Virus record (IMG/VR): IMGVR_UViG_3300048065_001187
Coordinates: 62,001 to 126,000 of that record
DNA length: 64,000 nt
Reading direction: 5' to 3' (one strand)
Source of the DNA: a virus
Part shown: positions 1 through 64,000 of the stretch, piece by piece
How the letters are laid out: every line of letters begins with the position of its first letter
How positions within the stretch are numbered: position 1 is the first letter of the stretch
The notes under the pieces: model-generated
The model's input: only the letters and a program-made list of their open reading frames with translations
Told to the model about the DNA's origin: nothing
The model's database searches: none
Program-made: the position numbers and the translations under genes

Positions 1-1
1 A

Positions 2-472
2 AAAAAAATGTTCTGGCGCGGAATGAAATATCCAAAGCTTCGCGGACCTTTAGTTGATTTAGGTGAGGAATATCCAGATTTAATTGATGCTCAATTTTCA
101 AAACCCAATAAAAATGATCCTAATTTTATATCTTTAGAGGATGCCGTTTTGGGTTATAGCTATTTTATTGATCTACAAGCTTCAGGTTGGAGTCCAAGAG
201 TAAAATATTTCCTCCAATCAAATCGCTTAACTTTTTTACAAGAGCGTTTCCATAAAGCATATTACGAAAAATATTTAGTTCCAATGGAGCACTACATTCC
301 AATCAAAAAAGACCTATCTGATCTTATTGACAAAATAAAATGGGCGAATGATAATCCTAAACATGCACAAAATATTATTGATAATGCCTTTGATTTTAGC
401 TCGACTCACTTTTCCGTTGATGCAGTAAATAAAAAATGGCTAGAAGCAATAAAAGCATCTCAAGATGTATGA
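2..472 (+). CDS. GT90/CAP10-like glycosyltransferase, C-terminal part (5' truncated by window)
   Basis: The reading frame is open to the left edge of the window and the first visible residues (FWRG, then a PDLIDAQF segment) sit in the middle of a CAP10 domain, so the ATG at position 8 is probably not the real start. The pattern FWRG, PDLID, YFIDLQASGWSPRVKYFL, then a late HYIPIKKDLSDL segment is what I know from the GT90/CAP10 family (LPS-modifying and eukaryotic KDEL-type glucosyl or xylosyl transferases). Known members are around 300 residues or more; only about 155 are visible. It opens the glycan cluster and overlaps the next gene by 8 bases. Acceptor and donor cannot be read from the sequence. 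Confidence 0.75.
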   Translation, partial: KKMFWRGMKYPKLRGPLVDLGEEYPDLIDAQFSKPNKNDPNFISLEDAVLGYSYFIDLQASGWSPRVKYFLQSNRLTFLQERFHKAYYEKYLVPMEHYIPIKKDLSDLIDKIKWANDNPKHAQNIIDNAFDFSSTHFSVDAVNKKWLEAIKASQDV

Positions 473-1154
473 TTTAATTATATTGACCACGGCGATTTGC
501 CGACCAGAATTGCAAACCGAATGCCTGAAAAGTTTTGCGGATGATTTACGCGATCAGGGTATTAGTGTCTTTTGGCGTATTAATATTGACCCAGCTCTTG
601 GCGATCAAGATGAAACAGCTGACAACTTTAAAAAAATTATTCATGATATTGATCACATTATCTCATTTCCACCTGAACCTTGTTTTTTTACTGCTGCGAA
701 TTATTTAATACAAGAAACACACCAAGAAGAACTTCAAGATTTAAATGACAACGGTTATATTATGTGGCTTGAAGATGATAAAAAACACGACATCAGTTTT
801 AATATACAAGAATTGATTGATAGTGATTATGATTATATTGGCTTCCATCCAAATCATCTTTTTGAATTTTCATTTCATCCGTCAATGTGGGGTAAGCAGT
901 TTTTCTCTGAGCATGTCTACGGACCATATATTCTAAATGATGGAAAGAAACAAGACCCCGAACAGCTTTTGATTGACTATCATCGCAATAGAAAAAAAGA
1001 AGACAGGGATCATTTTAAAAATGTTAAACGTGTTCATTTTAATGGAATATTTAATCATATCGGCAGAGAATGGAACGAGCAAAACAATGTAAAAAAATGG
1101 AATAAATCAAAACAAGATTCATCTATTAGTTATGAGAATATCCCACAAGCATAA
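465..1154 (+). CDS. Glycosyltransferase-like protein (GT-A type)
   Basis: A 229-residue cytoplasmic protein with no signal or membrane segment. It starts with a hydrophobic strand (YDLIILTTAICRPEL) and has an acidic MWLEDDK motif near residue 100, the usual position and form of the metal-binding DxD of GT-A fold enzymes. A C-terminal VKRVHFNGIFNHIGREW segment resembles the acceptor-side part of short phage glycosyltransferases. I cannot assign a CAZy family. It is embedded between a GT90-like gene and a sulfotransferase, overlapping both, so it probably acts on the same glycan. Confidence 0.55.
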   Translation: MYDLIILTTAICRPELQTECLKSFADDLRDQGISVFWRINIDPALGDQDETADNFKKIIHDIDHIISFPPEPCFFTAANYLIQETHQEELQDLNDNGYIMWLEDDKKHDISFNIQELIDSDYDYIGFHPNHLFEFSFHPSMWGKQFFSEHVYGPYILNDGKKQDPEQLLIDYHRNRKKEDRDHFKNVKRVHFNGIFNHIGREWNEQNNVKKWNKSKQDSSISYENIPQA

Positions 1155-1695
1155 ATTTGTTTTTATAGCCGTCCCTAAAACTGGCAGCACTTCAGTTAGG
1201 TCGATTATTGACCCATACAGTGATATAGTAAGTGTTAATGATAGAAATTCACCGTACAAACATCATACTACAGCACTAGACTTGAAAAAACATTTTGAAT
1301 CTGAAGGCTGGAATTGGGACGATTATTATAAATTTTCAGTAGTAAGAAATCCTTGGGAAAGACGAGTATCGTCATGGGCTTATAGACTCAAAAAAGGTCA
1401 GCATAACCATACCGAATTCAAAGATTTTGTTATGCATTACCCAGCAAACCCTCAAGTCAACTGGCTTTTTGATGAATCGGGTAATTCACTTATGGATTAC
1501 ATTTTTAAACTTGAAGATCTTGACGGCATGGATAAAGTTTTTGATGATTTAAATATTCCTAAAGTAAATTTACCGCACAAAAACAAAAACAATCACAAGC
1601 ATTATACTGAATATTACGACAACGAAGCCCGTGAAATGGTTGCAGAAAAATATGCTAAGGATATCGAGTATTTCGGATACGAATTCAAAGAATAA
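1132..1695 (+). CDS. PAPS-dependent sulfotransferase (Sulfotransfer_2-like)
   Basis: A 187-residue protein that would transfer sulfate from PAPS to a sugar or lipid hydroxyl. The 5'-phosphosulfate-binding loop is PKTGSTS at residues 15-21 and the 3'-phosphate-binding motif is RNPWERRVS at residues 72-80, in the order and spacing of the sulfotransferase family 2. The C-terminal MVAEKYAKDIEYFGYEF end recurs in the two other sulfotransferases of the cluster (starts 5454 and 9557), showing they are paralogues. There is no signal peptide, so it works in the cytoplasm. The start ATG overlaps the preceding gene by 23 bases. Acceptor unknown. Confidence 0.85.
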   Translation: MRISHKHKFVFIAVPKTGSTSVRSIIDPYSDIVSVNDRNSPYKHHTTALDLKKHFESEGWNWDDYYKFSVVRNPWERRVSSWAYRLKKGQHNHTEFKDFVMHYPANPQVNWLFDESGNSLMDYIFKLEDLDGMDKVFDDLNIPKVNLPHKNKNNHKHYTEYYDNEAREMVAEKYAKDIEYFGYEFKE

Positions 1696-1696
1696 A

Positions 1697-1705
1697 GTGT
1701 ACATC
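1697..1705 (+). promoter_or_regulatory. Class II promoter-like box (GTG-TACATC) before epimerase gene
   Basis: GTGTACATC ends 5 bases before the ATG at 1711. It matches the GTG-TAnnnT box seen before several other genes. No -35 hexamer is seen at the usual distance, so this is a motif-based guess. Confidence 0.4.
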
Positions 1706-1710
1706 AAGAT

Positions 1711-2700
1711 ATGAACATACTAATTACTGGAGTTGCGGGGCTCATCGGGAGCAGGTTAGCCGATTGGCTTCTTGAAAACATTTCAAATGCAACAATCATA
1801 GGAATTGATGACTTAAGTGGTGGTTACATAGAAAACCTTGATGAAAGAATTATTTTTTATCAAGCTAATTTACATGAAGATGATATCAATCAAATTTTTG
1901 AAAATCATAGTATAGATTATGTTTTTCATTTAGCGGCTTATGCAGCAGAAGGGTTAAGTCCTTTCATAAGAAAGTTTAATTATATGAACAATACAGTCTC
2001 TACTGCCGCAGTCATTAATTCATGCATCACTTATAATGTCAAAAGACTTGTATTTACTTCCTCATTAGCCGTATATGGCCATGGAGACGGAGGCATCTTT
2101 AAAGAAGAGCAGACTCCAGCTCCAATTGATCCATATGGTGTTGCAAAATATGCTTGCGAAATGGATATTAAAATCGCTGGCGAACAGCATGGACTGGATT
2201 GGTGTATTATCAGACCTCACAATGTATATGGCGCGAAGCAAAACATTTGGGACAGATACAGAAATGTTTTAGGTATTTGGATGTTTCAATATATACAAGG
2301 ATTACCAATGTCTATTTTTGGAGATGGAAGCCAGACACGAGCATTTAGCTGTGTTGATGACATTTTATCTCCATTATATAAAGCTGCAATTAATCCAGAA
2401 GCTTCAAAAGAAATAATTAATCTTGGTGGAGTAGAAGAGCATTCCATTAATGAAGCCAATAAAATTTTACTTGATATCATTAAAGATGGACAGTCTTCAT
2501 ACAAAGAATCTCGCCACGAAGTTAAACACTCTATACCTACATATCAAAAATCTGTAGATATCTTAGGCTTTGAACATACCGTTTCCCTGCAAGAAGGTTT
2601 ATCAAAAATGTGGGCATGGGCACAAACACAACCAGTGCGTGAAATTTTCAAATGGGAAAAATACGAGGTTGATAAAGGGATATATGATTTTTGGAAATGA
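1711..2700 (+). CDS. NAD-dependent sugar epimerase/dehydratase (extended SDR)
   Basis: A 329-residue extended short-chain dehydrogenase. The NAD-binding glycine motif GVAGLIG is at residues 7-13, the strand ending SSLAVYG is near 117-123, and the catalytic pair is Y142-x3-K146 (YGVAK). The family interconverts or dehydrates nucleotide sugars; the closest recognisable type is UDP-glucose 4-epimerase-like, but the substrate cannot be fixed. The C-terminal DGSQTRAFSCVDD segment is the usual sugar-binding region of this group. It would supply an activated sugar to the surrounding transferases. A 15-base gap with a promoter-like box precedes it, so it may start a transcription unit. Confidence 0.85.
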   Translation: MNILITGVAGLIGSRLADWLLENISNATIIGIDDLSGGYIENLDERIIFYQANLHEDDINQIFENHSIDYVFHLAAYAAEGLSPFIRKFNYMNNTVSTAAVINSCITYNVKRLVFTSSLAVYGHGDGGIFKEEQTPAPIDPYGVAKYACEMDIKIAGEQHGLDWCIIRPHNVYGAKQNIWDRYRNVLGIWMFQYIQGLPMSIFGDGSQTRAFSCVDDILSPLYKAAINPEASKEIINLGGVEEHSINEANKILLDIIKDGQSSYKESRHEVKHSIPTYQKSVDILGFEHTVSLQEGLSKMWAWAQTQPVREIFKWEKYEVDKGIYDFWK

Positions 2701-3314
2701 AAAGATATGATATAATTAATAGCTTTATATTAAAGCATAATCTGGCAAGATACCTAGAAATTGGTGTTTTCAAAGGTGAATGTATAGAAAAAATCAACAT
2801 TAAACATAAAGATGGTGTTGATCCTGGCCATGAAAACGAAATGCACCGCATGGTTAATCACAACACTACTTCTTGTTCGTTTTTCGCTGGTTTTTTTCAT
2901 GGCATGTCAGTTGAAAAATATGACATAATTTTTATAGATGGCTTGCATGAATCAGATCAGGTAGATAAAGACATAAAGAATTCCTTATTGTCAACAGCAG
3001 ATAACGGTTTTGTATTAATGCATGACTGCAGTCCTCCTACTAAAAAACATGCTCAAGTTCCTCGTGGATCTCAAGTCGATTGGATGGGGGATGTTTATAA
3101 ATCATTCCTGCGTTCAAGACTCATCAATCCACAGCATAAACATTTCGTAATTGATACTGACTGGGGTGTAGGTGTAATTTTAAAAAACCAACAAGACGAA
3201 AAACTCGACAAAGATTTCATTCAAAAAGGTATCGACTCTTGGGATTTCTTTTGCAAAAACAGGACCGAGTTACTTTCATTGATTTCTGTAGATGATTTTA
3301 AAAAGCATTATTAA
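2697..3314 (+). CDS. SAM-dependent methyltransferase (Methyltransf_24-like)
   Basis: I place the start at the ATG that overlaps the preceding TGA (ATGA); a TTG six bases earlier is in frame but less likely. The class I methyltransferase core is visible: motif I YLEIGVFKGECI near residue 20, and motif IV-like YDIIFIDGLHESDQV near residue 80, followed by LMHDCSPPT. This pattern is common in methyltransferases within polysaccharide clusters (Methyltransf_24 group), which O-methylate sugars. The methyl acceptor is unknown. A second gene of the same type is at 10150-10713. Confidence 0.75.
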   Translation: MKRYDIINSFILKHNLARYLEIGVFKGECIEKINIKHKDGVDPGHENEMHRMVNHNTTSCSFFAGFFHGMSVEKYDIIFIDGLHESDQVDKDIKNSLLSTADNGFVLMHDCSPPTKKHAQVPRGSQVDWMGDVYKSFLRSRLINPQHKHFVIDTDWGVGVILKNQQDEKLDKDFIQKGIDSWDFFCKNRTELLSLISVDDFKKHY

Positions 3315-4095
3315 TGACAGTTGGTTCTTATCAAATGGCTATATAGATTCGGATTCTTCTATAGATTTACTTGAGCAAAAATACATTCAGCATAATTTAT
3401 CTGTCTTAAAACGATTTAAGCATATTGCTGTAGCCACGACTTATTCTGATTTTTGTGATTCCCTGATCAAAAAGAATGAGGCTTTATGGAAAAACTACTT
3501 CCCAGATTGTCATGTAATTAATGTAGAAAAGAATCGAGGTCATGGCTTTGGAATTGCTGATAGCGAAAATGCATTAATTAATTTATGCAAATCAAAAGGT
3601 GGGAAATGGGCATTAAAAAGCTCAAATGATGTTATATTTAACGAGTCAATATTAGGCATTAATGTCCCTGATGTAGATTTTATTTATTTAAATGGATTCA
3701 AGGTAGAAGATTTAAAAACCTATAATTTTAATCATACAAGACACTATAATAATTATTTTTACCCGCAGACAAATTTTTATTTTATTCGTGCCGACAAAAT
3801 CGATTATTTATACAATGAAGATTATATCAATGAAACATATGAATATATCAAAACAATCAAGGATTATAACAATTGTACATGGGATTATATTGATGGATGG
3901 TCTTGTGAAAATTTCCTAAAACAATGTGTTGAAAGAAATAATCTTAAAAAACATTACTTACTAGACCTAGAATATCATATAAAATTGTGTAAATTTGTAA
4001 GAGAAAGACGAATACTTGACCCAGCTCATAAAAATATGATGATATCAGGTATTTGTCATTTTCAATTTCCAGAACAAAAAATCCACCAGATATGA
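3292..4095 (+). CDS. Glycosyltransferase-like protein of unknown family
   Basis: A 267-residue soluble protein. There is a KSSNDVIF segment near residue 110 that could be the DxD-like metal site of a GT-A enzyme, followed by a long YxxN-rich region. It overlaps the upstream methyltransferase by 23 bases and the downstream GT2 gene by the ATGA form. Function is inferred mainly from position among glycosyltransferases; I do not recognise a specific family. Confidence 0.4.
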   Translation: MILKSIINDSWFLSNGYIDSDSSIDLLEQKYIQHNLSVLKRFKHIAVATTYSDFCDSLIKKNEALWKNYFPDCHVINVEKNRGHGFGIADSENALINLCKSKGGKWALKSSNDVIFNESILGINVPDVDFIYLNGFKVEDLKTYNFNHTRHYNNYFYPQTNFYFIRADKIDYLYNEDYINETYEYIKTIKDYNNCTWDYIDGWSCENFLKQCVERNNLKKHYLLDLEYHIKLCKFVRERRILDPAHKNMMISGICHFQFPEQKIHQI

Positions 4096-4823
4096 AAGCC
4101 TCAGTAATATTATCATCTTTTAATAATTTGCCTGCATTAAAATTAAGCATTGAAACATTAAAGATTCAAACAGAAAAAGATTTTGAAATAATTATTTCCG
4201 ATGATGGTTCAACAGACGGAACTGTCGAATGGTTACAAGAAGAAAAAGTAAAGCACTTCACGAGACCGAACGAAGGTTATAGACTTGCATATATTTGGAA
4301 CAGGGGCGCAGATTTAGCGTCTGGGGATCGTTTTATATTTGGCAACTCTGATGTTATTTGGGGTCCTGATTTTGTGGCTGAGCATTTGAAATATGCTGAC
4401 AAATTAATTGCAGGGCTTTGCCTATCAATAGCAATTGATAATGTGCCACAAGTTACTCCTGAAAAAATACACCACGATTTCGACTTTATAGATTCACTTA
4501 AATATGGTGATCGCCGCCAAGACTTCATCGATAAACTTAAGCGCCCTTACTTGATTCACGAAAAACCAATACCACCTCGATATATGTATGGAGGCAATTG
4601 GTCTTGCCCTACTCATGTATTCAAACAGATTGAAGGGCTAGACGAAGGTTTCAAAGGTTGGGGTGGCGAAGATTTTGACTTTGCTAGGCGAGCAAAAAAT
4701 GCCGGCAATGAAATTATTATCAATACCAACTGTAAAGGTTATCACTTGGATCACGAAAAAGTCAATAGAGATAACACTCGATCAATAGGAAAAGGTTATT
4801 TTGATGAAAAGTGGAATTCTTAA
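4092..4823 (+). CDS. Family 2 glycosyltransferase
   Basis: The chosen ATG overlaps the preceding TGA; the alternative upstream TTG adds 13 residues lying inside the previous gene. The protein begins KASVILSSFNNLPAL, with SDDGSTDG at residues 36-43 (nucleotide-binding aspartates of GT2), a GNSDVIW segment near residue 88 in DxD position, and GWGGEDFDFARRA near residue 195, the ED-containing catalytic region typical of chondroitin-polymerase-like and galactosyltransferase-like GT2 enzymes. It is a soluble, inverting-type transferase; donor and acceptor unknown. Confidence 0.85.
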   Translation: MKASVILSSFNNLPALKLSIETLKIQTEKDFEIIISDDGSTDGTVEWLQEEKVKHFTRPNEGYRLAYIWNRGADLASGDRFIFGNSDVIWGPDFVAEHLKYADKLIAGLCLSIAIDNVPQVTPEKIHHDFDFIDSLKYGDRRQDFIDKLKRPYLIHEKPIPPRYMYGGNWSCPTHVFKQIEGLDEGFKGWGGEDFDFARRAKNAGNEIIINTNCKGYHLDHEKVNRDNTRSIGKGYFDEKWNS

Positions 4824-5457
4824 AGTTTTTGTATGCTGCCAAAAGTATATTCATCGAGTCGAAGACATAAAAGCTCGAGTTAAAAAATGGAACCTTGGGG
4901 ATTATTTAATATTTACTGGTGGAGAAGAAGAAAAAGGATTAGAAGAAAACGTTATTCAATTAAAGTGCCGCGATTTATATGAAGACCTTCCAGAAAAAAT
5001 GTTTGCTATTTATAAATATTTGGCGGACAATAATTATCCAGAAAAATATAATCATTTTTGGAAAATAGATGATGATGTTGATTGGTTAAGGTGGAACGAG
5101 GGAAGGGAAGTCGATCTTCTAAAATCTCTTGATGGTTACGATTACGCAGGCTTTCAGATCAAAACAAAAGAAGGTAAAAGAGGGTGGCATATAGGTAGGG
5201 TGCGAGAAGATTCCCCTTGGTGTAATAAAAGATACGATGGGATATATGTAGATTGGGCGGCAGGAGGATCAACTTATTTCTTGAGCGGTAAATCCATTGG
5301 CAAGTTTAAAGGACTCGAAGGTATTAATGAAATTAGAGAAAGTGAAATATACGAAGATTTAGCTATCGCAAAGTTTCTTAGGAAATTTGATATATTCCCG
5401 GCGGAAATCAACCCTTGGCCAGACAAGCGAGTACTAAGATTAGACATTAACAAATGA
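4804..5457 (+). CDS. Galactosyltransferase-like (GT31-like) protein
   Basis: The TTG-ATG at 4801-4806 makes the ATG at 4804 the likely start. The 217-residue protein has FWKIDDDVDW with the DDD at residues 89-91, then GGSTYFLSG and a later EIYEDLAIAKFL segment. The order DDD, GG-x-Y-x-LS and ED-D/V-x-x-G is that of GT31 beta-galactosyltransferases, but without their usual membrane anchor. It overlaps its upstream neighbour by 20 bases and the next sulfotransferase by ATGA, so the two are probably translated together. Confidence 0.65.
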   Translation: MKSGILKVFVCCQKYIHRVEDIKARVKKWNLGDYLIFTGGEEEKGLEENVIQLKCRDLYEDLPEKMFAIYKYLADNNYPEKYNHFWKIDDDVDWLRWNEGREVDLLKSLDGYDYAGFQIKTKEGKRGWHIGRVREDSPWCNKRYDGIYVDWAAGGSTYFLSGKSIGKFKGLEGINEIRESEIYEDLAIAKFLRKFDIFPAEINPWPDKRVLRLDINK

Positions 5458-6026
5458 TCAACCATCAATATAAATGTATATTTATACATGTTGTTAAAAC
5501 AGGCGGGATTTCTGTTTGCAAGGCCTTAAACATGCAAGACAAACAGCTTCATATTTCAGCATCAGAAGCTAAATCTACCACAAAAAACAAATGGAATAAC
5601 TATTTTACTTTCTCGTTCACCAGAAACCCTTGGGACAAGATGGTTTCCCAATATTTTTACAACGGCCAATGTTACACAAGAGATTTTAACGAATATATCG
5701 AGCGTTGGTACAATGACAAAGAATTTATCACAAGTTACAGTTGTGTGCATAGTGACTATTTTGATATTGATCTTGATTTTATTGGTAGGTTTGAAAATCT
5801 TCAAGAAGATTTCGATTTTGTCTGCAAAAAGATTAAAAAGCCATCATGCACTTTACCTCATGAAAATTCTCAACCAATAACTTCTGGACCAAATGGAGAA
5901 AAAGTTTTCCCTAAACCAAAAGAGATACATTATTCTAAGCTTTATAATCAGGACTCAATAGATATGGTCGCTGAAAAATTCTCCAAAGATATTAAATTAT
6001 TTAATTATGAGTTTAATCAAAGTTAA
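5454..6026 (+). CDS. PAPS-dependent sulfotransferase (second copy)
   Basis: A 190-residue paralogue of the sulfotransferase at 1132-1695. The phosphosulfate loop is VKTGGIS at residues 14-20 and the 3'-phosphate site is RNPWDKMVS at residues 57-65. The C-terminal MVAEKFSKDIKLFNYEF end is shared with the other copies. In the loop the usual Pro before Lys is Val. The start codon overlaps the preceding stop as ATGA. It would sulfate a cytoplasmic glycan or lipid intermediate. Confidence 0.85.
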   Translation: MINHQYKCIFIHVVKTGGISVCKALNMQDKQLHISASEAKSTTKNKWNNYFTFSFTRNPWDKMVSQYFYNGQCYTRDFNEYIERWYNDKEFITSYSCVHSDYFDIDLDFIGRFENLQEDFDFVCKKIKKPSCTLPHENSQPITSGPNGEKVFPKPKEIHYSKLYNQDSIDMVAEKFSKDIKLFNYEFNQS

Positions 6027-6798
6027 AAACAAAAGAAGGGGCGGCAATTTATTTCATTTTGCACATTTTATGTGTGATTGCGTTTTCCCTGAAGTTCTCT
6101 CTGGTATACCTGAGCATGACCATGTTTTTAGAATAAAAAATTTAGATCAAACATTGGGTAACTTTGAAAAAATGTATGAAAGCATATTCAATTCTAAAAA
6201 CATGGAAGTAGATCAAACAGCATTTGATAAAATTGAATGCGAAGAAAAAGTCATTGAAAGATTGCCCTCTCATAACAATATAGAAGATTTTAAAAAATTT
6301 ATTGATTTCGTTTTTAGCTCTTTGGATATTGACAAAGCCCCCGATCCTTCTTATCCCGAAGTACTTTTGATTAAAAGAGGAGAAAGAGTAGAGCTAATTT
6401 CTGATTCATATTTAAAAAAACAAAATAAAAATGCAACAAATGGTAAAGAGCGGCGTGAAATCAAAAACATTGATAAAGTAGAAAATATGTTGCATGAAAA
6501 ATATAAAGATAAATTTGGTTCTGTTGTTCTAGAAAATATGGATCTTAAAGATCAAATCATGCATTTTTATCATGCGAAAATTATCGTGTGCGCCCATGGA
6601 GCTTGCATGGCTAATTTATTTTTTTGTCAGCCTGAAACTCTGGTTATCGAAGTCAATGCGCGGACTCCACAAGACAAAAGAATCGGGGCGGGAGTTTATC
6701 CATTTTTTGATACGATTTGCGATGTATTAAATTTAAATCAACATAAGATTGATAGGCACAATGGTTTTAATTTATTGAAGTATATAAATTCTTTATAA
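6007..6798 (+). CDS. GT61-like glycosyltransferase (DUF563)
   Basis: A 263-residue protein. The diagnostic segment is CAHGACMANLFF near residues 195-206 followed by QPETLVIEV, which corresponds to the HGAGLANLLF...TTVIEL signature of GT61 (plant xylosyltransferases, EOGT). A basic ERREIKN stretch near residue 148 would contact the nucleotide sugar. There is no signal or membrane anchor, unlike eukaryotic members. It overlaps the preceding sulfotransferase by 20 bases. Confidence 0.8.
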   Translation: MSLIKVKNKRRGGNLFHFAHFMCDCVFPEVLSGIPEHDHVFRIKNLDQTLGNFEKMYESIFNSKNMEVDQTAFDKIECEEKVIERLPSHNNIEDFKKFIDFVFSSLDIDKAPDPSYPEVLLIKRGERVELISDSYLKKQNKNATNGKERREIKNIDKVENMLHEKYKDKFGSVVLENMDLKDQIMHFYHAKIIVCAHGACMANLFFCQPETLVIEVNARTPQDKRIGAGVYPFFDTICDVLNLNQHKIDRHNGFNLLKYINSL

Positions 6799-6800
6799 TT

Positions 6801-8186
6801 ATGAGTCGAAAACCAAATGTAATAATTATTCATACCGATGAACATAATCTAAGAACTTTAGGTTGTTATCGAGACTTAATGACAGAAAATCAAGCGTTTC
6901 AGTTCGGTAAAGATGTCAAAGTCGATACCCCAAATATTGATTTTCTTGCTAAAAACGGATGTCTTTTTAATAATTTCATAACTCCATATCCTATATGCCA
7001 ACCTTCCCGTGCTACATTTTTTACTGGTCGCCATTATGACAATGTAATCAATGCTGGGACTGAATGGCAGTCGCAACATTTAAAAAGTAATATAAAAACC
7101 TTTGCTCATTTTTTCAAAAATGCTGGGTATTCAACAAATTACGTAGGGAAATGGCACTTAAATGGAATGAAATCGCCTGACTGGGGAACCTCTCCTAATT
7201 TCGGCTTCGACCATAATCGCTATATGTATAATCGAGGTCATTTTAAAATTGTTGAAGAAACTGGGGATAACATCAGCACTTTTAATTGGGATCCTGATTT
7301 AGCAAATAATAAAAATTACACGACAGATTGGCTTTCAAATAAAGCCATACAAATTATAGAATCTAATAAAACAAAACCATTTTTATTGACTTTATGTATC
7401 CCTGATCCTCATGATCCAAATGTAGTTCGAGAACCTTATAATTCAATGTTTAATAATCTTGTTTTTGATCTACCTCGTACAATGAGGAAATCAGTGAACA
7501 AACCTATGGATCAGCCTTTATGGGTAAAAAATGGCGAATGCGCCAATAAATGGCGTCCAGAATCCATCAAAAAATATTTTGGAATGGTTAAGTGTATTGA
7601 TGATAACGTAGGTAAGATAATTTCTTGCCTCAAAAATATTAATTTGCTTGATAATACAATTTTGGTTTTCACTTCGGATCATGGAGATTTGCTTTACGAA
7701 CATAGATGCCTCAACAAATCATTGCCTTATGATTGCTCTATTAGAGTTCCCATGATTATTTATTATCCCAATAAAATATCGAGCAAAGTGGTAAACACGC
7801 CACACTCAATGCCAGATTTCACTCCAACTGTTCTTGATTTATGCGGAGTAGATTATCAAAAACAATCATTTCACGGCTCAAGTTTTAGTAGTGATATTTT
7901 ATGTTCGGATAAAACCATAGAGAGAGATCGGATAGTTTACAGTAGAACCTGGAACTGGATTGCTATTATTAAAAATTCATTAAAATTAGTTATTTCCATA
8001 GATGATGACCCTTGGCTCTTTGATCAAAAAGTAGACCCTGATGAATTGATTAATTTCTATAATACGAACTCTTACAAAGAGCATATTAAAGAAATGATTA
8101 CAGAAGGTCATTTTCAGCTTAATAAGTATGAACTTAATTATGCTAAACACTCTGATCTTGCATATAAGCTTGAATCCTATCTGTAG
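6801..8186 (+). CDS. Cysteine-type (formylglycine) sulfatase
   Basis: A 461-residue type I sulfatase that hydrolyses sulfate esters. The activation motif is C66-Q-P-S-R70 followed by ATFFTG, so the catalytic residue is the cysteine that must be oxidised to formylglycine. The second family signature GYSTNYVGKWH is at residues 109-119, and the metal-binding SDHGD is at 292-296; an HTDEH near residue 11 supplies N-terminal metal ligands. No signal peptide is present, whereas most bacterial polysaccharide sulfatases are exported. No maturation enzyme (FGE or anSME) is visible here, so host maturation is needed. It lies between GT61- and GT25-like genes. Confidence 0.9.
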   Translation: MSRKPNVIIIHTDEHNLRTLGCYRDLMTENQAFQFGKDVKVDTPNIDFLAKNGCLFNNFITPYPICQPSRATFFTGRHYDNVINAGTEWQSQHLKSNIKTFAHFFKNAGYSTNYVGKWHLNGMKSPDWGTSPNFGFDHNRYMYNRGHFKIVEETGDNISTFNWDPDLANNKNYTTDWLSNKAIQIIESNKTKPFLLTLCIPDPHDPNVVREPYNSMFNNLVFDLPRTMRKSVNKPMDQPLWVKNGECANKWRPESIKKYFGMVKCIDDNVGKIISCLKNINLLDNTILVFTSDHGDLLYEHRCLNKSLPYDCSIRVPMIIYYPNKISSKVVNTPHSMPDFTPTVLDLCGVDYQKQSFHGSSFSSDILCSDKTIERDRIVYSRTWNWIAIIKNSLKLVISIDDDPWLFDQKVDPDELINFYNTNSYKEHIKEMITEGHFQLNKYELNYAKHSDLAYKLESYL

Positions 8187-8187
8187 A

Positions 8188-8955
8188 ATGAACTTTAAAT
8201 CCTACATGATAACATTCACGAAAGACCCTCGTCGTTTTTCCAATTTTAACGATGTTAAATCTAAATTAAATGGATTGGAATTATTTGAGGCCGCAAATGC
8301 TATTGATTATTATGATATTTTAGAATCAATGGATAGAAAATTTAAATTTCATACCAAAAAATATTTAGACGAATGGAATTGGCTTCCAGGAAAACTTGGC
8401 TGCAATTTATCTTGGTTATTATTATTTAAAAAGATACAATTAAATTACTCTTTTAATCCTGACTTCCCTAAATGGTTTTTAATAGTTGAAGATGATACCG
8501 AATTATTAGAGGAGAATATTGAGGATAAGATTTCGGGCATTATTGAACAAGCAGAAGCTTTGGATAGTTATTTTGTAAAATTTTTAGTTGGCACTGGGAA
8601 AGAAAAATTAAAAAATGGAATCGTTAAATTTTCTCCAGACATTCAGTTCTCAGAGCAGCATCATATAAAAGATAATTTTTATAAACTTATTCCGTCGTGG
8701 GGCAACTGGGCTCAGATATTTCGCATAGAAGCTGTCGAAGCTATTTTATCTGTGATTCCATGGGATGATCATTTAGATTTATTGTTGATGGATTCTCCAG
8801 TGTTTGAAAAGTTAAACGGGGTCGCTTACAAACAAAGCTTTTTCACATATAGTGGCGCAACAAGATTAGAGGAAGCAGACAAGAATTTCGGAAGCTTAAT
8901 ATACAAAAATTCAACTACAGGAAAGGTTGATTGGAGAAAGTTGACAAGATTATGA
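8188..8955 (+). CDS. GT25-like glycosyltransferase
   Basis: I start at the ATG directly after the sulfatase stop; a longer version starts inside the sulfatase gene. The 255-residue protein has GKLGCNLSWLLLF at residues 68-80 and then FLIVEDDTEL with EDD at 101-103, the order seen in GT25 (LPS beta-galactosyltransferases and collagen-type transferases). The later SWGNWAQIFR segment fits the G-x-x-AY region of that family in degenerate form. Sugar specificity cannot be read. Confidence 0.7.
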   Translation: MNFKSYMITFTKDPRRFSNFNDVKSKLNGLELFEAANAIDYYDILESMDRKFKFHTKKYLDEWNWLPGKLGCNLSWLLLFKKIQLNYSFNPDFPKWFLIVEDDTELLEENIEDKISGIIEQAEALDSYFVKFLVGTGKEKLKNGIVKFSPDIQFSEQHHIKDNFYKLIPSWGNWAQIFRIEAVEAILSVIPWDDHLDLLLMDSPVFEKLNGVAYKQSFFTYSGATRLEEADKNFGSLIYKNSTTGKVDWRKLTRL

Positions 8956-9560
8956 CTAAATTTATCTCCTTAGGCTCAAGTTGCTGTGTCAAGCACCATA
9001 TTGATCTTTTCTGCGGAAAAAGTGCAACTCTTCCATTTGACTGGGTAGTTATTGACTTTAAATCTGTGCTAGATCTAATCAGTTGCAGTAACCCTGAAAA
9101 TGTATTTAGCATAGACAATTTGGTTAATTCATCCAAAATTAATCCAGACCTTAAATATGTTTATAGCATTAAAAATTTAAGCCTCTATGAATTTTATCAT
9201 GACTTAAAAGAAGGATCGAGCAAAGAAGATATAATAAACTTTACTCAAAAATACCAAAGAAGATATCATAGATTGATCGATATTATTTCAACTGTTAATG
9301 ATATTTGCTTTATCCACCACGGAAGTTATAACCAAAATGATATTGATGAATTTTGCGAAAAGATTCGACTGATTAATCCTAAACTCGATTTTAAAGTTAT
9401 TATTATTGATAAAGAAAATTCAGTTAATAATTATTCTTGCGATCACACAATTTGTGTTCGAGAAAATTCATTTATAAAATCACAACCCAGCCAAGACGAA
9501 CACTGGTGGAAATTCAATCACATTGATTGGGTTAAAATATTTAATTTGTACTCAAAATGA
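8952..9560 (+). CDS. DUF1796-like papain-like cysteine peptidase family protein
   Basis: The ATG overlapping the previous TGA is taken as the start. The N-terminus FISLGSSCCVKHHI followed by LPFDWVVIDF matches the DUF1796 pattern (ISLG-x-x-C ... PFDW), a family described as putative papain-like cysteine peptidases and often found in polysaccharide clusters of bacteria and viruses. Candidate catalytic Cys residues lie in the SSCC segment and a candidate His in ICFIHHGSY near the middle. Whether it is a peptidase or an acyl/sugar transferase is not known. Confidence 0.6.
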   Translation: MTKFISLGSSCCVKHHIDLFCGKSATLPFDWVVIDFKSVLDLISCSNPENVFSIDNLVNSSKINPDLKYVYSIKNLSLYEFYHDLKEGSSKEDIINFTQKYQRRYHRLIDIISTVNDICFIHHGSYNQNDIDEFCEKIRLINPKLDFKVIIIDKENSVNNYSCDHTICVRENSFIKSQPSQDEHWWKFNHIDWVKIFNLYSK

Positions 9561-10147
9561 TATCTCACGATTTAAAATGCGTTTTCGTTCATATACCGAA
9601 ATGTGCAGGCACTTCAGTTTATAAAAGTTTAAAATTAGACTTCTTAGGTTCAGGACATGCTCCAGCATCAAAACATTCTGAGTTTTTAAACCAAGGTTAT
9701 TTTTCTTTTTCTTTTGTTCGCAATCCATGGGATCGTATAGCTTCTTGCTATCGTTATTTTAAATCCATGAACCCTGGGGGCAGATGGTACAAAGGCAATC
9801 AAAAGCTTGCTGATTTAGCTAAGCAAATTTCTTTCGATGAATTCGTGAGAAGAGTTCCAGAGTTTCAGAAGATGATGATTAGAGAAGAAGGTTCTGTTCG
9901 TTCTGGAATTCACCTTCAGCCATTCTCCTATTTCCTGGATCAAGAAATTGATTATATTGGTAAAATGGAAAATATTAATCGTGACTATATTAAAATTTGC
10001 CGCCACTTAAATATCAGAATTAGACCCCTCAAAAGAGTCAACACTACTAATTCTTCGAATTATCAAGAATTATATATAGAAGAAACAAAGAATATCGTGT
10101 ATAATATATATCAAGAAGATATAAAAAAATACAATTACGAATTTTAA
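9557..10147 (+). CDS. PAPS-dependent sulfotransferase (third copy)
   Basis: A 196-residue sulfotransferase with the canonical loop PKCAGTS at residues 14-20 and RNPWDRIAS at residues 55-63. The end IYQEDIKKYNYEF corresponds to the shared C-terminus of the other two copies. It is ATGA-coupled to the DUF1796 gene. Three diverged paralogues within 9 kb suggest different acceptor positions rather than simple dosage, but that is inference. Confidence 0.87.
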   Translation: MISHDLKCVFVHIPKCAGTSVYKSLKLDFLGSGHAPASKHSEFLNQGYFSFSFVRNPWDRIASCYRYFKSMNPGGRWYKGNQKLADLAKQISFDEFVRRVPEFQKMMIREEGSVRSGIHLQPFSYFLDQEIDYIGKMENINRDYIKICRHLNIRIRPLKRVNTTNSSNYQELYIEETKNIVYNIYQEDIKKYNYEF

Positions 10148-10149
10148 TT

Positions 10150-10713
10150 ATGGAACCATATCAATTTGACAAAGGGTCTGCAAGGTTATCATTACTTGAC
10201 AAAATTAATGAAGGTGATATTTGCGCAGAGATAGGAGTTTTAAAAGGCGACTATGCTAATCTAATTTCTTTACAGCCAATTTCAAAATTGTACCTTATAG
10301 ATCCTTGGGTTAGTATAGCAGATGTTCCTAATCGCTGGCATGCAGTTATGCAAGAAGAAATGGATAGTTACAAGACTAGCGTGGTTAACCGATTTTCAGA
10401 TAACGATAAAGTTCAAGTTATTGAAAAATATTCTGCGGATACGGTTTCTGATTTTGAAGATTATTACATGGATTGGATATACTTAGACGCTAATCATAGT
10501 TATGATTTTGTAAAACAAGATTTGAACAACTGGTGGGCTAAATTAAAATCAAATGGATATTTTTGCGGGAATGCATACACAGATAGCCCTATCGCAAGAA
10601 ATGTTTTAGACTTTGGTGTCATTCCTGCGGTTGATAATTTCCTGGAAGATAAATTTGAAGAAATAAATCATTTCGAAGTTATTGATTCTCAGTATATAAT
10701 TCAAAAAAAATAG
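10150..10713 (+). CDS. SAM-dependent methyltransferase (Methyltransf_24-like)
   Basis: A 187-residue class I methyltransferase. Motif I is ICAEIGVLKGDYANL near residue 25, the acidic end of the next strand is LYLIDPW near 48, and motif IV is MDWIYLDANHSYDFVKQDL near residue 110. The ANHSYDFV segment (D-x-x-H-x-Y) is typical of the Methyltransf_24 group in glycan gene clusters. It starts 3 bases after the sulfotransferase stop. Acceptor unknown. Confidence 0.8.
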   Translation: MEPYQFDKGSARLSLLDKINEGDICAEIGVLKGDYANLISLQPISKLYLIDPWVSIADVPNRWHAVMQEEMDSYKTSVVNRFSDNDKVQVIEKYSADTVSDFEDYYMDWIYLDANHSYDFVKQDLNNWWAKLKSNGYFCGNAYTDSPIARNVLDFGVIPAVDNFLEDKFEEINHFEVIDSQYIIQKK

Positions 10714-10719
10714 CTCTCA

Positions 10720-11553
10720 ATGAAAAGGATGGAGGACATTCTTCTTTTATTCAACGAAAGCTTTTTCAGTAATCAAGGCATCGTATCAGTTGCATGCGAA
10801 GACGATATTCCGGATAGAGATTCAATTCTCTTTATCGGTAGTCACAGGCACACATTTAATTTAAAACATTTAACGAAATACCTCGAAGTTATCGAATCAC
10901 GTCCTTTTACTTATTCAATAATTTGCGGAAAAACAGATGGCTGTTTAAATAAAAATATCGATATACCAAAAAACGTCAAAAGAATTTATTGCAATAATAT
11001 TAATTATGCTCACGATGTGATAAAATTTTTTCCTATGGGTAGAGATTTTAGAGCCAGAGACTCTTTCCATAAAAACGACAAACCAAGAAAGCGAGATATT
11101 TTAGTTTATGGTAATTTTTCATTAAATACAAGCTGGATAAGAAAAGCTATTTATTTGTTTACAAAAGACAATCCCATGTATACTCTTGAAAATATTGGCT
11201 CAAGAGGAACAAGAGGAGAAAAACGTTCTTGGTTTATGTCTAATGATCAATTTTTTAATAGATTGCGAAGCAGTAAATTTGTAATGTGTCCGCGAGGAAC
11301 GGCACCTGATTCTTTCAGGTTTTATGACACTCTTTATTGCGGTGCAATTCCTATTGTCGTTAAAGACTCGATGTACGATCAATTTGATCACTCAGAGTTA
11401 CCAATTCTTTTCCTGGATCATCAAAAAGATTATCAAAAAATTAGTGAAGATTTTTTAAATGAGCAATATAATATATTATCTCAAAAAATAAAACCTTATT
11501 ATAAAACATTAGATTTCAATCATTGGATAAAAAGAATTAAATTAGAATTATGA
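10720..11553 (+). CDS. Exostosin-like (GT47-like) glycosyltransferase
   Basis: A 277-residue protein whose C-terminal half carries KFVMCPRG at about residues 186-193, then PDSFRFYDTLYCGAIPIVV (to about 214). CPRG-x-x-x-DS-x-R-x-(Y/W)-(D/E)-x-L-x-x-G-x-IPV is the nucleotide-sugar-binding core of exostosin/GT47 enzymes, which in eukaryotes build heparan-type chains and plant xyloglucans. The protein is shorter than eukaryotic exostosins and has no membrane anchor. A second ATG nine bases later is possible. Confidence 0.7.
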   Translation: MKRMEDILLLFNESFFSNQGIVSVACEDDIPDRDSILFIGSHRHTFNLKHLTKYLEVIESRPFTYSIICGKTDGCLNKNIDIPKNVKRIYCNNINYAHDVIKFFPMGRDFRARDSFHKNDKPRKRDILVYGNFSLNTSWIRKAIYLFTKDNPMYTLENIGSRGTRGEKRSWFMSNDQFFNRLRSSKFVMCPRGTAPDSFRFYDTLYCGAIPIVVKDSMYDQFDHSELPILFLDHQKDYQKISEDFLNEQYNILSQKIKPYYKTLDFNHWIKRIKLEL

Positions 11554-12542
11554 AAATATTAGTTGGAGGAGCAGGCGGCTTTATAGCCGGTTATTTAGTT
11601 AAAGATTTATTGGCACAAGGGCATGAAGTTATCGCCGCCGACATTAAGCCCGCAGATATGTGGTATCAGACGTTTGATGGTGCAGAAAATCATGCGGATT
11701 GTAATCTGCAAGAAAAAGATCATTGTTACAAATTAAGTGTCGGTGCTGATCGCATCTACAATCTTGCCTGCAATATGGGCGGCATGGGGTTTGTTGAAAA
11801 CAATCAAGCTCTTTGCATGGAGAACGTTCTTATTCAGACTCACATGATGATGGCTGCGAGAGACAATGGTGTCAAAGAAGTTTTATATAGCTCAACTGCT
11901 TGTGTTTATCCAGCCGCAATTCAATCTGAAATTAAAGACGAATCATCTCAGGCACTTAAAGAATCTGATGTATTTCCAGCTAATCCAGATGATGGATATG
12001 GTTGGGAAAAATTATTTAGTGAATTGATTACTTATTATTACGGAAAAGATTTTGGTATTGATTCACGCACTTGTCGCTACCATAATGTTTATGGGCCATT
12101 TGGAACATGGCGTGGTGGTCGTGAAAAAGCTCCTGCTGCAATTTGTCGCAAAGTTATAGAGGCTAAGATGAGCGGCAAGCATGAAATTGAAATCTGGGGT
12201 GATGGCGAACAAACTCGCTCGTTTATGTTTATTGACGACTGTATCACTGGCATGGAATTGATGTGGCAAAAGGGTGACTCTCGCCCACTCAACCTTGGAA
12301 GTGATCGTATGGTTTCCATCAATCAGCTTGTTAATATTGTAGAAAATATCGGCGGCATTAAATTAAAAAGAAACTACAATTTGAATGCCCCACAAGGTGT
12401 TCGTGGTCGTAACAGCGATAACACGATGATTAAAGAAGTGTTAGGCTGGGCACCATCGATCACTCTTGAAGATGGACTTGAAAAAACATACGAGTGGATT
12501 TATAATCAAATGCAGAACTGTAAAGATTCTGATGGATATTAA
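11550..12542 (+). CDS. GDP-mannose 3,5-epimerase-like NAD-dependent epimerase
   Basis: A 330-residue extended SDR. The NAD site GGAGGFIAG is at residues 6-14; NLACNMGGMGFVENN at 71-85 matches the unusual M-G-G-M-G-F signature of GDP-mannose 3',5'-epimerases; SSTACVYP at 114-121 holds the Cys (C118) used as catalytic acid/base in that family; YGWEK at 150-154 holds the Tyr-Lys pair. The DGEQTRSFMFIDDC segment near 215 is also typical. It would make GDP-L-galactose or a related sugar for the cluster. It is ATGA-coupled to the exostosin-like gene and closes the glycan cluster. Confidence 0.82.
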   Translation: MKILVGGAGGFIAGYLVKDLLAQGHEVIAADIKPADMWYQTFDGAENHADCNLQEKDHCYKLSVGADRIYNLACNMGGMGFVENNQALCMENVLIQTHMMMAARDNGVKEVLYSSTACVYPAAIQSEIKDESSQALKESDVFPANPDDGYGWEKLFSELITYYYGKDFGIDSRTCRYHNVYGPFGTWRGGREKAPAAICRKVIEAKMSGKHEIEIWGDGEQTRSFMFIDDCITGMELMWQKGDSRPLNLGSDRMVSINQLVNIVENIGGIKLKRNYNLNAPQGVRGRNSDNTMIKEVLGWAPSITLEDGLEKTYEWIYNQMQNCKDSDGY

Positions 12543-12556
12543 ACCCCGAACTTATC

Positions 12557-12751
12557 ATGATTGAATTTTATAATGTAAGAAAGAAGAAGAAGGTTCAAAT
12601 TGATGAATCCAAAGTGACAAAGTATGCTATGGAAAGAACCACAAAAACAGGCAAACTCTCCGTGCGTTATGCACTTCGTGCCGTTGATGATGACGGTATT
12701 AAGCTAACAAAATTTTGCAGCAAAGCAGATTACGACAAGATTGCTGATTAA
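12557..12751 (+). CDS. Small basic protein of unknown function
   Basis: A 64-residue Lys-rich soluble protein (VRKKKKVQIDESKVTKYAMERTT near the start) without a motif I recognise. Its pattern of short strands could be a small beta-rich nucleic-acid-binding fold, but that is a guess. Its stop overlaps the next start by one base (TAATG). Confidence 0.5.
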   Translation: MIEFYNVRKKKKVQIDESKVTKYAMERTTKTGKLSVRYALRAVDDDGIKLTKFCSKADYDKIAD

Positions 12752-13185
12752 TGGGCCCAATTCTGAATACGATTATAGGTGCAGGAATAAAACTGGCCTG
12801 TAATCTTATTAATGCTTGGCTTGAGCATCGTCGCCATAACCAAATTTTGCTGGCGGCCAGAGACAACGAAATGCTCAAGGCTTTAGTTTCAAACCAATCC
12901 GAACAAGCTAGCGATTCTTTTGTAAAAGTTACTAGGCGTGTGCTTTTTATGAGTATCACATTTACAATGTGCTATCTTATGGTTTACTATGCTCATAATC
13001 CTGGAATTACATACGATTTAATTGTGCCAAAGGGCGAAAATACTAGATGGGGATTTTTCAGTTATTTGTTTGGCGCGAAGGAATGGGAAGTTGTTCAGAT
13101 GACAGGTGGCCTTATGTTATCATCATTTATGGACTTGTGTTTTATGGTGATAGGGTTTTATGCAATCCCAAGCAAGAGGAGATAA
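12751..13185 (+). CDS. Small membrane protein
   Basis: A 144-residue protein with two clear hydrophobic segments, about residues 63-82 (VLFMSITFTMCYLMVYYAH) and 117-140 (GGLMLSSFMDLCFMVIGFYAI). The N-terminal half is amphipathic and charged (LEHRRHNQILLAARDNEM). Two-segment phage proteins of this size can be holins, but there is no endolysin beside it and no supporting motif, so I leave the function open. A consensus promoter follows directly. Confidence 0.5.
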   Translation: MGPILNTIIGAGIKLACNLINAWLEHRRHNQILLAARDNEMLKALVSNQSEQASDSFVKVTRRVLFMSITFTMCYLMVYYAHNPGITYDLIVPKGENTRWGFFSYLFGAKEWEVVQMTGGLMLSSFMDLCFMVIGFYAIPSKRR

Positions 13186-13188
13186 GCC

Positions 13189-13217
13189 TTGACAATATTT
13201 TCATTTCATTGTATGAT
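13189..13217 (+). promoter_or_regulatory. Sigma70-type promoter TTGACA-17-TATGAT
   Basis: TTGACA at 13189-13194 and TATGAT at 13212-13217 with a 17-base spacer. The GTG at 13224 lies 6 bases after the -10 box, where transcription itself should begin, predicting a leaderless transcript for the recombination and replication genes downstream. Confidence 0.75.
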
Positions 13218-13223
13218 GTTAAT

Positions 13224-13556
13224 GTGACACATACTGAAAAGAAAAACATTTTAGAAAAGTTAGTAGTCATACCTGACAAAGGAAAAAGAAACTTTTGGGG
13301 GAGAGAGATGCAATCCCTTAATATTTTAATCGAAAAGTATCCGGAAGATTTTTTCTGGAAAGGCTTGACATTCGATAAAAAATTTGATAGTATTATAGTT
13401 CTTCGATCTGGATATTACTCAGAAGAACTTGAAAAAAAGTACAAACGATTTATATATGTTATACCTAAATCCAATAATATTAAAATTGGAGAAAAACAAG
13501 GAGAAGATTATGTTCAAAAAAATAAACGCAAAACCCTTAGAGATTTTTTATCATGA
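13224..13556 (+). CDS. Hypothetical protein ahead of recA-like gene
   Basis: The frame is open from 13047, but that start lies deep inside the previous gene. I choose the GTG at 13224 because a consensus promoter ends 7 bases upstream; an ATG at 13308, preceded by a purine-rich GGGGGAGAGAG, is the alternative. The 110-residue product is Lys-rich (VTHTEKKNILEKLVVIPDKGKR at the start; IKIGEKQGEDYVQKNKRKT near the end). No family recognised. It is ATGA-coupled to the RecA-like gene, so it may help recombination or simply ride in the operon. Confidence 0.5.
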   Translation: MTHTEKKNILEKLVVIPDKGKRNFWGREMQSLNILIEKYPEDFFWKGLTFDKKFDSIIVLRSGYYSEELEKKYKRFIYVIPKSNNIKIGEKQGEDYVQKNKRKTLRDFLS

Positions 13557-14674
13557 GTAAAACAGCAGAAGTAGCAACAAAAGATTCGCTTAAAAGTTTT
13601 TTAAAGCAAAACGAAGATCATCATTATAATTTTGAGGAAGAGATTACTTATAAAGTTTCGTGTGGCAGCCTCAAGGTTGACTTTGAGCTTGATGGAGGGC
13701 TAGGCCCGGGCTTACATCGCTTCACAGGTATGAATGAAGGCGGTAAGAGTTCGGAAGCTCTTGAAGTTATGAAAAACTTCTTAAAAATGGAGAACTCTAA
13801 AGGCGTTTATATAAAAGCAGAAGGCCGGCTTTCTGAAGAAATGAAGCAAAGATGTGGAATTGACTTTACATACGATGAAGATTCTTGGGATGAAGGAAAG
13901 TGTTTTATATTTGACTGCAACATTTATGAGACAGTTCTAGATTTAATGAGAATCTTGGTAGCTAAAAACCCAGAAGGAACCAAGTACTGTTTCATACTAG
14001 ACTCCCTCGATGGCTTGATCATGAAAGATGATCTAAGTAAAGGTTTTGAAGACGCTCATAAAGTAGCTGGAGGAGCATTACTTGGGGCAAAATTTATGCA
14101 AAAGATGAGTATTGCTTTAGCCAAGCGAGGTCATATGGCTATTTTTATCTCTCAAGTCCGTGCTGATATCAAGCTAGATCCTTATAGCAAAGCTCCTGTG
14201 CGTCAAACGACAGCTACAGGAGGCAATGCATTACTCCATTTTGCAAATTACATTCTTGAATTTGAGCCCCGATTTAAAAAAGATTTGATTCTAGAGAATC
14301 CAACTCAGCCAATTGATCAACAGAAGAATAAAATTCTTGGTCACATAGCTAAAATTACTGTAAAAAAGTCTCCAAACGAGAAAACAAACTATACGCTAGA
14401 ATACCCAATCAAGTACGGAAGGATCAATGGCACATCTATTTGGGTTGAAAAAGAAGTAATAGATATGCTATACCTTTGGGGGTATATAAATAAAAAAGGG
14501 GCATGGATTTCAGTAGAACAAGATTTCCTAGATATTCTAAAGGAAAAAAATCTAGAGTTTCCAGAAAAGATACAAGGTGAACCCAAGTTAAATAGCCTAC
14601 TAGAATCAGATCCAGCCTTAACAGACTTTTTAATTTCTCATTTTAAAGAATTGATTTACAGGGAAAGTAAATAA
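13553..14674 (+). CDS. RecA/UvsX-like recombinase
   Basis: A 373-residue strand-exchange ATPase. Walker A is GMNEGGKS at residues 59-66, Walker B is YCFILD ending at D150, and IFISQVRAD near residue 200 is the loop after the fourth strand, followed by APVRQTTATGGNALLHFA, the DNA-binding loop 2 region that in RecA contains GG-x-ALKF. Length and loop type are closer to phage UvsX than to bacterial RecA. It would load on single-stranded DNA for recombination-dependent replication and repair, and sits with nucleases and the replisome. Confidence 0.85.
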   Translation: MSKTAEVATKDSLKSFLKQNEDHHYNFEEEITYKVSCGSLKVDFELDGGLGPGLHRFTGMNEGGKSSEALEVMKNFLKMENSKGVYIKAEGRLSEEMKQRCGIDFTYDEDSWDEGKCFIFDCNIYETVLDLMRILVAKNPEGTKYCFILDSLDGLIMKDDLSKGFEDAHKVAGGALLGAKFMQKMSIALAKRGHMAIFISQVRADIKLDPYSKAPVRQTTATGGNALLHFANYILEFEPRFKKDLILENPTQPIDQQKNKILGHIAKITVKKSPNEKTNYTLEYPIKYGRINGTSIWVEKEVIDMLYLWGYINKKGAWISVEQDFLDILKEKNLEFPEKIQGEPKLNSLLESDPALTDFLISHFKELIYRESK

Positions 14675-15084
14675 TGGTATTCAAAACACTAACTGGTTCA
14701 TCTAAAAGAGTAAAAAAACCTAAAAATTATTTAATAAAATGGGACGGACAAAGCCTTAGTAAATTACAATTTTCGACAAAGCAGTTCCTGAAACCATTTT
14801 GGCACACAGATATTGTTTTTGAGGAATTCCCCATTGTCGGAACAAAAATGCGTTTCGATTTCTATAACTCCAACCAAAACATTGCAGTAGAAGTTCAAGG
14901 AGGGCAACACTTAAAATATACTCCTTTCTTTCATGGCAAATCAAAGTCTACTTTTCTCAGTCAAATAAGAAGAGACAATGACAAGCAAAAATTTTGCGAA
15001 TTAAACAATATAAAATTAGTAGAAATTTACCCAAATGACAAATTATCTGCTGATTTATTCAAATCTTTCGGCGTTATCCTATAA
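14674..15084 (+). CDS. PD-(D/E)XK-type endonuclease (DUF559/Vsr-like)
   Basis: A 136-residue nuclease-like protein. KMRFDFYNSNQNIAVEVQGGQH near residues 53-75 provides the Asp and the E-x-Q pair of this superfamily, followed by a histidine-rich TPFFHGKS and then RRDNDKQKFCELNNIKLVEIYP, the D-x-x-K ... N-x-x-L-x-x-I pattern of DUF559/Vsr-type enzymes. The start overlaps the RecA-like stop by one base. In this place it could act as a branch-cutting or recombination nuclease, but the substrate is inferred only from context. Confidence 0.65.
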   Translation: MVFKTLTGSSKRVKKPKNYLIKWDGQSLSKLQFSTKQFLKPFWHTDIVFEEFPIVGTKMRFDFYNSNQNIAVEVQGGQHLKYTPFFHGKSKSTFLSQIRRDNDKQKFCELNNIKLVEIYPNDKLSADLFKSFGVIL

Positions 15085-15089
15085 CCTAA

Positions 15090-15098
15090 GTGTAATAT
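15090..15098 (+). promoter_or_regulatory. Class II promoter-like box (GTG-TAATAT)
   Basis: GTGTAATAT ends 6 bases before the GTG start at 15105. The stretch TAATATAAAACA following GTG recurs exactly at 51049-51060 before another gene. Confidence 0.45.
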
Positions 15099-15104
15099 AA
15101 AACA

Positions 15105-15392
15105 GTGAGCAATAATATTGATCCAGAAAACTTAAATATTTTTTCCATACCCGAGGCTATGCTTGAGAAGCTCTTCGAATTTACAGGAGATGCAGATCAC
15201 AGCAAAGGATTTATTCTAGCTTATGTTGACCAGCAGGGTAAGCCTATGGTATATACGAGAAGCCAAAATCAAATCATTGAAATGGGTCTCAGAAAAGCAT
15301 TGGAAAAGTATTTAATTAGTTTAGAAGAGGCCGAAAGTATGTACGGGGCAGAAAATAATGATGACCCCGACAACAATAAAGGACTTGACTAA
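15105..15392 (+). CDS. Hypothetical acidic protein
   Basis: A 95-residue acidic protein from a GTG start, ending in an Asp/Asn-rich tail (GAENNDDPDNNKG). The centre KGFILAYVDQQGKPMVYTRSQNQIIEMGLRKALEKYL looks like a small alpha/beta unit. No family recognised. The last codons contain the -35 box of the helicase promoter. Position between nuclease and helicase genes suggests a replication accessory, which is inference only. Confidence 0.5.
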   Translation: MSNNIDPENLNIFSIPEAMLEKLFEFTGDADHSKGFILAYVDQQGKPMVYTRSQNQIIEMGLRKALEKYLISLEEAESMYGAENNDDPDNNKGLD

Positions 15393-15413
15393 AACTTTTA
15401 TTTCTGTTATAGA
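15385..15413 (+). promoter_or_regulatory. Sigma70-type promoter TTGACT-17-TATAGA
   Basis: TTGACT at 15385-15390 (overlapping the stop of the upstream gene) and TATAGA at 15408-15413, spacer 17. The helicase ATG at 15420 follows the -10 box by 6 bases, so the predicted transcript is leaderless. Confidence 0.7.
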
Positions 15414-15419
15414 TATTAT

Positions 15420-16916
15420 ATGATTTATTCCTCGGAGGTTGAAAAGCAACTGCTTGCTGGGCTATTGAATTATCCCGATAAGTATGTTGAAATTGCTGGT
15501 TTCATGTCGTCTAAAGATTTTTTCTTTGAACCGCATCAGATTATTTATAGTTTTCTAAAATCTGATTACGAGTCAGGAAATTCCATAGATGATATCATTC
15601 TAGCTGAACGCATAAAGTTATCAGGTATTTCTTTTGAAGACAATATTAATGTCTCTGACTATATTAGGGCATTAAAACTCAAAAAGTCTTCTAAAGATTC
15701 TGTAACAGAAGCAGCGAAAGAAGTCAAAAAACTTTCTGTTAGGCGTGATATATCAGGTAATGCACAAAAGATACAGAAAGAGATGAAACACATTGATTCA
15801 TCTAAAAATTTATCTGAAATTATCAACAAAGCGGATGATATATACTCATCCAACATGAACTTATATGAAAATGGGGAGTTCTTTCCCCAAAATATTTTTA
15901 CTGACATGGAAGATTTAGTAGAATTAAAAGGAAACAACCCAACAACGCATTTTGGTCCCACGGGACCTCACTCTAGATTACACGAGCTATACGGCTCTCT
16001 GTTGAGGCCAGGAAATATCACAACGATAGTCGCCAGGACTGGTGTTGGCAAGACTCAGTTTGTTATGGATTTTTGCACAAAAGTTTCTCAAGAAACAGGT
16101 ATACCCATTCTACATTTAGATAATGGAGAAATGAGTAAAGAAGAATTGATTATGCGTCAATGCGCATCTTTATCAGGAGTACCACTGTCCTTGCTTGAAA
16201 CAGGCCAATGGAGACAGGCCGGAGAAGAAATTGTAAATAAAGTTCGTGCTGTATGGAAAATTGTACAGAATTACAAATTCTACTATCAAAATGTTGGCGG
16301 CATGGAAGTTGATGCTATTATGCAGCTATGCAAGCACTTTTATTATGGACAAATCAAGCGAGGCAACCCAATGATTTTAAGCTTCGATTATATTAAGACT
16401 ACCTCCGAAAAGATGGGTAATAAAAATGAATACCAGGTTGTTGGAGAGATGGTGGATAAATTTAAAAAACTAATACAAAGAGACATTTTATTCGACAATG
16501 AGCCTAAGGTTGCAATGATTACTTCCGTTCAAAGTAATCGGACAGGTATCACAAACAACAGAAGCTCAGACAATATAGTGGAAGATGAAAGTATAGTTTC
16601 ACTGTCTGATAGGATTACCCAATTTAGTTCACACTTACTTTCTCTGCGTCAAAAAACAATGGACGAGCTTGCCGAAGAGCAAAATTTATTTGGCACCCAT
16701 AGGCTGACATGCTTCAAGTATAGACACTTAGGTGACAATGTACATAGAGCTATACAGCCAGTCAGAATGCCTAATGGAGACTTGAGAAGAAATTTTATTA
16801 ATTTAGATTTTGATAATTTCAATATCACTGAAGTCGGAGACTTGCAAGATATGGTTGATTCGCAAGTTGATGTTGGTTTTGCTGAAGAAACAGGCGGCTC
16901 AAGCATTGATATATGA
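15420..16916 (+). CDS. dnaB: DnaB-like replicative helicase
   Basis: A 498-residue replicative helicase. The N-terminal domain (residues 1-120) starts with SSEVEKQLLAGLL, the usual first helix of DnaB. The RecA-type motor has Walker A ARTGVGKT at 205-212, HLDNGEMSKEEL about 30 residues later (the H1a-like region), Walker B MILSFDYIKT near 320, and an ITSVQSNR segment that corresponds to the SQLNR loop. It would form a hexamer on the lagging strand and pair with the primase encoded next, to which it is ATGA-coupled. Confidence 0.9.
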   Translation: MIYSSEVEKQLLAGLLNYPDKYVEIAGFMSSKDFFFEPHQIIYSFLKSDYESGNSIDDIILAERIKLSGISFEDNINVSDYIRALKLKKSSKDSVTEAAKEVKKLSVRRDISGNAQKIQKEMKHIDSSKNLSEIINKADDIYSSNMNLYENGEFFPQNIFTDMEDLVELKGNNPTTHFGPTGPHSRLHELYGSLLRPGNITTIVARTGVGKTQFVMDFCTKVSQETGIPILHLDNGEMSKEELIMRQCASLSGVPLSLLETGQWRQAGEEIVNKVRAVWKIVQNYKFYYQNVGGMEVDAIMQLCKHFYYGQIKRGNPMILSFDYIKTTSEKMGNKNEYQVVGEMVDKFKKLIQRDILFDNEPKVAMITSVQSNRTGITNNRSSDNIVEDESIVSLSDRITQFSSHLLSLRQKTMDELAEEQNLFGTHRLTCFKYRHLGDNVHRAIQPVRMPNGDLRRNFINLDFDNFNITEVGDLQDMVDSQVDVGFAEETGGSSIDI

Positions 16917-17962
16917 CATCCGACAAGATAAAGGATATTCTCACTAATTTGGGCTACAAGCTGACTGATTGCGGGAATCATTGGCGTACAAATGCCCTTT
17001 ACAGGGGAGGCAAAAACCCAACTGCAGTCCAAGTTTACAAAGATTCTGGTGTCTGGGTTGATTATGTTAAAGATTCAAAAGCTTTACCTCTTGAGTATCT
17101 AGTCCAAGCCACTCTTCAAACCAATGATAAAGAAGAAATCAAAAAGGTCATTGGTGGTTATGACTTATCAATTAGCAGAACAGAGATTATAGAAAGACCA
17201 AAGCTAACTATGGAAAAGACTTATCCTGATTCTATTTTAAATAAATTACTACCTCATTATAAATTTTATAACAAAAGAGGCGTATCAGATGAAACCTTGA
17301 TGTTCTTTAAGGGCGGTCTTGCTACAGAAGGAGCTATGTATCAAAGGTTTGTGTTCCCTATTTACAATGATGAGCAGCAAATTTGCGGCTTTAGCGGTAG
17401 AGACATGACTACATCTAACCCCAATCGTCCAAAATGGAAGCATGTAGGAAAAAAATCTGAATGGATATATCCATTTTACTTACCTCAATCTCAAAGAAAT
17501 TTAGTTGAGTATTCAATTTTAGAGGAAGACGAAGTAATTTTGGTTGAAAGCATTGGGGATTTACTTCAGCTACACGAACAGGGAATTAAAAATGTCTTAG
17601 TAACTTTTGGTGTATCATTATCCTCTAAACTTCTTTGTTTTTTAGTGTCGCTCGGATGCTCCAGAATTATTTTGTCCTTAAATAACGATTTTGATAAAGA
17701 TCATAACAGAGGATTAATTGGTTCATTTAAATGTTACTTAAAGTTATTGAATTATTTCAGCCGAGATAATATTATAATACATCCCCCTAACTCAAAAGAT
17801 TTTGGCGAAATGAATCCAGAAGATTTTAATCCCTGGAAGCAATATTTATCTGATAAAATGTATACTAACGATCAGCCTAAATACAAAGATCAGATTTTAG
17901 ATTTAATAAAAAGCAAAGAGATTCCTGCTTCTTTGTATAAAAAAAAATTCTTCCATGAGTGA
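16913..17962 (+). CDS. DnaG-type DNA primase (TOPRIM)
   Basis: A 349-residue primase. The N-terminus (CGNHWRTNALYRGGKNPTAVQVYKDSGVWVDY) has the shape of the DnaG zinc-binding domain but lacks the full set of metal ligands. The TOPRIM core is seen as EDEVILVESIGDLLQLHEQGIKNVLVTFG near residues 205-233 and the acidic LSLNNDFDKD near 257. A RFVFPIYNDEQQICGFSGRD segment upstream is the typical RNA-polymerase domain of DnaG. It lacks the long C-terminal helicase-binding domain of bacterial DnaG, so coupling to the helicase may differ. Confidence 0.82.
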   Translation: MTSDKIKDILTNLGYKLTDCGNHWRTNALYRGGKNPTAVQVYKDSGVWVDYVKDSKALPLEYLVQATLQTNDKEEIKKVIGGYDLSISRTEIIERPKLTMEKTYPDSILNKLLPHYKFYNKRGVSDETLMFFKGGLATEGAMYQRFVFPIYNDEQQICGFSGRDMTTSNPNRPKWKHVGKKSEWIYPFYLPQSQRNLVEYSILEEDEVILVESIGDLLQLHEQGIKNVLVTFGVSLSSKLLCFLVSLGCSRIILSLNNDFDKDHNRGLIGSFKCYLKLLNYFSRDNIIIHPPNSKDFGEMNPEDFNPWKQYLSDKMYTNDQPKYKDQILDLIKSKEIPASLYKKKFFHE

Positions 17963-19019
17963 ACTAACCCCATTATCTGCTAGTAGAATAAAAAAAGCTC
18001 AAAGTTGCTCTTGGAGCTACTGGGCTACATATCATCTAAAAGTCCCTGACAGAAGTAACGATGGGGCTAGTCGAGGATGGATATGTCACCTAATATTTGA
18101 ATTACTGGGAAACCCAAGGCACAGACCTGTTTATGACGAAGTTATATTAAAAGATAATATTTTTGCTTGCGAGCCAATCAGGCGTCTAGTTGCTTATCAT
18201 GCCAAAAAACTCAACGTTAATGATGAAGAAAATCTGGAGTTAATTAATAACATGACCCTGGCTGGCTTGCACTTTGATTTCTTTGGTGATGCACGAGGCG
18301 AACCCGATGAGGCTATCTCAGAGCAAGAGTTTAATATCACTATTGATGAAGTTGATAAACTTTACAGGTTGCGTGGGTTCATTGATAAACTATTTTTTTA
18401 CGAAGATAAAAATTTAGCAGTCATTAGAGATTTTAAAAGTAGCAAAGCAGTCTTCAAAGGCAAAGAAGTAACGGATAACATGCAGGATTTGCTTTATACA
18501 TTAGCTGTTAAAAAACTATTTCCTCACTTCAAAAATACAGAAGTTGAATTTTTATTTTTAAAATTTGACTTACATGCTTCAGGTAATGTAAAAATGGAGG
18601 ACATAAGCGACGAAGAACTTGAAGGTTTAGAATATTTTTTAACAGAAGTGCAGGAGTTTATAGATAATTTCGACGAAGAAGATGCTACTAGTAATTTCGC
18701 AGGAGCACAATCTTATCCTTCTGATGGAACTTTTGGCGGCCCTCTAATGTGCGGTAAAGATGGGTACAAGATATCAAAAGGCGAACCTTTGCTTGATAAA
18801 GAAGGAAATCCTATCGTTGCGTATATTTGCCCGTACAGAAAGCCAATGGATTTTTATGTTATAAAAAATTCTAAAGGAAAAATTATCAAATCTGTATTTG
18901 AAGAAGATAAAGATAGCCTTAGCCCTAATGATTTTGAGGGTGAATTTATAGAAAAAGTAGAGTATAAAGGCTGCCCTTACTGGAATAGACCAAAATCAGA
19001 AATTGACGACTTTCTTTAA
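17955..19019 (+). CDS. RecB/Cas4-like PD-(D/E)XK nuclease
   Basis: A 354-residue PDDEXK_1-type nuclease. It starts LSASRIKKAQSCSWSYWATYHLK, the conserved first helix with a Cys, followed by RGWICHLIFEL, RLRGFIDKLFFY near residue 133 and VIRDFKSSK near 155 (the D and D-x-K catalytic strands), and MQDLLYTLAVKKLF (the QxxxY motif). Three further Cys (CGKDG, CPYRK, CPYW) in the C-terminal half together with the first could hold an Fe-S cluster as in Cas4 and AddB. In this operon it likely trims DNA ends for recombination. It overlaps the primase by 8 bases. Confidence 0.78.
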   Translation: MSELTPLSASRIKKAQSCSWSYWATYHLKVPDRSNDGASRGWICHLIFELLGNPRHRPVYDEVILKDNIFACEPIRRLVAYHAKKLNVNDEENLELINNMTLAGLHFDFFGDARGEPDEAISEQEFNITIDEVDKLYRLRGFIDKLFFYEDKNLAVIRDFKSSKAVFKGKEVTDNMQDLLYTLAVKKLFPHFKNTEVEFLFLKFDLHASGNVKMEDISDEELEGLEYFLTEVQEFIDNFDEEDATSNFAGAQSYPSDGTFGGPLMCGKDGYKISKGEPLLDKEGNPIVAYICPYRKPMDFYVIKNSKGKIIKSVFEEDKDSLSPNDFEGEFIEKVEYKGCPYWNRPKSEIDDFL

Positions 19020-19025
19020 TTATTT

Positions 19026-19034
19026 GTGTACTCT
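19026..19034 (+). promoter_or_regulatory. Class II promoter-like box (GTG-TACTCT)
   Basis: GTGTACTCT ends 7 bases before the ATG at 19042. A TTGACG at 19003-19008 lies upstream but its distance (20 bases to TACTCT) is long, so I group it with the GTG-TAnnnT boxes. Confidence 0.4.
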
Positions 19035-19041
19035 GTTATAA

Positions 19042-19311
19042 ATGACAGATACAATAGAAAGCATTTGCTACGAATACGCAGAAAACTCTCTTTTCTCAAA
19101 AGATAGTGCCGCTTGCGGAGCTCCTCTAAAAATTATTGTTTACTTACAATATAAGTATATTGCAGAGCTCTCCAAATTCTTATCTAATTATGGATATGAA
19201 ATTTCCAATCAAAAAAATACAGGTAAGCATTTTGGAATCATTCACTTCACACTAAAAAACTTAAGTGCTTTAGATTGTTTTAACGACAACAATAATCAGG
19301 GGGAAATTTAA
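19042..19311 (+). CDS. Hypothetical protein
   Basis: An 89-residue soluble protein with a LKIIVYLQYKYIAELSKFLSNYGYEISN core that looks like a beta-alpha unit. No family recognised. It is separated from its upstream neighbour by a promoter-like box and is followed after one base by the membrane protein gene, whose ribosome-binding site (CAGGGGG) lies inside its last codons. Confidence 0.45.
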   Translation: MTDTIESICYEYAENSLFSKDSAACGAPLKIIVYLQYKYIAELSKFLSNYGYEISNQKNTGKHFGIIHFTLKNLSALDCFNDNNNQGEI

Positions 19312-19312
19312 A

Positions 19313-20476
19313 ATGTTTTTGGCGGGGATCATCTTTTTATCGGGGATTTCTATATCCTTAGTTGCTGCATACTTTAGTATTGTAGGTTTAGCTACAATGT
19401 TTCCAGGTTCTATGGAAGCTATTATTATAATGGGTGCAGTATTAGAGGTAGGTAAGTTGGTGGCAGCTGTCTGGCTGCACAAGAATTGGCATGAAGCATT
19501 TGGATTCCTTAAATATTATTTGCTTTTAGCGGTTGTAGTCTTGAGTGCGATCACCAGCATGGGTATCTTTGGATTCTTATCCAAATCTCATGTTGAGCAC
19601 GGAGCTTCTATAGAAAAAGAGCAAGCTATTATATCTCAAATAGAAAGCAAAATAGAAAGAAAGCAGCAATTTATAGATCAAAGAAAAGATTTATTATCTC
19701 AGTTCGAAAAACAAACTACTTCAAATGACGCAGGATCCGAGGCTATTATAAAAAGACTTGATGATAGAATAAAATCAATTAAAGAAGAAGAAGCCTCACT
19801 ACTTGAAACACAGCAAGAATTATTGAATAAATATAATAATCAAGAATCCTTATTAAATCAAGAGCTTGAAGACTCAAAGAAAAGTACTGGATTTTTTGGC
19901 GCCAATAACTTTGAAGCAGTCAATAATTCACAGAAACTAAAAAGAGAAGCCATTCAACGAGATAGAAGTCTAGCTTTATCCGCAATAGATTCCATCAAAA
20001 AAGATACATTAGATAAAATCTCTGCCATCAGGCAACAAATTGATTCGGTCCAATTTAAAGAGACTAGCAATGCAGTTGATGACCCCAAGGTCAATCAATA
20101 TAGAAGTGAAATTGAGACTGCGTATAATGAGATTAGTGATTTTGAAAATCAAAAGTTTGAGTATGGAGCTGCCCTTAGAGCATTAGAAACAGAAATTGGC
20201 CCAATAAAATATATTGTTGGTGCAATGGACGAATGGATAGGTTTGGATGTAGACACAGAGCAAGCGATTAGAATCATCATTGTTGTTTTAATTTTTGTAT
20301 TTGACCCGTTGGCAATTCTATTACTTATATCAGCCACTATTACTTATGCTAAAAACAAAGAAGAAGATTTACCGCCCGATGTAAAAGAAATCCGGAATAA
20401 GCTTCTTGAAGAGCTAGAGGAATATTTAAATGATGGTGGCTTGGCTGATCATTTCATAGAAAGAACCAAAAAATAA
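19313..20476 (+). CDS. Membrane protein with long coiled coil
   Basis: A 387-residue protein with three N-terminal hydrophobic segments (about residues 3-28, 36-54 and 68-90), a long charged coiled-coil region (about 98-270, rich in Glu, Lys and Gln) and a fourth hydrophobic segment near 315-343 (AIRIIIVVLIFVFDPLAILLLISATI). The layout suggests an inner-membrane protein with the coiled coil in one compartment. It could anchor replication or assembly at the membrane; nothing in the sequence proves this. A CAGGGGG ribosome-binding site is 10-16 bases upstream of the ATG. Confidence 0.55.
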   Translation: MFLAGIIFLSGISISLVAAYFSIVGLATMFPGSMEAIIIMGAVLEVGKLVAAVWLHKNWHEAFGFLKYYLLLAVVVLSAITSMGIFGFLSKSHVEHGASIEKEQAIISQIESKIERKQQFIDQRKDLLSQFEKQTTSNDAGSEAIIKRLDDRIKSIKEEEASLLETQQELLNKYNNQESLLNQELEDSKKSTGFFGANNFEAVNNSQKLKREAIQRDRSLALSAIDSIKKDTLDKISAIRQQIDSVQFKETSNAVDDPKVNQYRSEIETAYNEISDFENQKFEYGAALRALETEIGPIKYIVGAMDEWIGLDVDTEQAIRIIIVVLIFVFDPLAILLLISATITYAKNKEEDLPPDVKEIRNKLLEELEEYLNDGGLADHFIERTKK

Positions 20477-20477
20477 C

Positions 20478-20506
20478 TTGACTTCGACGGGTGTTTGTGT
20501 TACATT
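20478..20506 (+). promoter_or_regulatory. Sigma70-type promoter TTGACT-17-TACATT
   Basis: TTGACT at 20478-20483 and TACATT at 20501-20506 with a 17-base spacer, starting 2 bases after the previous stop. The GTG at 20513 is 6 bases downstream of the -10 box. This argues against the in-frame TTG at 20495, which lies inside the promoter. Confidence 0.7.
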
Positions 20507-20512
20507 GTATTT

Positions 20513-21289
20513 GTGACGCTACCAATATTCAAAAGTCATTTTTCTATCGGCAAATCAATCCTTACTCTTAATGAGCCAAAGGATTCTTCAGACGATTCTT
20601 CGGATTCTGTTTTTGATATTGCTCAACAAAATAATTTAGATAAAGTTGTTCTTGTCGAAGACTCTTTTATGGGCTTCCTGCAAGCCCGCAAAGTTTGCTC
20701 GCTTCTTTCTAAGCAGTTGATCTTTGGTATACGGCTCGATTGTTGTGAAGATATTAAGAAGCTTGATGATAAATCAGATTCAAAATGCAATCATAAGATT
20801 ATTTTATTTCCTAAAAATTCTGAAGGCTGCAAAGATCTAAACAGAATTTATACCCTCGTCAAGACACAGCATAATGGCTGGCTTGATTTAAATATTTTAA
20901 AAAATAATTGGAATGAAGATAATCTTTCTCTTGCTATACCTTTTTATGATTCTTTTTTATTTAAAAACCTGACTAGCTTTCAATCTTGTTTTGTAAATTT
21001 TTCTTTTACCAATCCAACATTTTTTGTAGAAGATAATTCGTTGCCCTTTGACTCCATGATAAAAGACGCGGTAATTAAATATTGCGAGACAAATGACTAT
21101 AGTATGCAGCAGACTCAATCAATATATTATAAGGACAAAAAAGACTTCCCTGCATATTTAACCTATAAATTAATATGTGGCAGAAATTCGTTTGGCGGAA
21201 GAGAGCTCTCACTAGAGAAGCCTAACTTTGACCACCTTGGGAGTGATCAATTTTGCTGGGAAAGCTATATGGAAAAGGCTAAAATATGA
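20513..21289 (+). CDS. PHP domain of DNA polymerase III alpha, as separate gene (degenerate)
   Basis: A 258-residue protein whose start, LPIFKSHFSIGKSILTL from a GTG, matches the first strand of the PHP domain at the N-terminus of bacterial DnaE. The next LDKVVLVEDSFMGFLQARKVC and KQLIFGIRLDCCED segments correspond to the following PHP blocks. The first motif is HFS, not H-x-H, so metal ligands are incomplete and phosphoesterase or proofreading activity is unlikely. The polymerase gene at 22139 lacks this domain, so the two proteins probably associate. ATGA-coupled to the exonuclease gene. Confidence 0.7.
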   Translation: MTLPIFKSHFSIGKSILTLNEPKDSSDDSSDSVFDIAQQNNLDKVVLVEDSFMGFLQARKVCSLLSKQLIFGIRLDCCEDIKKLDDKSDSKCNHKIILFPKNSEGCKDLNRIYTLVKTQHNGWLDLNILKNNWNEDNLSLAIPFYDSFLFKNLTSFQSCFVNFSFTNPTFFVEDNSLPFDSMIKDAVIKYCETNDYSMQQTQSIYYKDKKDFPAYLTYKLICGRNSFGGRELSLEKPNFDHLGSDQFCWESYMEKAKI

Positions 21290-21924
21290 TGGAAGACTTA
21301 CTAAGATTTAAGAAAGACCAAAAATATGTTGTTTTTGATTTTGAAACCTGTAATCTAAATTTAGTTTCAGAGCATAACAAGCCTTGGCAGCTCGCATTCC
21401 TTGTTTACCATGGTGACAAACTTATTGAATCTAATGATTACCATATTTTTTGGGAAGATTTAAGAATGTCTGAGGGTGCTAGAAAAGTCACTGGCTTTAA
21501 AGATTCCAAGTATAAAAAGCTAGCTCAACCTGCAGAAGAAGTTCTTGATCATTTCGAGAAGTATCTTTACGATGATTCTTATATCAAATTGGGCCACAAT
21601 ATCTTAGGTTTTGATATTTATATTCATAATATTTTTAGAAAGTTGCTTGGCAGAAAAACAGATTATTCTTATCTTGCTCATTCTATTGACACATTATGTT
21701 TAGCTAAAGCTATTTATAAAGAAGTCGAGCTGAATGGGGGCGATTTCCTGTCTTGGCAATTTAAACTAAATTCTTTTCACGAAAGAGGTATGCGTTTAAA
21801 TCTAGGGGCATGCTGCAAAAGGTATGAGGTTGATTTTGATCCAACAAAACTACATGATGCACTATATGATATTAAAAAAAATTATGAAGTCTTTAAGAAA
21901 ATGCTATGGAAAGTAAAAATATGA
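21286..21924 (+). CDS. DnaQ-like 3'-5' exonuclease
   Basis: A 212-residue DEDD exonuclease. Exo I is VVFDFETC with D18 and E20, Exo II is GHNILGFD near residues 105-112, and Exo III is HDALYDI near residue 190 (the H-x-x-x-x-D form, DEDDh). It would provide proofreading for the phage DNA polymerase III alpha, as epsilon does in bacteria. It lies between the PHP and the polymerase genes, which supports that role. Confidence 0.85.
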   Translation: MMEDLLRFKKDQKYVVFDFETCNLNLVSEHNKPWQLAFLVYHGDKLIESNDYHIFWEDLRMSEGARKVTGFKDSKYKKLAQPAEEVLDHFEKYLYDDSYIKLGHNILGFDIYIHNIFRKLLGRKTDYSYLAHSIDTLCLAKAIYKEVELNGGDFLSWQFKLNSFHERGMRLNLGACCKRYEVDFDPTKLHDALYDIKKNYEVFKKMLWKVKI

Positions 21925-22142
21925 AAAATGATATTGATTGTTATCTTGAATTATACTCTGAACAGATTAATAATCTTATAGAGGAAGCCTCCGATTTGTA
22001 TAAACAATTATATTCTAAGCCAAAAAAGTATTGGAGCATTCATAAAGAAGCTTATTATAATATATTAAACCAAATAGATGACATTGAAATCGAAAGCAAA
22101 GCATTACTTGATTGCAAAAAAGATTGCATTGCTAACTTATGA
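21921..22142 (+). CDS. Hypothetical alpha-helical protein
   Basis: A 73-residue mostly helical, acidic protein (YLELYSEQINNLIEEASDLYKQLY). I prefer the ATG that overlaps the exonuclease TGA (ATGA); another ATG lies 15 bases earlier. It is also ATGA-coupled to the polymerase gene. Small size and place between exonuclease and polymerase suggest a polymerase accessory, comparable in position to a theta-like subunit, but there is no sequence evidence for that. Confidence 0.5.
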   Translation: MKNDIDCYLELYSEQINNLIEEASDLYKQLYSKPKKYWSIHKEAYYNILNQIDDIEIESKALLDCKKDCIANL

Positions 22143-24715
22143 CAAGTTTCATTGATCAATTTGAAGAGTATGCAGATTGCATACCCCCAGGCGTTCGACT
22201 ACCAAAGATTGAAATCACTGATAAGCAGTATAAATCTATAAATGCTGATAGCGGTATATCAAATTATGATTTCCTGAGAAAACTTTGTTTAGCCGGTGTT
22301 AAATCAAAAGGTATTGATAAGCAAAAAAACGCACAAGAGTATTATGATAGAGCAAAAGAAGAGCTTTCGATACTAAAAGAGTTAGGCTTTATAGATTATA
22401 TTTTATTAAATTGGGATATTCTTAATTTTTGCCACGAAAATGAAATACCAACAGGCCCAGGTCGTGGTAGTGCTGCGGGATGCTTAGTTCTTTATTTAAT
22501 TGATGTTACAAAGATTGATCCTATCAAGTATGATTTATTTTTTGAGAGATTTGTCAGCAAGAGTAGAGCTAAAAAAATCGAGAAAGATGGAGTTACATAT
22601 TTAGATGGTAGTTTGCTTGCTGATGTTGATAACGATATTGCATATGAACATCGATATAAAGTTATTGATTATATCGAATCAAAATACCCAGGCAGAACAG
22701 CTAAAATTTTAACATTAAATACTTTAAGTAGCAAGCTTTGCATTCGAGAGTGTGGTAAAATTGTAGGCGGATATACAGAGTCGGATATCAATGCCATAAC
22801 AGCACTAATTCCAAAGAACTTTGGTAAGGTTGCGTCTATATCAGACTCAATAGATGAGGTTGATAAGCTTCAAGAGTGGGTTGTCAGCAATGAAGAAGTT
22901 GTTAGAATTGCAAAGAAGCTAGAGAATTTAAATAAAAATAGTGGAGTCCACCCATCTGGAATAGCTATCTCGCATGACGAAATTTCAAACTTGTCTCCAT
23001 TGCAGTCAACAAACGAAGGTGCATTAGTTACAGCCTATGATATGAATTGGGTTGCTGAACTTATGGTAAAGTTCGATATCCTAGGATTAAGAACTCTTAG
23101 TGTCGTTTATGATGCATGCAATAGTCTTGACATAGATCCTCTTACTATTCCTCTAGACGATAAAAAAACTTATCTACCACTGCAAGAACTTGAGCATGCT
23201 CATGGTTTATTTCAGATTGAGGCCCATACTAATTTTAGCGTTTGCAAAAAGATTAAGCCAGAAAACCTAGAACAGCTTAGTGCTGTAGTTGCAATAGCTA
23301 GACCAGGAGCATTAGACTTTACAGATCAATATTCTGATTATGTTAGAACGGGAGAATTTCAAAGTCAGCATGAACTGTACGATGATGTTTTATCGTACAC
23401 AGGTGGCATACCTTTATATCAAGAACAGTTAATGAAAATGGCTGTGCAGGTTGGCTTTACCCTTGACGAAGCTGAACAACTTCGACGTATTGTTGGCAAG
23501 AAAAAGGTTGATCAGATGCCAGCTTGGAAGGCGAAGATTGAATCAAAGATTATTGAAAACAGATTGCCTATCGAAGCTGCAGATATATTATGGCGTGTTG
23601 CTGAGGATAGCGCCAATTACTCGTTCAATAAAAGCCACTCAATAGCATACAGCACTCTTGCTGCATGGACTACTTATCTCAAGTTTAATTACCCAAAAGA
23701 GTTCTTTTTGTCTTTATTAAAAATGACCAAGTTTGAGCCAACACCTCAGGCTGAAGTCGCAAGGATCAGCCAAGAGCTTCCATTTTTTGGGATTAAATTA
23801 TTGCCGCCAAGTATATTAAAATCTAAGATGGATTTCAGTATTGAAGGCGACAACATAAGATATGGGTTGAGTAGCATCAAAGGTATTAGTGAGAAGTCTT
23901 TAAATTCTCTACGCAAGTTTCGTGATGAGGAAAATAAAACTAAGTTTGATTTATTCTTGGCGGCTAAATCTGCGGGATTGAACATTGGTGTTTTATCTGC
24001 ATTAATTCAGGCGGGTGCATTAACTGATGATCCCACAGAAGACAGATCTAAGCTCGTATTAGAAGCTCAATTGTTCAACATTCTGACGGACAGAGAAAAA
24101 AGAAACTTCATTGCTATATCGGAAGCAGACAATGTTGATTTATTTGCTATATTCAAAAGAGTAACTGATTCTGAATTTAAAGTAGTTGGTGATGATGGTA
24201 GGCCATTAATAAAAGAGTCAAGATATCAAACACTAAAAAAGAAGTACGATCCTTATAAAAAGATTTACTATAAAAATAGTAAGAGTCAAAAATTTGCTAA
24301 TTGGTATTTCGAAAAACAGTTATTAGGCTTCAGCTATTCAGCAGAACTAGCTAAGGTATTTGACCATGCAAAAGATAAACCTCGCAATTCTATTTACTTT
24401 AAATCCCTTGAGCCTAGAGAGTCCTCTAAGTATATATTTTCTGTTTCATTCGCAAAAAAAGATAAGTCTAGGAATGGTAATATGTACATCAAATTAGAAC
24501 TAGAAGACGAATTTGGTATGGTTAACGCTATACTTTGCGATACAGCTAGAGAAAAAAAATGCAGCAACTATATCGAGAACCACACTATACCCAAGGAAGG
24601 AAACATTATCACTTTATATGGTGAAAAAACTAGGGAAGGTGATGCTATTTTTGTAAATAACATGAAGATAGTTGATGAAATGATATATATGAATTTAAAA
24701 GATTTAAAGGTATAA
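22139..24715 (+). CDS. dnaE: DNA polymerase III alpha, polymerase part without PHP
   Basis: An 858-residue C-family DNA polymerase. NEIPTGPGRGSAAGC near residues 101-115 is the palm signature, catalytic aspartates are D162 and D164 (LADVDND) and D313 (MVKFDILGL), and HPSGIAIS near 271 matches the HAAG-like motif. A finger region (YQEQLMKMA, LRRIVGKK, YSFNKSHSIAYS), a helix-hairpin-helix (YGLSSIKGIS near 578) and an OB-like C-terminal domain follow. The PHP domain is absent and is encoded at 20513-21289. E. coli DnaE is about 1160 residues. It replicates the phage genome. Confidence 0.93.
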   Translation: MTSFIDQFEEYADCIPPGVRLPKIEITDKQYKSINADSGISNYDFLRKLCLAGVKSKGIDKQKNAQEYYDRAKEELSILKELGFIDYILLNWDILNFCHENEIPTGPGRGSAAGCLVLYLIDVTKIDPIKYDLFFERFVSKSRAKKIEKDGVTYLDGSLLADVDNDIAYEHRYKVIDYIESKYPGRTAKILTLNTLSSKLCIRECGKIVGGYTESDINAITALIPKNFGKVASISDSIDEVDKLQEWVVSNEEVVRIAKKLENLNKNSGVHPSGIAISHDEISNLSPLQSTNEGALVTAYDMNWVAELMVKFDILGLRTLSVVYDACNSLDIDPLTIPLDDKKTYLPLQELEHAHGLFQIEAHTNFSVCKKIKPENLEQLSAVVAIARPGALDFTDQYSDYVRTGEFQSQHELYDDVLSYTGGIPLYQEQLMKMAVQVGFTLDEAEQLRRIVGKKKVDQMPAWKAKIESKIIENRLPIEAADILWRVAEDSANYSFNKSHSIAYSTLAAWTTYLKFNYPKEFFLSLLKMTKFEPTPQAEVARISQELPFFGIKLLPPSILKSKMDFSIEGDNIRYGLSSIKGISEKSLNSLRKFRDEENKTKFDLFLAAKSAGLNIGVLSALIQAGALTDDPTEDRSKLVLEAQLFNILTDREKRNFIAISEADNVDLFAIFKRVTDSEFKVVGDDGRPLIKESRYQTLKKKYDPYKKIYYKNSKSQKFANWYFEKQLLGFSYSAELAKVFDHAKDKPRNSIYFKSLEPRESSKYIFSVSFAKKDKSRNGNMYIKLELEDEFGMVNAILCDTAREKKCSNYIENHTIPKEGNIITLYGEKTREGDAIFVNNMKIVDEMIYMNLKDLKV

Positions 24716-24724
24716 GTGTACATT
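24716..24724 (+). promoter_or_regulatory. Class II promoter-like box (GTG-TACATT)
   Basis: GTGTACATT directly follows the polymerase stop and ends 6 bases before the ATG at 24731; an ATG at 24725 also exists. No -35 box is visible at 17 bases. Confidence 0.45.
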
Positions 24725-24730
24725 ATGGGA

Positions 24731-27127
24731 ATGGATCTATCACCAAATTTTACTCCAAAAGCTCAGCAGATGATCTCACAAGCTAAGTCTTTTGCGACAT
24801 CCTTGAACGACGAAGAAGTAGAGCCTGCTCACTTACTATTGGTTATATTAAATTCAGGAGATGCTTTAGTTGATGATTTCCTTGCTAGCTTTGGGTTTAC
24901 TGCTGATGAAGTCAAGGCATTTGTCACTACTTTTTGTGGCTTAAAAAAGAATGAAGACAATGACGAGCAAGCTAAATTTTCAGAAGATTTTGCTATTGTT
25001 CTTTCTAAGGCTCATGAATTTTCTCAAGAAATCAATGATGACTATGTTGGTATAGAGCATTTCTTTTTTATATTTTTAAATTCTTTTGATGGAGCATTGC
25101 ATAGCTTTTTTAAAGCTTACGATGTTGATGTTCAAAATTTAGTTAAAACATTTATTCTTTTAATAAAAAGTAGCGATCTCAATTTCCCTCAGACGGCAGT
25201 TAGTAATAAAACAACTCGCCCGCATGTTGCTCCTCAAAACAACAAAGAAAGTACATTAGAATCTTTTTCAGTAAATTTAAACAGGCTTTCTACCGAAGGA
25301 AAGATAGGAAAAATTATAGGAAAAGATTATGAAATTGAAAGAGTGTGCGAAATTCTTTCAAGAAAAACCAAAAACAATGCTCTACTTATAGGGGATCCTG
25401 GCGTTGGTAAAACGGCTATAGTAGAAGGCTTAGCACACAAAATAGTATCAGGCAAAGTGCCTCCATATCTTTTAGATAAAGAAGTTTATGCTGTAGACTT
25501 AGCCTCAATGATTGCGGGCACAAAGTATAGAGGTCAATTTGAGCAGAGAATTAAATCTCTTCTCTCTGAGTGCAAAGACAAATCTAATGTTATTTTATTT
25601 ATTGATGAAACGCATACCATTGTTGGGGCAGGAGGAGCAGAAGGGGCAATGGATGCGGCTAACATATTAAAACCTGCGCTTGCAAGAGGAGAAGTCACAC
25701 TTATTGGAGCTACCACCTTCCCTGAGTTCAAAAAAAATATCGAAAAAGATGTTGCCTTGACTAGAAGATTTGAACCAATACATGTACAAGAGCCAAGTGT
25801 TGAAGAAACTTACTTGATATTAAAAGGATTAAAGAAGTCTTATGAAGAATTTCATGATGTAAAATATCCAGTAAAAGTACTAAACCAAATCGTCCAGCTT
25901 TGCGATCTATATCTTCCTAATAAAAAATTCCCAGATAAAGCTATTGATGTACTAGATGAAGTTGGCGCTAAAGTAAAGATCAGAAACTTGACGCCTCCGA
26001 AAGAAATTCTTAATCTAGAAGATAAAATCTATGGAGCGATTGACGCTGATCCTAAGAATAGTGCAATAGAAGAAGGGTTAATGAAGACATACGAAGACCT
26101 TTTGAATAATTGGAAGGCCGAACCTATTGAGCCTATCTCTTCTGATGATATTCTTTCTGTTATTTCTCAAAAAGCAAAAGTTCCTAAGGAAAATTTGGTG
26201 CATGAAAAAGATGATAGAACAAAGTCTATTCAAAAATCTCTTTCTAAATGCATAATCAATCAGCCAGACGCGGTTTCCTGCATGAGTAGATCTATACTTA
26301 GATCTAAAATAGGCTTAAAAGATAATAAAAAACCAATTGGTTCTTTCTTATTTTTAGGGGCCACGGGAGTTGGAAAAACTTGGAGTGCTAAGATGTTAGC
26401 TAAACATTACTTCGGCTCAGAAAAGAATATATTTCGTTTTGATATGTCAGAATATTCTGAAAAAGTATCCTCATCTAAATTAATCGGTGCATCACCAGGA
26501 TATGTTGGCTATGAAGAAGGCGGCCTGTTGATAGAGAACTTAAAAAAGAAGCCTCATTGTGTTCTTCTTTTTGATGAAATTGAAAAATCTCACCCAGAAG
26601 TTCAACAACTACTACTACAAGCTCTTGAAGAAGGAGAGATTGAAGATAACAGTGGTAATAAAGCCCACTTTAAAGATACCATAATTATCTTAACAAGTAA
26701 CATTGGGTCAGAGTTAACCACAAAATCTACCTTAGGCTTCGGACCTTCTGCAGAATCTAACACATCGAAGATACATGACGCCGCAAAGAAGATACTTAGC
26801 CCCGAATTAATAAATAGGCTAGATGAAATTGTAGTATTTAATCACTTGGAAGAAAAAGATTTACATAAAATATTTAAAAATCAAATAAGAAATCTACAAA
26901 CCAAGTTAAAATCAAAAAATATTAAAATAAATTATTCAGATGAAGTACTGGAGTTTATGTGTCACCAAGCTGCGTCCGAAAAAATGGGAGCAAGACCTCT
27001 AAAACGACTAATACAGCAGAATATAGAGGATCAAATTGTAGATTATTATTATAATAACGATATTATTTCCAGTGCTTTGTTTAATTTTACAGTCGTAGGA
27101 GAAGAAATTAGATACAATATATCATAA
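24731..27127 (+). CDS. clpC: ClpA/ClpC-type AAA+ unfoldase
   Basis: A roughly 798-residue Hsp100 protein. Residues 1-145 form the Clp N-domain (two repeats beginning TPKAQQMISQA and SEDFAIVLSKA). NBD1 has Walker A GDPGVGKT near 221-228 and FIDETH near 290; NBD2 has GATGVGKT near 543-550 and LLFDEIEKSHPEVQQ. The linker between them is short, as in ClpC rather than ClpB. A TLGFG tripeptide-like loop in NBD2 (after NIGSELTTKS) is in the place of the ClpP-docking loop, so it could feed a host ClpP; no ClpP gene is visible here. Start chosen by spacing to the promoter-like box. Confidence 0.9.
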   Translation: MDLSPNFTPKAQQMISQAKSFATSLNDEEVEPAHLLLVILNSGDALVDDFLASFGFTADEVKAFVTTFCGLKKNEDNDEQAKFSEDFAIVLSKAHEFSQEINDDYVGIEHFFFIFLNSFDGALHSFFKAYDVDVQNLVKTFILLIKSSDLNFPQTAVSNKTTRPHVAPQNNKESTLESFSVNLNRLSTEGKIGKIIGKDYEIERVCEILSRKTKNNALLIGDPGVGKTAIVEGLAHKIVSGKVPPYLLDKEVYAVDLASMIAGTKYRGQFEQRIKSLLSECKDKSNVILFIDETHTIVGAGGAEGAMDAANILKPALARGEVTLIGATTFPEFKKNIEKDVALTRRFEPIHVQEPSVEETYLILKGLKKSYEEFHDVKYPVKVLNQIVQLCDLYLPNKKFPDKAIDVLDEVGAKVKIRNLTPPKEILNLEDKIYGAIDADPKNSAIEEGLMKTYEDLLNNWKAEPIEPISSDDILSVISQKAKVPKENLVHEKDDRTKSIQKSLSKCIINQPDAVSCMSRSILRSKIGLKDNKKPIGSFLFLGATGVGKTWSAKMLAKHYFGSEKNIFRFDMSEYSEKVSSSKLIGASPGYVGYEEGGLLIENLKKKPHCVLLFDEIEKSHPEVQQLLLQALEEGEIEDNSGNKAHFKDTIIILTSNIGSELTTKSTLGFGPSAESNTSKIHDAAKKILSPELINRLDEIVVFNHLEEKDLHKIFKNQIRNLQTKLKSKNIKINYSDEVLEFMCHQAASEKMGARPLKRLIQQNIEDQIVDYYYNNDIISSALFNFTVVGEEIRYNIS

Positions 27128-27154
27128 TTTATTGTTCAAGTGAGCCATATTATA

Positions 27155-27163
27155 GTGTATAAT
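27155..27163 (+). promoter_or_regulatory. Class II promoter-like box (GTG-TATAAT)
   Basis: GTGTATAAT with a perfect -10 hexamer at 27158-27163 and the fibre gene ATG 7 bases later. AGTGTATAATACTTATTATG is nearly the same as the minus-strand sequence before the gene starting at 59424. The best -35 candidate (TTCAAG at 27135) is weak. Confidence 0.55.
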
Positions 27164-27170
27164 ACTTATT

Positions 27171-30100
27171 ATGGCTGACAAAAAAATTTCTGAATTTCCT
27201 ATATTTAGCGGCAAGCAAGACGACGATACATTTTACATTATAGCTAGTGGTGATGCCGAAAATAATAAGGCACAAAATTATAAAATTAGTTTTACAGGGC
27301 TTGCAGACGAAGTATTTAAGACTTACCCAGAATACATAAGTGGGGCAACAGGAGCTTTTGCTGAGTCATTAACAATCAGCGGGCTCCCAGTTCTTACTGG
27401 GTTTGATATTGATGGAGGTAGCTCGATTATTGCTGGCACTACAGAAGAAATATCATTTGGAGGAACAGATCCTAGTGATACTCGCGAAGTTTCTTTTCAG
27501 CAAGGTGGCGAAACCAAGCTAGCTATCAACGAAGATGGAGATGTTGAAATATCTCAATCTTTAAACATTACAGAGTCCGCTAATATTGCTGGAGGCTTAA
27601 CGGTCCAGGAAGGTTCAACTACGATTTTAAATGGTCCAACCAAGATTAATGATACATTAACAGTTGATGATGGAGTGTCAACGCTATTAGGGGGAGCTTT
27701 GACTGTCACTGATATAACCAGAATCGACGGTGCTACAACAATTAATAACACATTAACAGTTGAAGACGGATCAAGCACAACTCTTGGCGGCACACTTACA
27801 GTCAAAGATGGAGCAACTTTAAGTAAAACATTAAGCGTTGCTGATGCTACCACTCTTAAGAGCACTTTGACGGTTGAGGACGGAAACAAAACAACCCTTG
27901 GCGGTGAGCTTACTGTTAAAGAAAAAGGTAGTTTTGCGAAGAATGTTAGTGTTGGCACAGATTTATCTGTTGGCGGAGAATTGACGGTTGGCGGCACAAC
28001 CTTAACGAATCTTTTAGCAGGGGTCAGCATTGATTCGCTGGAAGATATAGAAGATGTTACTCTCACAAGCATAGCTGATGGTGATATTTTGAAATGGGAT
28101 GGCTCTAAATGGGTAAATGTAGATGCTCTTGGAGATATTACCACGGCTCTTGCTGGGAAAGCTAACTCAAGCCATGCATTATCTTCTCATTCGGATGTTA
28201 GCACAACAAGTGCTTCTAGTGGTCAAGTTTTAAAATGGAATGGCAGCGAATGGGCTCCTGCTGCTGATGATGCTGGTTTATCTTCGGTAGAGTGGAGTCA
28301 AGTCAGCAACAAGCCTGCCACTTTTGATCCAGTAAGCCATACTCATGCGATATCTGACATTACGAATCTAAGCACTCAATTGGATTCTAAAGCTAGCTCA
28401 AGCCATACTCATGCGATATCTGAGATTACGGATCTAAGCACTCAATTGGATTCTAAAGCTAGCTCAAGCCATACTCATGCGATATCTGAGATTACGGATC
28501 TAAGCACTCAATTGGCCGCTAAAGCTAACTCAAGCCATACTCATTCTTGGGGCGATATTTCAGGTGGAGATTTCAATTCTTTAAGCAATTTTAATACAAC
28601 TATAAAATTTGATATCTCTGATTATCTTGCGGTTTCTGATTCGGGCGGAAACAATGTAAGAAAAATTACCGTAGAAGATTTGATACAGCTCCACAATGCT
28701 GAAAAAACTAAAGAGCAGCTTGATGCCAGTGATACTGATGAGCAAACCCTACTTGATCCTACTGAAGCTATTGAAGTCGACCCTGATGAAGGAGGAGGGG
28801 TACAGGTAGAATTTGATGCTGTAGAAGGTCGATGTGTTTTAGCAAATGATCCACCCCTTACATTAAGTAATTTCAAACAATTAATCGATCCATTTGGTGG
28901 GTTAAAATTGAATCCTACATATGGCACACCTGATGGAAATGGTTGCAGATCCTATAGTTATACTATCGCTGTTGATGATAGTGGTTCGGCGGCAACAGAA
29001 TATACTTTACTTTTAGGTAAGCATGATGATATAGATATCAAAGGATCATCGACACCTGTTAGTGTTCGTGGCCATGCTTTGCATGGAAGAGATCCTAGTG
29101 ATAATGATGGAGGATTTGGTACTGAAGGAAAAGTCTTTGATGCCAGTGCCACTGATACTTCATTTGTTACTAATCTTGTGTCTGCTGAGAATGATATCTA
29201 CAAAGATAGACCTTTAGAAATCAATGGGCAAGTACGTACTATATCTTCTTACAATGGAACCACAAAAGTCGTAACATTAAGCAGTGCATTAACTAGTGCT
29301 CCATCAAATGATACTGCTTTTACGATAAAAAATACAATGAGTTATCATGGATTACTAGATCCTAATGTTAACACCAACTTTATCTTTATGGGTTATAAGC
29401 CGCAAAATGATACCGGCCTTGGCACAGCCATTACTAGTTTTGATGACAATAGTTGGAAGCCTAGCGGTACTCAGACAAATGTGTATGTTGACAATGGATA
29501 TGTTGAACGAGACACAATCAAGGCTAAAGAGTTTTTTGAATATAGCCCAACACCCGTAAAAAGAAGGTCGGATGACGGAGAGTTTGCTCCGTGGATGGTT
29601 GCTCAAGCACACAATAGCTCAACAGCTTACAAAAGATTAAGTTTAGTGACTAGTGGTGGAGTATGGTATCTAGCAACTAGATATGTTCCTGCGAATACAT
29701 CTATTTCAAATACAATTTATTGGCAGGTAAGAGATGGAAATAGGCCTTGGGATTTTAATAGAATAGTAAAACATAATGGCAATTATTATATTGCAAAAAA
29801 TCCAGGCGGTGCAGGAACTGATCATACAAATACTACTGATTGGCATCAATTGACTACAGATCAATTAAACAATCCAGTATTAGATGTGCCTTGTAACAAT
29901 AGGGCTGAAGCTGTTTTTTATAATAGACATAACAGTGGTTTTGCTTTTAAATCCAGCCCAGACTCTAATGTTGTCGCTCAACCTTTTATTAGCTGGCAAG
30001 GTATTCGTACCTATATCAATGTTTTTCTTTCGAATGCCAGTAAAATAACGGTACTCGTACGAGACCCTAACTTACCAACTGATCATTATGCCGATTATAG

Positions 30101-31484
30101 TTATGTGGATCAAAAAAACGGCGGAGGGTCGTTGATGATCCATGGTGGTGTTTATATTGGAAATCCTCAATGTATTTTTTCTTTTTGTAGTCCAATTATT
30201 AAAAAACCAAGAAAATATAAAATAGATCTTTCTGCACAAACATCAACAGGCATACAAACACCGGGATTTAGCCGTGGTAATATGCATATTTTTCTTTGGT
30301 TTACAGGACCAGGTCATTCACATACTACATTGTCGAATATATATTTTAAGATTTACGGCCAAAATGAGGGTGCAAGTGATGGACATGGTTCTTTTAATTT
30401 TATGCGTGTTGATACTGGTACATCAGGTGATATTTCTGGAGTGACTTATGATTTAACCGAGGCTGCAACTTCTGCATCTAATTATTTTACAGCTATTACT
30501 CTTTATGGCGGCACTACAGGCATGTGGAATTTGAACAACAGTAGTGCATACACTGCATACAGAACACTTGGCCCTGACGGCACATTTTCATGGCAAAAAA
30601 CCATGACCTTTGATACAGCTGCAGGAGCGGATGCAGGAACCACATCATCTTATGCCTTGGCGGAACTAGAAGGCGCTTGCGGATTTAGTTCAGAAGTTCA
30701 TGGCAATCAATATATTAGATTTAGATTTCTGGAGCTAACCAATGGGTGTGAAGGATTCAGGATTTTTCACTGGAACACTGCGAATTATTCGCACTTTACA
30801 TCTAATGGTTTTAGATTTTCTCCGATAACCGCTAATTCAAGCACTCGATTGTTTGGAGACTTTGGTTCTTACGTATTTGCTGTTAATGCCAGCAATGGTA
30901 CAACTCTATATCATGCCACCCCAGCGGCGGTTTTATCTAGTACAACTCAAGCATTAGATGAAATAGGAGATGGTAGCCAATATTTTATATGGCTTGCGGC
31001 AAATAAAACTTGGGCATATCTGCCAGTGATGGATGGACCTAATACTTCTGCAAATTATTATAATAATAATATGGGTGAAATGTCGGGAACAAGTAAAGCT
31101 TATTGGCCATCTGCCCCTACACGCACAGGTACCAGTTATGCGGCATTTACAACAGATGTTACTTTATATAAAGATTCAGCCACCACAACAAGCACTACCT
31201 TAACTACTTATTTCACGGGTGCGCCAATGTTAACTAACCAAACATTAATAAATATAGGCGCCAAGGCTTTTGCTATAGGCAACGACGGATTGTTCCTGGG
31301 TGATGCAGGAGGTGCTGCTGCTGGCAACATAACTAATGTGGTTAGCGGAACCTCAATAGTACCAACCGTAAGCAGTAACTTTCTTGATAATTCAGCAATT
31401 GTAGCTCAATCTTTATCTGATAACATAGTGATTGCAACAACTAATGTAACCGCATTGTCAAGTAAATCTTATACTGTATCTTAA
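27171..31484 (+). CDS. Very large tail-fibre-like virion protein
   Basis: A 1437-residue secretion-signal-free protein. It starts KKISEFPIFSGKQDDDTFYIIASG, a pattern found at the N-terminus of fibre proteins of marine T4-like phages. Residues about 150-280 are a beta-repeat (LTVEDGSSTTLGG, LTVKDGATLSK and variants); residues about 385-460 hold three 22-residue repeats (see repeat entry). Two later stretches (WMVAQAHNSSTAYKRLSLV, WDFNRIVKHNGNYYIAK) resemble CBM5/12-type sugar-binding units. Thr, Ser, Asn and Gly are strongly enriched. It likely binds the host surface; no enzyme motif is seen. First gene of a seven-gene virion cluster. Confidence 0.75.
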   Translation: MADKKISEFPIFSGKQDDDTFYIIASGDAENNKAQNYKISFTGLADEVFKTYPEYISGATGAFAESLTISGLPVLTGFDIDGGSSIIAGTTEEISFGGTDPSDTREVSFQQGGETKLAINEDGDVEISQSLNITESANIAGGLTVQEGSTTILNGPTKINDTLTVDDGVSTLLGGALTVTDITRIDGATTINNTLTVEDGSSTTLGGTLTVKDGATLSKTLSVADATTLKSTLTVEDGNKTTLGGELTVKEKGSFAKNVSVGTDLSVGGELTVGGTTLTNLLAGVSIDSLEDIEDVTLTSIADGDILKWDGSKWVNVDALGDITTALAGKANSSHALSSHSDVSTTSASSGQVLKWNGSEWAPAADDAGLSSVEWSQVSNKPATFDPVSHTHAISDITNLSTQLDSKASSSHTHAISEITDLSTQLDSKASSSHTHAISEITDLSTQLAAKANSSHTHSWGDISGGDFNSLSNFNTTIKFDISDYLAVSDSGGNNVRKITVEDLIQLHNAEKTKEQLDASDTDEQTLLDPTEAIEVDPDEGGGVQVEFDAVEGRCVLANDPPLTLSNFKQLIDPFGGLKLNPTYGTPDGNGCRSYSYTIAVDDSGSAATEYTLLLGKHDDIDIKGSSTPVSVRGHALHGRDPSDNDGGFGTEGKVFDASATDTSFVTNLVSAENDIYKDRPLEINGQVRTISSYNGTTKVVTLSSALTSAPSNDTAFTIKNTMSYHGLLDPNVNTNFIFMGYKPQNDTGLGTAITSFDDNSWKPSGTQTNVYVDNGYVERDTIKAKEFFEYSPTPVKRRSDDGEFAPWMVAQAHNSSTAYKRLSLVTSGGVWYLATRYVPANTSISNTIYWQVRDGNRPWDFNRIVKHNGNYYIAKNPGGAGTDHTNTTDWHQLTTDQLNNPVLDVPCNNRAEAVFYNRHNSGFAFKSSPDSNVVAQPFISWQGIRTYINVFLSNASKITVLVRDPNLPTDHYADYSYVDQKNGGGSLMIHGGVYIGNPQCIFSFCSPIIKKPRKYKIDLSAQTSTGIQTPGFSRGNMHIFLWFTGPGHSHTTLSNIYFKIYGQNEGASDGHGSFNFMRVDTGTSGDISGVTYDLTEAATSASNYFTAITLYGGTTGMWNLNNSSAYTAYRTLGPDGTFSWQKTMTFDTAAGADAGTTSSYALAELEGACGFSSEVHGNQYIRFRFLELTNGCEGFRIFHWNTANYSHFTSNGFRFSPITANSSTRLFGDFGSYVFAVNASNGTTLYHATPAAVLSSTTQALDEIGDGSQYFIWLAANKTWAYLPVMDGPNTSANYYNNNMGEMSGTSKAYWPSAPTRTGTSYAAFTTDVTLYKDSATTTSTTLTTYFTGAPMLTNQTLINIGAKAFAIGNDGLFLGDAGGAAAGNITNVVSGTSIVPTVSSNFLDNSAIVAQSLSDNIVIATTNVTALSSKSYTVS
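28335..28532 (+). repeat. Three tandem 66-bp direct repeats inside fibre gene
   Basis: Units begin at 28335, 28401 and 28467, with a partial fourth at 28533. Each starts AGCCATACTCATGCGATATC and encodes 22 residues (SHTHAISEITDLSTQLDSKAS-type). Units two and three are almost identical at the DNA level, which points to recent duplication. The frame is kept, so the protein gains or loses whole shaft units. Confidence 0.9.
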
Positions 31485-31487
31485 TTT

Positions 31488-34385
31488 ATGCCTAATAATA
31501 GAAAAATTACAGATCTTCCTAGTATTGTACCTAGGTCAGATTTAAAGTTTGTAGTCGCCACCGATGCAAACAATTTTTCTGTTTCTCTGGGCGACATTAG
31601 CACAAATATTACTGAGCAGCTTCCCGCTGATTTGATCGGACAAGATGATCTTATTGCAAGTGGTAATTTTTTACATAATTATATAGATGATATCAATGAC
31701 GCATTGGTCGCGGCTGATAATCTTTTAAATTTAGATTTAGATTCTTTAAGCGGGGCATTAAATACCACCGAGTCTGAACTGCAAGACAAGATTGATATTG
31801 TATCAGGCGACTTATTTACTACTGGTCAGTATTTGTATACTGCTATTGAGACGGTTAGTGGAGATTTGCTTGCTAGCGGTACATTGATCAATCAAGGTTT
31901 TGATTCCGTTTATCAAAATATTGCATCTACTGGGGCCAGCCTCTCTGGAAGTCTTTCTGCTACCGGAGAGGCATTGAAATCGCAACTCGATCTAGTTGTT
32001 GACGAACAGGGAAATCTAAATAATCAATTATTTGATTCGTTTAATTCTCAATTTGGTGGAACATATATATATTTTTCTGATTTAGAAAATAAACTTGGGC
32101 CAACAATAAAAACTTTTTACGAGACCCCTACTCAAGATATATTTTTATCAGGTGTTACAGTTGATTCCGCTCGTCGCTGCAAGGCTTATCTTCGTTGGGA
32201 TGGCCCAGCAAACGAGTACATGGGGACAGGATACATCAATGGCCAACAGATACCTTTTCAAAATATACGTGAATTAGGCACACAAACTCGTCGCTTTGAA
32301 GGTTTTATAGATAATTTAGATTTGCGGGGCAAGACAGAAATTACTGGTGCAGTTAATAACATAACAGGCTATATCAGCTTAAGAGAATTAGGTACTGGTC
32401 CTAGTGCTACATCCGTAGAAATAAATGATATTTTTTCAGCCACACCAAAAGCTGGTACAGAGTTAGGAAATGATGCATTAAAAGAAGGTGATGTTATTGA
32501 TATACAAGTAACATATCCTAGTGGGCTTTTTGATAGCCACGATACTTCTGTTAGTGGCATTCAGGTTATGAATGAAGGTATATCAGATGGTACAAGTTTC
32601 GTGGCATATACTCCTGCAGTCTTAGGAGATGGTTCGCGTTTGTATACAGTGCCAGTAACTATTTCTAACCGAGATGGGATTGATCAAAATGTTAGTGTCA
32701 GAGCATTAAATAATTTTGGCTCAACGGGAATCATAAATGCATCTTCCAATGTTATTCCTTTGGATCAAACATATCCTGTTATCACAGCCGCTGATCCTTT
32801 ATCTTATAATGGAAGGTCTGATGGATTGAGGCAAGGAGAGTCTACCACATTTACTAATAATATTTCTGATTTTGATGAGTTTGCTGATACTGTTAGTTAT
32901 ACTCCGATATTAACTGATGGATGCTTAGTGGACATCAACAACCCTGACACTTTTGAGGCGACTAAAACTGTATCTTATGTACAGGGAACATTTACTGACT
33001 CAGATAATGTTGAAATTTATGCGGTGCGTAGTTCTAATGGTGCAAATGACACTGAATATGTTTCCGTAAAAGTAGCGAACGGTATGAGCGTTGAATCCTC
33101 AGAAATTATCACTCCAGCTATATCCACAAATTCTCCAAATTTAATTGGTACTACTGATTTAAAAGGTGGAGACACTGTTAACGTTGAAGTAGAAATTGAT
33201 GTTAAAGATGTTGCTGCTAACACTATACAGATAAAGGTATTAAATTCTGGTATTTCGGATGGTAGTCAAACTTCTTTTTCTAGTTATAGTTTTGTTTCGG
33301 TAGCTGGAAATGTCTATAAATATACGATCCCAGTAAAAGTAACAAGTAGTAACTCAAGAAACGGCAATCAATCAGTTATTATTCAGGCAAGAAATAGCTT
33401 TGGAGTTTTAAGTGCTGAATACACATCCGACAATACTGCCTCAGTTGACAATGTCGGGCCATCTATTTCATTCAACAGCATTACTTATCCAGCTAATCAG
33501 CAAGCAATTAAGTCTGGCGAATCGGTGACAGTTGCTCACAGTATTTCAAATTATGATTCTGTCGCTTATGATAGCCCAAATGGGCAATTAACTATTGCTA
33601 ATACTTCTGCGTTCGAATCCAATAAAGTTTGTGATTACAACTTAGGAGGGTACAACATATCGAGTGCCAACTTTAGAGCGACTGCCACAAAAACCACAAA
33701 TGGAATAGTAGAATCTAATACTGAGGTTGTCTTTATTGCTAATACACCAATGACCTTAACAATCAGCGGCTTAGCATCCAAGTTAATTAGCTCTAATAGC
33801 GGGCAAAATTACAACTTTTCTTTAAATTCTAATCAAAAATACAATGCTTTCCCAACACTCAGTGTTGACTCTAGCCAAACAACTCCATCCTCACTGACAC
33901 ATACAAGTCAAAGCACCAATGGAACCAATTCTTTTCGGATTAATGTTAATGACTCACACACCAAAGGAATATTTAATTGGCAGGTTTCTGCATTTAATTT
34001 AGCGGGCATTGAAACAACCACGGTTAGTCCATCAACATATAATATTGAAGGATTTAACTCAAGGGATATATTTGCTAGCCCCCAATCTTTATCTGCTGGG
34101 CTTGCTTCTATCGGTACATCAGTTACTAATCCAAATAATGTTGATCTAGAAAATACTAGTGAGGGTGGCACTGGTCCAAATGGTGGCACAATTTATACAT
34201 ACAAATCTATAGCAAATGGAACGCAATTAGATTTTACTTTTGATTTTAATAATGAATTTACCGTTTGCGATTCTTCTGGCGTGACAGATAGCAATGGCGA
34301 TCATATATTTAATCTAGACGCACTCTCGAGAGCTGCTAATACAGATGTTAATAACCCTGCAAAATATATAGTTAGCGAGGATTGA
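31488..34385 (+). CDS. Large virion protein with Ig-like repeats
   Basis: A 965-residue protein starting NNRKITDLPSIVPRSDLKFVVATDANN, the same head style as the fibre gene before it. Residues 60-170 are helical and rich in SGDL and TG steps (coiled-coil shaft). From about 270 on, repeated beta domains occur, each with IxVKVLNSGISDGS-like or SVRALNNFG-like segments and ending in INASSNVIPLDQTYPVI-like linkers, suggesting several Ig-like folds. No catalytic motif. The ATG is 3 bases after the previous stop. Probably part of a tail-fibre or adhesin complex. Confidence 0.65.
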   Translation: MPNNRKITDLPSIVPRSDLKFVVATDANNFSVSLGDISTNITEQLPADLIGQDDLIASGNFLHNYIDDINDALVAADNLLNLDLDSLSGALNTTESELQDKIDIVSGDLFTTGQYLYTAIETVSGDLLASGTLINQGFDSVYQNIASTGASLSGSLSATGEALKSQLDLVVDEQGNLNNQLFDSFNSQFGGTYIYFSDLENKLGPTIKTFYETPTQDIFLSGVTVDSARRCKAYLRWDGPANEYMGTGYINGQQIPFQNIRELGTQTRRFEGFIDNLDLRGKTEITGAVNNITGYISLRELGTGPSATSVEINDIFSATPKAGTELGNDALKEGDVIDIQVTYPSGLFDSHDTSVSGIQVMNEGISDGTSFVAYTPAVLGDGSRLYTVPVTISNRDGIDQNVSVRALNNFGSTGIINASSNVIPLDQTYPVITAADPLSYNGRSDGLRQGESTTFTNNISDFDEFADTVSYTPILTDGCLVDINNPDTFEATKTVSYVQGTFTDSDNVEIYAVRSSNGANDTEYVSVKVANGMSVESSEIITPAISTNSPNLIGTTDLKGGDTVNVEVEIDVKDVAANTIQIKVLNSGISDGSQTSFSSYSFVSVAGNVYKYTIPVKVTSSNSRNGNQSVIIQARNSFGVLSAEYTSDNTASVDNVGPSISFNSITYPANQQAIKSGESVTVAHSISNYDSVAYDSPNGQLTIANTSAFESNKVCDYNLGGYNISSANFRATATKTTNGIVESNTEVVFIANTPMTLTISGLASKLISSNSGQNYNFSLNSNQKYNAFPTLSVDSSQTTPSSLTHTSQSTNGTNSFRINVNDSHTKGIFNWQVSAFNLAGIETTTVSPSTYNIEGFNSRDIFASPQSLSAGLASIGTSVTNPNNVDLENTSEGGTGPNGGTIYTYKSIANGTQLDFTFDFNNEFTVCDSSGVTDSNGDHIFNLDALSRAANTDVNNPAKYIVSED

Positions 34386-34386
34386 T

Positions 34387-35682
34387 ATGGGTGCTTTTGA
34401 AGATTTCGTAAATGCTAACTTGGGGATTAGAAAGCCCTTAATTTTTGATTTTGCTCCTCCAACTGGTGCAGGAAAAAGCTTAAAAGCTGCCGGCGTTAGG
34501 GGGGCACATTTCTTAGATTTAAATAGTAATTTTCTTTACGAAAAAACTGGTGAAAATAATAATGTTGACTGGGTAAAGATTGCTAAGCTCGGTGATTCCA
34601 GGGGAGAGCCTGGCGGTACAGATACTAATATACAATTCGTTAGTGGCGATAAACTAGCAGGCTCAGAGCACTTAATATATAATTACGAAAATAATCAATT
34701 AAGCGGCACAAGCGGACACTTTGATTACTTTACTGCGGATGATGCGGTGTTCTCTAATGATGTGCATGTTTCTGGGGACTTACATATCAGCGGTAAAACA
34801 TATGTCAATGAAATCCTTGACTATACAGTTACCGGCACGATTAGTGGCCATAGCGGAATATATCATTATCTGCAATCGGATTATATTACGGGTAATACTG
34901 GGCATTTTCTTGATGAAGTTATTGTTGGTGAAGCGGGCGAGGATGATGGAATCATATTGGATGGTGGTAATATTATTGCTGGTGGCAATTTTGAAATGTC
35001 TGGAGATCTTGTTGTCAGTGGCAGAAACGTTATTCAGGGTCTTGATGAAGTTAGTGGTTTCGCTAAGTCCGGCATTGATCGGCTGCAAGGAGGGCTAGGA
35101 GAAGTTAGTGGTTTCGCAGAATCAGGTATCAGTGGATTGCGAGATGGATTAAGTGGGGTCAGTGGTTTTGCGGAGTCTGGCATCAGTGGCTTGAATGATA
35201 ATCTAGTTTTTGTAAGCGGGGAATCATTGGCAAATTTTGTTGCCCTAGGAGACGACATAGATGTCTTAGAGGACGATTTACTCATAGTAAGTGGTGAATC
35301 TCTTGCTAATACTATTGCACTTAGCGATGATATTACAATCGTTTCTGACGATGTTGTTACTATAAGTGGCCTTAGTACTGCAAATTTTGTGGCATTGAGC
35401 GATGATGTTTCTTTAATTAATTCCAGTTTACCTTTTTTGTTTTCTTTAGAAATTCCTCAGAATATATCGTCGAGTGGTATTAAATTTCTGGATTTAGGCA
35501 ATGGTACTAATTATATTATTCCCCCTCAAGTGCATGCAAACATGACATCTACTGGTTCGGTTTCATATATTTATGATTATTATATTCACGATATCACAAC
35601 CACTGGATTTCATATTGATTTTAGCGATGTAATTTCAGAGAGTGGACATTCTATTGATCTTGCAATCTTTAAAAAAGCATAA
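34387..35682 (+). CDS. Virion fibre-like protein with 18-residue repeats
   Basis: A 431-residue protein. The N-terminus (FEDFVNANLGIRKPLIFDFAPPTGAGKSLKAAGVRG) looks like a virion-attachment domain. Then come beta-type YxSGTSGHFDYFTA and HVSGDLHISGKTYV steps, and three 18-residue VSGFAESGISGLRDGL-type repeats (35047-35208), which read as a trimeric coiled-coil shaft, followed by ESLANFVALGDD steps. The GAGKS at residues 27-31 is not a real P-loop context. Function is inferred from neighbours and composition. Confidence 0.6.
   Translation: MGAFEDFVNANLGIRKPLIFDFAPPTGAGKSLKAAGVRGAHFLDLNSNFLYEKTGENNNVDWVKIAKLGDSRGEPGGTDTNIQFVSGDKLAGSEHLIYNYENNQLSGTSGHFDYFTADDAVFSNDVHVSGDLHISGKTYVNEILDYTVTGTISGHSGIYHYLQSDYITGNTGHFLDEVIVGEAGEDDGIILDGGNIIAGGNFEMSGDLVVSGRNVIQGLDEVSGFAKSGIDRLQGGLGEVSGFAESGISGLRDGLSGVSGFAESGISGLNDNLVFVSGESLANFVALGDDIDVLEDDLLIVSGESLANTIALSDDITIVSDDVVTISGLSTANFVALSDDVSLINSSLPFLFSLEIPQNISSSGIKFLDLGNGTNYIIPPQVHANMTSTGSVSYIYDYYIHDITTTGFHIDFSDVISESGHSIDLAIFKKA
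35047..35208 (+). repeat. Three tandem 54-bp degenerate repeats
   Basis: Units start at 35047, 35101 and 35155 (period exactly 54 bases, 18 residues). Each begins GAAGTTAGTGGTTT or a close variant and encodes a VSGFA-x-SGI segment. In-frame, inside the fibre-like gene. Confidence 0.8.
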
Positions 35683-35687
35683 ATATC

Positions 35688-36548
35688 ATGGATAGAATAT
35701 TTAAATATAATAAAATTAATATAGGTGGCTCTTTACTTTATACAGATGCTGATGGAAATTTTTTGATAGAAAATGATGCTGGAGAAATTATTTTTAATAG
35801 TAGCTCTAAAGTTTGGGAACCAAATAGGTTTTTAGATTTAGCTTGTTGGTATGATGCTTCGGATATTGCTAGTATTACTGAATCATCTAATGTGGTTTCT
35901 CAAGTTAATGATAAATCAGGCAACGGATTTCATTTAAATGTAACAACTGCAGGCAAGAATGGGCCCAAAACAGGTATAGAAACACTAAATGGATTAAATG
36001 TTTTATCATGGGATTCAGTCGATCAGATTCTTGAAAACGATTCTTTTTCATTTGACCAAAACTCTGAACCATTATACCTGTCAGCTATTTTCAGATGCAA
36101 TCAAGACAATGCTCAGGATTTTATTATTGCAGGAACAGAAAGCACAACGGCTGGACAAAGGATGGGTTTAAGAAGAATTTCGCCTGATGATTCATTGCAA
36201 ATACTTGGCGGTAGTGGCGGGGGTGCAAACATTGCATTCGGTTCAGGTGCTGATACTGCTCCAGAAGGTCAAGATATTTTATTTATTATAAAATTCAACT
36301 CAACTAATTCTTACATTAGTATCAATGGAGAGATAAAAGCTCAAGGAAATATTGGTACGAACTCTTTTTCTTCATTAAATATTGGTGGCAATGAATTAGA
36401 GTCAAGCAACATGAAAGGTTATATCGCCGAATTAATTCTCTCACGAGGAGACTTTAAAACTGTAGAGACAGAAGGCTATCTTGCTCACAAATGGGGCTTA
36501 ACTGCAAATTTACCGAATAATCATATATACAAATATAACAGGCCCTAA
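35688..36548 (+). CDS. LamG/concanavalin-like virion protein
   Basis: A 286-residue protein. LACWYDASDIASITESSNVVSQVNDKSGNGFHL at residues 47-80 and the end IAELILSRGDFKTVETEGYLAHKWGL are the hallmark of LamG-like jelly-roll domains found in phage and marine bacterial surface proteins (the W-x-D-A-S-D ... D-K-S-G-N-G and E-G-Y-L-A-H-K-W-G motifs). Such domains bind sugars. A short N-terminal region (residues 1-45) may attach it to the virion. It is 6 bases after the previous stop. Confidence 0.75.
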   Translation: MDRIFKYNKINIGGSLLYTDADGNFLIENDAGEIIFNSSSKVWEPNRFLDLACWYDASDIASITESSNVVSQVNDKSGNGFHLNVTTAGKNGPKTGIETLNGLNVLSWDSVDQILENDSFSFDQNSEPLYLSAIFRCNQDNAQDFIIAGTESTTAGQRMGLRRISPDDSLQILGGSGGGANIAFGSGADTAPEGQDILFIIKFNSTNSYISINGEIKAQGNIGTNSFSSLNIGGNELESSNMKGYIAELILSRGDFKTVETEGYLAHKWGLTANLPNNHIYKYNRP

Positions 36549-36553
36549 ATTAA

Positions 36554-36568
36554 GTGTAACAGTATAAA
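36554..36568 (+). promoter_or_regulatory. Class II promoter-like region (GTG-TAACAG, TATAAA)
   Basis: GTGTAACAG at 36554-36562 followed by TATAAA at 36563-36568, which ends 3 bases before the ATG at 36572. Either could be the -10 element. Confidence 0.35.
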
Positions 36569-36571
36569 GAG

Positions 36572-39394
36572 ATGAAAAATATCAAGAAAGTTAGCAAGTT
36601 GCCATTAGTAGTAGAGCCTAATACAATTTATTATAGTAGATTAACTCGTGAAATTATTTTAACTACCAGCAGAGGAAAAGAAAAATTCCAAGCATTATAC
36701 TTGCCAAAAGATGTTGATGCATTTAGTGTTGCTAAACATTATCCTTTGTATGCTACAGAAGCTTTAGCTAAAGCTAACTCTCCAACAGGTAGTGTTGTTG
36801 CTTATGGAGAAGCTGAATTAGGACCAGCTCCAGCAGGAATAACTTATCCAGTTTATATGCCAGCAGGATTATCTGTTAAATATTTAGGAGATTATGTCGA
36901 TCCCGCTGGTGACGATGATGGAGATGGAGTTCTTAATTTCAGAGACCCTGATTTTGTTGGCCTTGATGCATTGATTGATGCAGGATATAAAGGTATTGAT
37001 CCATATACTACTCCGAATAATGTTACTTTAAACGTAAAAGACTACTTAGATAACCCAGATTCTGGTACCTATAATGATACCGAGTCTGACATCGTAGTTT
37101 CTGTAGCTGTACGCGGTCTCATGATTGGCCCAAATGGAGAAAAGAAATTCTTTTTTGGCCCAGGTGCGGCTATTATACCTCCAGGCTATGTGCTTTTTCA
37201 AGATCAAGGAGCAACAGGCAGTCCTTTGCCTGCTCCAGTTCCAGCATATACAGGAGACCCATTTCTTACACAAGGATTGACACCCTCTTCGCTTTCTTCG
37301 GCTAATTATAATGGGACTGATCCATTCACTACTTCTAATAATGTAGATATAAACATTAAAGATTACCTTTCCAATCCTAGCGGCGGTTCTTTAAATGACA
37401 CTGGGTCTGAAGTTGTTGTTTCGGTTCAAAATTCAGGTATTATTGTTGGGCCAAACGGAGAAATAAAAGTTTTCTTGGGTGCGGGTGCTGCTGTAGTGCC
37501 AGACGGTTGGGTTCTTTTTGAAGACATTGGGTCAACGGATTCTCCTTTGCCAGAGCCCTCGCCAGCATACACAGGCGACCCATTTTCTACTACAGGTGGA
37601 AATGTTGATATAACTGATTATATACAAAACCCAGATAAAGGCTCACATAATAGCACAGGTGGTCCAATAGAAATCCATAGCTTGCAGTCAGGAGTGATTG
37701 TTTGTGATGATGGTTCAGTCACATTAGTTCCTCCTGGAATTATCACATTAAATGATTCCTGCACATTTTTTAAGGATACAGGTAATACTGGATACCCTCT
37801 ACCAGATTTAACTCCAGCATATACAGCTGACCCGATTACAGTAAACAGTCAAGATATCAATGTCAAAGATTATCTAAATGATCCAAATTCTGGCTATAAA
37901 AATACTACGGGTTTGCCAGTAGATATTAAGATCAACACAAAATCTATTGTTATCAAACCAGATGGTACGGTTGTGACTTACAATCCACCAGCAGTTATCA
38001 CCTTAGGGGTAGATGATATTTTAATTAGTGATAAAGAAGATAAACTATCTAAAGTTAGTGTTGAAGTTAACATAGAAGACTATCTTGACCAGCCAAGTTC
38101 TGGTTCAGCCAACACTACTGGCACAGACATCACAATAAACACAACAAGACCAGGTATTCTGGTTGGCCCTAATGGTGAAATTAAATACTTTTTGCCGGGC
38201 GACATTACTATACCAAAAGGTTGGGTAATATTTGAAGAGCTTTCAGGGAAAACCACACCTTTACCTTGGTCTGGTTACACAGGAGAAGATCCGTTTACGA
38301 CTAGTCAGGGTGTTGATGTTAACATTAAAGATCATTTAGAAAATCCTGACGGGGGCTCAATTAATAATACAAGTCAAGACATTGAAATTGATGTTACTGA
38401 AAAGTGCATACTTGTCTTGCCTGACGGTACAGTAACGGAAGTTGGCCCCGGAGTTATAACCATGACACCAGGCTCTGTTCTTTTCTCAGAAGAATCTAAG
38501 TTGGTTAAAAAAGCAGTTTCTGTAGGTCTGATAGACCCTCCTCTTCCACCGTCTGCGACACTAGCTACTTCCAAACAATGGTTTGAGATTTCAAATGGAG
38601 ACTTGATTTTGCGCACGGCGGTTTACGATTCGAGTGATCCTGCAGTAAGATTATGGGAAGGTAATGTTGAGGGCGATTATGTTCCTCTTGATGTGTCTGT
38701 GAGTTCTACCACTGACGATGCTCAATATTTTGAAATCACTACTGACGGTGATGTTACTCCACGATCTTCAAATACAACTCTTTCCGAAAGTCCTGCAGAA
38801 GTGACCGCAAGCAATGATACTCAACAAACCGCACCGGCTTCTCCCTCAAAAGGAACAGCGTATTATGTTTATGGTGACGACGGAACCAATGGAGAAGGAT
38901 ATTATTATCCTGTTTATTTAGCTGATACAGGTTTATCTTCATACCATACTCATAGTATAGGTGGCGTAACTTACTATATGGAAGATTCAGATTCCAACCA
39001 TGCGGAACCTTCAATACCTGCAAATAATACATTACCAATTGCCCCAAATACTTCACTTCCAGTTCCTCCTAAATTTAATGTGGGTGATACAACAACATAT
39101 TATGCAGTAACTGTGTATATTACAGAAGCAATCAATAGTGAAGGTAAATATGGCATATCTTATAGTTCAGCAACTTCATCTACTGATAGTTACATATCGG
39201 AGTCACTGCTTGCAACTAATATTTCTGGTAATCCTATCACTGGAAGCTGGACACCTTTGTATTCTGTGGGAGATACCCTAACCTTAAATGGCAATTCAGT
39301 CACAATTAGCAGTTTAAAAACAAACTATTTATATGATGTGACAGATTCTTCAGGAAATACTATTTCAGATGTTCATGAAACATTACTTTCGTAA
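36572..39394 (+). CDS. Repetitive virion protein with six beta repeats
   Basis: A 940-residue protein. Residues about 110-128 (DPAGDDDGDGVLNFRDPD) are a calcium-binding thrombospondin-3-like or dockerin-like loop. Residues about 142-650 contain six diverged repeats, each with (N)IKDYL-NP-GS-NxT followed by VGPNGE-IKxF and PPGxVLF. The C-terminal part is beta-rich with a HTHSIGG segment. No enzyme motif is seen. Composition and neighbours indicate a surface fibre, adhesin or host-range determinant. Confidence 0.65.
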   Translation: MKNIKKVSKLPLVVEPNTIYYSRLTREIILTTSRGKEKFQALYLPKDVDAFSVAKHYPLYATEALAKANSPTGSVVAYGEAELGPAPAGITYPVYMPAGLSVKYLGDYVDPAGDDDGDGVLNFRDPDFVGLDALIDAGYKGIDPYTTPNNVTLNVKDYLDNPDSGTYNDTESDIVVSVAVRGLMIGPNGEKKFFFGPGAAIIPPGYVLFQDQGATGSPLPAPVPAYTGDPFLTQGLTPSSLSSANYNGTDPFTTSNNVDINIKDYLSNPSGGSLNDTGSEVVVSVQNSGIIVGPNGEIKVFLGAGAAVVPDGWVLFEDIGSTDSPLPEPSPAYTGDPFSTTGGNVDITDYIQNPDKGSHNSTGGPIEIHSLQSGVIVCDDGSVTLVPPGIITLNDSCTFFKDTGNTGYPLPDLTPAYTADPITVNSQDINVKDYLNDPNSGYKNTTGLPVDIKINTKSIVIKPDGTVVTYNPPAVITLGVDDILISDKEDKLSKVSVEVNIEDYLDQPSSGSANTTGTDITINTTRPGILVGPNGEIKYFLPGDITIPKGWVIFEELSGKTTPLPWSGYTGEDPFTTSQGVDVNIKDHLENPDGGSINNTSQDIEIDVTEKCILVLPDGTVTEVGPGVITMTPGSVLFSEESKLVKKAVSVGLIDPPLPPSATLATSKQWFEISNGDLILRTAVYDSSDPAVRLWEGNVEGDYVPLDVSVSSTTDDAQYFEITTDGDVTPRSSNTTLSESPAEVTASNDTQQTAPASPSKGTAYYVYGDDGTNGEGYYYPVYLADTGLSSYHTHSIGGVTYYMEDSDSNHAEPSIPANNTLPIAPNTSLPVPPKFNVGDTTTYYAVTVYITEAINSEGKYGISYSSATSSTDSYISESLLATNISGNPITGSWTPLYSVGDTLTLNGNSVTISSLKTNYLYDVTDSSGNTISDVHETLLS
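36995..38517 (+). repeat. Six diverged protein-level repeats
   Basis: Each unit is about 75-100 residues and holds the core pattern (D/N)(I/V)KDYLxNP-x-(S/G)G then a (V/I)xxxGIxVGPNGE-like hairpin and a proline-rich linker (PLPxPxPAYTGDPF). Units 3, 4 and 6 lack some of the glycines. The boundaries are approximate; DNA identity is low, so these are old duplications. Confidence 0.75.
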
Positions 39395-39409
39395 AAAATA
39401 TAAAAATTT

Positions 39410-39418
39410 GTGTATACT
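39410..39418 (+). promoter_or_regulatory. Class II promoter-like box (GTG-TATACT)
   Basis: GTGTATACT at 39410-39418, followed by an AAAGAGGA ribosome-binding site and the ATG at 39437. Here the leader is about 18 bases, unlike the other class II boxes. Confidence 0.5.
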
Positions 39419-39436
39419 TTATAAAGAGGAAAAAAT

Positions 39437-40561
39437 ATGGCAACTAAAAACTTAATACCAAGATCAGACGGAGAAGGAGGAATCGGAAAACCAGGTGTTG
39501 CTTGGGGATCTGGAGTATTCAAGACTGGATCATTCCAAGAACTTACCGTACAAGGAAATGCTGTTTCAACAGGTAGCTTTACAGAATTAAATGATTTGAG
39601 CACCGCTGTCACATGGGCAAATGTTCCTGACGCTAATATCACAGAGAGTTCCGTCACTCAACACTCCGGGGCACTATCGATTGAATCTTCTCAGGTTAGT
39701 GATTTATCTTCTCAGGGATTTCTAACACTTCAGGATTCAGGCTCACTCGATATCGGAGCAGATCAAATTGATTTTAATAGTAGTCTTATACCTGACACAA
39801 ATGCGGCATACGATTTAGGTTCTGCAGAGAAAAAGATTAGACATTTATATTTAAGCGATAATTCTTTAAAGCTTGGAGATGTAAGCATATCTATAGATGC
39901 ACAAGGTGACGTATCTATTCCTGCTGGAATTAAAGTGGGAGCTGCCTCAATAAAAGCAGACCCTAATAATCCAGAAGTTGTATCTTTTAATAAAGTACCT
40001 AAAGTTTTAGACAGCGAAGGCAACCCTGTTACAATCTTAACCGCCGACAAATTAGGCCTTGGAACTTCTGCAGTTCTAAGCGGTACATCTCAGGATATTC
40101 AATTCAAATTGTTGACTGATGAAAATCGATTTGTGGTAGGAACCACGGGAGAAGGCGGGCTAGCTTCTGGTTGGTATCGTTTCAATGATTTTAATGTTAA
40201 AGGTGCCACCGATGTCGGGGCTCATACTTTAAACCCAGTAGATACTAGAATTTATTCTGATAGTGATTCTTTTGTTTATATGACACGGGATGCATATGGC
40301 AACAGAGTAGCGCATTTAGTTGGTGGTGACGAGCAAGTTTCTCCTGCTAATAATATTGCTCTGGGATTAGCTATCAAGATTGACAGTTCCGACACTCCTG
40401 AAGATATTGAATTTACACATACTGATGGAGAGCAATACTCTTTAGTTAATGGAGATAGTGACAGCAAAGGCGTTAACGGATTACCAATTAGACAAGGCTT
40501 TCAAGCTGCATCGATAGGTGCATACGCTCAACCATTACTCATTGACGGAGGGTATTTCTAA
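39437..40561 (+). CDS. Virion fibre protein
   Basis: A 374-residue protein beginning ATKNLIPRSDGEGGIGKPGVAWGSG. The IPDTNAAYDLGSAEKKIRHLYLSDNSLKLGD segment near residue 115-145 is a pattern I know from fibre and baseplate-associated proteins of marine T4-like phages. The rest is Ser/Asp/Gly-rich beta. A clear ribosome-binding site (AGAGGA) precedes the ATG. Function inferred as tail fibre component. Confidence 0.65.
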   Translation: MATKNLIPRSDGEGGIGKPGVAWGSGVFKTGSFQELTVQGNAVSTGSFTELNDLSTAVTWANVPDANITESSVTQHSGALSIESSQVSDLSSQGFLTLQDSGSLDIGADQIDFNSSLIPDTNAAYDLGSAEKKIRHLYLSDNSLKLGDVSISIDAQGDVSIPAGIKVGAASIKADPNNPEVVSFNKVPKVLDSEGNPVTILTADKLGLGTSAVLSGTSQDIQFKLLTDENRFVVGTTGEGGLASGWYRFNDFNVKGATDVGAHTLNPVDTRIYSDSDSFVYMTRDAYGNRVAHLVGGDEQVSPANNIALGLAIKIDSSDTPEDIEFTHTDGEQYSLVNGDSDSKGVNGLPIRQGFQAASIGAYAQPLLIDGGYF

Positions 40562-43500
40562 TGGCAACAGTATATTTAAAAAAAGTTAGCTCAAGTTCTA
40601 GATCCGAATGGGTATCTGGAACCTCTTATGTAGTAGGTGATAGAGTATGGATTGAAGATTCTTCACTTGTCGTTAGTTACACCAACGTGTATGGTGACCA
40701 GAATAAAAATGCCATACGTACGTATGTATGTATAAAAGACACATCTTCAGCAACTTCTCCGTTAAGTAACACAACTGACTGGACAGAGGCGGGAACAAAA
40801 GAATATCCATATCATTCGGTAGGTGGAAATCTTACAGATTCCAGCATAAGTCCTGAGTCTTATCTTGAATCTACAAATGATAGAGCTCATAGTGATTTAC
40901 ATTATGGTTCGCTTTTCCATCATCTTAAGCGTGGAGAATCTGGATATTCATTGGGTAAATTAATTATTCTCGCAGACGAAGAAAATCCTTTATTTATAGC
41001 GACCACAGCACTTACTTTTAATCAATTTGAAGTAGAGCCTGATCATTCAATCAAGAGAGTCAGGATTCATATGAACGATGCAAGTATCGGATCGAATGTC
41101 GGCCATAATGATCCCGATAGTACTTTTGGCAGGGCAAAAAAATGCGATTTTTATTATTCAGGCAACTTGCCCGCGAACAATTTTATAGGCGGGATATACA
41201 ACAATCTGAATAAAATTGAATTTGATGAATGTTATTTTGGGGAAGCAACAAGGATCGGACTGTCACCTATTAATAATCCTCAGATTAATATGGGTACGCG
41301 TAACTTTTTAGGACTTAATCGTTGCACTATTGATTTCCCTAATTTCAACACAGACTATATAACCTGGGATGCCCAGAATCACTCTAATGGGGTTTCTTCT
41401 TATATCAAAAATTCTACTATACGTTTTAAATCAGTTACTTCATCTTATAATATTTTGGTCTATACTTCCGTGATAGATATCGAAAATTCTATTTTTTATG
41501 CAAGTGAGCTACAACAAGATATATTCGGTTTCTCGAGTACGCAAGCTTATGCTGCAACTTCTGTGAAAAATTTTGTTGCTTACTTCAGGGATGAAGGAGC
41601 CTTTACATTTGATGAAAATGCAGGGGCATTTACTGGTACCGTTACTAAAATAGACCCTCTTTTTGTAGATGATTCAGGGGACTATCGCCTTCGTCCAAAC
41701 TCTCCATTGATTGGGGGCTTTGAAACTTCAGCACGATCTAAACTAGAATCTCAATATCCTGATGGAAAGTGGTTTGATTCTAATGCGGCGGCTGGAGGCG
41801 ATGGAAGTTGGGAAACCCCATATCATAGTTTATTTGATACTATTGATTCTTTTTCGGGAGTCAATACGGCTACCGTATTAGTCAAGGAGGGCGACCACCC
41901 AATGTATCAAGGCTGGGATAACAGTATATCTGGTACACCAGCTCAAGTACACTCTAAAATTGAAATTATTGGGATAAATAGTAATGTTCGATTTACCTCT
42001 GAAAATAATCTTAATAGCTATGTACAATTTTTTACTGGTGGCGGAACCTTTAATGATACAGAATTTTTCTATAAGAATATAGATTTTCATATAAACAATA
42101 CCTCTAGTTATCTTAATCGAGGAGTGATATTCAATCCTAAAAGAAATAAATTATCACTACATCAATGTAAAGTTAGCCAATCAAGCACGGGAGAAATAAT
42201 GTCTGATTCAGTATTTTATCAAGCAGGAACCGATGCAGGCAATCCAGCAGAGATAGAATTGATTGGACTCGAATACATAGCTGTCACTTGGAGGCCAAGC
42301 CATGTCGAAGGCTCTGCAATATTTAATACTGACTGTAAAGTTATAGCTAAAAATTGTACATTTTTAGAGCCAGAACGATCAATGCTACGAACAAATCATT
42401 CAGTGGTTAAAAGTATTTTTTTAGGCAAGCCACATAATCAATCGATTTTTGAAAATTGTATATTTAGAAGTGACATTGAGTATGGTACAGGAGGTTATGG
42501 TTCAAGGCAATTTTTTAGCCCTCAAGCTAATTTTTATAGCGGAATAAACTCAAACCTTGGTTTGTTTAAAAACTGTTCAATTTCTTCTAAATATGGCTCT
42601 TTTACTGATAATGCTAATTTTGATTTTAGATTATATAATCACCAAGAAAATTGCTCGTATGAAGATCCTAAGTTTGTGAATGCAGCTCTTGGTTCAGAAG
42701 ATATCAGATTGCAATCAAGTTCTCCATTGATTGGCGGAATTGCTGGCAATTCTTCCGAAGAAAAATTGATAAAACAAGCTGAAGGGGAAAATAAAAGTTA
42801 TATATTTTTTGATCCTAATGCTTCTGGTACAGGTGATGGCCTTTCCCTAGTAAATGCATGCACCGATCTTCTTCGGGCTGTAGATTTATCAGATTCTGGC
42901 GGATATGTTTTTGTTGCGGATATGGATTTTTCTTTTAACGGCACTTTCACGGTACTTAAACCTATTATATTTCAAGCCTTAAACCCTGGAAAAGCTACAT
43001 GGAGACAAGTAGCCAGTAATGGTATTTTTTACCTTTATCCAGCTGCATCCCAGCAGAGTATTTGGAGGTCTGCGGTTGTAGATGAAGGCAACAGTTACAC
43101 ATCAGATACATTTAAAATTCATACTAGTAATTTACCAAACAGAGAGGGTAGTGTGCTAGGCTTTAAAATACTTGATTCATTCAATGATCCGGTTGAGATA
43201 ATAAATCATACATATGTGGACAGTTGGCACTATATAACCCTTGAACGAGAGGCAGACTTAAGTGCTCACATGGTTGGTAATCAGTACATGCATATTCACA
43301 ATGCATCTTCTTCGGATTATGGATTCAGGGACATGAATCTTATTGATTTCAACACTGATAACAATGCAAATGGTAGTGGAATTACGGTAATGACGCTTTC
43401 GTATGGCTTTGGACCTCTCCCGCTTGGAACTTTCATTTTTGAACGTAATAAATTATTACAAAATTCAAATTCAAGCATAGTTTCTAATTCAAAAACTGGG

Positions 43501-43929
43501 ATCTGTTTAAGAAATGGTGGTGCTTTTACTCCGAAGTTCCTTGTGAAATCAAACAGTTTTTCACAAACAAATTATCGAGACAATATCACAAACTATGTGA
43601 AGCCAATTTTCATTACTAGCACATACATTGCTTCTAATGGAATCGTTGAAAATAATTCTTTTTACTACAACCACAATTTAGATGCTGCGGGTTATATCCA
43701 TCTTGGCGGGACACAACCCGAATCTTTCAAAAATAATTTATTTGTTTACGTTAACTCTGAAAACCCAAATCAAACCAGCACCCAGAGTTATGACATAAAT
43801 AATATTAATGGGAATTATTTTTATAACGCTCCCAACATTGCAGCAAACTCTTTAAATGTTATGCCTTTTATTGATCCTGAAGGTGGAGATTTTAGAATCA
43901 GGCCAAATTCTAATATTATAGGTGCTTAA
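40561..43929 (+). CDS. Beta-helix tail spike-like protein
   Basis: A 1122-residue protein. Residues 14-75 (SEWVSGTSYVVGDRVW ... TTDWTEAG) resemble a CBM5/12-type carbohydrate-binding unit. The remainder has three parallel-beta-helix-like modules, each ending with the same block: DYRLRPNSPLIGG (about 41686), IRLQSSSPLIGG (about 42702) and FRIRPNSNIIGA (C-terminus). Modules 2 and 3 open with FDSNAAAGGDG or FFDPNASGTGDG followed by a DTI or DLL segment, the usual start of bacterial secreted beta-helix proteins. No catalytic residues could be named. It may bind or cut a surface polysaccharide. Confidence 0.7.
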   Translation: MATVYLKKVSSSSRSEWVSGTSYVVGDRVWIEDSSLVVSYTNVYGDQNKNAIRTYVCIKDTSSATSPLSNTTDWTEAGTKEYPYHSVGGNLTDSSISPESYLESTNDRAHSDLHYGSLFHHLKRGESGYSLGKLIILADEENPLFIATTALTFNQFEVEPDHSIKRVRIHMNDASIGSNVGHNDPDSTFGRAKKCDFYYSGNLPANNFIGGIYNNLNKIEFDECYFGEATRIGLSPINNPQINMGTRNFLGLNRCTIDFPNFNTDYITWDAQNHSNGVSSYIKNSTIRFKSVTSSYNILVYTSVIDIENSIFYASELQQDIFGFSSTQAYAATSVKNFVAYFRDEGAFTFDENAGAFTGTVTKIDPLFVDDSGDYRLRPNSPLIGGFETSARSKLESQYPDGKWFDSNAAAGGDGSWETPYHSLFDTIDSFSGVNTATVLVKEGDHPMYQGWDNSISGTPAQVHSKIEIIGINSNVRFTSENNLNSYVQFFTGGGTFNDTEFFYKNIDFHINNTSSYLNRGVIFNPKRNKLSLHQCKVSQSSTGEIMSDSVFYQAGTDAGNPAEIELIGLEYIAVTWRPSHVEGSAIFNTDCKVIAKNCTFLEPERSMLRTNHSVVKSIFLGKPHNQSIFENCIFRSDIEYGTGGYGSRQFFSPQANFYSGINSNLGLFKNCSISSKYGSFTDNANFDFRLYNHQENCSYEDPKFVNAALGSEDIRLQSSSPLIGGIAGNSSEEKLIKQAEGENKSYIFFDPNASGTGDGLSLVNACTDLLRAVDLSDSGGYVFVADMDFSFNGTFTVLKPIIFQALNPGKATWRQVASNGIFYLYPAASQQSIWRSAVVDEGNSYTSDTFKIHTSNLPNREGSVLGFKILDSFNDPVEIINHTYVDSWHYITLEREADLSAHMVGNQYMHIHNASSSDYGFRDMNLIDFNTDNNANGSGITVMTLSYGFGPLPLGTFIFERNKLLQNSNSSIVSNSKTGICLRNGGAFTPKFLVKSNSFSQTNYRDNITNYVKPIFITSTYIASNGIVENNSFYYNHNLDAAGYIHLGGTQPESFKNNLFVYVNSENPNQTSTQSYDINNINGNYFYNAPNIAANSLNVMPFIDPEGGDFRIRPNSNIIGA

Positions 43930-43953
43930 AGTTAAGTCTATTAATATTTTTTA

Positions 43954-43982
43954 TTGACAAACTATTTTTTTTGTGCTATATT
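43954..43982 (+). promoter_or_regulatory. Sigma70-type promoter TTGACA-17-TATATT
   Basis: TTGACA at 43954-43959 and TATATT at 43977-43982, spacer 17. The ATG at 43990 is 7 bases after the -10 box, so a leaderless message is predicted. Confidence 0.75.
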
Positions 43983-43989
43983 TTATAGC

Positions 43990-44529
43990 ATGTCAAATTT
44001 ATTATACAAAACTAGAACTTATTTAGTTGGCCATATGCAATATCTTAGTGGTCGAGATTGGCGTAAAGAAGTCACAGATAAACTTAATCGCCTTGAAATA
44101 ACCTGCTTCAATCCATACGAAAAACCATTCATAAAAGATGTCGAAGAAGATGAAGCTTCGCGTCAAGAAATGGAAACATGGATGAAAACTAAGCAGTATG
44201 ATCGCGTAACTGAAAAAATGAAAACAGTACGATCTTACGATCTGAATCTCGTTGATCGTAGTGATTTTATTGTAGCTCATTTAGTTCCTGATGTTGCTAG
44301 CTGGGGGAGTGCCGAAGAAATCGTTACTGCTGTACGCATGAAAAAACCTATTTTTATCAGCATGGAAGGCGGTAAATCAAAAACACCTCTTTGGATGCTA
44401 GGAATGTTGCCCCATAAATTTATTTATAATAATCTTGACGAAGTCATAGAAATGTTGTATGCTATAGATAATGGCAGTAAACCAATTGATTCAGATAGAT
44501 GGAGACTCTTAAGAAAGGAATATAGATAA
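43990..44529 (+). CDS. Nucleoside 2-deoxyribosyltransferase-like protein
   Basis: A 179-residue protein; the upstream in-frame TTG lies in the promoter and is rejected. TYLVGHMQYLSGRDWRKEVTDKL at the start and SWGSAEEIVTAVRMKKPIFISMEG near residue 110 match the two blocks of the nucleoside 2-deoxyribosyltransferase/DUF4406 superfamily (Y-L-x-G-x-M ... D-x-x-(S/G)-W-G-x-A-x-E-(I/L)). The DFIVAHL segment before the second block is also typical. Enzymes of this fold cut or exchange N-glycosidic bonds of nucleotides; a role in nucleotide salvage is likely but not proven. Confidence 0.65.
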   Translation: MSNLLYKTRTYLVGHMQYLSGRDWRKEVTDKLNRLEITCFNPYEKPFIKDVEEDEASRQEMETWMKTKQYDRVTEKMKTVRSYDLNLVDRSDFIVAHLVPDVASWGSAEEIVTAVRMKKPIFISMEGGKSKTPLWMLGMLPHKFIYNNLDEVIEMLYAIDNGSKPIDSDRWRLLRKEYR

Positions 44530-44606
44530 TGGAAATGACTTTATTTTTAATTTTTGTGTTCGGATATATACTTTGCAAAAAAGGTGGAGACCTAAGAAAG
44601 TTTTAA
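44529..44606 (+). CDS. Tiny membrane peptide
   Basis: A 25-residue reading frame (MEMTLFLIFVFGYILCKKGG...) whose ATG overlaps the previous stop (TAATG). One hydrophobic segment followed by a basic tail. Too short for homology; the tight coupling makes translation plausible. Confidence 0.4.
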   Translation: MEMTLFLIFVFGYILCKKGGDLRKF

Positions 44607-44642
44607 TTTAAATTTTAGTAACTAACATTAACATATAATATT

Positions 44643-44894
44643 ATGTCAGATAAAAAAGAAAATACAGAGTGGAATGATCGCGAGATCGGTGCATTATGGG
44701 TAAACGTAAAGCAAGGCAGTAATGACAAGTACCTAACGGGGCAAGTCAATGGAGAAAAGGTCATCATGTTTAAAAACAAGTACAAGGATGATAATCCTAA
44801 GGCTCCAGATTTCCGTATGTACAAGCAAAAAGATCAAGAAGGAGCTACCAAGTCTGCTCAAAAACAAGAAGAACCTGAAGTAGATCTTATCTAA
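44643..44894 (+). CDS. Small DUF736-like protein
   Basis: An 83-residue soluble protein. EIGALWVNVKQGSNDKYLTGQVNGEKVIMFKNKYK then PDFRMYK resembles the short DUF736-type proteins found in phages and mobile elements (A-L-W ... YLTG ... F-x-N ... P-D-x-R-x-x). TATAAT at 44634-44639 lies 3 bases before the ATG, without a clear -35. Function unknown. Confidence 0.55.
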   Translation: MSDKKENTEWNDREIGALWVNVKQGSNDKYLTGQVNGEKVIMFKNKYKDDNPKAPDFRMYKQKDQEGATKSAQKQEEPEVDLI

Positions 44895-46015
44895 TGAACA
44901 ATAAGTACGGATTAGTTTGTGTTTCTAAAATCCTACAAGAAGAAGATAAATCAAATTCTTTTGTAGGCATCACTAGAAAAGCTTATGCTGAGCTTGCGTC
45001 AGAAAAAGGCGATCAAGAAGCAAAGAAAAAACTGAAAGATGAAATCCTTCATAATCTAAACTTAACTGTAAAGATTATAGATTTCTGCCGTACTAATAAT
45101 ATTGATCACTATAGATTAAATACTTCTATCTTTGGCATCATAGCAGATCCTTCCTTTGATTTATCTGTCAATGATTTACCTCAGCGTGAAGATGTTCTTG
45201 ATGCAATCAAAGAGATAGGAAGAACTTCTATTACAAAAGGGGTATCTTTATCCATTCAGCCTGATAAATTTTGTAAGCTGATAGACGATGACGATGGTGT
45301 TGTAGAGAAATCAATCAAGGAGTTAAATTTCTACTCTTGGTTTCTTGATGAAATCGGAACGCAGGAGAATATTTCTGCTCCGATCCATCTGCATCTAAAC
45401 TCTCAGCCTGAAAAACAAGATCATGATTCTTACTGTGATTTCACTGATAGGTTTTATGAGAATTTTAAGGAACTTGATTCAGGAGCTCAGCGGCGTTTAG
45501 TTTTAAAGAATGCTGACCATGGTGTTTGGAGTGCGTTTAATTTATTTAAATATTTGCATGTCTATTGTTTTGAAGAACACGATTTTGGATTTCCTTTGGC
45601 ATACAATAATTTATTTGATTCCTTAAACCCATCTAAAATAGATAACTCAGTTGTCGATCAACAGATAAATGTAGGAGCATTTCACGAAACATGGAGCGGT
45701 GTTGTTCCTGTTTTTACTTGGACTGAATCTAAAAGTGCAGATCAACCAAGGGCATTTGCCCCTGAGCTTTCTGCTCATATTCCTGACTTTGGTTATCAAA
45801 TCAAATGGGAAGTAGATGTCACTGACAAGGACATAGCTATACTAAAATTATTCTCTGAAGAAGGTCCAAGCAGAATTTCTGAAGAGGCTCTTCGTAAGAT
45901 TACTCGTGGAAGATATCAAAAAGTAACCAACAACTATAATGCACTATATGAAGCGGCGAGACAAGTCAACATTGTTGCTGAAAACAATGACGATCAAATA
46001 GTTGGCGGACAATAA
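44894..46015 (+). CDS. uvsE: UV damage endonuclease UvdE-like
   Basis: A 373-residue protein. KYGLVCVSKIL at the start, HNLNLTVKIIDFCRTNNIDHYRLNTSIF near residues 53-78, SLSIQPDKFCKL near 117 and RRLVLKNADHG near 197 follow the order of motifs in UvdE, a TIM-barrel metal-dependent endonuclease that nicks 5' of UV photoproducts (S-M-H-P-x-Q-F and R-L-x-L-E-N-D-D in bacteria). The H of SMHP is replaced by Q (IQP) and LEN by LKN, so metal binding differs from the standard and activity is uncertain. One-base overlap with the preceding gene (TAATG). Confidence 0.75.
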   Translation: MNNKYGLVCVSKILQEEDKSNSFVGITRKAYAELASEKGDQEAKKKLKDEILHNLNLTVKIIDFCRTNNIDHYRLNTSIFGIIADPSFDLSVNDLPQREDVLDAIKEIGRTSITKGVSLSIQPDKFCKLIDDDDGVVEKSIKELNFYSWFLDEIGTQENISAPIHLHLNSQPEKQDHDSYCDFTDRFYENFKELDSGAQRRLVLKNADHGVWSAFNLFKYLHVYCFEEHDFGFPLAYNNLFDSLNPSKIDNSVVDQQINVGAFHETWSGVVPVFTWTESKSADQPRAFAPELSAHIPDFGYQIKWEVDVTDKDIAILKLFSEEGPSRISEEALRKITRGRYQKVTNNYNALYEAARQVNIVAENNDDQIVGGQ

Positions 46016-46024
46016 GTGTAATAT
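46016..46024 (+). promoter_or_regulatory. Class II promoter-like box upstream of tmRNA
   Basis: GTGTAATAT starts just after the UvdE-like stop. If used, transcription would begin near 46031 and leave a 37-base 5' leader for RNase P to remove from the tmRNA precursor. A TATAAA at 46040-46045 is an alternative. Confidence 0.35.
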
Positions 46025-46067
46025 ATTTCGGTTTTTTGGTATAAAAAATAGTTCTTTAACATTTTAT

Positions 46068-46435
46068 GGGCGTGTACTGGATTCGATTTAAATTGGATTA
46101 GTATACTGCAAGTAGGAGTTGCATCTGGCTCCTTAAAAAGGTGCAAAAGTTTACATGGCAATAAAGCACGTGTTAAGACCTTTGGTTTTCGTAAGACTGC
46201 CAAGGTCGCAATGGCAGCATAAAGTCTGTCACCTCGTAACTTTTGACGCAGATAAAAAGATTGCGGGGTTATCAATCTGCAAAACAGATAAAAGTTTTCT
46301 TGTATAATAAACTGTAAATAATTGAAACAAGAAGTTGGATGTTAATATCATAACTTTAAAAAAAATTAACTAAACTTGTAGATGTATATTCTTAAAGGTT
46401 TAAAGACGGGAGTTCGACTCTCCCCACGTCCACCA
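46068..46435 (+). ncRNA. ssrA: tmRNA (transfer-messenger RNA)
   Basis: The 5' GGGCGUG pairs with CACGUCC before the discriminator A and encoded CCA (46433-46435), giving a 7-bp acceptor stem with one G-U. UGGAUUCGA follows the acceptor, and a T-arm GGGAG-TTCGACT-CTCCC lies near the 3' end, both hallmarks of tmRNA. Total length is 368 nt. The resume codon GGC is at nucleotide 90 of the RNA (46157), the same place as in E. coli. The tag frame 46157-46222 encodes 21 residues, beginning GNKARVK and ending AKVAMAA before TAA. It would rescue stalled ribosomes and tag proteins for proteases such as ClpP partners. Confidence 0.93.
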
Positions 46436-46442
46436 TTTTACT

Positions 46443-47723
46443 ATGAATACAAACGAATTAAACAGAAGAGAATTTATTGCTAGAGCCGCCAAATCTTATT
46501 TGGGGGTAGGGCTAATGCCTTTGGTTGGGTCTTACATTCACGATAACGCATATGCCCTCACCCCGGGCACTCGCCCTGCAAAAGCACGGCATGTCATTTA
46601 CTTGAATATGGCTGGAGCAATGTCGCATCTAGACACCCTTGACCCCAAGCCTCAAAGCCCCGATGTTCAAGGTCCAGTTGAAGCTATACAAACAAGTGTT
46701 GATGATTTATTTCTTTCTGAAAACTTACCTACAGTTGCTAGGCATATGCATAATGCCGCCATTGTTCGTTCAGTAACCAGTAATCAAGGTGCACATGAAC
46801 AGGCTAGCTATCTTATGCATACAAGCTATCAAAAACGCGGCACAATTGTACATCCAACCTTTGGTAGCTGGGTTTCAAAACTTTCCGGCTCTATCAACAG
46901 AACTATTCCTGCGAATGTAAAGATCGGTGGGGGAGGAGGCGGAGCTGGCTTCTTAGAATCTCGCTACGGAGCTTTACCTCTTAGAAATCCTAAAGCAGGG
47001 TTAGCTAACAGCTCAATGGCTGACTATTTAGACAGCACACAATTTAATGATAGAATAAAAGCTGCGGAACAATTAAATGCAGTATTTAGCGAGCAATATA
47101 ATCAAAAACAAATTCGTGCTTATACTGATTTATATAAAGATGCAGTTAAATTAATGCAGAGTGAAGATTTAAAGGCATTTGATATTTCTGCTGAGCCAGA
47201 AGCTGTGACTGAATTATACGGAGACAGTAACTTTGGTCAGGGATGCTTGCTTGCAAGAAGATTGATTGAGAATAAAGTTCGGTATGTTGAAGTAACTCGC
47301 GGGGGATGGGATACACATGATAACAATTTTGATCGCGTGGCTGCTAATTGTGCAGATATTGATAAAGCATTAGGTGCATTACTTTTTGATTTAGAAATTC
47401 GTGGACTACTTAATGAAACCTTAGTTGTTCTTACATCTGAATTTGGGCGCACTCCTAAAATCAATCCAAGAGATGGTAGAGATCATTGGCCAAAAGCTTT
47501 CTCTGCTTTCTTTGCTGGTGGAGCAGTAAAAGGCGGCACAATATATGGTCAGAGCGATGATAAAGGTATGGAAGTTGCGGAAAACCCTGTAAAACCTGAG
47601 GATTTAAATGCAACAATAGCTTATGCATTAGGGTTATCGCTTAACGACATTCATTACTCTCCCTCTGGAAGACCTTTTCAAATTGCACACAAAGGTCAAC
47701 CAATTCTAGATATATTAGCATAA
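46443..47723 (+). CDS. DUF1501 family protein with Tat signal
   Basis: A 426-residue protein with a twin-arginine start (NRREFIARAAKSYLGVGLMPLVG), so export to the periplasm by Tat is expected. HVIYLNMAGAMSHLDTLDPKP, GGWDTHDNNF, LVVLTSEFGRTPKIN and RDGRDHWPKAFSAFFAGGAVKGG are the DUF1501 signatures; the family belongs to the alkaline phosphatase/sulfatase-like fold and keeps Asp and His residues typical of metal sites. It is abundant in Planctomycetes and Verrucomicrobia and rare in phages as far as I know. It starts only 8 bases after the tmRNA CCA with no promoter between. Role in the phage unknown. Confidence 0.88.
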   Translation: MNTNELNRREFIARAAKSYLGVGLMPLVGSYIHDNAYALTPGTRPAKARHVIYLNMAGAMSHLDTLDPKPQSPDVQGPVEAIQTSVDDLFLSENLPTVARHMHNAAIVRSVTSNQGAHEQASYLMHTSYQKRGTIVHPTFGSWVSKLSGSINRTIPANVKIGGGGGGAGFLESRYGALPLRNPKAGLANSSMADYLDSTQFNDRIKAAEQLNAVFSEQYNQKQIRAYTDLYKDAVKLMQSEDLKAFDISAEPEAVTELYGDSNFGQGCLLARRLIENKVRYVEVTRGGWDTHDNNFDRVAANCADIDKALGALLFDLEIRGLLNETLVVLTSEFGRTPKINPRDGRDHWPKAFSAFFAGGAVKGGTIYGQSDDKGMEVAENPVKPEDLNATIAYALGLSLNDIHYSPSGRPFQIAHKGQPILDILA

Positions 47724-47727
47724 AAAA

Positions 47728-47750
47728 CCCCCTATTTCTAGGGGGCTTTA
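47728..47750. terminator. Bidirectional Rho-independent terminator
   Basis: CCCCCTA-TTTC-TAGGGGG forms a perfect 7-bp stem, preceded by six A and followed by CTTTACTTTT. It serves the DUF1501 gene on + and, by its A-run, the convergent minus-strand gene. A perfect 14-base palindrome GAAAGCTAGCTTTC follows at 47757-47770. Confidence 0.8.
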
Positions 47751-47792
47751 CTTTTGGAAAGCTAGCTTTCGCTAACGGTATTAAATAATTAA

Positions 47793-48599
47793 TTATTCAG
47801 GGCGTTTACCTAAAGGTTTTCCGTCTTGACCAATTTCACCAGCTCTAATTTTAGTCGCCGATACCTCTTGAAGCTCTTTACTTAACTCAAGTTGCTCAAT
47901 ATTGTAGCCTACGCCCCTTCCATAAAACACATCTGTAATATTAGGAAGTTCAACTACTTTTATTTTATTCCCAAATTCAGAACATGCTGCATGTATTTCT
48001 GCTTTTACTTTTTCAAAATCATAAGGATTCTTTTCGTCTATACCAGCAACATCTCTTAATGCTATACAGCATTGCCCTGTTCTTTTGATTGATTCTGCTA
48101 CCAAAGTTTTGTGTCCAATATGAAACGGTTGATATCTACCTATGAGTAGTGCTGTTGGTGCTTGATTATCCCATGCTTCTGTCTCATTTAATTTATCCAT
48201 AACTTTATCTGCCCAATCGTCTGCATTGCCATCAGTCAATCTAATATCGTAGTTCAGGGGACGTTCAAACATTTTATTAGTATCTTCGTATCTACCTTCC
48301 ATGATTCTATCAACCCATATTGTGAAGTCAGCCCCAAAAGCTTGCCTTGTTTCTTGCGTCGGGCAAACGAAGTCGGCAATTACATATCCTCCACCTAATT
48401 TAGCCCAATCGCAAAGCTTTCCCATTCTTGTGGCATGCTTTATTCTATCTTCTGAGGAAAACCCTAGCTCAGAATATATGTCCTGCCTAACAGCATCTGC
48501 ATTAAACCATGCGGCGTTTAACTTGTGAACCAATATTTCGGCAAGTGTTGTTTTGCCGGAACCAGGTAGACCCATAATTAAAATTTTTCTCTTAGTCAT
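47793..48599 (-). CDS. cysC: APS kinase (CysC-like) fused to HIGH-motif nucleotidyltransferase
   Basis: A 268-residue two-domain protein. The N-terminal domain has Walker A GLPGSGKT at residues 10-17, FNADAVRQD at 32-40 and LGFSSEDR at 45-52; the last is a hallmark of adenylylsulfate (APS) kinase, which makes PAPS. The C-terminal domain (from about 148) has LLIGRYQPFHIGH with HIGH at 160-163 and SATKIR near 250, the motifs of small nucleotidyltransferases. Such a domain could form APS from ATP and sulfate, or act on another substrate; a full ATP sulfurylase is much longer. Lone minus-strand gene in this area. Activities are inferred. Confidence 0.8.
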   Translation of the reverse strand: MTKRKILIMGLPGSGKTTLAEILVHKLNAAWFNADAVRQDIYSELGFSSEDRIKHATRMGKLCDWAKLGGGYVIADFVCPTQETRQAFGADFTIWVDRIMEGRYEDTNKMFERPLNYDIRLTDGNADDWADKVMDKLNETEAWDNQAPTALLIGRYQPFHIGHKTLVAESIKRTGQCCIALRDVAGIDEKNPYDFEKVKAEIHAACSEFGNKIKVVELPNITDVFYGRGVGYNIEQLELSKELQEVSATKIRAGEIGQDGKPLGKRPE

Positions 48600-48604
48600 G
48601 ATTT

Positions 48605-48612
48605 ATATTACA
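48605..48612 (-). promoter_or_regulatory. Class II promoter-like box for APS kinase gene
   Basis: On the minus strand, TGTAATATAAATC precedes the ATG at 48599, with TAATAT ending 5 bases before it. This is the same TAATATAAA form as at 15093 and 51049. It sits back to back with the promoter at 48641-48669. Confidence 0.45.
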
Positions 48613-48640
48613 TCCAAATCATAAAAGTTAGAAAAAAAAC

Positions 48641-48669
48641 TTGACTTTAAAATGAATCTTTAGTATACT
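48641..48669 (+). promoter_or_regulatory. Sigma70-type promoter TTGACT-17-TATACT
   Basis: TTGACT at 48641-48646 and TATACT at 48664-48669, spacer 17. The ATG at 48684 lies 14 bases downstream, so the leader is about 8 bases. Confidence 0.7.
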
Positions 48670-48683
48670 CTGTATATTCAATT

Positions 48684-48896
48684 ATGAAAATTATTCGAAA
48701 AAATGTTATTAAAGGCTCAGATACCGTTTATGTAGTAACTCGTAACGGTAGAAGAGTTGAGGATACTAATTATAAAACAAAGCATGAAGCGGAATATCGA
48801 GCAGATTGCTTACATGAAATGGTTAAACAGTATGACCACACATCTGTTGGAAAAATTGATATTGTTTACACATCAAGGCCTCATAAAATTTATTAA
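48684..48896 (+). CDS. Small basic protein of unknown function
   Basis: A 70-residue basic protein (VIKGSDTVYVVTRNGRRVEDTNYKTKHEAEYRADCL), with a beta hairpin then a helix, similar in layout to small phage proteins of DUF-type unknown function. First gene of the dUTPase unit; its stop overlaps the next start by one base. Confidence 0.5.
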   Translation: MKIIRKNVIKGSDTVYVVTRNGRRVEDTNYKTKHEAEYRADCLHEMVKQYDHTSVGKIDIVYTSRPHKIY

Positions 48897-49324
48897 TGAA
48901 AGTAAAATTTAAAAAATTAGTACCGCATGCCCAGCCTCCTTCTCAGGCTAATTCTGGTGACGCTGGTTACGATCTAACGGCTACAGCAGTAAACTATCCT
49001 ACTGTAAGCGAAGGTGTATTTACTGAAATTTGCACAGGATTATCTTTTGAGATACCAAAAGGTTATGTAGGTCTTGTTTTTCCTAGGTCTAGCATCAGCA
49101 AGACTAAGCATTTTTTAAGAAATTCTGTTGGTGTTATTGATAGTGGGTATCGTGGCGAAGTAAAACTTAGATTTTCTACAGACGAATCCAATACATCTTA
49201 CAAGATAGGTGATAGGGTTGGTCAAATTGTATTTATTAAATTACCTAAAATAGAATTAATAGAATCTGATGCTTTATCTGATTCACAAAGAAGCAAAGGA
49301 GGCTTTGGTAGCAGTGGCTCTTAA
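48896..49324 (+). CDS. dut: dUTPase (trimeric)
   Basis: A 142-residue deoxyuridine triphosphatase with all five motifs: SGDAGYDL (about 21-28), PRSSIS (63-68), GVIDSGYRGEVK (79-90), GDRVGQIVF (103-111) and RSKGGFGSSG (132-141). It converts dUTP to dUMP plus pyrophosphate, lowering uracil in DNA and supplying dTMP synthesis. Length is normal for the family. Confidence 0.93.
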   Translation: MKVKFKKLVPHAQPPSQANSGDAGYDLTATAVNYPTVSEGVFTEICTGLSFEIPKGYVGLVFPRSSISKTKHFLRNSVGVIDSGYRGEVKLRFSTDESNTSYKIGDRVGQIVFIKLPKIELIESDALSDSQRSKGGFGSSGS

Positions 49325-49532
49325 TTACAATATAATAAATTATTGCTTAAATAAGTTTTGTCCTTATTTAATTATCTCTTTCTTATTATTTTATAATTCT
49401 GGACTCGACTTATGGAAAGGTGGTATCATTTTTTTGGCCTGTTGTTTTGCTGACAAGTTTTCTTTTCGTGCAGGTTACAGTCTAGCGTATTGTCAAGCTA
49501 AAGGTATAGATTTAAATAAAGATGCTGAATAA
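49314..49532 (+). CDS. Small membrane protein
   Basis: A hydrophobic segment (YLIISFLLFYNSG, GGIIFLACCFAD) within 72 residues. I choose the GTG at 49314, preceded by AGGAGG at 49297-49302; the frame is open from an ATG at 49269, but that would overlap the dUTPase by 56 bases. No family recognised. The stop region overlaps the next start. Confidence 0.45.
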   Translation: MALNYNIINYCLNKFCPYLIISFLLFYNSGLDLWKGGIIFLACCFADKFSFRAGYSLAYCQAKGIDLNKDAE

Positions 49533-49782
49533 TTTATTAACTAAGATGCAATCGTTCTCTCGTAGGCTTAAAAGAGCTATGTCAGGGCAAAGATACTACC
49601 TTATTTATCGTTGTGCCGATGGAAAAACAAAAACATATCTGATAGGAGATATTGATTTATATAAATCTTTTGGTAATAAAAATGAAAGCAGGGACAACGC
49701 TGGATTCAGAGCCTATTGTTTTGCTAGAAAGCAAATCAGATCCTTCAGGCATGACAGAATAGTTTCCCTTACGAAGAAATAA
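49522..49782 (+). CDS. Small basic hypothetical protein
   Basis: An 86-residue protein with a strongly basic start (FSRRLKRAMSGQRYYLIYRC) and end (RKQIRSFRHDRIVSLTKK). The middle has a RYYLIYRCADGKTKTYLIGD beta hairpin. Probably binds nucleic acid, judging only by charge. Overlaps the membrane protein gene by 11 bases. Confidence 0.45.
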   Translation: MLNNLLTKMQSFSRRLKRAMSGQRYYLIYRCADGKTKTYLIGDIDLYKSFGNKNESRDNAGFRAYCFARKQIRSFRHDRIVSLTKK

Positions 49783-49784
49783 TT

Positions 49785-50363
49785 TTGGATGCTTTTTTTA
49801 GTATTTGTTTCATTGTAGGTATATTTATATATCTATATGTTCAATATTTTAATACCCCGAAAGAAGATAATTCATCCGAAATTGACACAATTTTAGAGCG
49901 AGAAAGGGATAAAGAAATATTTTATACCCAACAAATCAATAAATTAGGTGATGAAATAAATTTATTGAAAAACAAGTCAGCCGAACTTAATATCTTAAAT
50001 ACTAATCTTGAAAAATCATATAGCGAATTAGAAACAGACTATATAAAAAATAAAAACGACTTAGAAAATCAAATTTTTGAAATTTCTGAACAAAAAAAGA
50101 AAGTAACATCCCAAAAGAAAAGTAGTGAAGTACGACTTGGACATATTGCCGAAACTCTGGCACCTTTTCTCGATCAATTTGAATTTGATCCTGAAACTTG
50201 TGTCTTTCTAGGAAAACCTATTGACTATATATCTTTTGGAGACGATGAAATCACACTTATTGAAGTTAAAAGTGGCAAAAGCCAGCTTAATTCTAGGCAA
50301 CGCCATATTAGAGATCAAGTAAAAGCTAAACTTGTATCTTGGAAAGAAGTAAGAATTAAATAA
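49785..50363 (+). CDS. Holliday-junction-endonuclease-like protein with membrane anchor
   Basis: Starts at TTG (no in-frame ATG is better). Of 192 residues, 1-20 form a membrane anchor (FFSICFIVGIFIYLYVQYF), 30-110 a coiled coil, and 115-190 a nuclease domain: RLGHIAETLAPFLDQFEFDPETCVFLGKPIDYISFGDDEITLIEVKSG-type text broken at the catalytic D, E and K, then LNSRQRHIRDQVKAKLVSWKEV. This arrangement is that of the archaeal-resolvase-related family Endonuc_Holl (PF10107). It may cut branched DNA at the membrane; the true substrate is unproven. Confidence 0.78.
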   Translation: MDAFFSICFIVGIFIYLYVQYFNTPKEDNSSEIDTILERERDKEIFYTQQINKLGDEINLLKNKSAELNILNTNLEKSYSELETDYIKNKNDLENQIFEISEQKKKVTSQKKSSEVRLGHIAETLAPFLDQFEFDPETCVFLGKPIDYISFGDDEITLIEVKSGKSQLNSRQRHIRDQVKAKLVSWKEVRIK

Positions 50364-50386
50364 TTTTTATTAACACAAACATAGTT

Positions 50387-51040
50387 ATGAATACTACTAA
50401 AATCATTGTGACTGCCCTTCTAGGGTTTTTTATTAACGCCGCTTCTGCTCAGCAGAATTCAGCTAACATCGGATATACTTCTGATTATTTTTATAGAGGT
50501 GCCGCAGTTGCTGAAGAATCAGTTCAAAGTTCGATTGGTGCAAGCTACGAACTTTCTTCTGTTACCCTGTCAGCAGGAGCCTTTACTAATCAGGCTGTAG
50601 AAAACGGATCAGATGTTTATATTCTTACTGCAGGAGCTTCAACAAGCTTTGCGGATGATTTAGTCTCTCTTTACGGTGGACTGAATCATTTTGAGGATGT
50701 AGATGGAGTTTCTTTGTTTGAGTTTGCTCTTTCTGCTGGCTTAAGCACCCCTCTTTCTCCAACTGTGAATCTTTATCGTTCATTTGATGATGATTTATTT
50801 ACTTGGGAAATTGGCATTAGCCATAAGTTTGACCTTGAAGTTGTCGGTCTTTGCCTCCATGCCTTGTATGGTGAATCTGAATTGACTGAAGCACTTGAGT
50901 CAGACTATTTCACTGCGGGAGCTAACTTATCCAAAGGTATAAGTGATAATGCAGAAGTCGTTTTGTCTGCCGATTATGTTGATTCTGATATCACTCAAGA
51001 TGAGTGGGTTTTTGGTGGTGCAGTTTCAATCAAGTTCTAA
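50387..51040 (+). CDS. Outer-membrane beta-barrel protein (TorF-like)
   Basis: A 217-residue protein with a Sec signal peptide (KIIVTALLGFFINAASA|QQ). The mature part is a series of alternating beta strands (ANIGYTSDYFYRGAAVAEESVQSSIGASYEL, VSLYGGLNHFEDV, NLYRSFDDDLFTWEIGISHKF), ending in a strand finishing with Phe (GGAVSIKF), the usual C-terminal signal for outer-membrane insertion. The GYTSDYFYRG start is typical of the TorF-like family in marine bacteria. Phage roles could include superinfection exclusion or nutrient uptake. It supports a Gram-negative host. Confidence 0.75.
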   Translation: MNTTKIIVTALLGFFINAASAQQNSANIGYTSDYFYRGAAVAEESVQSSIGASYELSSVTLSAGAFTNQAVENGSDVYILTAGASTSFADDLVSLYGGLNHFEDVDGVSLFEFALSAGLSTPLSPTVNLYRSFDDDLFTWEIGISHKFDLEVVGLCLHALYGESELTEALESDYFTAGANLSKGISDNAEVVLSADYVDSDITQDEWVFGGAVSIKF

Positions 51041-51048
51041 TTTAACCC

Positions 51049-51054
51049 TAATAT
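51049..51054 (+). promoter_or_regulatory. Class II promoter-like -10 box (TAATAT)
   Basis: TAATAT ends 5 bases before the ATG at 51060; the following AAAACA is shared with 15099-15104. No GTG and no -35 here, so evidence is only the repeat of TAATATAAAACA. Confidence 0.35.
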
Positions 51055-51059
51055 AAAAC

Positions 51060-51311
51060 ATGAAAAATACTATTGATCTAATCAAGTCCTTCGCAGGAGG
51101 TATTACTAGCGTATTGCTTTCCATTATTGGATTGCTTGTTGTTGCCCAAGTCGTATTCGGTGCAGGTGCACCTATCGATATCATCAGCAATCTTCAGCAA
51201 GTCGTAACCGGCTTTGTTGGTGAAGGAGCAAGTCTTGCAGGTATCATTACATTACTTCTTCTTGTTGCCCTTTTCCAAAAAGGAAATTGCTGCGACTCTG
51301 GTAAAAAGTAA
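51060..51311 (+). CDS. Small two-segment membrane protein with Cys-rich tail
   Basis: An 83-residue protein with two hydrophobic segments (residues about 12-35, GGITSVLLSIIGLLVVAQVV; and 56-72, ASLAGIITLLLLVALF) and a short KGNCCDSGKK tail. Size and topology are like class II holins, but there is no endolysin beside it and the Cys pair is unusual. It follows the outer-membrane protein and precedes a strong terminator, so both may be one late unit. Confidence 0.5.
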   Translation: MKNTIDLIKSFAGGITSVLLSIIGLLVVAQVVFGAGAPIDIISNLQQVVTGFVGEGASLAGIITLLLLVALFQKGNCCDSGKK

Positions 51312-51320
51312 TTTTTATCC

Positions 51321-51349
51321 TTGACTTATTAGAGGGAGGCGGCTATAAT
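51321..51349 (+). promoter_or_regulatory. Sigma70-type promoter TTGACT-17-TATAAT inside a hairpin
   Basis: TTGACT at 51321-51326 and a perfect TATAAT at 51344-51349, spacer 17. The -10 hexamer occupies the loop and the spacer most of the 5' arm of the hairpin at 51331-51363. The methyltransferase ATG (51383) is 33 bases downstream, leaving a leader of about 27 bases that begins in the 3' arm. Confidence 0.7.
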
Positions 51350-51368
51350 AGTCGTCTCCCTCTTTTAT
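51331..51368 (+). terminator. Rho-independent terminator overlapping a promoter
   Basis: AGAGGGAGGCGGCT (51331-51344), loop ATAAT, and AGTCGTCTCCCTCT (51350-51363) pair over 14 bp with two G-U steps, followed by TTTATT. It ends the outer-membrane/membrane gene unit. Confidence 0.8.
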
Positions 51369-51382
51369 TATATACCATAAAT

Positions 51383-52930
51383 ATGAATTACAAAGTTTTA
51401 TCTCTTTTCTCGAATGTAGGTTTTGGTGAATTTTACTTGAACGATTTACCGCTTGATGTAGTTGTCGCAAATGAACTAGAGCAAGATCGTGCAAACTTTT
51501 ATAATGTCCTGCATCCATCCACAAAGATGATTAACGGCGACATTACAGATAGTTCTATTAGATCTGAGATAATTTCTGAATGCAAGAAACGCGGGCCAAT
51601 TGACATTGTGATGGCTACACCTCCATGCCAAGGTATGAGTCTAGCAAATGCAACAAAAAGCCCTAACGATGAGAGAAACACCTTAATAATTCATGCTATG
51701 GATTTATTTAAAGAGGTTGGGGCTAAGTATATGTTAATAGAAAATGTGCCCAATATGCCAAATACATATATTTCGCACAAAGACTATGATGAACCTGTAA
51801 AAATTTTAGATTTCATTAATGATTCTATTCCTGAGGGTGCATATTGTGTTTCAAAAGTTTTGAATGGTAAAAATTTTGGGACTGCACAAGAGAGAAAGAG
51901 GTCTATTACTCTAATTTCCACAGAATACAAGTGGGATCATCCTAAACCTGATGACAATATTTTGTGCCTAGACGATGTTATTCGTGATGAAGTCAAATTT
52001 CCTAGCTTAGACGAAGATTCTTCGGATATTCCTTGGCATTTTTTATCCAAACAAAACCCTCGACACATTGATTGGATGAAATATGCACCTTCAGGCAAGA
52101 GTGCTTATTTTAATGAGAAAGATCACTACCCTTGTCACGAAGAAGAAAACAAGAAAGGAAGCGGGACTACAATAATTGAATATGTCAAAAAAACGAATGG
52201 AGAAAATGGTTGGCACACTAATCCTCCTGTTTTAATTGATGAACACGGAGTCGTTACTGACGCACCTTTTACAGAAGAGACTATAGACGGCAAAGAACTT
52301 TTAGCCATTGAGATACCCGAAGGATACAAACTAAAAAGAGAAATTTATGGATTTACTACTGCTTATAAAAGAATGGATTGGCATAAGCCTTCTACAACAG
52401 TGACAATGACCAATGGCTCCATCTCAAGCCAAAACAATGTTCATCCAGGCAAGGAAAATGGTGATGGAACTTATTCTGACGCAAGAGTATTCTCGATTAG
52501 AGAGCTGCTTGCAGTTTGCGGCTTGCCGATTAATTTACTTGACGAATTTTGCGAAAAAAAGAAACCAAACACAAAGTATAAATATTGCTCAGGTAGTTGG
52601 GGATACCAATACCATCCTACTTTTATCAGGAAAGTTCTTGGTGAAATGTTTTTACCTAAAATGTCTTTAGAAATTATGAAAACCCTACCTTTATTCCAAG
52701 AAAATAAAATTATGCCTGAATTAAAAGAAGAAACGCTTAAAGATTTTGCACCTGCAAACTCGGAAACTATCATTAAAGCCCAAGGCAATAGCCATGTAGA
52801 ACTGATGCAGAAAGTGAAGAACTGCCGTCAAGAAAATATATTATTAAGATCTGAAAATAAAGAACTGAAACTTAAACTAGAGCAATTTGAAATTGAAAAG
52901 GCTGAATTAAATAGTATATTTGATGATTGA
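51383..52930 (+). CDS. DNA (cytosine-5)-methyltransferase
   Basis: A 515-residue C5 methyltransferase. Motif I is VLSLFSNVGFGEF at 5-17, motif IV ATPPCQGMS with catalytic C82, motif VI LIENVP at 118-123, motif VIII QERKRS at 169-174, and a late SIRELLAVCGLP segment is motif X-like region. The part between (residues 185-330) would read the target sequence, which cannot be deduced. The C-terminus adds a coiled coil (NILLRSENKELKLKLEQF) not usual in the family. It may protect phage DNA or belong with the next gene. Confidence 0.88.
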   Translation: MNYKVLSLFSNVGFGEFYLNDLPLDVVVANELEQDRANFYNVLHPSTKMINGDITDSSIRSEIISECKKRGPIDIVMATPPCQGMSLANATKSPNDERNTLIIHAMDLFKEVGAKYMLIENVPNMPNTYISHKDYDEPVKILDFINDSIPEGAYCVSKVLNGKNFGTAQERKRSITLISTEYKWDHPKPDDNILCLDDVIRDEVKFPSLDEDSSDIPWHFLSKQNPRHIDWMKYAPSGKSAYFNEKDHYPCHEEENKKGSGTTIIEYVKKTNGENGWHTNPPVLIDEHGVVTDAPFTEETIDGKELLAIEIPEGYKLKREIYGFTTAYKRMDWHKPSTTVTMTNGSISSQNNVHPGKENGDGTYSDARVFSIRELLAVCGLPINLLDEFCEKKKPNTKYKYCSGSWGYQYHPTFIRKVLGEMFLPKMSLEIMKTLPLFQENKIMPELKEETLKDFAPANSETIIKAQGNSHVELMQKVKNCRQENILLRSENKELKLKLEQFEIEKAELNSIFDD

Positions 52931-53801
52931 AGATTTTATACAAAATGTAAAGCATTTAAACCACTCTAATCAGCGAGACGGGGAATCTTACTACCATGCC
53001 TACTTGTGCGACAGTCAAAAAGAGCACATTGAAACAATAAGAAGATGTTTGAATAAACAAAAAAATCTTTTTATTCCAACCGTCAAAAAGACTGAGGGCA
53101 AATTTAATAATAATAAATTCCGACAAGTTTTTAGTCTTGCTAAGTATTTAGATGATGACAAATTAACTAGCCTAAGAACATTTCTTAGTCTTGGGGGCGA
53201 TAATCAATCTGTGCCTTATTTGTTTGCGTCTATATTATTTAATTGTCATACCGAAAAGACTATTGATTTTATTGTTAAAGCTGTTGGCTCCAATAATAAT
53301 TTGCAAAAGCGTCACCCAATTCAGTTTGCATACGATTTAGTTACAGGATGGATTCCAGAACATTTCTTAGCTAATTGTTTTGATTTAGAAAAATCTGGCT
53401 GCGATAGTGATTACAAATTAGCCAAAGGTTCATCGATAAATGGCTCTCAGGATTTTATTTTCAAGGGAGAGAAGATTGAATTATCAATGGATTATACGGG
53501 CACTATAAAATATAAAAATAAATTCCACCTAAGATATAATAAATGGAATAAAATCCAAAAAGATAAAAGCAACCTATTGATTATATGTACTAAATCTTGG
53601 AAGTATTATTTTTATTCAGCAGATACTTATTTAAATAATATAAGACATAAATACTTAGATAGAATTGAATCGTGGAGTGATCGCCAATCTGTTGCTGGCT
53701 ATGAACTCACAGACTGGGAAAAGCTAGAACCTATAGCATTAAACCCTTCAAACCTGTCGAACTCTTTTAATAATATACTTTCCTTAAAAAATGAAAACTA
53801 A
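52923..53801 (+). CDS. Hypothetical protein, possible restriction-enzyme partner
   Basis: A 292-residue protein overlapping the methyltransferase by 8 bases; ATG chosen over the TTG three bases earlier. Near residue 180 SINGSQDFIFKGEKIELSMDY resembles the D ... E-x-K strand pair of PD-(D/E)XK nucleases, but the Lys is replaced by Ser (ELS), so an active nuclease is uncertain. The rest is Lys/Asn-rich. Coupled genes of this order are common in type II restriction-modification pairs; that is the reason for the suggestion. Other roles remain open. Confidence 0.45.
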   Translation: MIEDFIQNVKHLNHSNQRDGESYYHAYLCDSQKEHIETIRRCLNKQKNLFIPTVKKTEGKFNNNKFRQVFSLAKYLDDDKLTSLRTFLSLGGDNQSVPYLFASILFNCHTEKTIDFIVKAVGSNNNLQKRHPIQFAYDLVTGWIPEHFLANCFDLEKSGCDSDYKLAKGSSINGSQDFIFKGEKIELSMDYTGTIKYKNKFHLRYNKWNKIQKDKSNLLIICTKSWKYYFYSADTYLNNIRHKYLDRIESWSDRQSVAGYELTDWEKLEPIALNPSNLSNSFNNILSLKNEN

Positions 53802-53822
53802 AAAAATTTTCCAAAGGCAAAG

Positions 53823-53851
53823 TTGAATTATAGTGGACTATATATTATAAT
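53823..53851 (+). promoter_or_regulatory. Sigma70-type promoter TTGAAT-17-TATAAT
   Basis: TTGAAT at 53823-53828 and TATAAT at 53846-53851, spacer 17; the ATG at 53859 follows by 7 bases. Part of it (53831-53845) is repeated at 54625-54639. Confidence 0.7.
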
Positions 53852-53858
53852 AAAATGT

Positions 53859-54065
53859 ATGGACGACGATTTTGAAGAACCTAGCGGACCAAAAGATTAC
53901 GATGAGCAGACTGATGCTTTTCGTTTTGATCTTGATGATTTAGTGGAAAGGTATCTTCATGAGTTTGATATTAATACAATAACAATGATAGGAGCATTAC
54001 AAGAAAAAATTCAAGAGCTAGTAAATGATGGTGGCTTTGAAGCTGATTTAGATATAGATGAATAA
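53859..54065 (+). CDS. Small acidic protein
   Basis: A 68-residue very acidic protein (MDDDFEEPSGPKDYDEQTDAF ... EADLDIDE split at intervals); the longer frame from 53823 starts inside the promoter and is rejected. Phage proteins of this charge sometimes mimic DNA, but there is no specific evidence. Overlaps the kinase gene by 8 bases. Confidence 0.5.
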   Translation: MDDDFEEPSGPKDYDEQTDAFRFDLDDLVERYLHEFDINTITMIGALQEKIQELVNDGGFEADLDIDE

Positions 54066-54627
54066 TATAATTGGAGTTACAGGTTTTGCTCGTTCCGGCA
54101 AAGACACTTTTTACAAAGAGAGCTCAAAACTTTTGTCGCGTGCAAATTGTTTTCGTTATGCATTTGCGGATGCTCTAAAAGAAGAGTCTGATGATTTCTT
54201 AAAAAAGAATGTAGGTATTTCTGCTTTTACAGAAGACTCTGAAGATAAAGAATTGATTCGTCCCTTTCTTGTTACATACGGAACAGAGCTAAGACGGAAG
54301 CTAAATCCTAACTGCTGGATATCCAAGGTTGAAGAGATGATTGAGAAAAATCATCAACCTTCAGATAAAAATTTTATATTCGTTACTGATGTGCGTTTTG
54401 AAAATGAAGCTCAGTGGGTAAAATCCATTGGGGGTATAATAACTAAGGTTAGCAGGGAAGGAGTGAAGGCCGCCAATCAGGATGAACATATACAATCTGC
54501 ATTGATTGAAAAATATGTTGACCTGCATATTATGTGGCCCACTTATAAGCCTGGGGATATTTCACAAAGTCATACTTTGCTAAAGCCAGTTCTTAAAAAA
54601 AATTTCCGCAACTATGTTGAGTACTAG
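54058..54627 (+). CDS. Deoxynucleoside monophosphate kinase-like
   Basis: A 189-residue P-loop kinase. Walker A is GFARSGKDT near residues 9-17; YAFADALKEE near 37 is the typical LID/NMP-binding start; LVTYGTELRRKLNPNCWI near 75 and FVTDVRFENEAQWV near 107 match phage T4 gene 1-type dNMP kinases. It would phosphorylate dNMPs for DNA synthesis, fitting with the dUTPase encoded upstream. Confidence 0.82.
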   Translation: MNNIIGVTGFARSGKDTFYKESSKLLSRANCFRYAFADALKEESDDFLKKNVGISAFTEDSEDKELIRPFLVTYGTELRRKLNPNCWISKVEEMIEKNHQPSDKNFIFVTDVRFENEAQWVKSIGGIITKVSREGVKAANQDEHIQSALIEKYVDLHIMWPTYKPGDISQSHTLLKPVLKKNFRNYVEY

Positions 54628-54639
54628 TGGACTATATAT
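54617..54639 (+). repeat. Copy of promoter -35/spacer region
   Basis: TTGAGT then TAGTGGACTATATAT at the same offset as in the promoter at 53823-53845: 23 bases with three differences. No TATAAT follows; instead the next gene's ATG (54638) lies in it. May be an operator or decayed promoter. Confidence 0.5.
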
Positions 54640-54808
54640 GAAATACAAATCACAGAAAAAGTATCATAAAACAGACAAAGGAAAAGAAGCTTTATCAAAA
54701 GCACAAAAAAAATACGATGAAGAAAATGCTGAAAAGCGCCGAGAACAAAAACGTGAGTATATGCGCAGAAAAAGAGCCGAAAACCCAAACTATTGTAAGT
54801 GGAAATGA
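54638..54808 (+). CDS. Small, highly basic protein
   Basis: A 56-residue protein, almost half Lys and Arg (KKYHKTDKGKEALSKAQKKY, EKRREQKREYMRRKRAENP). Likely binds nucleic acid; similar sequences occur as the N-terminal part of phage HNH proteins, but no HNH core is present. I use the ATG at 54638; an ATG at 54614 would lie inside the dNMP kinase gene. Confidence 0.5.
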   Translation: MKYKSQKKYHKTDKGKEALSKAQKKYDEENAEKRREQKREYMRRKRAENPNYCKWK

Positions 54809-54945
54809 GTAAATCCAAAAAATGTGGTAATAAGTGTGGCGTTTCTGGAAGAAATGGCAAAGGAGATTCTCCAAGAAACAATCATTCTAAAAAATTTAAA
54901 TCGAATTACGAAAAAATCAATTGGTCTAAAAAAACAAAAAAGTAA
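54805..54945 (+). CDS. Tiny Lys/Cys-containing protein
   Basis: A 46-residue frame, ATGA-coupled to the gene before it. It starts SKSKKCGNKCGVSGRNGKG with two Cys, then is basic to the end. Too short for homology; the overlap and the consistent charge make it a likely gene. Missed by a 60-residue cutoff. Confidence 0.45.
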   Translation: MSKSKKCGNKCGVSGRNGKGDSPRNNHSKKFKSNYEKINWSKKTKK

Positions 54946-54954
54946 ATTTAATTC

Positions 54955-54983
54955 TTGATCGAATATTATTCTTGTGGTATAGT
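54955..54983 (+). promoter_or_regulatory. Sigma70-type promoter TTGATC-17-TATAGT
   Basis: TTGATC at 54955-54960 and TATAGT at 54978-54983, spacer 17; ATG at 54991 follows by 7 bases. The in-frame TTG at 54955 lies in the -35 box and is not the start. Confidence 0.65.
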
Positions 54984-54990
54984 GTCATCC

Positions 54991-55305
54991 ATGAAAGCCT
55001 TAAAAAAAGAACCTGAAATTTATGATTTTGCACATTACTGGAAAGTTCAATATAAAGAAAACAGATTAAATGGAGAAAAATTTAATTTCAGAACAATTAT
55101 TTATTGTAGATCAAAAGCTTTTGCTTTTAATATCCTAAAAAAGAAAACTAGTGAAGATAATCCTGGTGCCACTGTTTCTTGCGTTGAGATATCAAGAATA
55201 GGCTCCCATTCTCGTTTTAATAACAAAAAACTATCAGTCGATGATTGGTTTCATATTAGAAATGCATCTTTCCCTAATGAGGTAAATATTTTATTTAAAA
55301 AATGA
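54991..55305 (+). CDS. Hypothetical protein upstream of sigma-like gene
   Basis: A 104-residue basic soluble protein (HYWKVQYKENRLNGEKFNFRTIIYCRSKAFAFNILKKK, a beta-beta-alpha pattern). No family recognised. ATGA-coupled to the sigma-like factor, so it may be expressed with it from the promoter at 54955. Confidence 0.5.
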   Translation: MKALKKEPEIYDFAHYWKVQYKENRLNGEKFNFRTIIYCRSKAFAFNILKKKTSEDNPGATVSCVEISRIGSHSRFNNKKLSVDDWFHIRNASFPNEVNILFKK

Positions 55306-55979
55306 GTGTTACCAAACAAGAAATAGATCGGTATGATGAATTACTTGCTAATTTCCAGCCTGATATCAGATATATAATCAGAAGATTCAGAAGAAATTTC
55401 CATATACTTTCAGAAGAAGAAATTGCCTCGGAAGTCAATAAAAGACTCTCTATGTATAAGTCAAAATATATCCAGAATGATAGAGCTTGTCTCACCAAAG
55501 AAGGTTTCAGTCGTTTTGTTTATGCTTGTGCGAGAAATGCTGTTTTTTGGACAATGAGAGGAACTACCGGCAAAGATGAACGCTATAGAAAAACTTTTAC
55601 TACTTGCAGCTTCATGAATCCTGATGAATCTGATGAATCTGGATCTGAATGGATTTTTAAAGTTATGCTTTTAGCTAAAGAAGATAGTTTTCTACAGCAA
55701 ATAGACGAACCTAATAACGTCGAGGTTATTTTAAAATGGATCAGGGATTATAGTGATTTCCTAAGCGACAAGGAAATGATTGTTTTTAACGACTATGTTT
55801 CAGGGAAGCCTCAAAGAGAAACTGCACTCACTATAAAAGAAACTAGACAATCAGTCGCAATTATACAAAAAACTGTCGCAGAAAAGATTAGATCTCATAT
55901 TAAAGTAAACATTAATCAAGATAATTCGGCGGCTAGAATTAAAAAAGGCTACGAATCAATAAATCATTTGTTTGGATAG
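55302..55979 (+). CDS. Sigma-like RNA polymerase factor
   Basis: A 225-residue protein. FQPDIRYIIRRFRRNFHILSEEEIASEVNKRL and the following RFVYACARNAVFWTMRG resemble sigma region 2 (core binding and -10 recognition). FLSDKEMIVFNDYVSGKPQRETALTIKETRQSVAIIQKTVAEKI near residue 155-200 resembles region 4 helix-turn-helix. The match is weak in details, so this is a sigma-like assignment. It could read the promoter boxes without a -35 in this genome. Confidence 0.6.
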   Translation: MSVTKQEIDRYDELLANFQPDIRYIIRRFRRNFHILSEEEIASEVNKRLSMYKSKYIQNDRACLTKEGFSRFVYACARNAVFWTMRGTTGKDERYRKTFTTCSFMNPDESDESGSEWIFKVMLLAKEDSFLQQIDEPNNVEVILKWIRDYSDFLSDKEMIVFNDYVSGKPQRETALTIKETRQSVAIIQKTVAEKIRSHIKVNINQDNSAARIKKGYESINHLFG

Positions 55980-55989
55980 ATAATAAATT

Positions 55990-56000
55990 GTGTATATACT
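55990..56000 (+). promoter_or_regulatory. Class II promoter-like box (GTG-TATATACT)
   Basis: GTGTATATACT at 55990-56000, with TATACT ending 3 bases before the GTG start at 56004. No good -35 box. Confidence 0.4.
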
Positions 56001-56003
56001 TAT

Positions 56004-56234
56004 GTGAAGTTTTCTTTTGGTGAAGTTGTAATGTTAATCGGGCTAGCCCTACTAGCTATCATCGCATACAATCAATATAATCAGCTCGAATACGCAAAAG
56101 ATACAATACAGATTCAACATGAGGCTATTAATAAGCAACAAGAGCTGATCAACCATCAGATAAGATATATTGGAATAATGGAGTCTCAGGCTGTCAATTC
56201 ACGCCAAAACCCTATCTATAGAGGCCCATCATGA
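56004..56234 (+). CDS. Small membrane-anchored coiled-coil protein
   Basis: A 76-residue protein from GTG: one membrane segment (VVMLIGLALLAIIAY, residues 8-22) followed by a coiled coil (EYAKDTIQIQHEAINKQQELI). This is the layout of inner-membrane spanins, but no partner lipoprotein is adjacent (a small lipoprotein-like gene lies at 57605). ATGA-coupled to the next gene. Confidence 0.45.
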   Translation: MKFSFGEVVMLIGLALLAIIAYNQYNQLEYAKDTIQIQHEAINKQQELINHQIRYIGIMESQAVNSRQNPIYRGPS

Positions 56235-56608
56235 CCTTAAGAGAGCTGATAGAGTCCAACAATTACAAAAAAGTCTTCAATTACCTCTATCAAACTTATT
56301 TTAAAGGTAAAAAAAGCAGCATAGTAATAGAATTAGATTTAAAATTTTATAAATTATGGTCTGATCTGAAAAAGCTTAAAAAATCAAATCAAGATTTAAT
56401 AAAAATTTACATAACTAAAACTCCAGGCGAAGACGGTTTTATAGATGTTTGTTTATTTGATGAAATAAAAGATGAAATTTTACCTCTTGATTTTCTAGGC
56501 TCTCAAGATATAATAGATACAGAGGTTTATAAAGCATTGAATATTAATGATTACGAAACTTTGGCGCATATATTATATTATTTAAATAGTTTAGAAGATA
56601 TTACATGA
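56231..56608 (+). CDS. Hypothetical protein
   Basis: A 125-residue acidic alpha/beta protein (LIKIYITKTPGEDGFIDVCLFDEIKDEILPLDFLG). No family recognised. ATGA-coupled on both sides, so it belongs to the same unit as the nucleotidyltransferase and pyrophosphatase genes. Confidence 0.5.
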   Translation: MTLRELIESNNYKKVFNYLYQTYFKGKKSSIVIELDLKFYKLWSDLKKLKKSNQDLIKIYITKTPGEDGFIDVCLFDEIKDEILPLDFLGSQDIIDTEVYKALNINDYETLAHILYYLNSLEDIT

Positions 56609-57003
56609 AAAAAGTAGCAATTAGTGGTTATTTTGATCCAATTCACATTGGGCATTTAGAATATATCAGGCTTGCGCGTGAGCTTGGAGATTATTTAATT
56701 GTAATTGTGAATAACGACAAACAAGCAGTCCTTAAGAAGGGCAAGTCTTTTATGTGTGAAGATGATCGTCTGGCGATAGTCGCTCAAATCAAAGGGGTGG
56801 ACGAAGCAGTTATGTCTATTGATGATGATGAAACTGTATGCAAGACACTTGATTTAATCAAGCCAGACATCTTTGCTAACGGCGGAGATCGCAGTAATTC
56901 AGAAATTCCAGAATTTAAAATATGTAAAGAAAATGGCACTCAAGTCGTGGATGGATTAGGTAACAAGATCCGATCATCCTCAGAACTTACGGGCATCAAA
57001 TGA
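56605..57003 (+). CDS. Small cytidylyltransferase-like nucleotidyltransferase
   Basis: A 132-residue protein with ISGYFDPIHIGHLEYI at residues 6-21 (HIGH at 17-20), VIVNNDKQAVLKKGK near 39, EDDRLAIVAQIKGVD near 56, and IFANGGDR near 95. This order is that of glycerol-3-phosphate cytidylyltransferase and the HldE adenylyltransferase domain (GYFDP-x-H-x-GH ... ED-R ... K/G-G-D). It would activate a phosphorylated small molecule with CTP or ATP, releasing pyrophosphate, which the next gene could remove. Confidence 0.82.
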   Translation: MKKVAISGYFDPIHIGHLEYIRLARELGDYLIVIVNNDKQAVLKKGKSFMCEDDRLAIVAQIKGVDEAVMSIDDDETVCKTLDLIKPDIFANGGDRSNSEIPEFKICKENGTQVVDGLGNKIRSSSELTGIK

Positions 57004-57509
57004 ATTTATACAATCTACCTACTCATGCTAAAAGTCCTCGAATCGTTAACGCAGTCATTGAAATTGAAGAGGGTTCAAAAAACAAATATGAATATGATGG
57101 AGATTTGGGGGTATTCATGTATGATAGATGTCTCAATTCTGCTATGGTTTATCCCGCAAGTTATGGTTTCATTCCTGGGACTTTATGCGAAGATGGCGAT
57201 CCTTTAGATATAATGGTGATCAGCCCCGAACCTATCAAAAGAGCAACAGTTCTTGAGGCAAAAGTTCTTGGCGTTTTGGATATGGAGGACGAAGGAGAAA
57301 AAGATTACAAAGTTATAGCTGTGCCAAATTTTTATACCAGAAAATATAGCAATATCAAAGATGTAGAAGATAGTTTTCTTAAAATTGCAAAGAATTTTTT
57401 TGCTCACTATAAAGATTTGAGCATGAGTGGGGATCGAGTTAAAGTATTTGAGTGGCATCATAAACAATATGCCTATGATATCATCGATAATAGGCTTACT
57501 AATAAATAA
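57000..57509 (+). CDS. ppa: Family I inorganic pyrophosphatase
   Basis: A 169-residue soluble PPase. EIEEGSKNKYEYD at 21-33, YGFIPGTLCEDGDPLDIMV at 55-73 (the D-x-D-P-x-D metal motif at 65-70) and KVIAVP near 103 are the family signature. It hydrolyses PPi to phosphate in the cytoplasm and would pull nucleotidyl-transfer and sulfate-activation reactions forward, besides DNA synthesis. ATGA-coupled to the nucleotidyltransferase. Confidence 0.92.
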   Translation: MNLYNLPTHAKSPRIVNAVIEIEEGSKNKYEYDGDLGVFMYDRCLNSAMVYPASYGFIPGTLCEDGDPLDIMVISPEPIKRATVLEAKVLGVLDMEDEGEKDYKVIAVPNFYTRKYSNIKDVEDSFLKIAKNFFAHYKDLSMSGDRVKVFEWHHKQYAYDIIDNRLTNK

Positions 57510-57510
57510 T

Positions 57511-57585
57511 ATGGAAACATTAATTGTAATTGGGGTACTAGCAATCCTTTACGGGGCCTGCGCTAAAGAAGCATATAAATGGTAA
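57511..57585 (+). CDS. Tiny hydrophobic peptide
   Basis: A 24-residue frame (METLIVIGVLAILYGACAKEA...) starting one base after the pyrophosphatase stop. One membrane segment. Comparable to the 25-residue peptide at 44529. Only context supports it. Confidence 0.35.
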   Translation: METLIVIGVLAILYGACAKEAYKW

Positions 57586-57590
57586 ATAAT

Positions 57591-57599
57591 GTGTAACTC
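57591..57599 (+). promoter_or_regulatory. Class II promoter-like box (GTG-TAACTC)
   Basis: GTGTAACTC ends 5 bases before the GTG start at 57605. Matches the box form only at GTG-TA and spacing. Confidence 0.35.
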
Positions 57600-57604
57600 T
57601 CTAT

Positions 57605-57799
57605 GTGAGAGGAGTCTTTGTATTACTAATTGTTATTTTATGTAGCAGTTGTATGGTCAAAAAAGCGCCACCCGAAGAAAAAGATTGGCTCAAAATTTAC
57701 GAAAAAGAGCTACAAATCGCAAGAGAAAACAATGATATAGAGGCTTGGACTTATTTTTGGGGCGAATATATAAAAGAGTTACAAAATAAGAATAAATGA
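57605..57799 (+). CDS. Small lipoprotein-like protein
   Basis: A 64-residue protein from GTG with a hydrophobic start (GVFVLLIVILCSSCMVKK) where SSC could be a lipobox, then a charged helix. It may be an outer-membrane lipoprotein; comparison with phage outer spanins is only by size. ATGA-coupled to the cysQ gene. Confidence 0.45.
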   Translation: MRGVFVLLIVILCSSCMVKKAPPEEKDWLKIYEKELQIARENNDIEAWTYFWGEYIKELQNKNK

Positions 57800-58587
57800 A
57801 AATAACTAAAGAATTTATCGATAAGCTATTAATTTTTGGCGCCGAACTTTCTAAAGAAGTTTGCCAAATACAAGAGCTCGGCTTCGAAACTTTACAAAAA
57901 GACGATAAAAGTCCATTAACAGAAGCCGACCTTCATTCAAACAAAAGAATTTGTGAATTTTTGGCGGCGAATACAGATACTTCAAATATCATATCCGAAG
58001 AAAATAAAGAGGTTCAATATGAAGACCGCGCCAAATGGGATTATTATTGGCTCATAGACCCCATAGACGGCACAAAAGAGTTCGTAAAGGGAGGGGATGA
58101 CTTCTGCATTAATATTGCCCTATGCAAGGGCTCAGAGCCTATATTTGGCTATGTAGCTTGTCCAAAGAAGCAAGACCAATACTTCGCTATAAAAGATCGG
58201 GGTGCTTTTAAAAACGGCGAACCAATTTACGCCAAATATTCTTACAATCCTCAAGGCGAACCAATCAAAGTAGTTGCAAGTAAATCCCATTTGAATAAAG
58301 AGACAGAGGAATTTATTAATAATTTAAAAAAGAATCACGAGGTTGAGACCTTAAACATAGGTAGTTCATTAAAATTTTGCTTAGTAGCAGAGGGCGAAGC
58401 CCACATATATCCTAGGTTTGGGCCTACTATGGAGTGGGATACTTGTGCGCCGCAAATCATTGCAGAAGAGAGTGGCGCAGATGTCTGTATTGCAGAAAAT
58501 AGTCAGCCATTAGAATATAATAAAAAGAATTTACTTAACCCTTTTTTTATTGTTTCTTGTAAAATTTTAAAATATTTCTTGACTTGA
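57796..58587 (+). CDS. cysQ: 3'(2'),5'-bisphosphate nucleotidase (CysQ)
   Basis: A 263-residue member of the inositol monophosphatase superfamily. SEEN at 67-70 supplies metal-binding Glu, WLIDPIDGTKEF at 85-96 has the metal-binding D88 and D91, and SSLKFCLVAEGEAHIYPRFG plus TMEWDTCAPQ (to 220) are specific for CysQ. It hydrolyses PAP, the by-product of sulfotransferases, to AMP and phosphate, so it protects and recycles the sulfation cycle. Full length, cytoplasmic. It follows the pyrophosphatase unit. Confidence 0.93.
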   Translation: MKITKEFIDKLLIFGAELSKEVCQIQELGFETLQKDDKSPLTEADLHSNKRICEFLAANTDTSNIISEENKEVQYEDRAKWDYYWLIDPIDGTKEFVKGGDDFCINIALCKGSEPIFGYVACPKKQDQYFAIKDRGAFKNGEPIYAKYSYNPQGEPIKVVASKSHLNKETEEFINNLKKNHEVETLNIGSSLKFCLVAEGEAHIYPRFGPTMEWDTCAPQIIAEESGADVCIAENSQPLEYNKKNLLNPFFIVSCKILKYFLT

Positions 58588-58607
58588 CTATTTATTTTTG
58601 CTATATT
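58579..58607 (+). promoter_or_regulatory. Sigma70-type promoter TTGACT-17-TATATT
   Basis: TTGACT at 58579-58584 (inside the end of cysQ) and TATATT at 58602-58607, spacer 17; ATG at 58617 follows by 9 bases. GCTATATT and the following ATAGCA are shared with the promoter at 43954. Confidence 0.7.
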
Positions 58608-58616
58608 GTATAGCAA

Positions 58617-58865
58617 ATGATAATCAAAAAAGAATTAAAGAATGCAACCTTTGAGTATGATGAAGAGACTAAGTCGTTTACATTATCTAATAAAGATGCA
58701 ACAATTCAATTAAATAAGGTTTATGCGTTTGCTTTTATGCGTTTCGTTGTTCGCATGGCACAAAGAAATTGGCTGCGCACAAAAAAAAGTATTGACAAAA
58801 CAGTAGAAGATATAGTAGAATCAGAACACATTGATCATCCCGATCAAATGAAAATTTTTGAATAA
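58617..58865 (+). CDS. Hypothetical protein
   Basis: An 82-residue basic soluble protein (FAFMRFVVRMAQRNWLRTKKS in the middle) with an N-terminal beta part. No family recognised. Transcribed from its own promoter, so it may be an early gene. Confidence 0.5.
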   Translation: MIIKKELKNATFEYDEETKSFTLSNKDATIQLNKVYAFAFMRFVVRMAQRNWLRTKKSIDKTVEDIVESEHIDHPDQMKIFE

Positions 58866-58867
58866 TT

Positions 58868-59047
58868 ATGAATCAGTTAGAAGTAGTATTAGCTAGTGAT
58901 CACGCCGAGTTTTTTTATACAGACTCCGATGAAGTTGTCCCTGAGGGTGAACCTGTAGGAGTAGATTGGACACACAACAATGTGGTCGATCTTTATTTAT
59001 TTAATAACATCTACCATGAGTTCAAATATGAAGAAGGAGAATACTGA
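58868..59047 (+). CDS. Small acidic protein
   Basis: A 59-residue acidic frame (MNQLEVVLASDHAEFFYTDS ... YEEGEY) starting 2 bases after the previous stop. Its end overlaps the next gene. No family recognised; supported by tight spacing and acidic composition like its neighbours. Confidence 0.45.
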   Translation: MNQLEVVLASDHAEFFYTDSDEVVPEGEPVGVDWTHNNVVDLYLFNNIYHEFKYEEGEY

Positions 59048-59276
59048 CAACCCAAAACTATTCGAATACAGAATTAAATATAATGCGGGGCAATATCATT
59101 CGATGCAAGATAGCTACCACTATTATAATGCAGAGAATGCCGAAGATGCTTTAAACTTTCATCTAGCTATGCTAGAAAAGCATAACCTACAGGTACAAAC
59201 ACTGTCTGTTGAGAAATATAATCCTTATGCAGACAAATGGGAAGATGAAAGTACTATTCTGAGTCAAGAGGCTTAA
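59028..59276 (+). CDS. Hypothetical protein
   Basis: An 82-residue protein (KLFEYRIKYNAGQYHSMQDSYHYYNAENAEDALNFH) with a beta-beta-alpha pattern that recurs in phage small proteins with an A-D-A-L-x-x-H helix. I start at the ATG at 59028; an ATG at 59016 is possible and the 58980 start is unlikely. Overlaps the convergent minus-strand gene by 23 bases. Confidence 0.45.
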   Translation: MKKENTDNPKLFEYRIKYNAGQYHSMQDSYHYYNAENAEDALNFHLAMLEKHNLQVQTLSVEKYNPYADKWEDESTILSQEA

Positions 59277-59424
59277 CTATATACTCACCGATATGCTGAC
59301 TCAGTATTCTAATTTGCTTTAATAAAGCCGCTTTTTTCTCTTTACTTTTTAATTTTTTAGCCTTATCATATAAATATATTATATACTCAGGGCTAACTTT
59401 TTGTTTTATCTCTCCTTTTTTCAT
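59254..59424 (-). CDS. Small basic protein (minus strand)
   Basis: A 56-residue helical, Lys-rich protein (MKKGEIKQKVSPEYIIYLYDKAKKL). The longer frame to 59487 would cross a promoter-like box; the ATG at 59424 fits it better. Convergent with the previous gene. No family recognised. Confidence 0.45.
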   Translation of the reverse strand: MKKGEIKQKVSPEYIIYLYDKAKKLKSKEKKAALLKQIRILSQHIGEYIVKPLDSE

Positions 59425-59430
59425 AATAAA

Positions 59431-59440
59431 TATAATACAC
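59431..59440 (-). promoter_or_regulatory. Class II promoter-like box (minus strand)
   Basis: On the minus strand GTGTATTATATTTATTATG leads to the ATG at 59424, almost the same as the box before the fibre gene at 27155. The complement TATAATACAC could give a -10 for the + gene at 59448. Confidence 0.5.
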
Positions 59441-59447
59441 TCAAATA

Positions 59448-59879
59448 ATGAATAATAAAGAACGCTTAATTTGGTTTTTAGCCGCAATCCTCGGTGGATT
59501 TTTATACAATACGCAGAGCAATAAGCTCAATGATTTCGAAATGATGGAGACGCAATATAGACTCAATTCTTCAATCAAATCAGACCAAATATTAGATTTA
59601 ATGCATGAGGTAAGCAATGCGAGAGATGGGTATTATCAACAAGGTTTCGAAGACGGCAAAAGTCATGCAATGATTTCAGCGGTTAAAGGAGAACATCTTT
59701 ATGATTATTCTGACGGATATCATGCTGCATTATCACAATTCGATATGAATCAAAAACTCGGAAATAAAGATGATGAAATTCATAAATTATTTATGGACGC
59801 ACTAGACCAAATATCTGACTTAGAAGATGGTTATAATGATTTACTTGATTCTGTAGGTTCGGTTAAGGATGGAGATTAA
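59448..59879 (+). CDS. Membrane-anchored hypothetical protein
   Basis: A 143-residue protein with one N-terminal membrane segment (RLIWFLAAILGGFLYN) and an acidic, helical remainder including two similar pieces, YYQQGFEDGKSHAM and YDYSDGYHAALSQF. The domain is probably on one side of the inner membrane. No family recognised; divergently arranged with the minus-strand gene. Confidence 0.5.
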   Translation: MNNKERLIWFLAAILGGFLYNTQSNKLNDFEMMETQYRLNSSIKSDQILDLMHEVSNARDGYYQQGFEDGKSHAMISAVKGEHLYDYSDGYHAALSQFDMNQKLGNKDDEIHKLFMDALDQISDLEDGYNDLLDSVGSVKDGD

Positions 59880-60099
59880 ATCATCCCAAATTGTTTACTC
59901 TGAACATGGTTATGACGAATGTTTTGAATACAAAGATGGGGGCGGAAGAGTTCCCGATGGGAATGCGATTGGATATGAGTCCGATGATTCTTGTGCAAAA
60001 CTTGTCCTTTTTGAAGATATTAAATATAGTAAATATAGCCACGATTATTGGGATAATATTGAGCTTGAACATGATATAGAAAGAGTAATAATACCATGA
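59869..60099 (+). CDS. Small acidic hypothetical protein
   Basis: A 76-residue acidic protein (YDECFEYKDGGGRVPDGNAIGYESDDSC), overlapping the previous gene by 11 bases. Beta-rich with Gly turns. No family recognised. Confidence 0.45.
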   Translation: MEIKSSQIVYSEHGYDECFEYKDGGGRVPDGNAIGYESDDSCAKLVLFEDIKYSKYSHDYWDNIELEHDIERVIIP

Positions 60100-60353
60100 T
60101 AAATTTTAGAAAAGGGTACGAGCCAAATAACCCAAAAGATGATTTAGTAAAAAAATTACAAAAAATTTTAGATTTAGTTTATAACGAAGACTCAGAATAT
60201 TACCCCGGATCATTTCACCCAGAGACAGATTTAGCGGAAGTTACCGATGCTATTTTTCAAATTTTATTTAATCAAAATAACGAATCAGTTCATATTATAA
60301 TTGATAAAAACCCAAATAATAGTCTTGATATGACCATTGACAAAATCGAATGA
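60096..60353 (+). CDS. Hypothetical protein
   Basis: An 85-residue acidic protein (DDLVKKLQKILDLVYNEDSEYYPGSFHPETDLAEVTDAIFQIL), ATGA-coupled to both neighbours. Helical N-half. It may act with the sigma factor encoded next, but only position suggests it. Confidence 0.45.
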   Translation: MINFRKGYEPNNPKDDLVKKLQKILDLVYNEDSEYYPGSFHPETDLAEVTDAIFQILFNQNNESVHIIIDKNPNNSLDMTIDKIE

Positions 60354-60895
60354 CTAATCGCCAAATAATAGATGATTCAAAAGACTACTACAAAAAAATA
60401 GAGTTAGTCCGCCGCCCACTTCTAAATTATGCGAGATCAAAAATATATGGCGCGCAGAATGCTGAAGATATTGTTCAAAATACAATACTAATACTTTGTC
60501 AAAAAATAAATGATTTCGACGCAAATAAAAGTTTTCATGGTTGGGCATTCAAAATATTAAAATTTCAAATGAATAATTATTTTAGAAAAGTAAAAAGAAA
60601 TAAAGAAGATTGCGTTGAATACATCAGTGACATATGCACTGAAGAATCAAATTCTGCTTTAGATAAAATTATATCGAAAGAAAAATTTGATGAAAAAATG
60701 ATTAAGATTCAATCATTAAAATACAGACTGCCCCCAAGGCAATCAAAACTCTTTCGCTATATTTCAGATGGACTCTCAAGATTGGAGGCGAGAAAAAGTT
60801 TAGGTATGACAGAAATTAATTTTAATACAACCTATAGCCGTACAATAAAAAATGCCATAAAAATCTTAAAAAACGAAAGTGCGCAAGTTAAATAA
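60350..60895 (+). CDS. ECF-like sigma-70 family factor
   Basis: A 181-residue sigma factor. Region 2 is clear: LLNYARSKIYGAQNAEDIVQNTILILCQKINDFD and FHGWAFKILKFQMNNYFRKVKRN (the D-A-E-D-(I/L)-V-Q and F-x-x-W-x-(Y/F/K)-x-I motifs). Region 4 is RLPPRQSKLFRYISDGLSRLEARKSLGMTEINFNTTYSR near residue 125-163. It would direct RNA polymerase to a set of phage promoters; which boxes it reads is unknown. Anti-sigma partner not seen. Confidence 0.85.
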   Translation: MTNRQIIDDSKDYYKKIELVRRPLLNYARSKIYGAQNAEDIVQNTILILCQKINDFDANKSFHGWAFKILKFQMNNYFRKVKRNKEDCVEYISDICTEESNSALDKIISKEKFDEKMIKIQSLKYRLPPRQSKLFRYISDGLSRLEARKSLGMTEINFNTTYSRTIKNAIKILKNESAQVK

Positions 60896-61451
60896 TACCG
60901 CTCGAAAAGAAAAGATCTTAAAGCTTAGATCAGAGGGAAAAAGCTACAAAGAAATAGAATCTATTCTTGGTTGTTCAAAATCTACAATTTCTTATCATTG
61001 CGGAAATGGTAATGAAAAAAAGCGGGTTAAAAACGACATAAAGAAAAGGAAGCCAATTTGCAAAAAAGTTTCTAGTTTTAAAACAAGATGCTCTCGTGCA
61101 AATTATAAATTATTTCGATCTAAAGTAAAAACATTTAAAAGGCGCTCGCAATCAAAAGGTAACAAAACAAATACTATAGTGAATAGTATATCAAAAAACT
61201 ATACCTGTCAGGATGTAATTGAAAAATTCGGAAATAATCCAGTCTGCTACTTGACAGGCAAACCTATAGATTTAGAAAAGCCCGAAACTTACAATTTAGA
61301 TCATATAATTCCTGCGTCAAGAGGGGGTACGAATGATTTAAATAACCTAGGTCTTTGCATCAAAGAAGCTAATCAAGCAAAGGGTGATCTATTGATCAAC
61401 GAATTGCATGATTTGTGTGAGCAAATATTACTTTGGAAATCTAAAAGTTAA
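60879..61451 (+). CDS. HNH endonuclease with N-terminal helix-turn-helix
   Basis: A 190-residue protein from GTG, overlapping the sigma gene by 17 bases. Residues 10-42 (KEKILKLRSEGKSYKEIESILGCSKSTISYH split as HTH) bind DNA; a basic linker follows; the HNH core is CYLTGKPID at 123-131, LDHIIPASRGGTNDLNNLGL at 140-159 (D141, H142) and N165 in EANQAKGDL. The form is that of homing or phage-type HNH nucleases. It may be a mobile gene, or regulate through its HTH. Confidence 0.85.
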   Translation: MRKLNNTARKEKILKLRSEGKSYKEIESILGCSKSTISYHCGNGNEKKRVKNDIKKRKPICKKVSSFKTRCSRANYKLFRSKVKTFKRRSQSKGNKTNTIVNSISKNYTCQDVIEKFGNNPVCYLTGKPIDLEKPETYNLDHIIPASRGGTNDLNNLGLCIKEANQAKGDLLINELHDLCEQILLWKSKS

Positions 61452-62074
61452 AATATTATATACTGAACATATTCTTGGTTTGGATAGTTCTCTAATAATA
61501 TAAACTTATTTGTTTGCGGTTCAAATATAAACCATCCTTGGCTCGTAAGCACTAAGTTAACGGCATGAAGACCGCCTGTTGCAGGGATTCTCCCAAATTC
61601 ATTAACTTGTCTTACTACTACAATGCCTACTGCAAGTTCGTTTTTTGTGCCACTTTTAAAACTAGCTAAACTAATTGTTGATTTGTAAAGCATTGCATAG
61701 TTCTCGCAATCAAGAGATTCGCCTCCCTCTCCTAGTGACATTAAACCATTTTCAAATAATAATTTATTAAACCAATTATTGAATTTCCTAAAGAAAAAAT
61801 AGTCAACTTGATCGTATTTACTATCCCAAAGTAATAATTTAATATTCGTTGGAACTTTCATTGGTACAGAGTTAAACGCTCTTTGCGTAGTGAAATGATA
61901 TGCAAAATCTTTTTTAAATATTTTACTCGCTTTAGGGTCTTCTATTTTTGGAATATTTTTTAATTCACTTAAATCTACTTTGTTGCAAGCTACCATCGAA
62001 AGACTCATGATCGCTACTAAGCATAACGATAAAATCCAAGATAATCTACTATTCTTCTTTATTATATCTTTCAT
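61448..62074 (-). CDS. Lipoprotein with transglutaminase-like Cys-His-Glu triad
   Basis: A 208-residue protein on the minus strand with a clear signal and lipobox (LSLCLVAIMSLSMVA-C30). Later GGESLDCENYAML (C123), GGLHAVNLVL (H170) and WFIFEPQTNKF (E185) have the order and context of transglutaminase-like cysteine peptidases (BTLCP-like). A good ribosome-binding site (GAGGAGAG) precedes the ATG. Its stop shares TTAA with the convergent HNH gene. It would act in the periplasm, perhaps on peptidoglycan or peptides. Confidence 0.65.
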   Translation of the reverse strand: MKDIIKKNSRLSWILSLCLVAIMSLSMVACNKVDLSELKNIPKIEDPKASKIFKKDFAYHFTTQRAFNSVPMKVPTNIKLLLWDSKYDQVDYFFFRKFNNWFNKLLFENGLMSLGEGGESLDCENYAMLYKSTISLASFKSGTKNELAVGIVVVRQVNEFGRIPATGGLHAVNLVLTSQGWFIFEPQTNKFILLENYPNQEYVQYIIF

Positions 62075-62246
62075 TTTCTCTCTCCTCTAGTTCTCTTTTA
62101 ATTTGTGTTATTTCAGCCGCCGACATTTTTAAATATTGTTTCTTTGCAAGTATATACGCAGTCCTTACTCTCAAATGAGGGTGAGCCATAAAATCCTTGT
62201 CCTCCAAGTGTTTTATTATTAAATAATTAATAACTTTCTCATCCAT
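62049..62246 (-). CDS. Hypothetical small protein (minus strand)
   Basis: A 65-residue helical protein (NYLIIKHLEDKDFMAHPHLRVRTAYILAKKQYL). Starting at 62246 places it 9 bases after a promoter-like GTGTA; the longer frame to 62318 is less likely. It overlaps the lipoprotein gene by 26 bases and includes its ribosome-binding site. No family recognised. Confidence 0.45.
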   Translation of the reverse strand: MDEKVINYLIIKHLEDKDFMAHPHLRVRTAYILAKKQYLKMSAAEITQIKRELEERENERYNKEE

Positions 62247-62250
62247 ATAT

Positions 62251-62260
62251 ATGGGTACAC
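62251..62260 (-). promoter_or_regulatory. Class II promoter-like box (minus strand)
   Basis: On the minus strand TTGTGTGTACCCATATATATG leads into the start at 62246. GTGTA is at 62260-62256. The -10-like hexamer (TACCCA) is poor. Confidence 0.3.
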
Positions 62261-62333
62261 ACAAAAAAAGTATTGACATTCTTTTGGTTATTTGACAGAC
62301 TACAATTTTATCAATCATAAATATATATACAAA

Positions 62334-62507
62334 ATGAATACTAAATATGTAAAATTAACTGATCTATGGAATAACGGAGAATATGCCGAGCTTGGACATA
62401 TTATAAATAAAGAGGAATGGAAGCCTAGCGAAGTCGCTAAATTTTGTTCTTATTTCGCTAAATATTGCGGTCTTAATCAATTAAATATTCTTTATAAGTT
62501 TCTTTAA
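62334..62507 (+). CDS. Hypothetical small protein
   Basis: A 57-residue protein (MNTKYVKLTDLWNNGEYAELGHIINKEEWKPSEVAKFCSYFAKYCG) likely helical. The ATG at 62334 is preferred over the TTG at 62292, which is part of a TTGACA that may be a -35 box. The stop overlaps the next start by one base. No family recognised. Confidence 0.45.
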   Translation: MNTKYVKLTDLWNNGEYAELGHIINKEEWKPSEVAKFCSYFAKYCGLNQLNILYKFL

Positions 62508-62875
62508 TGGATAAGTTTGAATTAGCTTGGGATACATATGATTTCCATACTGCGATTGCTTGCGAGCTAGAAGGCAAGCATAGGTTGCTAGTAGATTCTT
62601 ACCATAGATTTTTAGAAAATAATCTAAATCCTAGCCAAGCAAAGAAAACATATATTCGTAATAAATTAAATAAATCCTTCAATTCGATACTTAGCACTTA
62701 TAAAAAGCAACTAGATTCTATTGATGATTTAATTAAATATTATAAGACCGATAAAGATATTAGTAATGTAAGAGAGTTGAATCCACAACTTTTATTTGAT
62801 CTCAAGAATACTACCTCTACTTTAGTAGAAGAGTTGAAAGTATTCAGAAGAGAGATAAATGAAGTTTTGCGTTGA
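62507..62875 (+). CDS. Hypothetical coiled-coil protein
   Basis: A 122-residue helical protein rich in Lys, Asn and Leu (NPSQAKKTYIRNKLNKSFNSILSTYKKQLDSIDDLIKYYK). The last codons hold the -35 box of the next promoter. No family recognised. Confidence 0.5.
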   Translation: MDKFELAWDTYDFHTAIACELEGKHRLLVDSYHRFLENNLNPSQAKKTYIRNKLNKSFNSILSTYKKQLDSIDDLIKYYKTDKDISNVRELNPQLLFDLKNTTSTLVEELKVFRREINEVLR

Positions 62876-62900
62876 CAATGATTATTTTATTATATAGAGT
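62872..62900 (+). promoter_or_regulatory. Sigma70-type promoter TTGACA-17-TAGAGT
   Basis: TTGACA at 62872-62877 and TAGAGT at 62895-62900, spacer 17; ATG at 62910 follows by 9 bases. The -10 hexamer is weak (4 of 6 matches). Confidence 0.55.
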
Positions 62901-62909
62901 GCTGTTATT

Positions 62910-63137
62910 ATGAAAAGAGGAAGACCAAAAGGATATAGTCCATATGTTGAAATTAAATACGAAGACCTCGCTGATTGGGTCGGGCGCAAGACAAAAGTGC
63001 CCGTCCCAAGAAAGTGGCTTCAAGCTCTGATGGGTGAAGAAATAGAAGAGGATGAAAATACTCTTGACAATACTCCCAAAAATGAGCATACTGAAGAGAT
63101 TGTGCCGAAGATTGAATATACATTAACAAAATTCTAA
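62910..63137 (+). CDS. Small basic/acidic hypothetical protein
   Basis: A 75-residue protein: basic start (MKRGRPKGYSPYVEIKYEDLADWVGRKTKVPVPRKWLQALMG, of which the first 8 residues resemble an AT-hook GRPKG) and acidic tail (EEIEEDENT). It may bind DNA through the GRP motif. Two bases before the RuvB-like gene. Confidence 0.45.
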   Translation: MKRGRPKGYSPYVEIKYEDLADWVGRKTKVPVPRKWLQALMGEEIEEDENTLDNTPKNEHTEEIVPKIEYTLTKF

Positions 63138-63138
63138 T

Positions 63139-64000
63139 ATGAGTAATTATTTTTCAGATTTAGTTGGTCAAGATGCAGTTAAAAGAAAGCTGACATTTTA
63201 CCTTAATGCTTTCCATAAAACATCGCAAGCTCCATTTCTCTTGATGGCGGGTGCTAAAGGTTTAGGCAAAACAGAGTTCGCTAAAAACTTTGCCAAGAAT
63301 CTCCACAATCAAGATGGTGAGAAGAGAGCATTTCTTGAATTAAATTGTTCAACCATAAAAAACAATGAGCAATTCTTTGAGCAAATATTTTTGCCCTTGA
63401 TTTGTGATAATGAGATAACTATTCTTTTTGATGAGTGTCACGAATTACCACAAGATTTGACAATGGCTTTCTTGAGTATTTTTAATACTGAATCAAATAG
63501 TCGTAAGAATTTTGAATGGAATGGAATGAATTTTGAATTTAATTTCATGAAGCAAACTTTTATCTTTGCCACTACTGAAACTGATAAAATATTTCCACCA
63601 CTCAAAGATCGTCTTACCATAGTTGATTTTGAACCTTATAGTAAAAAAGAACTTGCAGAAATAGTTAAGCTTTGTGCCCCCGATATTTTCATAACCGATG
63701 AATGCATTCAAGAAGTCGCGACTACTATTCGGAGCAATGCTCGTAGTGCAGTAAAGCGTGCAAAGGAAATAAATCTTTATTGCGGGGCGAATGATAGTAA
63801 TACTTTTGATGTTGATGATTTCAAAGAATTATCTGATACTATTGGTATTCTTCCTTTTGGATTGACAAATACAGAGAAACAAGTATTAGAAATATTAAAT
63901 GAGTGCGGTTCTGTGTCCTTAACAAGTCTCTCTGCGAAGCTAGGTCTTAGCCCTACCGCTGTTCGCAGGGATCATGAACTTTATCTCCTTAACAAAAACC
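63139..64000 (+). CDS. RuvB-like AAA+ ATPase (3' end beyond window)
   Basis: Open through the window end, so partial; 287 residues visible. YFSDLVGQDAVKRKLTFYL is a RuvB-type start; Walker A is GAKGLGKT near residues 39-46, Walker B is ILFDECHEL near 112, sensor 1 is FATTETD near 158, and the Arg-finger-like PPLKDRL follows. SVSLTSLSAKLGLSPTAVRRD near the visible end is a winged-helix motif as at the RuvB C-terminus. It may drive branch migration of recombination intermediates; a clamp-loader subunit is the alternative. It is the last gene in the window. Confidence 0.72.
   Translation, partial: MSNYFSDLVGQDAVKRKLTFYLNAFHKTSQAPFLLMAGAKGLGKTEFAKNFAKNLHNQDGEKRAFLELNCSTIKNNEQFFEQIFLPLICDNEITILFDECHELPQDLTMAFLSIFNTESNSRKNFEWNGMNFEFNFMKQTFIFATTETDKIFPPLKDRLTIVDFEPYSKKELAEIVKLCAPDIFITDECIQEVATTIRSNARSAVKRAKEINLYCGANDSNTFDVDDFKELSDTIGILPFGLTNTEKQVLEILNECGSVSLTSLSAKLGLSPTAVRRDHELYLLNKN

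What the first reader, a model, noticed from the sequence alone, without database searches (positions are those of the whole stretch)
47793..48599. APS kinase fused to a tiny HIGH-motif nucleotidyltransferase: possible compact PAPS synthase
The fusion order is kinase first (Walker A 10-17, LGFSSEDR 45-52), nucleotidyltransferase second (HIGH at 160-163, SATKIR near 250). Known bifunctional PAPS synthases pair APS kinase with a much larger ATP sulfurylase. A domain of about 120 residues doing the sulfurylase step would be new; alternatively it activates another phosphate (NMN- or CDP-type reactions).
Basis: partly seen in the sequence, partly recalled or inferred. Interest (0 to 1): 0.8.

Follow-up and report, generated by a model that had tools for sequence, protein, structure and literature searches.

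The report
Compact sulfate-activating enzyme in marine phages
A marine phage gene fuses a sulfate-activation kinase to a very small nucleotide-transferring domain that, judging by gene neighbours and by bacteria that have no other way to do it, probably makes activated sulfate (PAPS) with a new kind of ATP sulfurylase.

Summary
In detail: an intact 268-codon minus-strand gene at 47793-48599 encodes an APS-kinase-like domain followed by a ~110-residue HIGH-type nucleotidyltransferase (NT). It belongs to a widespread family: 146 relatives in one IMG/VR scan, SAR11 and SAR86 chromosomes (as two adjacent genes), some alphaproteobacteria and haloarchaeal plasmids. By sequence the NT is closest to NadM-type NMN adenylyltransferases, not to ATP sulfurylase. 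It forms a separate clade without NadM's NMN-side Trp segment, with its own invariant Arg-182 and YGR(D/G)VGY motif. Context points to sulfate activation. In haloarchaea the same NT is fused to an APS kinase that passes the curated equivalog cut-off, with a sulfotransferase gene upstream. Of 107 SAR86 genomes, 101 carry sulfotransferases, none has CysD or a PF01747 ATP sulfurylase, and 92 carry the pair. This phage carries seven sulfotransferase genes. Phage DLP_6 has the fusion, a sulfotransferase and separate NAD-salvage genes. Best reading: a compact PAPS synthase whose ATP sulfurylase is a non-orthologous, NadM-derived domain (about 0.68). No enzyme activity has been shown. Open problems: the kinase lid is deleted outside haloarchaea, SAR86/SAR11 neighbours include methyl-transfer genes, and phage Bhz60 shows no sulfotransferase.

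The parts
47793..48599 (-). Whole gene, 268 aa: APS-kinase-like domain fused to a small HIGH-type nucleotidyltransferase
   Evidence: Open frame; PHROG 10255 full length E 8e-53; AlphaFold2 model mean pLDDT 83
48180..48590 (-). Kinase domain, residues 4-140
   Evidence: Pfam APS_kinase E 2e-12; the 50 listed Foldseek PDB hits are led by APS kinases, with a few T4 polynucleotide kinase chains
48549..48572 (-). Walker A GLPGSGKT, residues 10-17
   Evidence: G10, L11, P12, G13, G15 and K16 invariant in the family
48444..48467 (-). LGFSSEDR, residues 45-52: Phe-47 and Arg-52 in the APS-site positions of APS kinases; with Asp-35 and Arg-38 invariant
   Evidence: aligned with E. coli CysC LGFSDADR
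47835..48158 (-). Nucleotidyltransferase domain, residues 148-255
   Evidence: A3 profile hits NadM NMNAT structures, best E 7.5e-10; domain model pLDDT 85.6, highest TM among the listed PDB hits 0.72 to NMNAT 1ej2
48111..48140 (-). GRYQPFHIGH nucleotide-binding motif, residues 154-163
   Evidence: G154, R155, Q157, P158, H160, G162, H163 invariant; shared with NadM
48051..48056 (-). Arg-182 Asp-183: the Arg is fixed in the A1 alignment and aligns with Gly in NadM; candidate sulfate-binding Arg (inference)
47904..47924 (-). YGRGVGY, residues 226-232 (YGRDVGY in many relatives; IGRDVGY in haloarchaea); replaces the Trp-bearing segment of NadM, recalls GRDxAG of ATP sulfurylase
   Evidence: Y226, G227, R228, V230, G231, Y232 invariant in A1
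47844..47861 (-). SATKIR, residues 247-252 (ISxTxxR motif of HIGH nucleotidyltransferases)
1132..1695 (+). Sulfotransferase (Sulfotransfer_2) with PAPS-binding motifs VPKTGSTS and VVRNPWERR; proposed user of the product
   Evidence: Pfam PF03567 E 3.4e-13; motifs
5454..6026 (+). Second sulfotransferase; proposed user of the product
   Evidence: PF03567 E 4.7e-10
9557..10147 (+). Third sulfotransferase; proposed user of the product
   Evidence: PF03567 E 3.5e-12; seven PF03567 matches in the whole 150,766-base record

Best explanation
The gene encodes a compact bifunctional PAPS synthase. The C-terminal nucleotidyltransferase makes adenosine 5'-phosphosulfate (APS) and pyrophosphate from ATP and sulfate, doing the job of ATP sulfurylase with a domain derived from the NadM (NMN adenylyltransferase) branch. 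The N-terminal kinase then phosphorylates the 3'-OH of APS to give PAPS, which sulfotransferases use. In this phage the PAPS would feed its own seven sulfotransferases, most likely to sulfate surface polysaccharide or other acceptors (the acceptor is a guess). Shown here: gene anatomy, family membership, conserved residues, gene neighbours, and absence of CysD and PF01747 in the SAR86 genomes searched. Inferred: both reactions, the product, and its use.
For: (1) On haloarchaeal plasmids the same NT is fused, in the same order, to a kinase that passes the NCBIfam apsK equivalog cut-off (154.7 against 138.7 bits) and matches known APS kinases at E 1.6e-35; a sulfotransferase gene lies just upstream in the three loci opened. 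(2) SAR86: 101/107 genomes carry Sulfotransfer_3, 0/107 CysD, 0/107 PF01747 ATP sulfurylase, 92/107 the kinase+NT pair; the sulfotransferases examined carry the PAPS-binding motif. (3) In 36 SAR11/SAR86 genomes chosen because they carry the pair: PF01747 in 2, CysD in none, CysN-like hits far below the curated cut-off, Sulfotransfer_3 in 19. (4) The phage record holds seven PF03567 genes; relatives with the fusion average 5.1 against 1.9 in contigs with the same recA-like gene but no fusion (Mann-Whitney p 0.009). (5) Phage DLP_6 has the fusion, a sulfotransferase, and separate NadM-Nudix and NAMPT genes. (6) An inorganic pyrophosphatase gene lies within two genes of the fusion in five phage loci, in differing arrangements. 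(7) The kinase keeps the Asp, two Arg and Phe of the APS site; the NT has lost the Trp-bearing segment of NadM.
Against: The NT is closest to NMNAT and no ATP sulfurylase is among the listed sequence or fold hits; the QxRNxxH signature of ATP sulfurylase is absent. Outside haloarchaea the kinase lacks most of the lid (RDxKGxYxxARxGxIxxFTG) and has His/Gln where E. coli CysC has Asn, so its substrate may have changed; it scores 43.1 bits against the apsK cut-off of 138.7. In SAR86 and SAR11 the pair sits beside methyltransferase and DmdA-like genes, not a sulfotransferase. Phage Bhz60 has the fusion but no sulfotransferase in the 50 of 56.5 kb searched. Within SAR86 pair and sulfotransferase are both near-universal, so their co-occurrence there cannot be tested. 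Most genomes and contigs are incomplete. One search used only one of several sulfotransferase families.
Confidence: 0.68

Rival explanations
1. A NAD-salvage enzyme: the kinase phosphorylates nicotinamide riboside and the NT adenylylates NMN to NAD, like NadR with the domains swapped.
For: The NT's nearest PDB relatives by profile are NadM NMNATs and its predicted fold reaches TM 0.72 with NMNAT 1ej2. In Sanovirus phages a NADAR-domain gene overlaps the fusion gene.
Against: The NT lacks the Trp-bearing segment present in all five NadMs aligned, and splits from NadM with 98/94 support. The kinase is APS-kinase-like and, in haloarchaea, passes the APS kinase equivalog cut-off. Two nicotinate phosphoribosyltransferase queries found no relative among neighbouring genes, although such genes do sit beside real NadMs. 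DLP_6 already has a genuine NadM and an annotated NAMPT.
Confidence: 0.08
2. A two-step enzyme for another activated group: the NT joins a nucleotide to a small acid or phosphate compound and the kinase adds a 3'-phosphate, giving a PAPS-like donor for sulfotransferase-fold enzymes (recalled analogue, not checked here: the APS-kinase-like cytidine-diphosphoramidate kinase of the Campylobacter capsule pathway).
For: The lid is deleted and Asn replaced in the phage and SAR kinases. SAR86 and SAR11 neighbours include methyltransferase and DmdA-like genes.
Against: The haloarchaeal fusion keeps a full APS kinase with its lid and the same NT. The sulfotransferases examined in SAR86 and SAR11 carry ordinary PAPS motifs.
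Confidence: 0.14
3. An APS kinase whose C-terminal domain binds or senses a nucleotide without being an ATP sulfurylase; APS comes from host enzymes.
For: Kinase-only relatives occur, for instance overlapping a sulfotransferase on a Rhodoferax plasmid and on Rhizobium and Cupriavidus plasmids. Several alphaproteobacterial genomes with the fusion also have CysDN-like genes.
Against: The HIGH-type catalytic motifs are invariant or nearly so. SAR86 has no CysD or PF01747 to supply APS.
Confidence: 0.1

Closest known systems
Bifunctional PAPS synthase (human PAPSS1/2; Aquifex SAT/APS kinase 2gks)
   Same: APS kinase domain joined to an adenylyltransferase; kinase first as in human PAPSS
   Different: Second domain is ~110 residues, from the NadM/PPAT-like HIGH family rather than an ATP sulfurylase; kinase lid shortened
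NadM NMN adenylyltransferase (MJ0541 1f9a, MTH 1ej2, NadM-Nudix 2qjt)
   Same: GRxQPxHxGH, NPF and ISxTxxR motifs; predicted fold
   Different: Lacks the Trp-bearing segment and much of the following region; Arg-182 and GR(D/G)VGY are family-specific; fused to or paired with an APS-kinase-like gene
Canonical APS kinase CysC
   Same: Walker A, Asp-35, Arg-38, Phe-47 and Arg-52 positions
   Different: Phage/SAR form lacks most of the lid, has His/Gln for Asn, and scores below the curated apsK cut-off; the haloarchaeal form passes it
ATP sulfurylase, Sat type (PF01747) and CysDN
   Same: Proposed reaction; HxGH; a GRD motif ahead of the SxTxxR helix recalls GRDxAG
   Different: No detectable sequence relation; QxRNxxH signature absent; CysDN is an unrelated fold
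PHROG 10255 'kinase'
   Same: Same family over the full length, E 8e-53
   Different: Named only 'kinase'; no function or partner domain described

Membership tests
APS kinase (CysC) | Passes curated apsK equivalog cut-off (138.7 bits) | tested here: not met
   43.1 bits for the window protein; the haloarchaeal fusion scores 154.7 and passes
APS kinase (CysC) | P-loop plus Asp, Arg, Phe, Arg of the APS site (D35, R38, F47, R52 here) | tested here: met
   Invariant in the family and aligned with E. coli CysC
APS kinase (CysC) | Complete lid RDxKGxYxxARxGxIxxFTG | tested here: not met
   Deleted in phage, SAR11, SAR86 and Rhodospirillaceae forms, present in haloarchaea
APS kinase (CysC) | APS to PAPS activity | not testable with these tools
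   Needs an enzyme assay
ATP sulfurylase (Sat, PF01747) | Sequence match to PF01747 | tested here: not met
   PF01747 not among the Pfam hits shown for the protein; NT profile finds NadM, no ATP sulfurylase
ATP sulfurylase (Sat, PF01747) | QxRNxxHxxH and GRDxAG motifs | tested here: not met
   GRYQPFHIGH and YGRGVGY instead; only HxGH and GR(D) are shared
NadM NMN adenylyltransferase | GRxQPxHxGH and ISxTxxR motifs | tested here: met
NadM NMN adenylyltransferase | Trp-bearing NMN-side segment | tested here: not met
   Present in the five NadMs aligned, absent from every NT sequence aligned
NadM NMN adenylyltransferase | Passes curated NMNAT cut-offs | tested here: not met
   24-33 bits on the bifunctional NMNAT/Nudix models (cut-offs 397-418) and 20.7 on arch_NMN_Atrans (cut-off 181.2)
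PAPS synthase (bifunctional) | APS kinase and sulfate adenylyltransferase activity in one chain | not testable with these tools
   Inferred from context only

The most novel reading that the evidence does not exclude
A new, non-orthologous ATP sulfurylase of about 110 residues, evolved from the NadM branch, works with an APS kinase as the only PAPS-making system of SAR86 and many SAR11 bacteria and is carried by marine phages to supply their own sulfotransferases.
Probability: 0.6. Interest if true: 0.85.

Novelty: new variant of a known kind. Interest (0 to 1): 0.76.

Why it matters
ATP sulfurylase is the entry enzyme of sulfate activation and, to my knowledge, only the Sat and CysDN types are established. 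A third, minimal type would explain how SAR86 and SAR11, which have sulfotransferases but show almost no known ATP sulfurylase in the genomes searched, could make PAPS, and would mean that some phages carry their own sulfation supply. It would also warn that viral genes called 'cysC' from a kinase hit may be two-domain enzymes serving sulfation rather than sulfur assimilation. No earlier description was found in the open-access papers searched; subscription papers and preprints are not covered.

Tried and rejected
NAD salvage was taken seriously because of the NadM lineage and the NADAR neighbour; set aside after the domain alignment, the haloarchaeal fusion and DLP_6. A CoA-synthase-like (PPAT plus dephospho-CoA kinase) reading was considered from general knowledge and not pursued: the kinase is APS-kinase-like. 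A search of the phage with PF14493 was a wrong family choice and means nothing. Within-SAR86 co-occurrence has no power: pair and sulfotransferase together in 88, sulfotransferase alone 13, pair alone 4, neither 2 (my count). Presence/absence of PF03567 against the fusion in recA-positive contigs was not significant (9/10 against 7/11, Fisher p 0.18); only the gene counts differ (p 0.009). The regex check of motifs in the second and third window sulfotransferases stopped with an error; their sequences are printed.

Full report
Observation. The stretch 47793-48599 is an ATG-started open frame of 268 codons on the minus strand. Pfam sees APS_kinase at residues 6-87 (E 2e-12) and the start of a cytidylyltransferase-like domain at 152-176 (E 1e-4); the full length matches PHROG 10255 'kinase'. 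The surrounding record is a virus sequence of 150,766 bases with phage-type genes.

Family. One IMG/VR scan gave 146 confirmed relatives, 80 kept. Five cultured phages carry a ~40% identical gene. A scan of bacterial and archaeal genomes found it fused in several alphaproteobacterial and Pelagibacteraceae assemblies and one Halobacteriovorax MAG contig, and as two adjacent genes in SAR11 and SAR86. Haloarchaeal plasmids carry a fused form annotated 'adenylyl-sulfate kinase'. Thirty-six residues are invariant across 18 diverse members.

Kinase half. Apart from a few T4 polynucleotide kinase chains, the 50 listed Foldseek hits of the model are APS kinase or PAPS synthase chains. Asp-35, Arg-38, Phe-47 and Arg-52 align with the same residues of E. 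coli CysC. Their role in APS binding is taken from general knowledge of APS kinase structures. Two differences matter: the phage, SAR11, SAR86 and Rhodospirillaceae forms lack most of the lid, and the Asn after the second Arg is His or Gln. The haloarchaeal kinase has the complete lid and the Asn, and passes the curated apsK equivalog cut-off, which the window protein does not.

Nucleotidyltransferase half. A profile of 37 domains finds NadM NMN adenylyltransferases first (best E 7.5e-10), then NadR and PPAT more weakly, and no ATP sulfurylase. The domain model (pLDDT 85.6) resembles NMNAT, PPAT and pantothenate synthetase, with the highest TM among the listed hits 0.72 to NMNAT 1ej2; no hit reached E 0.001. 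Against five NadM proteins the domain shares GRxQPxHxGH, NPF and ISxTxxR. It lacks the Trp-bearing segment that NadM uses on the NMN side (role from general knowledge) and has a fixed Arg (R182 here) where NadM has Gly and a GR(D/G)VGY motif. In a tree the NT domains, haloarchaeal ones included, split from six NadMs with 98/94 support, long branches noted. A shrunken acceptor side with new fixed arginines would suit a small anion such as sulfate; this is inference.

Context, haloarchaea and plasmids. In the three haloarchaeal loci opened, the order is sulfotransferase, APS kinase-NT fusion, YqcI/YcgG-family gene (Pfam of the first). The NT copies are 76-100% alike over nine records, so this may be one spreading cassette. 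On a Rhodoferax plasmid a kinase-only relative starts just before the end of a sulfotransferase gene. Sulfotransferase genes also lie near kinase-only relatives on Rhizobium and Cupriavidus plasmids.

Context, genomes. In 41 genomes chosen because they carry the family, PF01747 occurs in three, two of them SAR11. CysD occurs in five, none of them SAR11 or SAR86. CysN-like matches in SAR11 and SAR86 are far below the curated cut-off, as expected of elongation factors. Sulfotransfer_3 occurs in 24. In the SAR86 family, 92 of 107 genomes carry the pair, 101 carry Sulfotransfer_3, none has CysD and none PF01747. CysN was not searched over all 107. The SAR86 and SAR11 sulfotransferases examined carry the 5'-PAPS motif, for instance GLPRSGST. 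So the pair is the only candidate PAPS source that I could find there.

Context, phages. The phage record holds seven PF03567 sulfotransferases, three in the window. Among 21 records with the same recA-like gene, those with the fusion have more such genes (mean 5.1 against 1.9, p 0.009), although presence alone does not differ significantly. In one phage type (L052, L054-L056, near-identical) a sulfotransferase follows the fusion directly. An inorganic pyrophosphatase gene, which would pull an ATP sulfurylase reaction forward, lies within two genes of the fusion in five loci with differing arrangement. DLP_6 has the fusion, a sulfotransferase, and a separate NadM-Nudix gene with an annotated NAMPT, which argues against the fusion being its NMNAT.

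What does not fit. In SAR86 the pair shares an operon-like run with a methyltransferase-like gene of no Pfam family and lies near a divergent DmdA-like gene. In SAR11 the neighbours include DmdA-like, MetF-like, Rieske oxygenase or methyltransferase genes and an enoyl-CoA hydratase. PAPS synthesis does not explain these. Phage Bhz60 has no sulfotransferase that my profile could see in 50 of its 56.5 kb. The lid deletion leaves room for a changed kinase substrate.

Literature. Searches for APS kinase fusions, phage cysC, SAR86/SAR11 sulfotransferases and new ATP sulfurylases gave no description of such an enzyme; one phage paper that mentions PAPS concerns a PAPS reductase (PMC10434257).

Verdict. 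It works like a PAPS synthase on present evidence (0.68), but it is not filed as a member of the APS kinase, ATP sulfurylase or NadM families, because a defining feature was tested and not met for each. The step from context to reaction is inference; enzyme and complementation tests are straightforward.

Noticed in passing
window 1-12542: A surface-polysaccharide-like region: glycosyltransferase-like genes, NAD-dependent epimerases, three sulfotransferases and a sulfatase (PF00884, 6801-8186), so the phage may both add and remove sulfate.
   Followed up: partly
window 46443-47723: A DUF1501 protein (E 2.5e-111) lies tail-to-tail with the fusion gene; relatives of it sit beside the fusion in several related contigs.
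   Followed up: no
L187, L188, L191, L193, L195; L104 5637-7995: SAR86 pair lies in a run methyltransferase-like gene (365-367 aa, no Pfam hit)-kinase-NT with a divergent DmdA/GcvT-like gene; SAR11 pairs also lie near a DmdA-like gene (33% identical to the SAR86 one).
   Followed up: partly
L072 5034-5996: A gene upstream of the fusion ends in a degenerate second copy of the kinase domain (26% identity) after an N-terminal region without Pfam match.
   Followed up: no
L249 15056-15499 (phage Bhz60): A NADAR-domain gene overlaps the start of the fusion gene in this Sanovirus phage; its relatives have a gene of the same size in the same place.
   Followed up: partly
L050 4424-5995 and L096 344-1510, 3876-5492: Radical SAM genes, some with a B12-binding domain, lie near the fusion in some phage and Pelagibacteraceae loci.
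   Followed up: no
L084 (OR548257.1): 'Clavibacter phage 33' is filed in Salvovirus with a Xanthomonas phage and carries a close relative of the Stenotrophomonas phage fusion; the Gram-positive host label looks odd.
   Followed up: no
window 44894-46015: A UvdE-type UV endonuclease gene (PF03851, E 6.9e-19).
   Followed up: no
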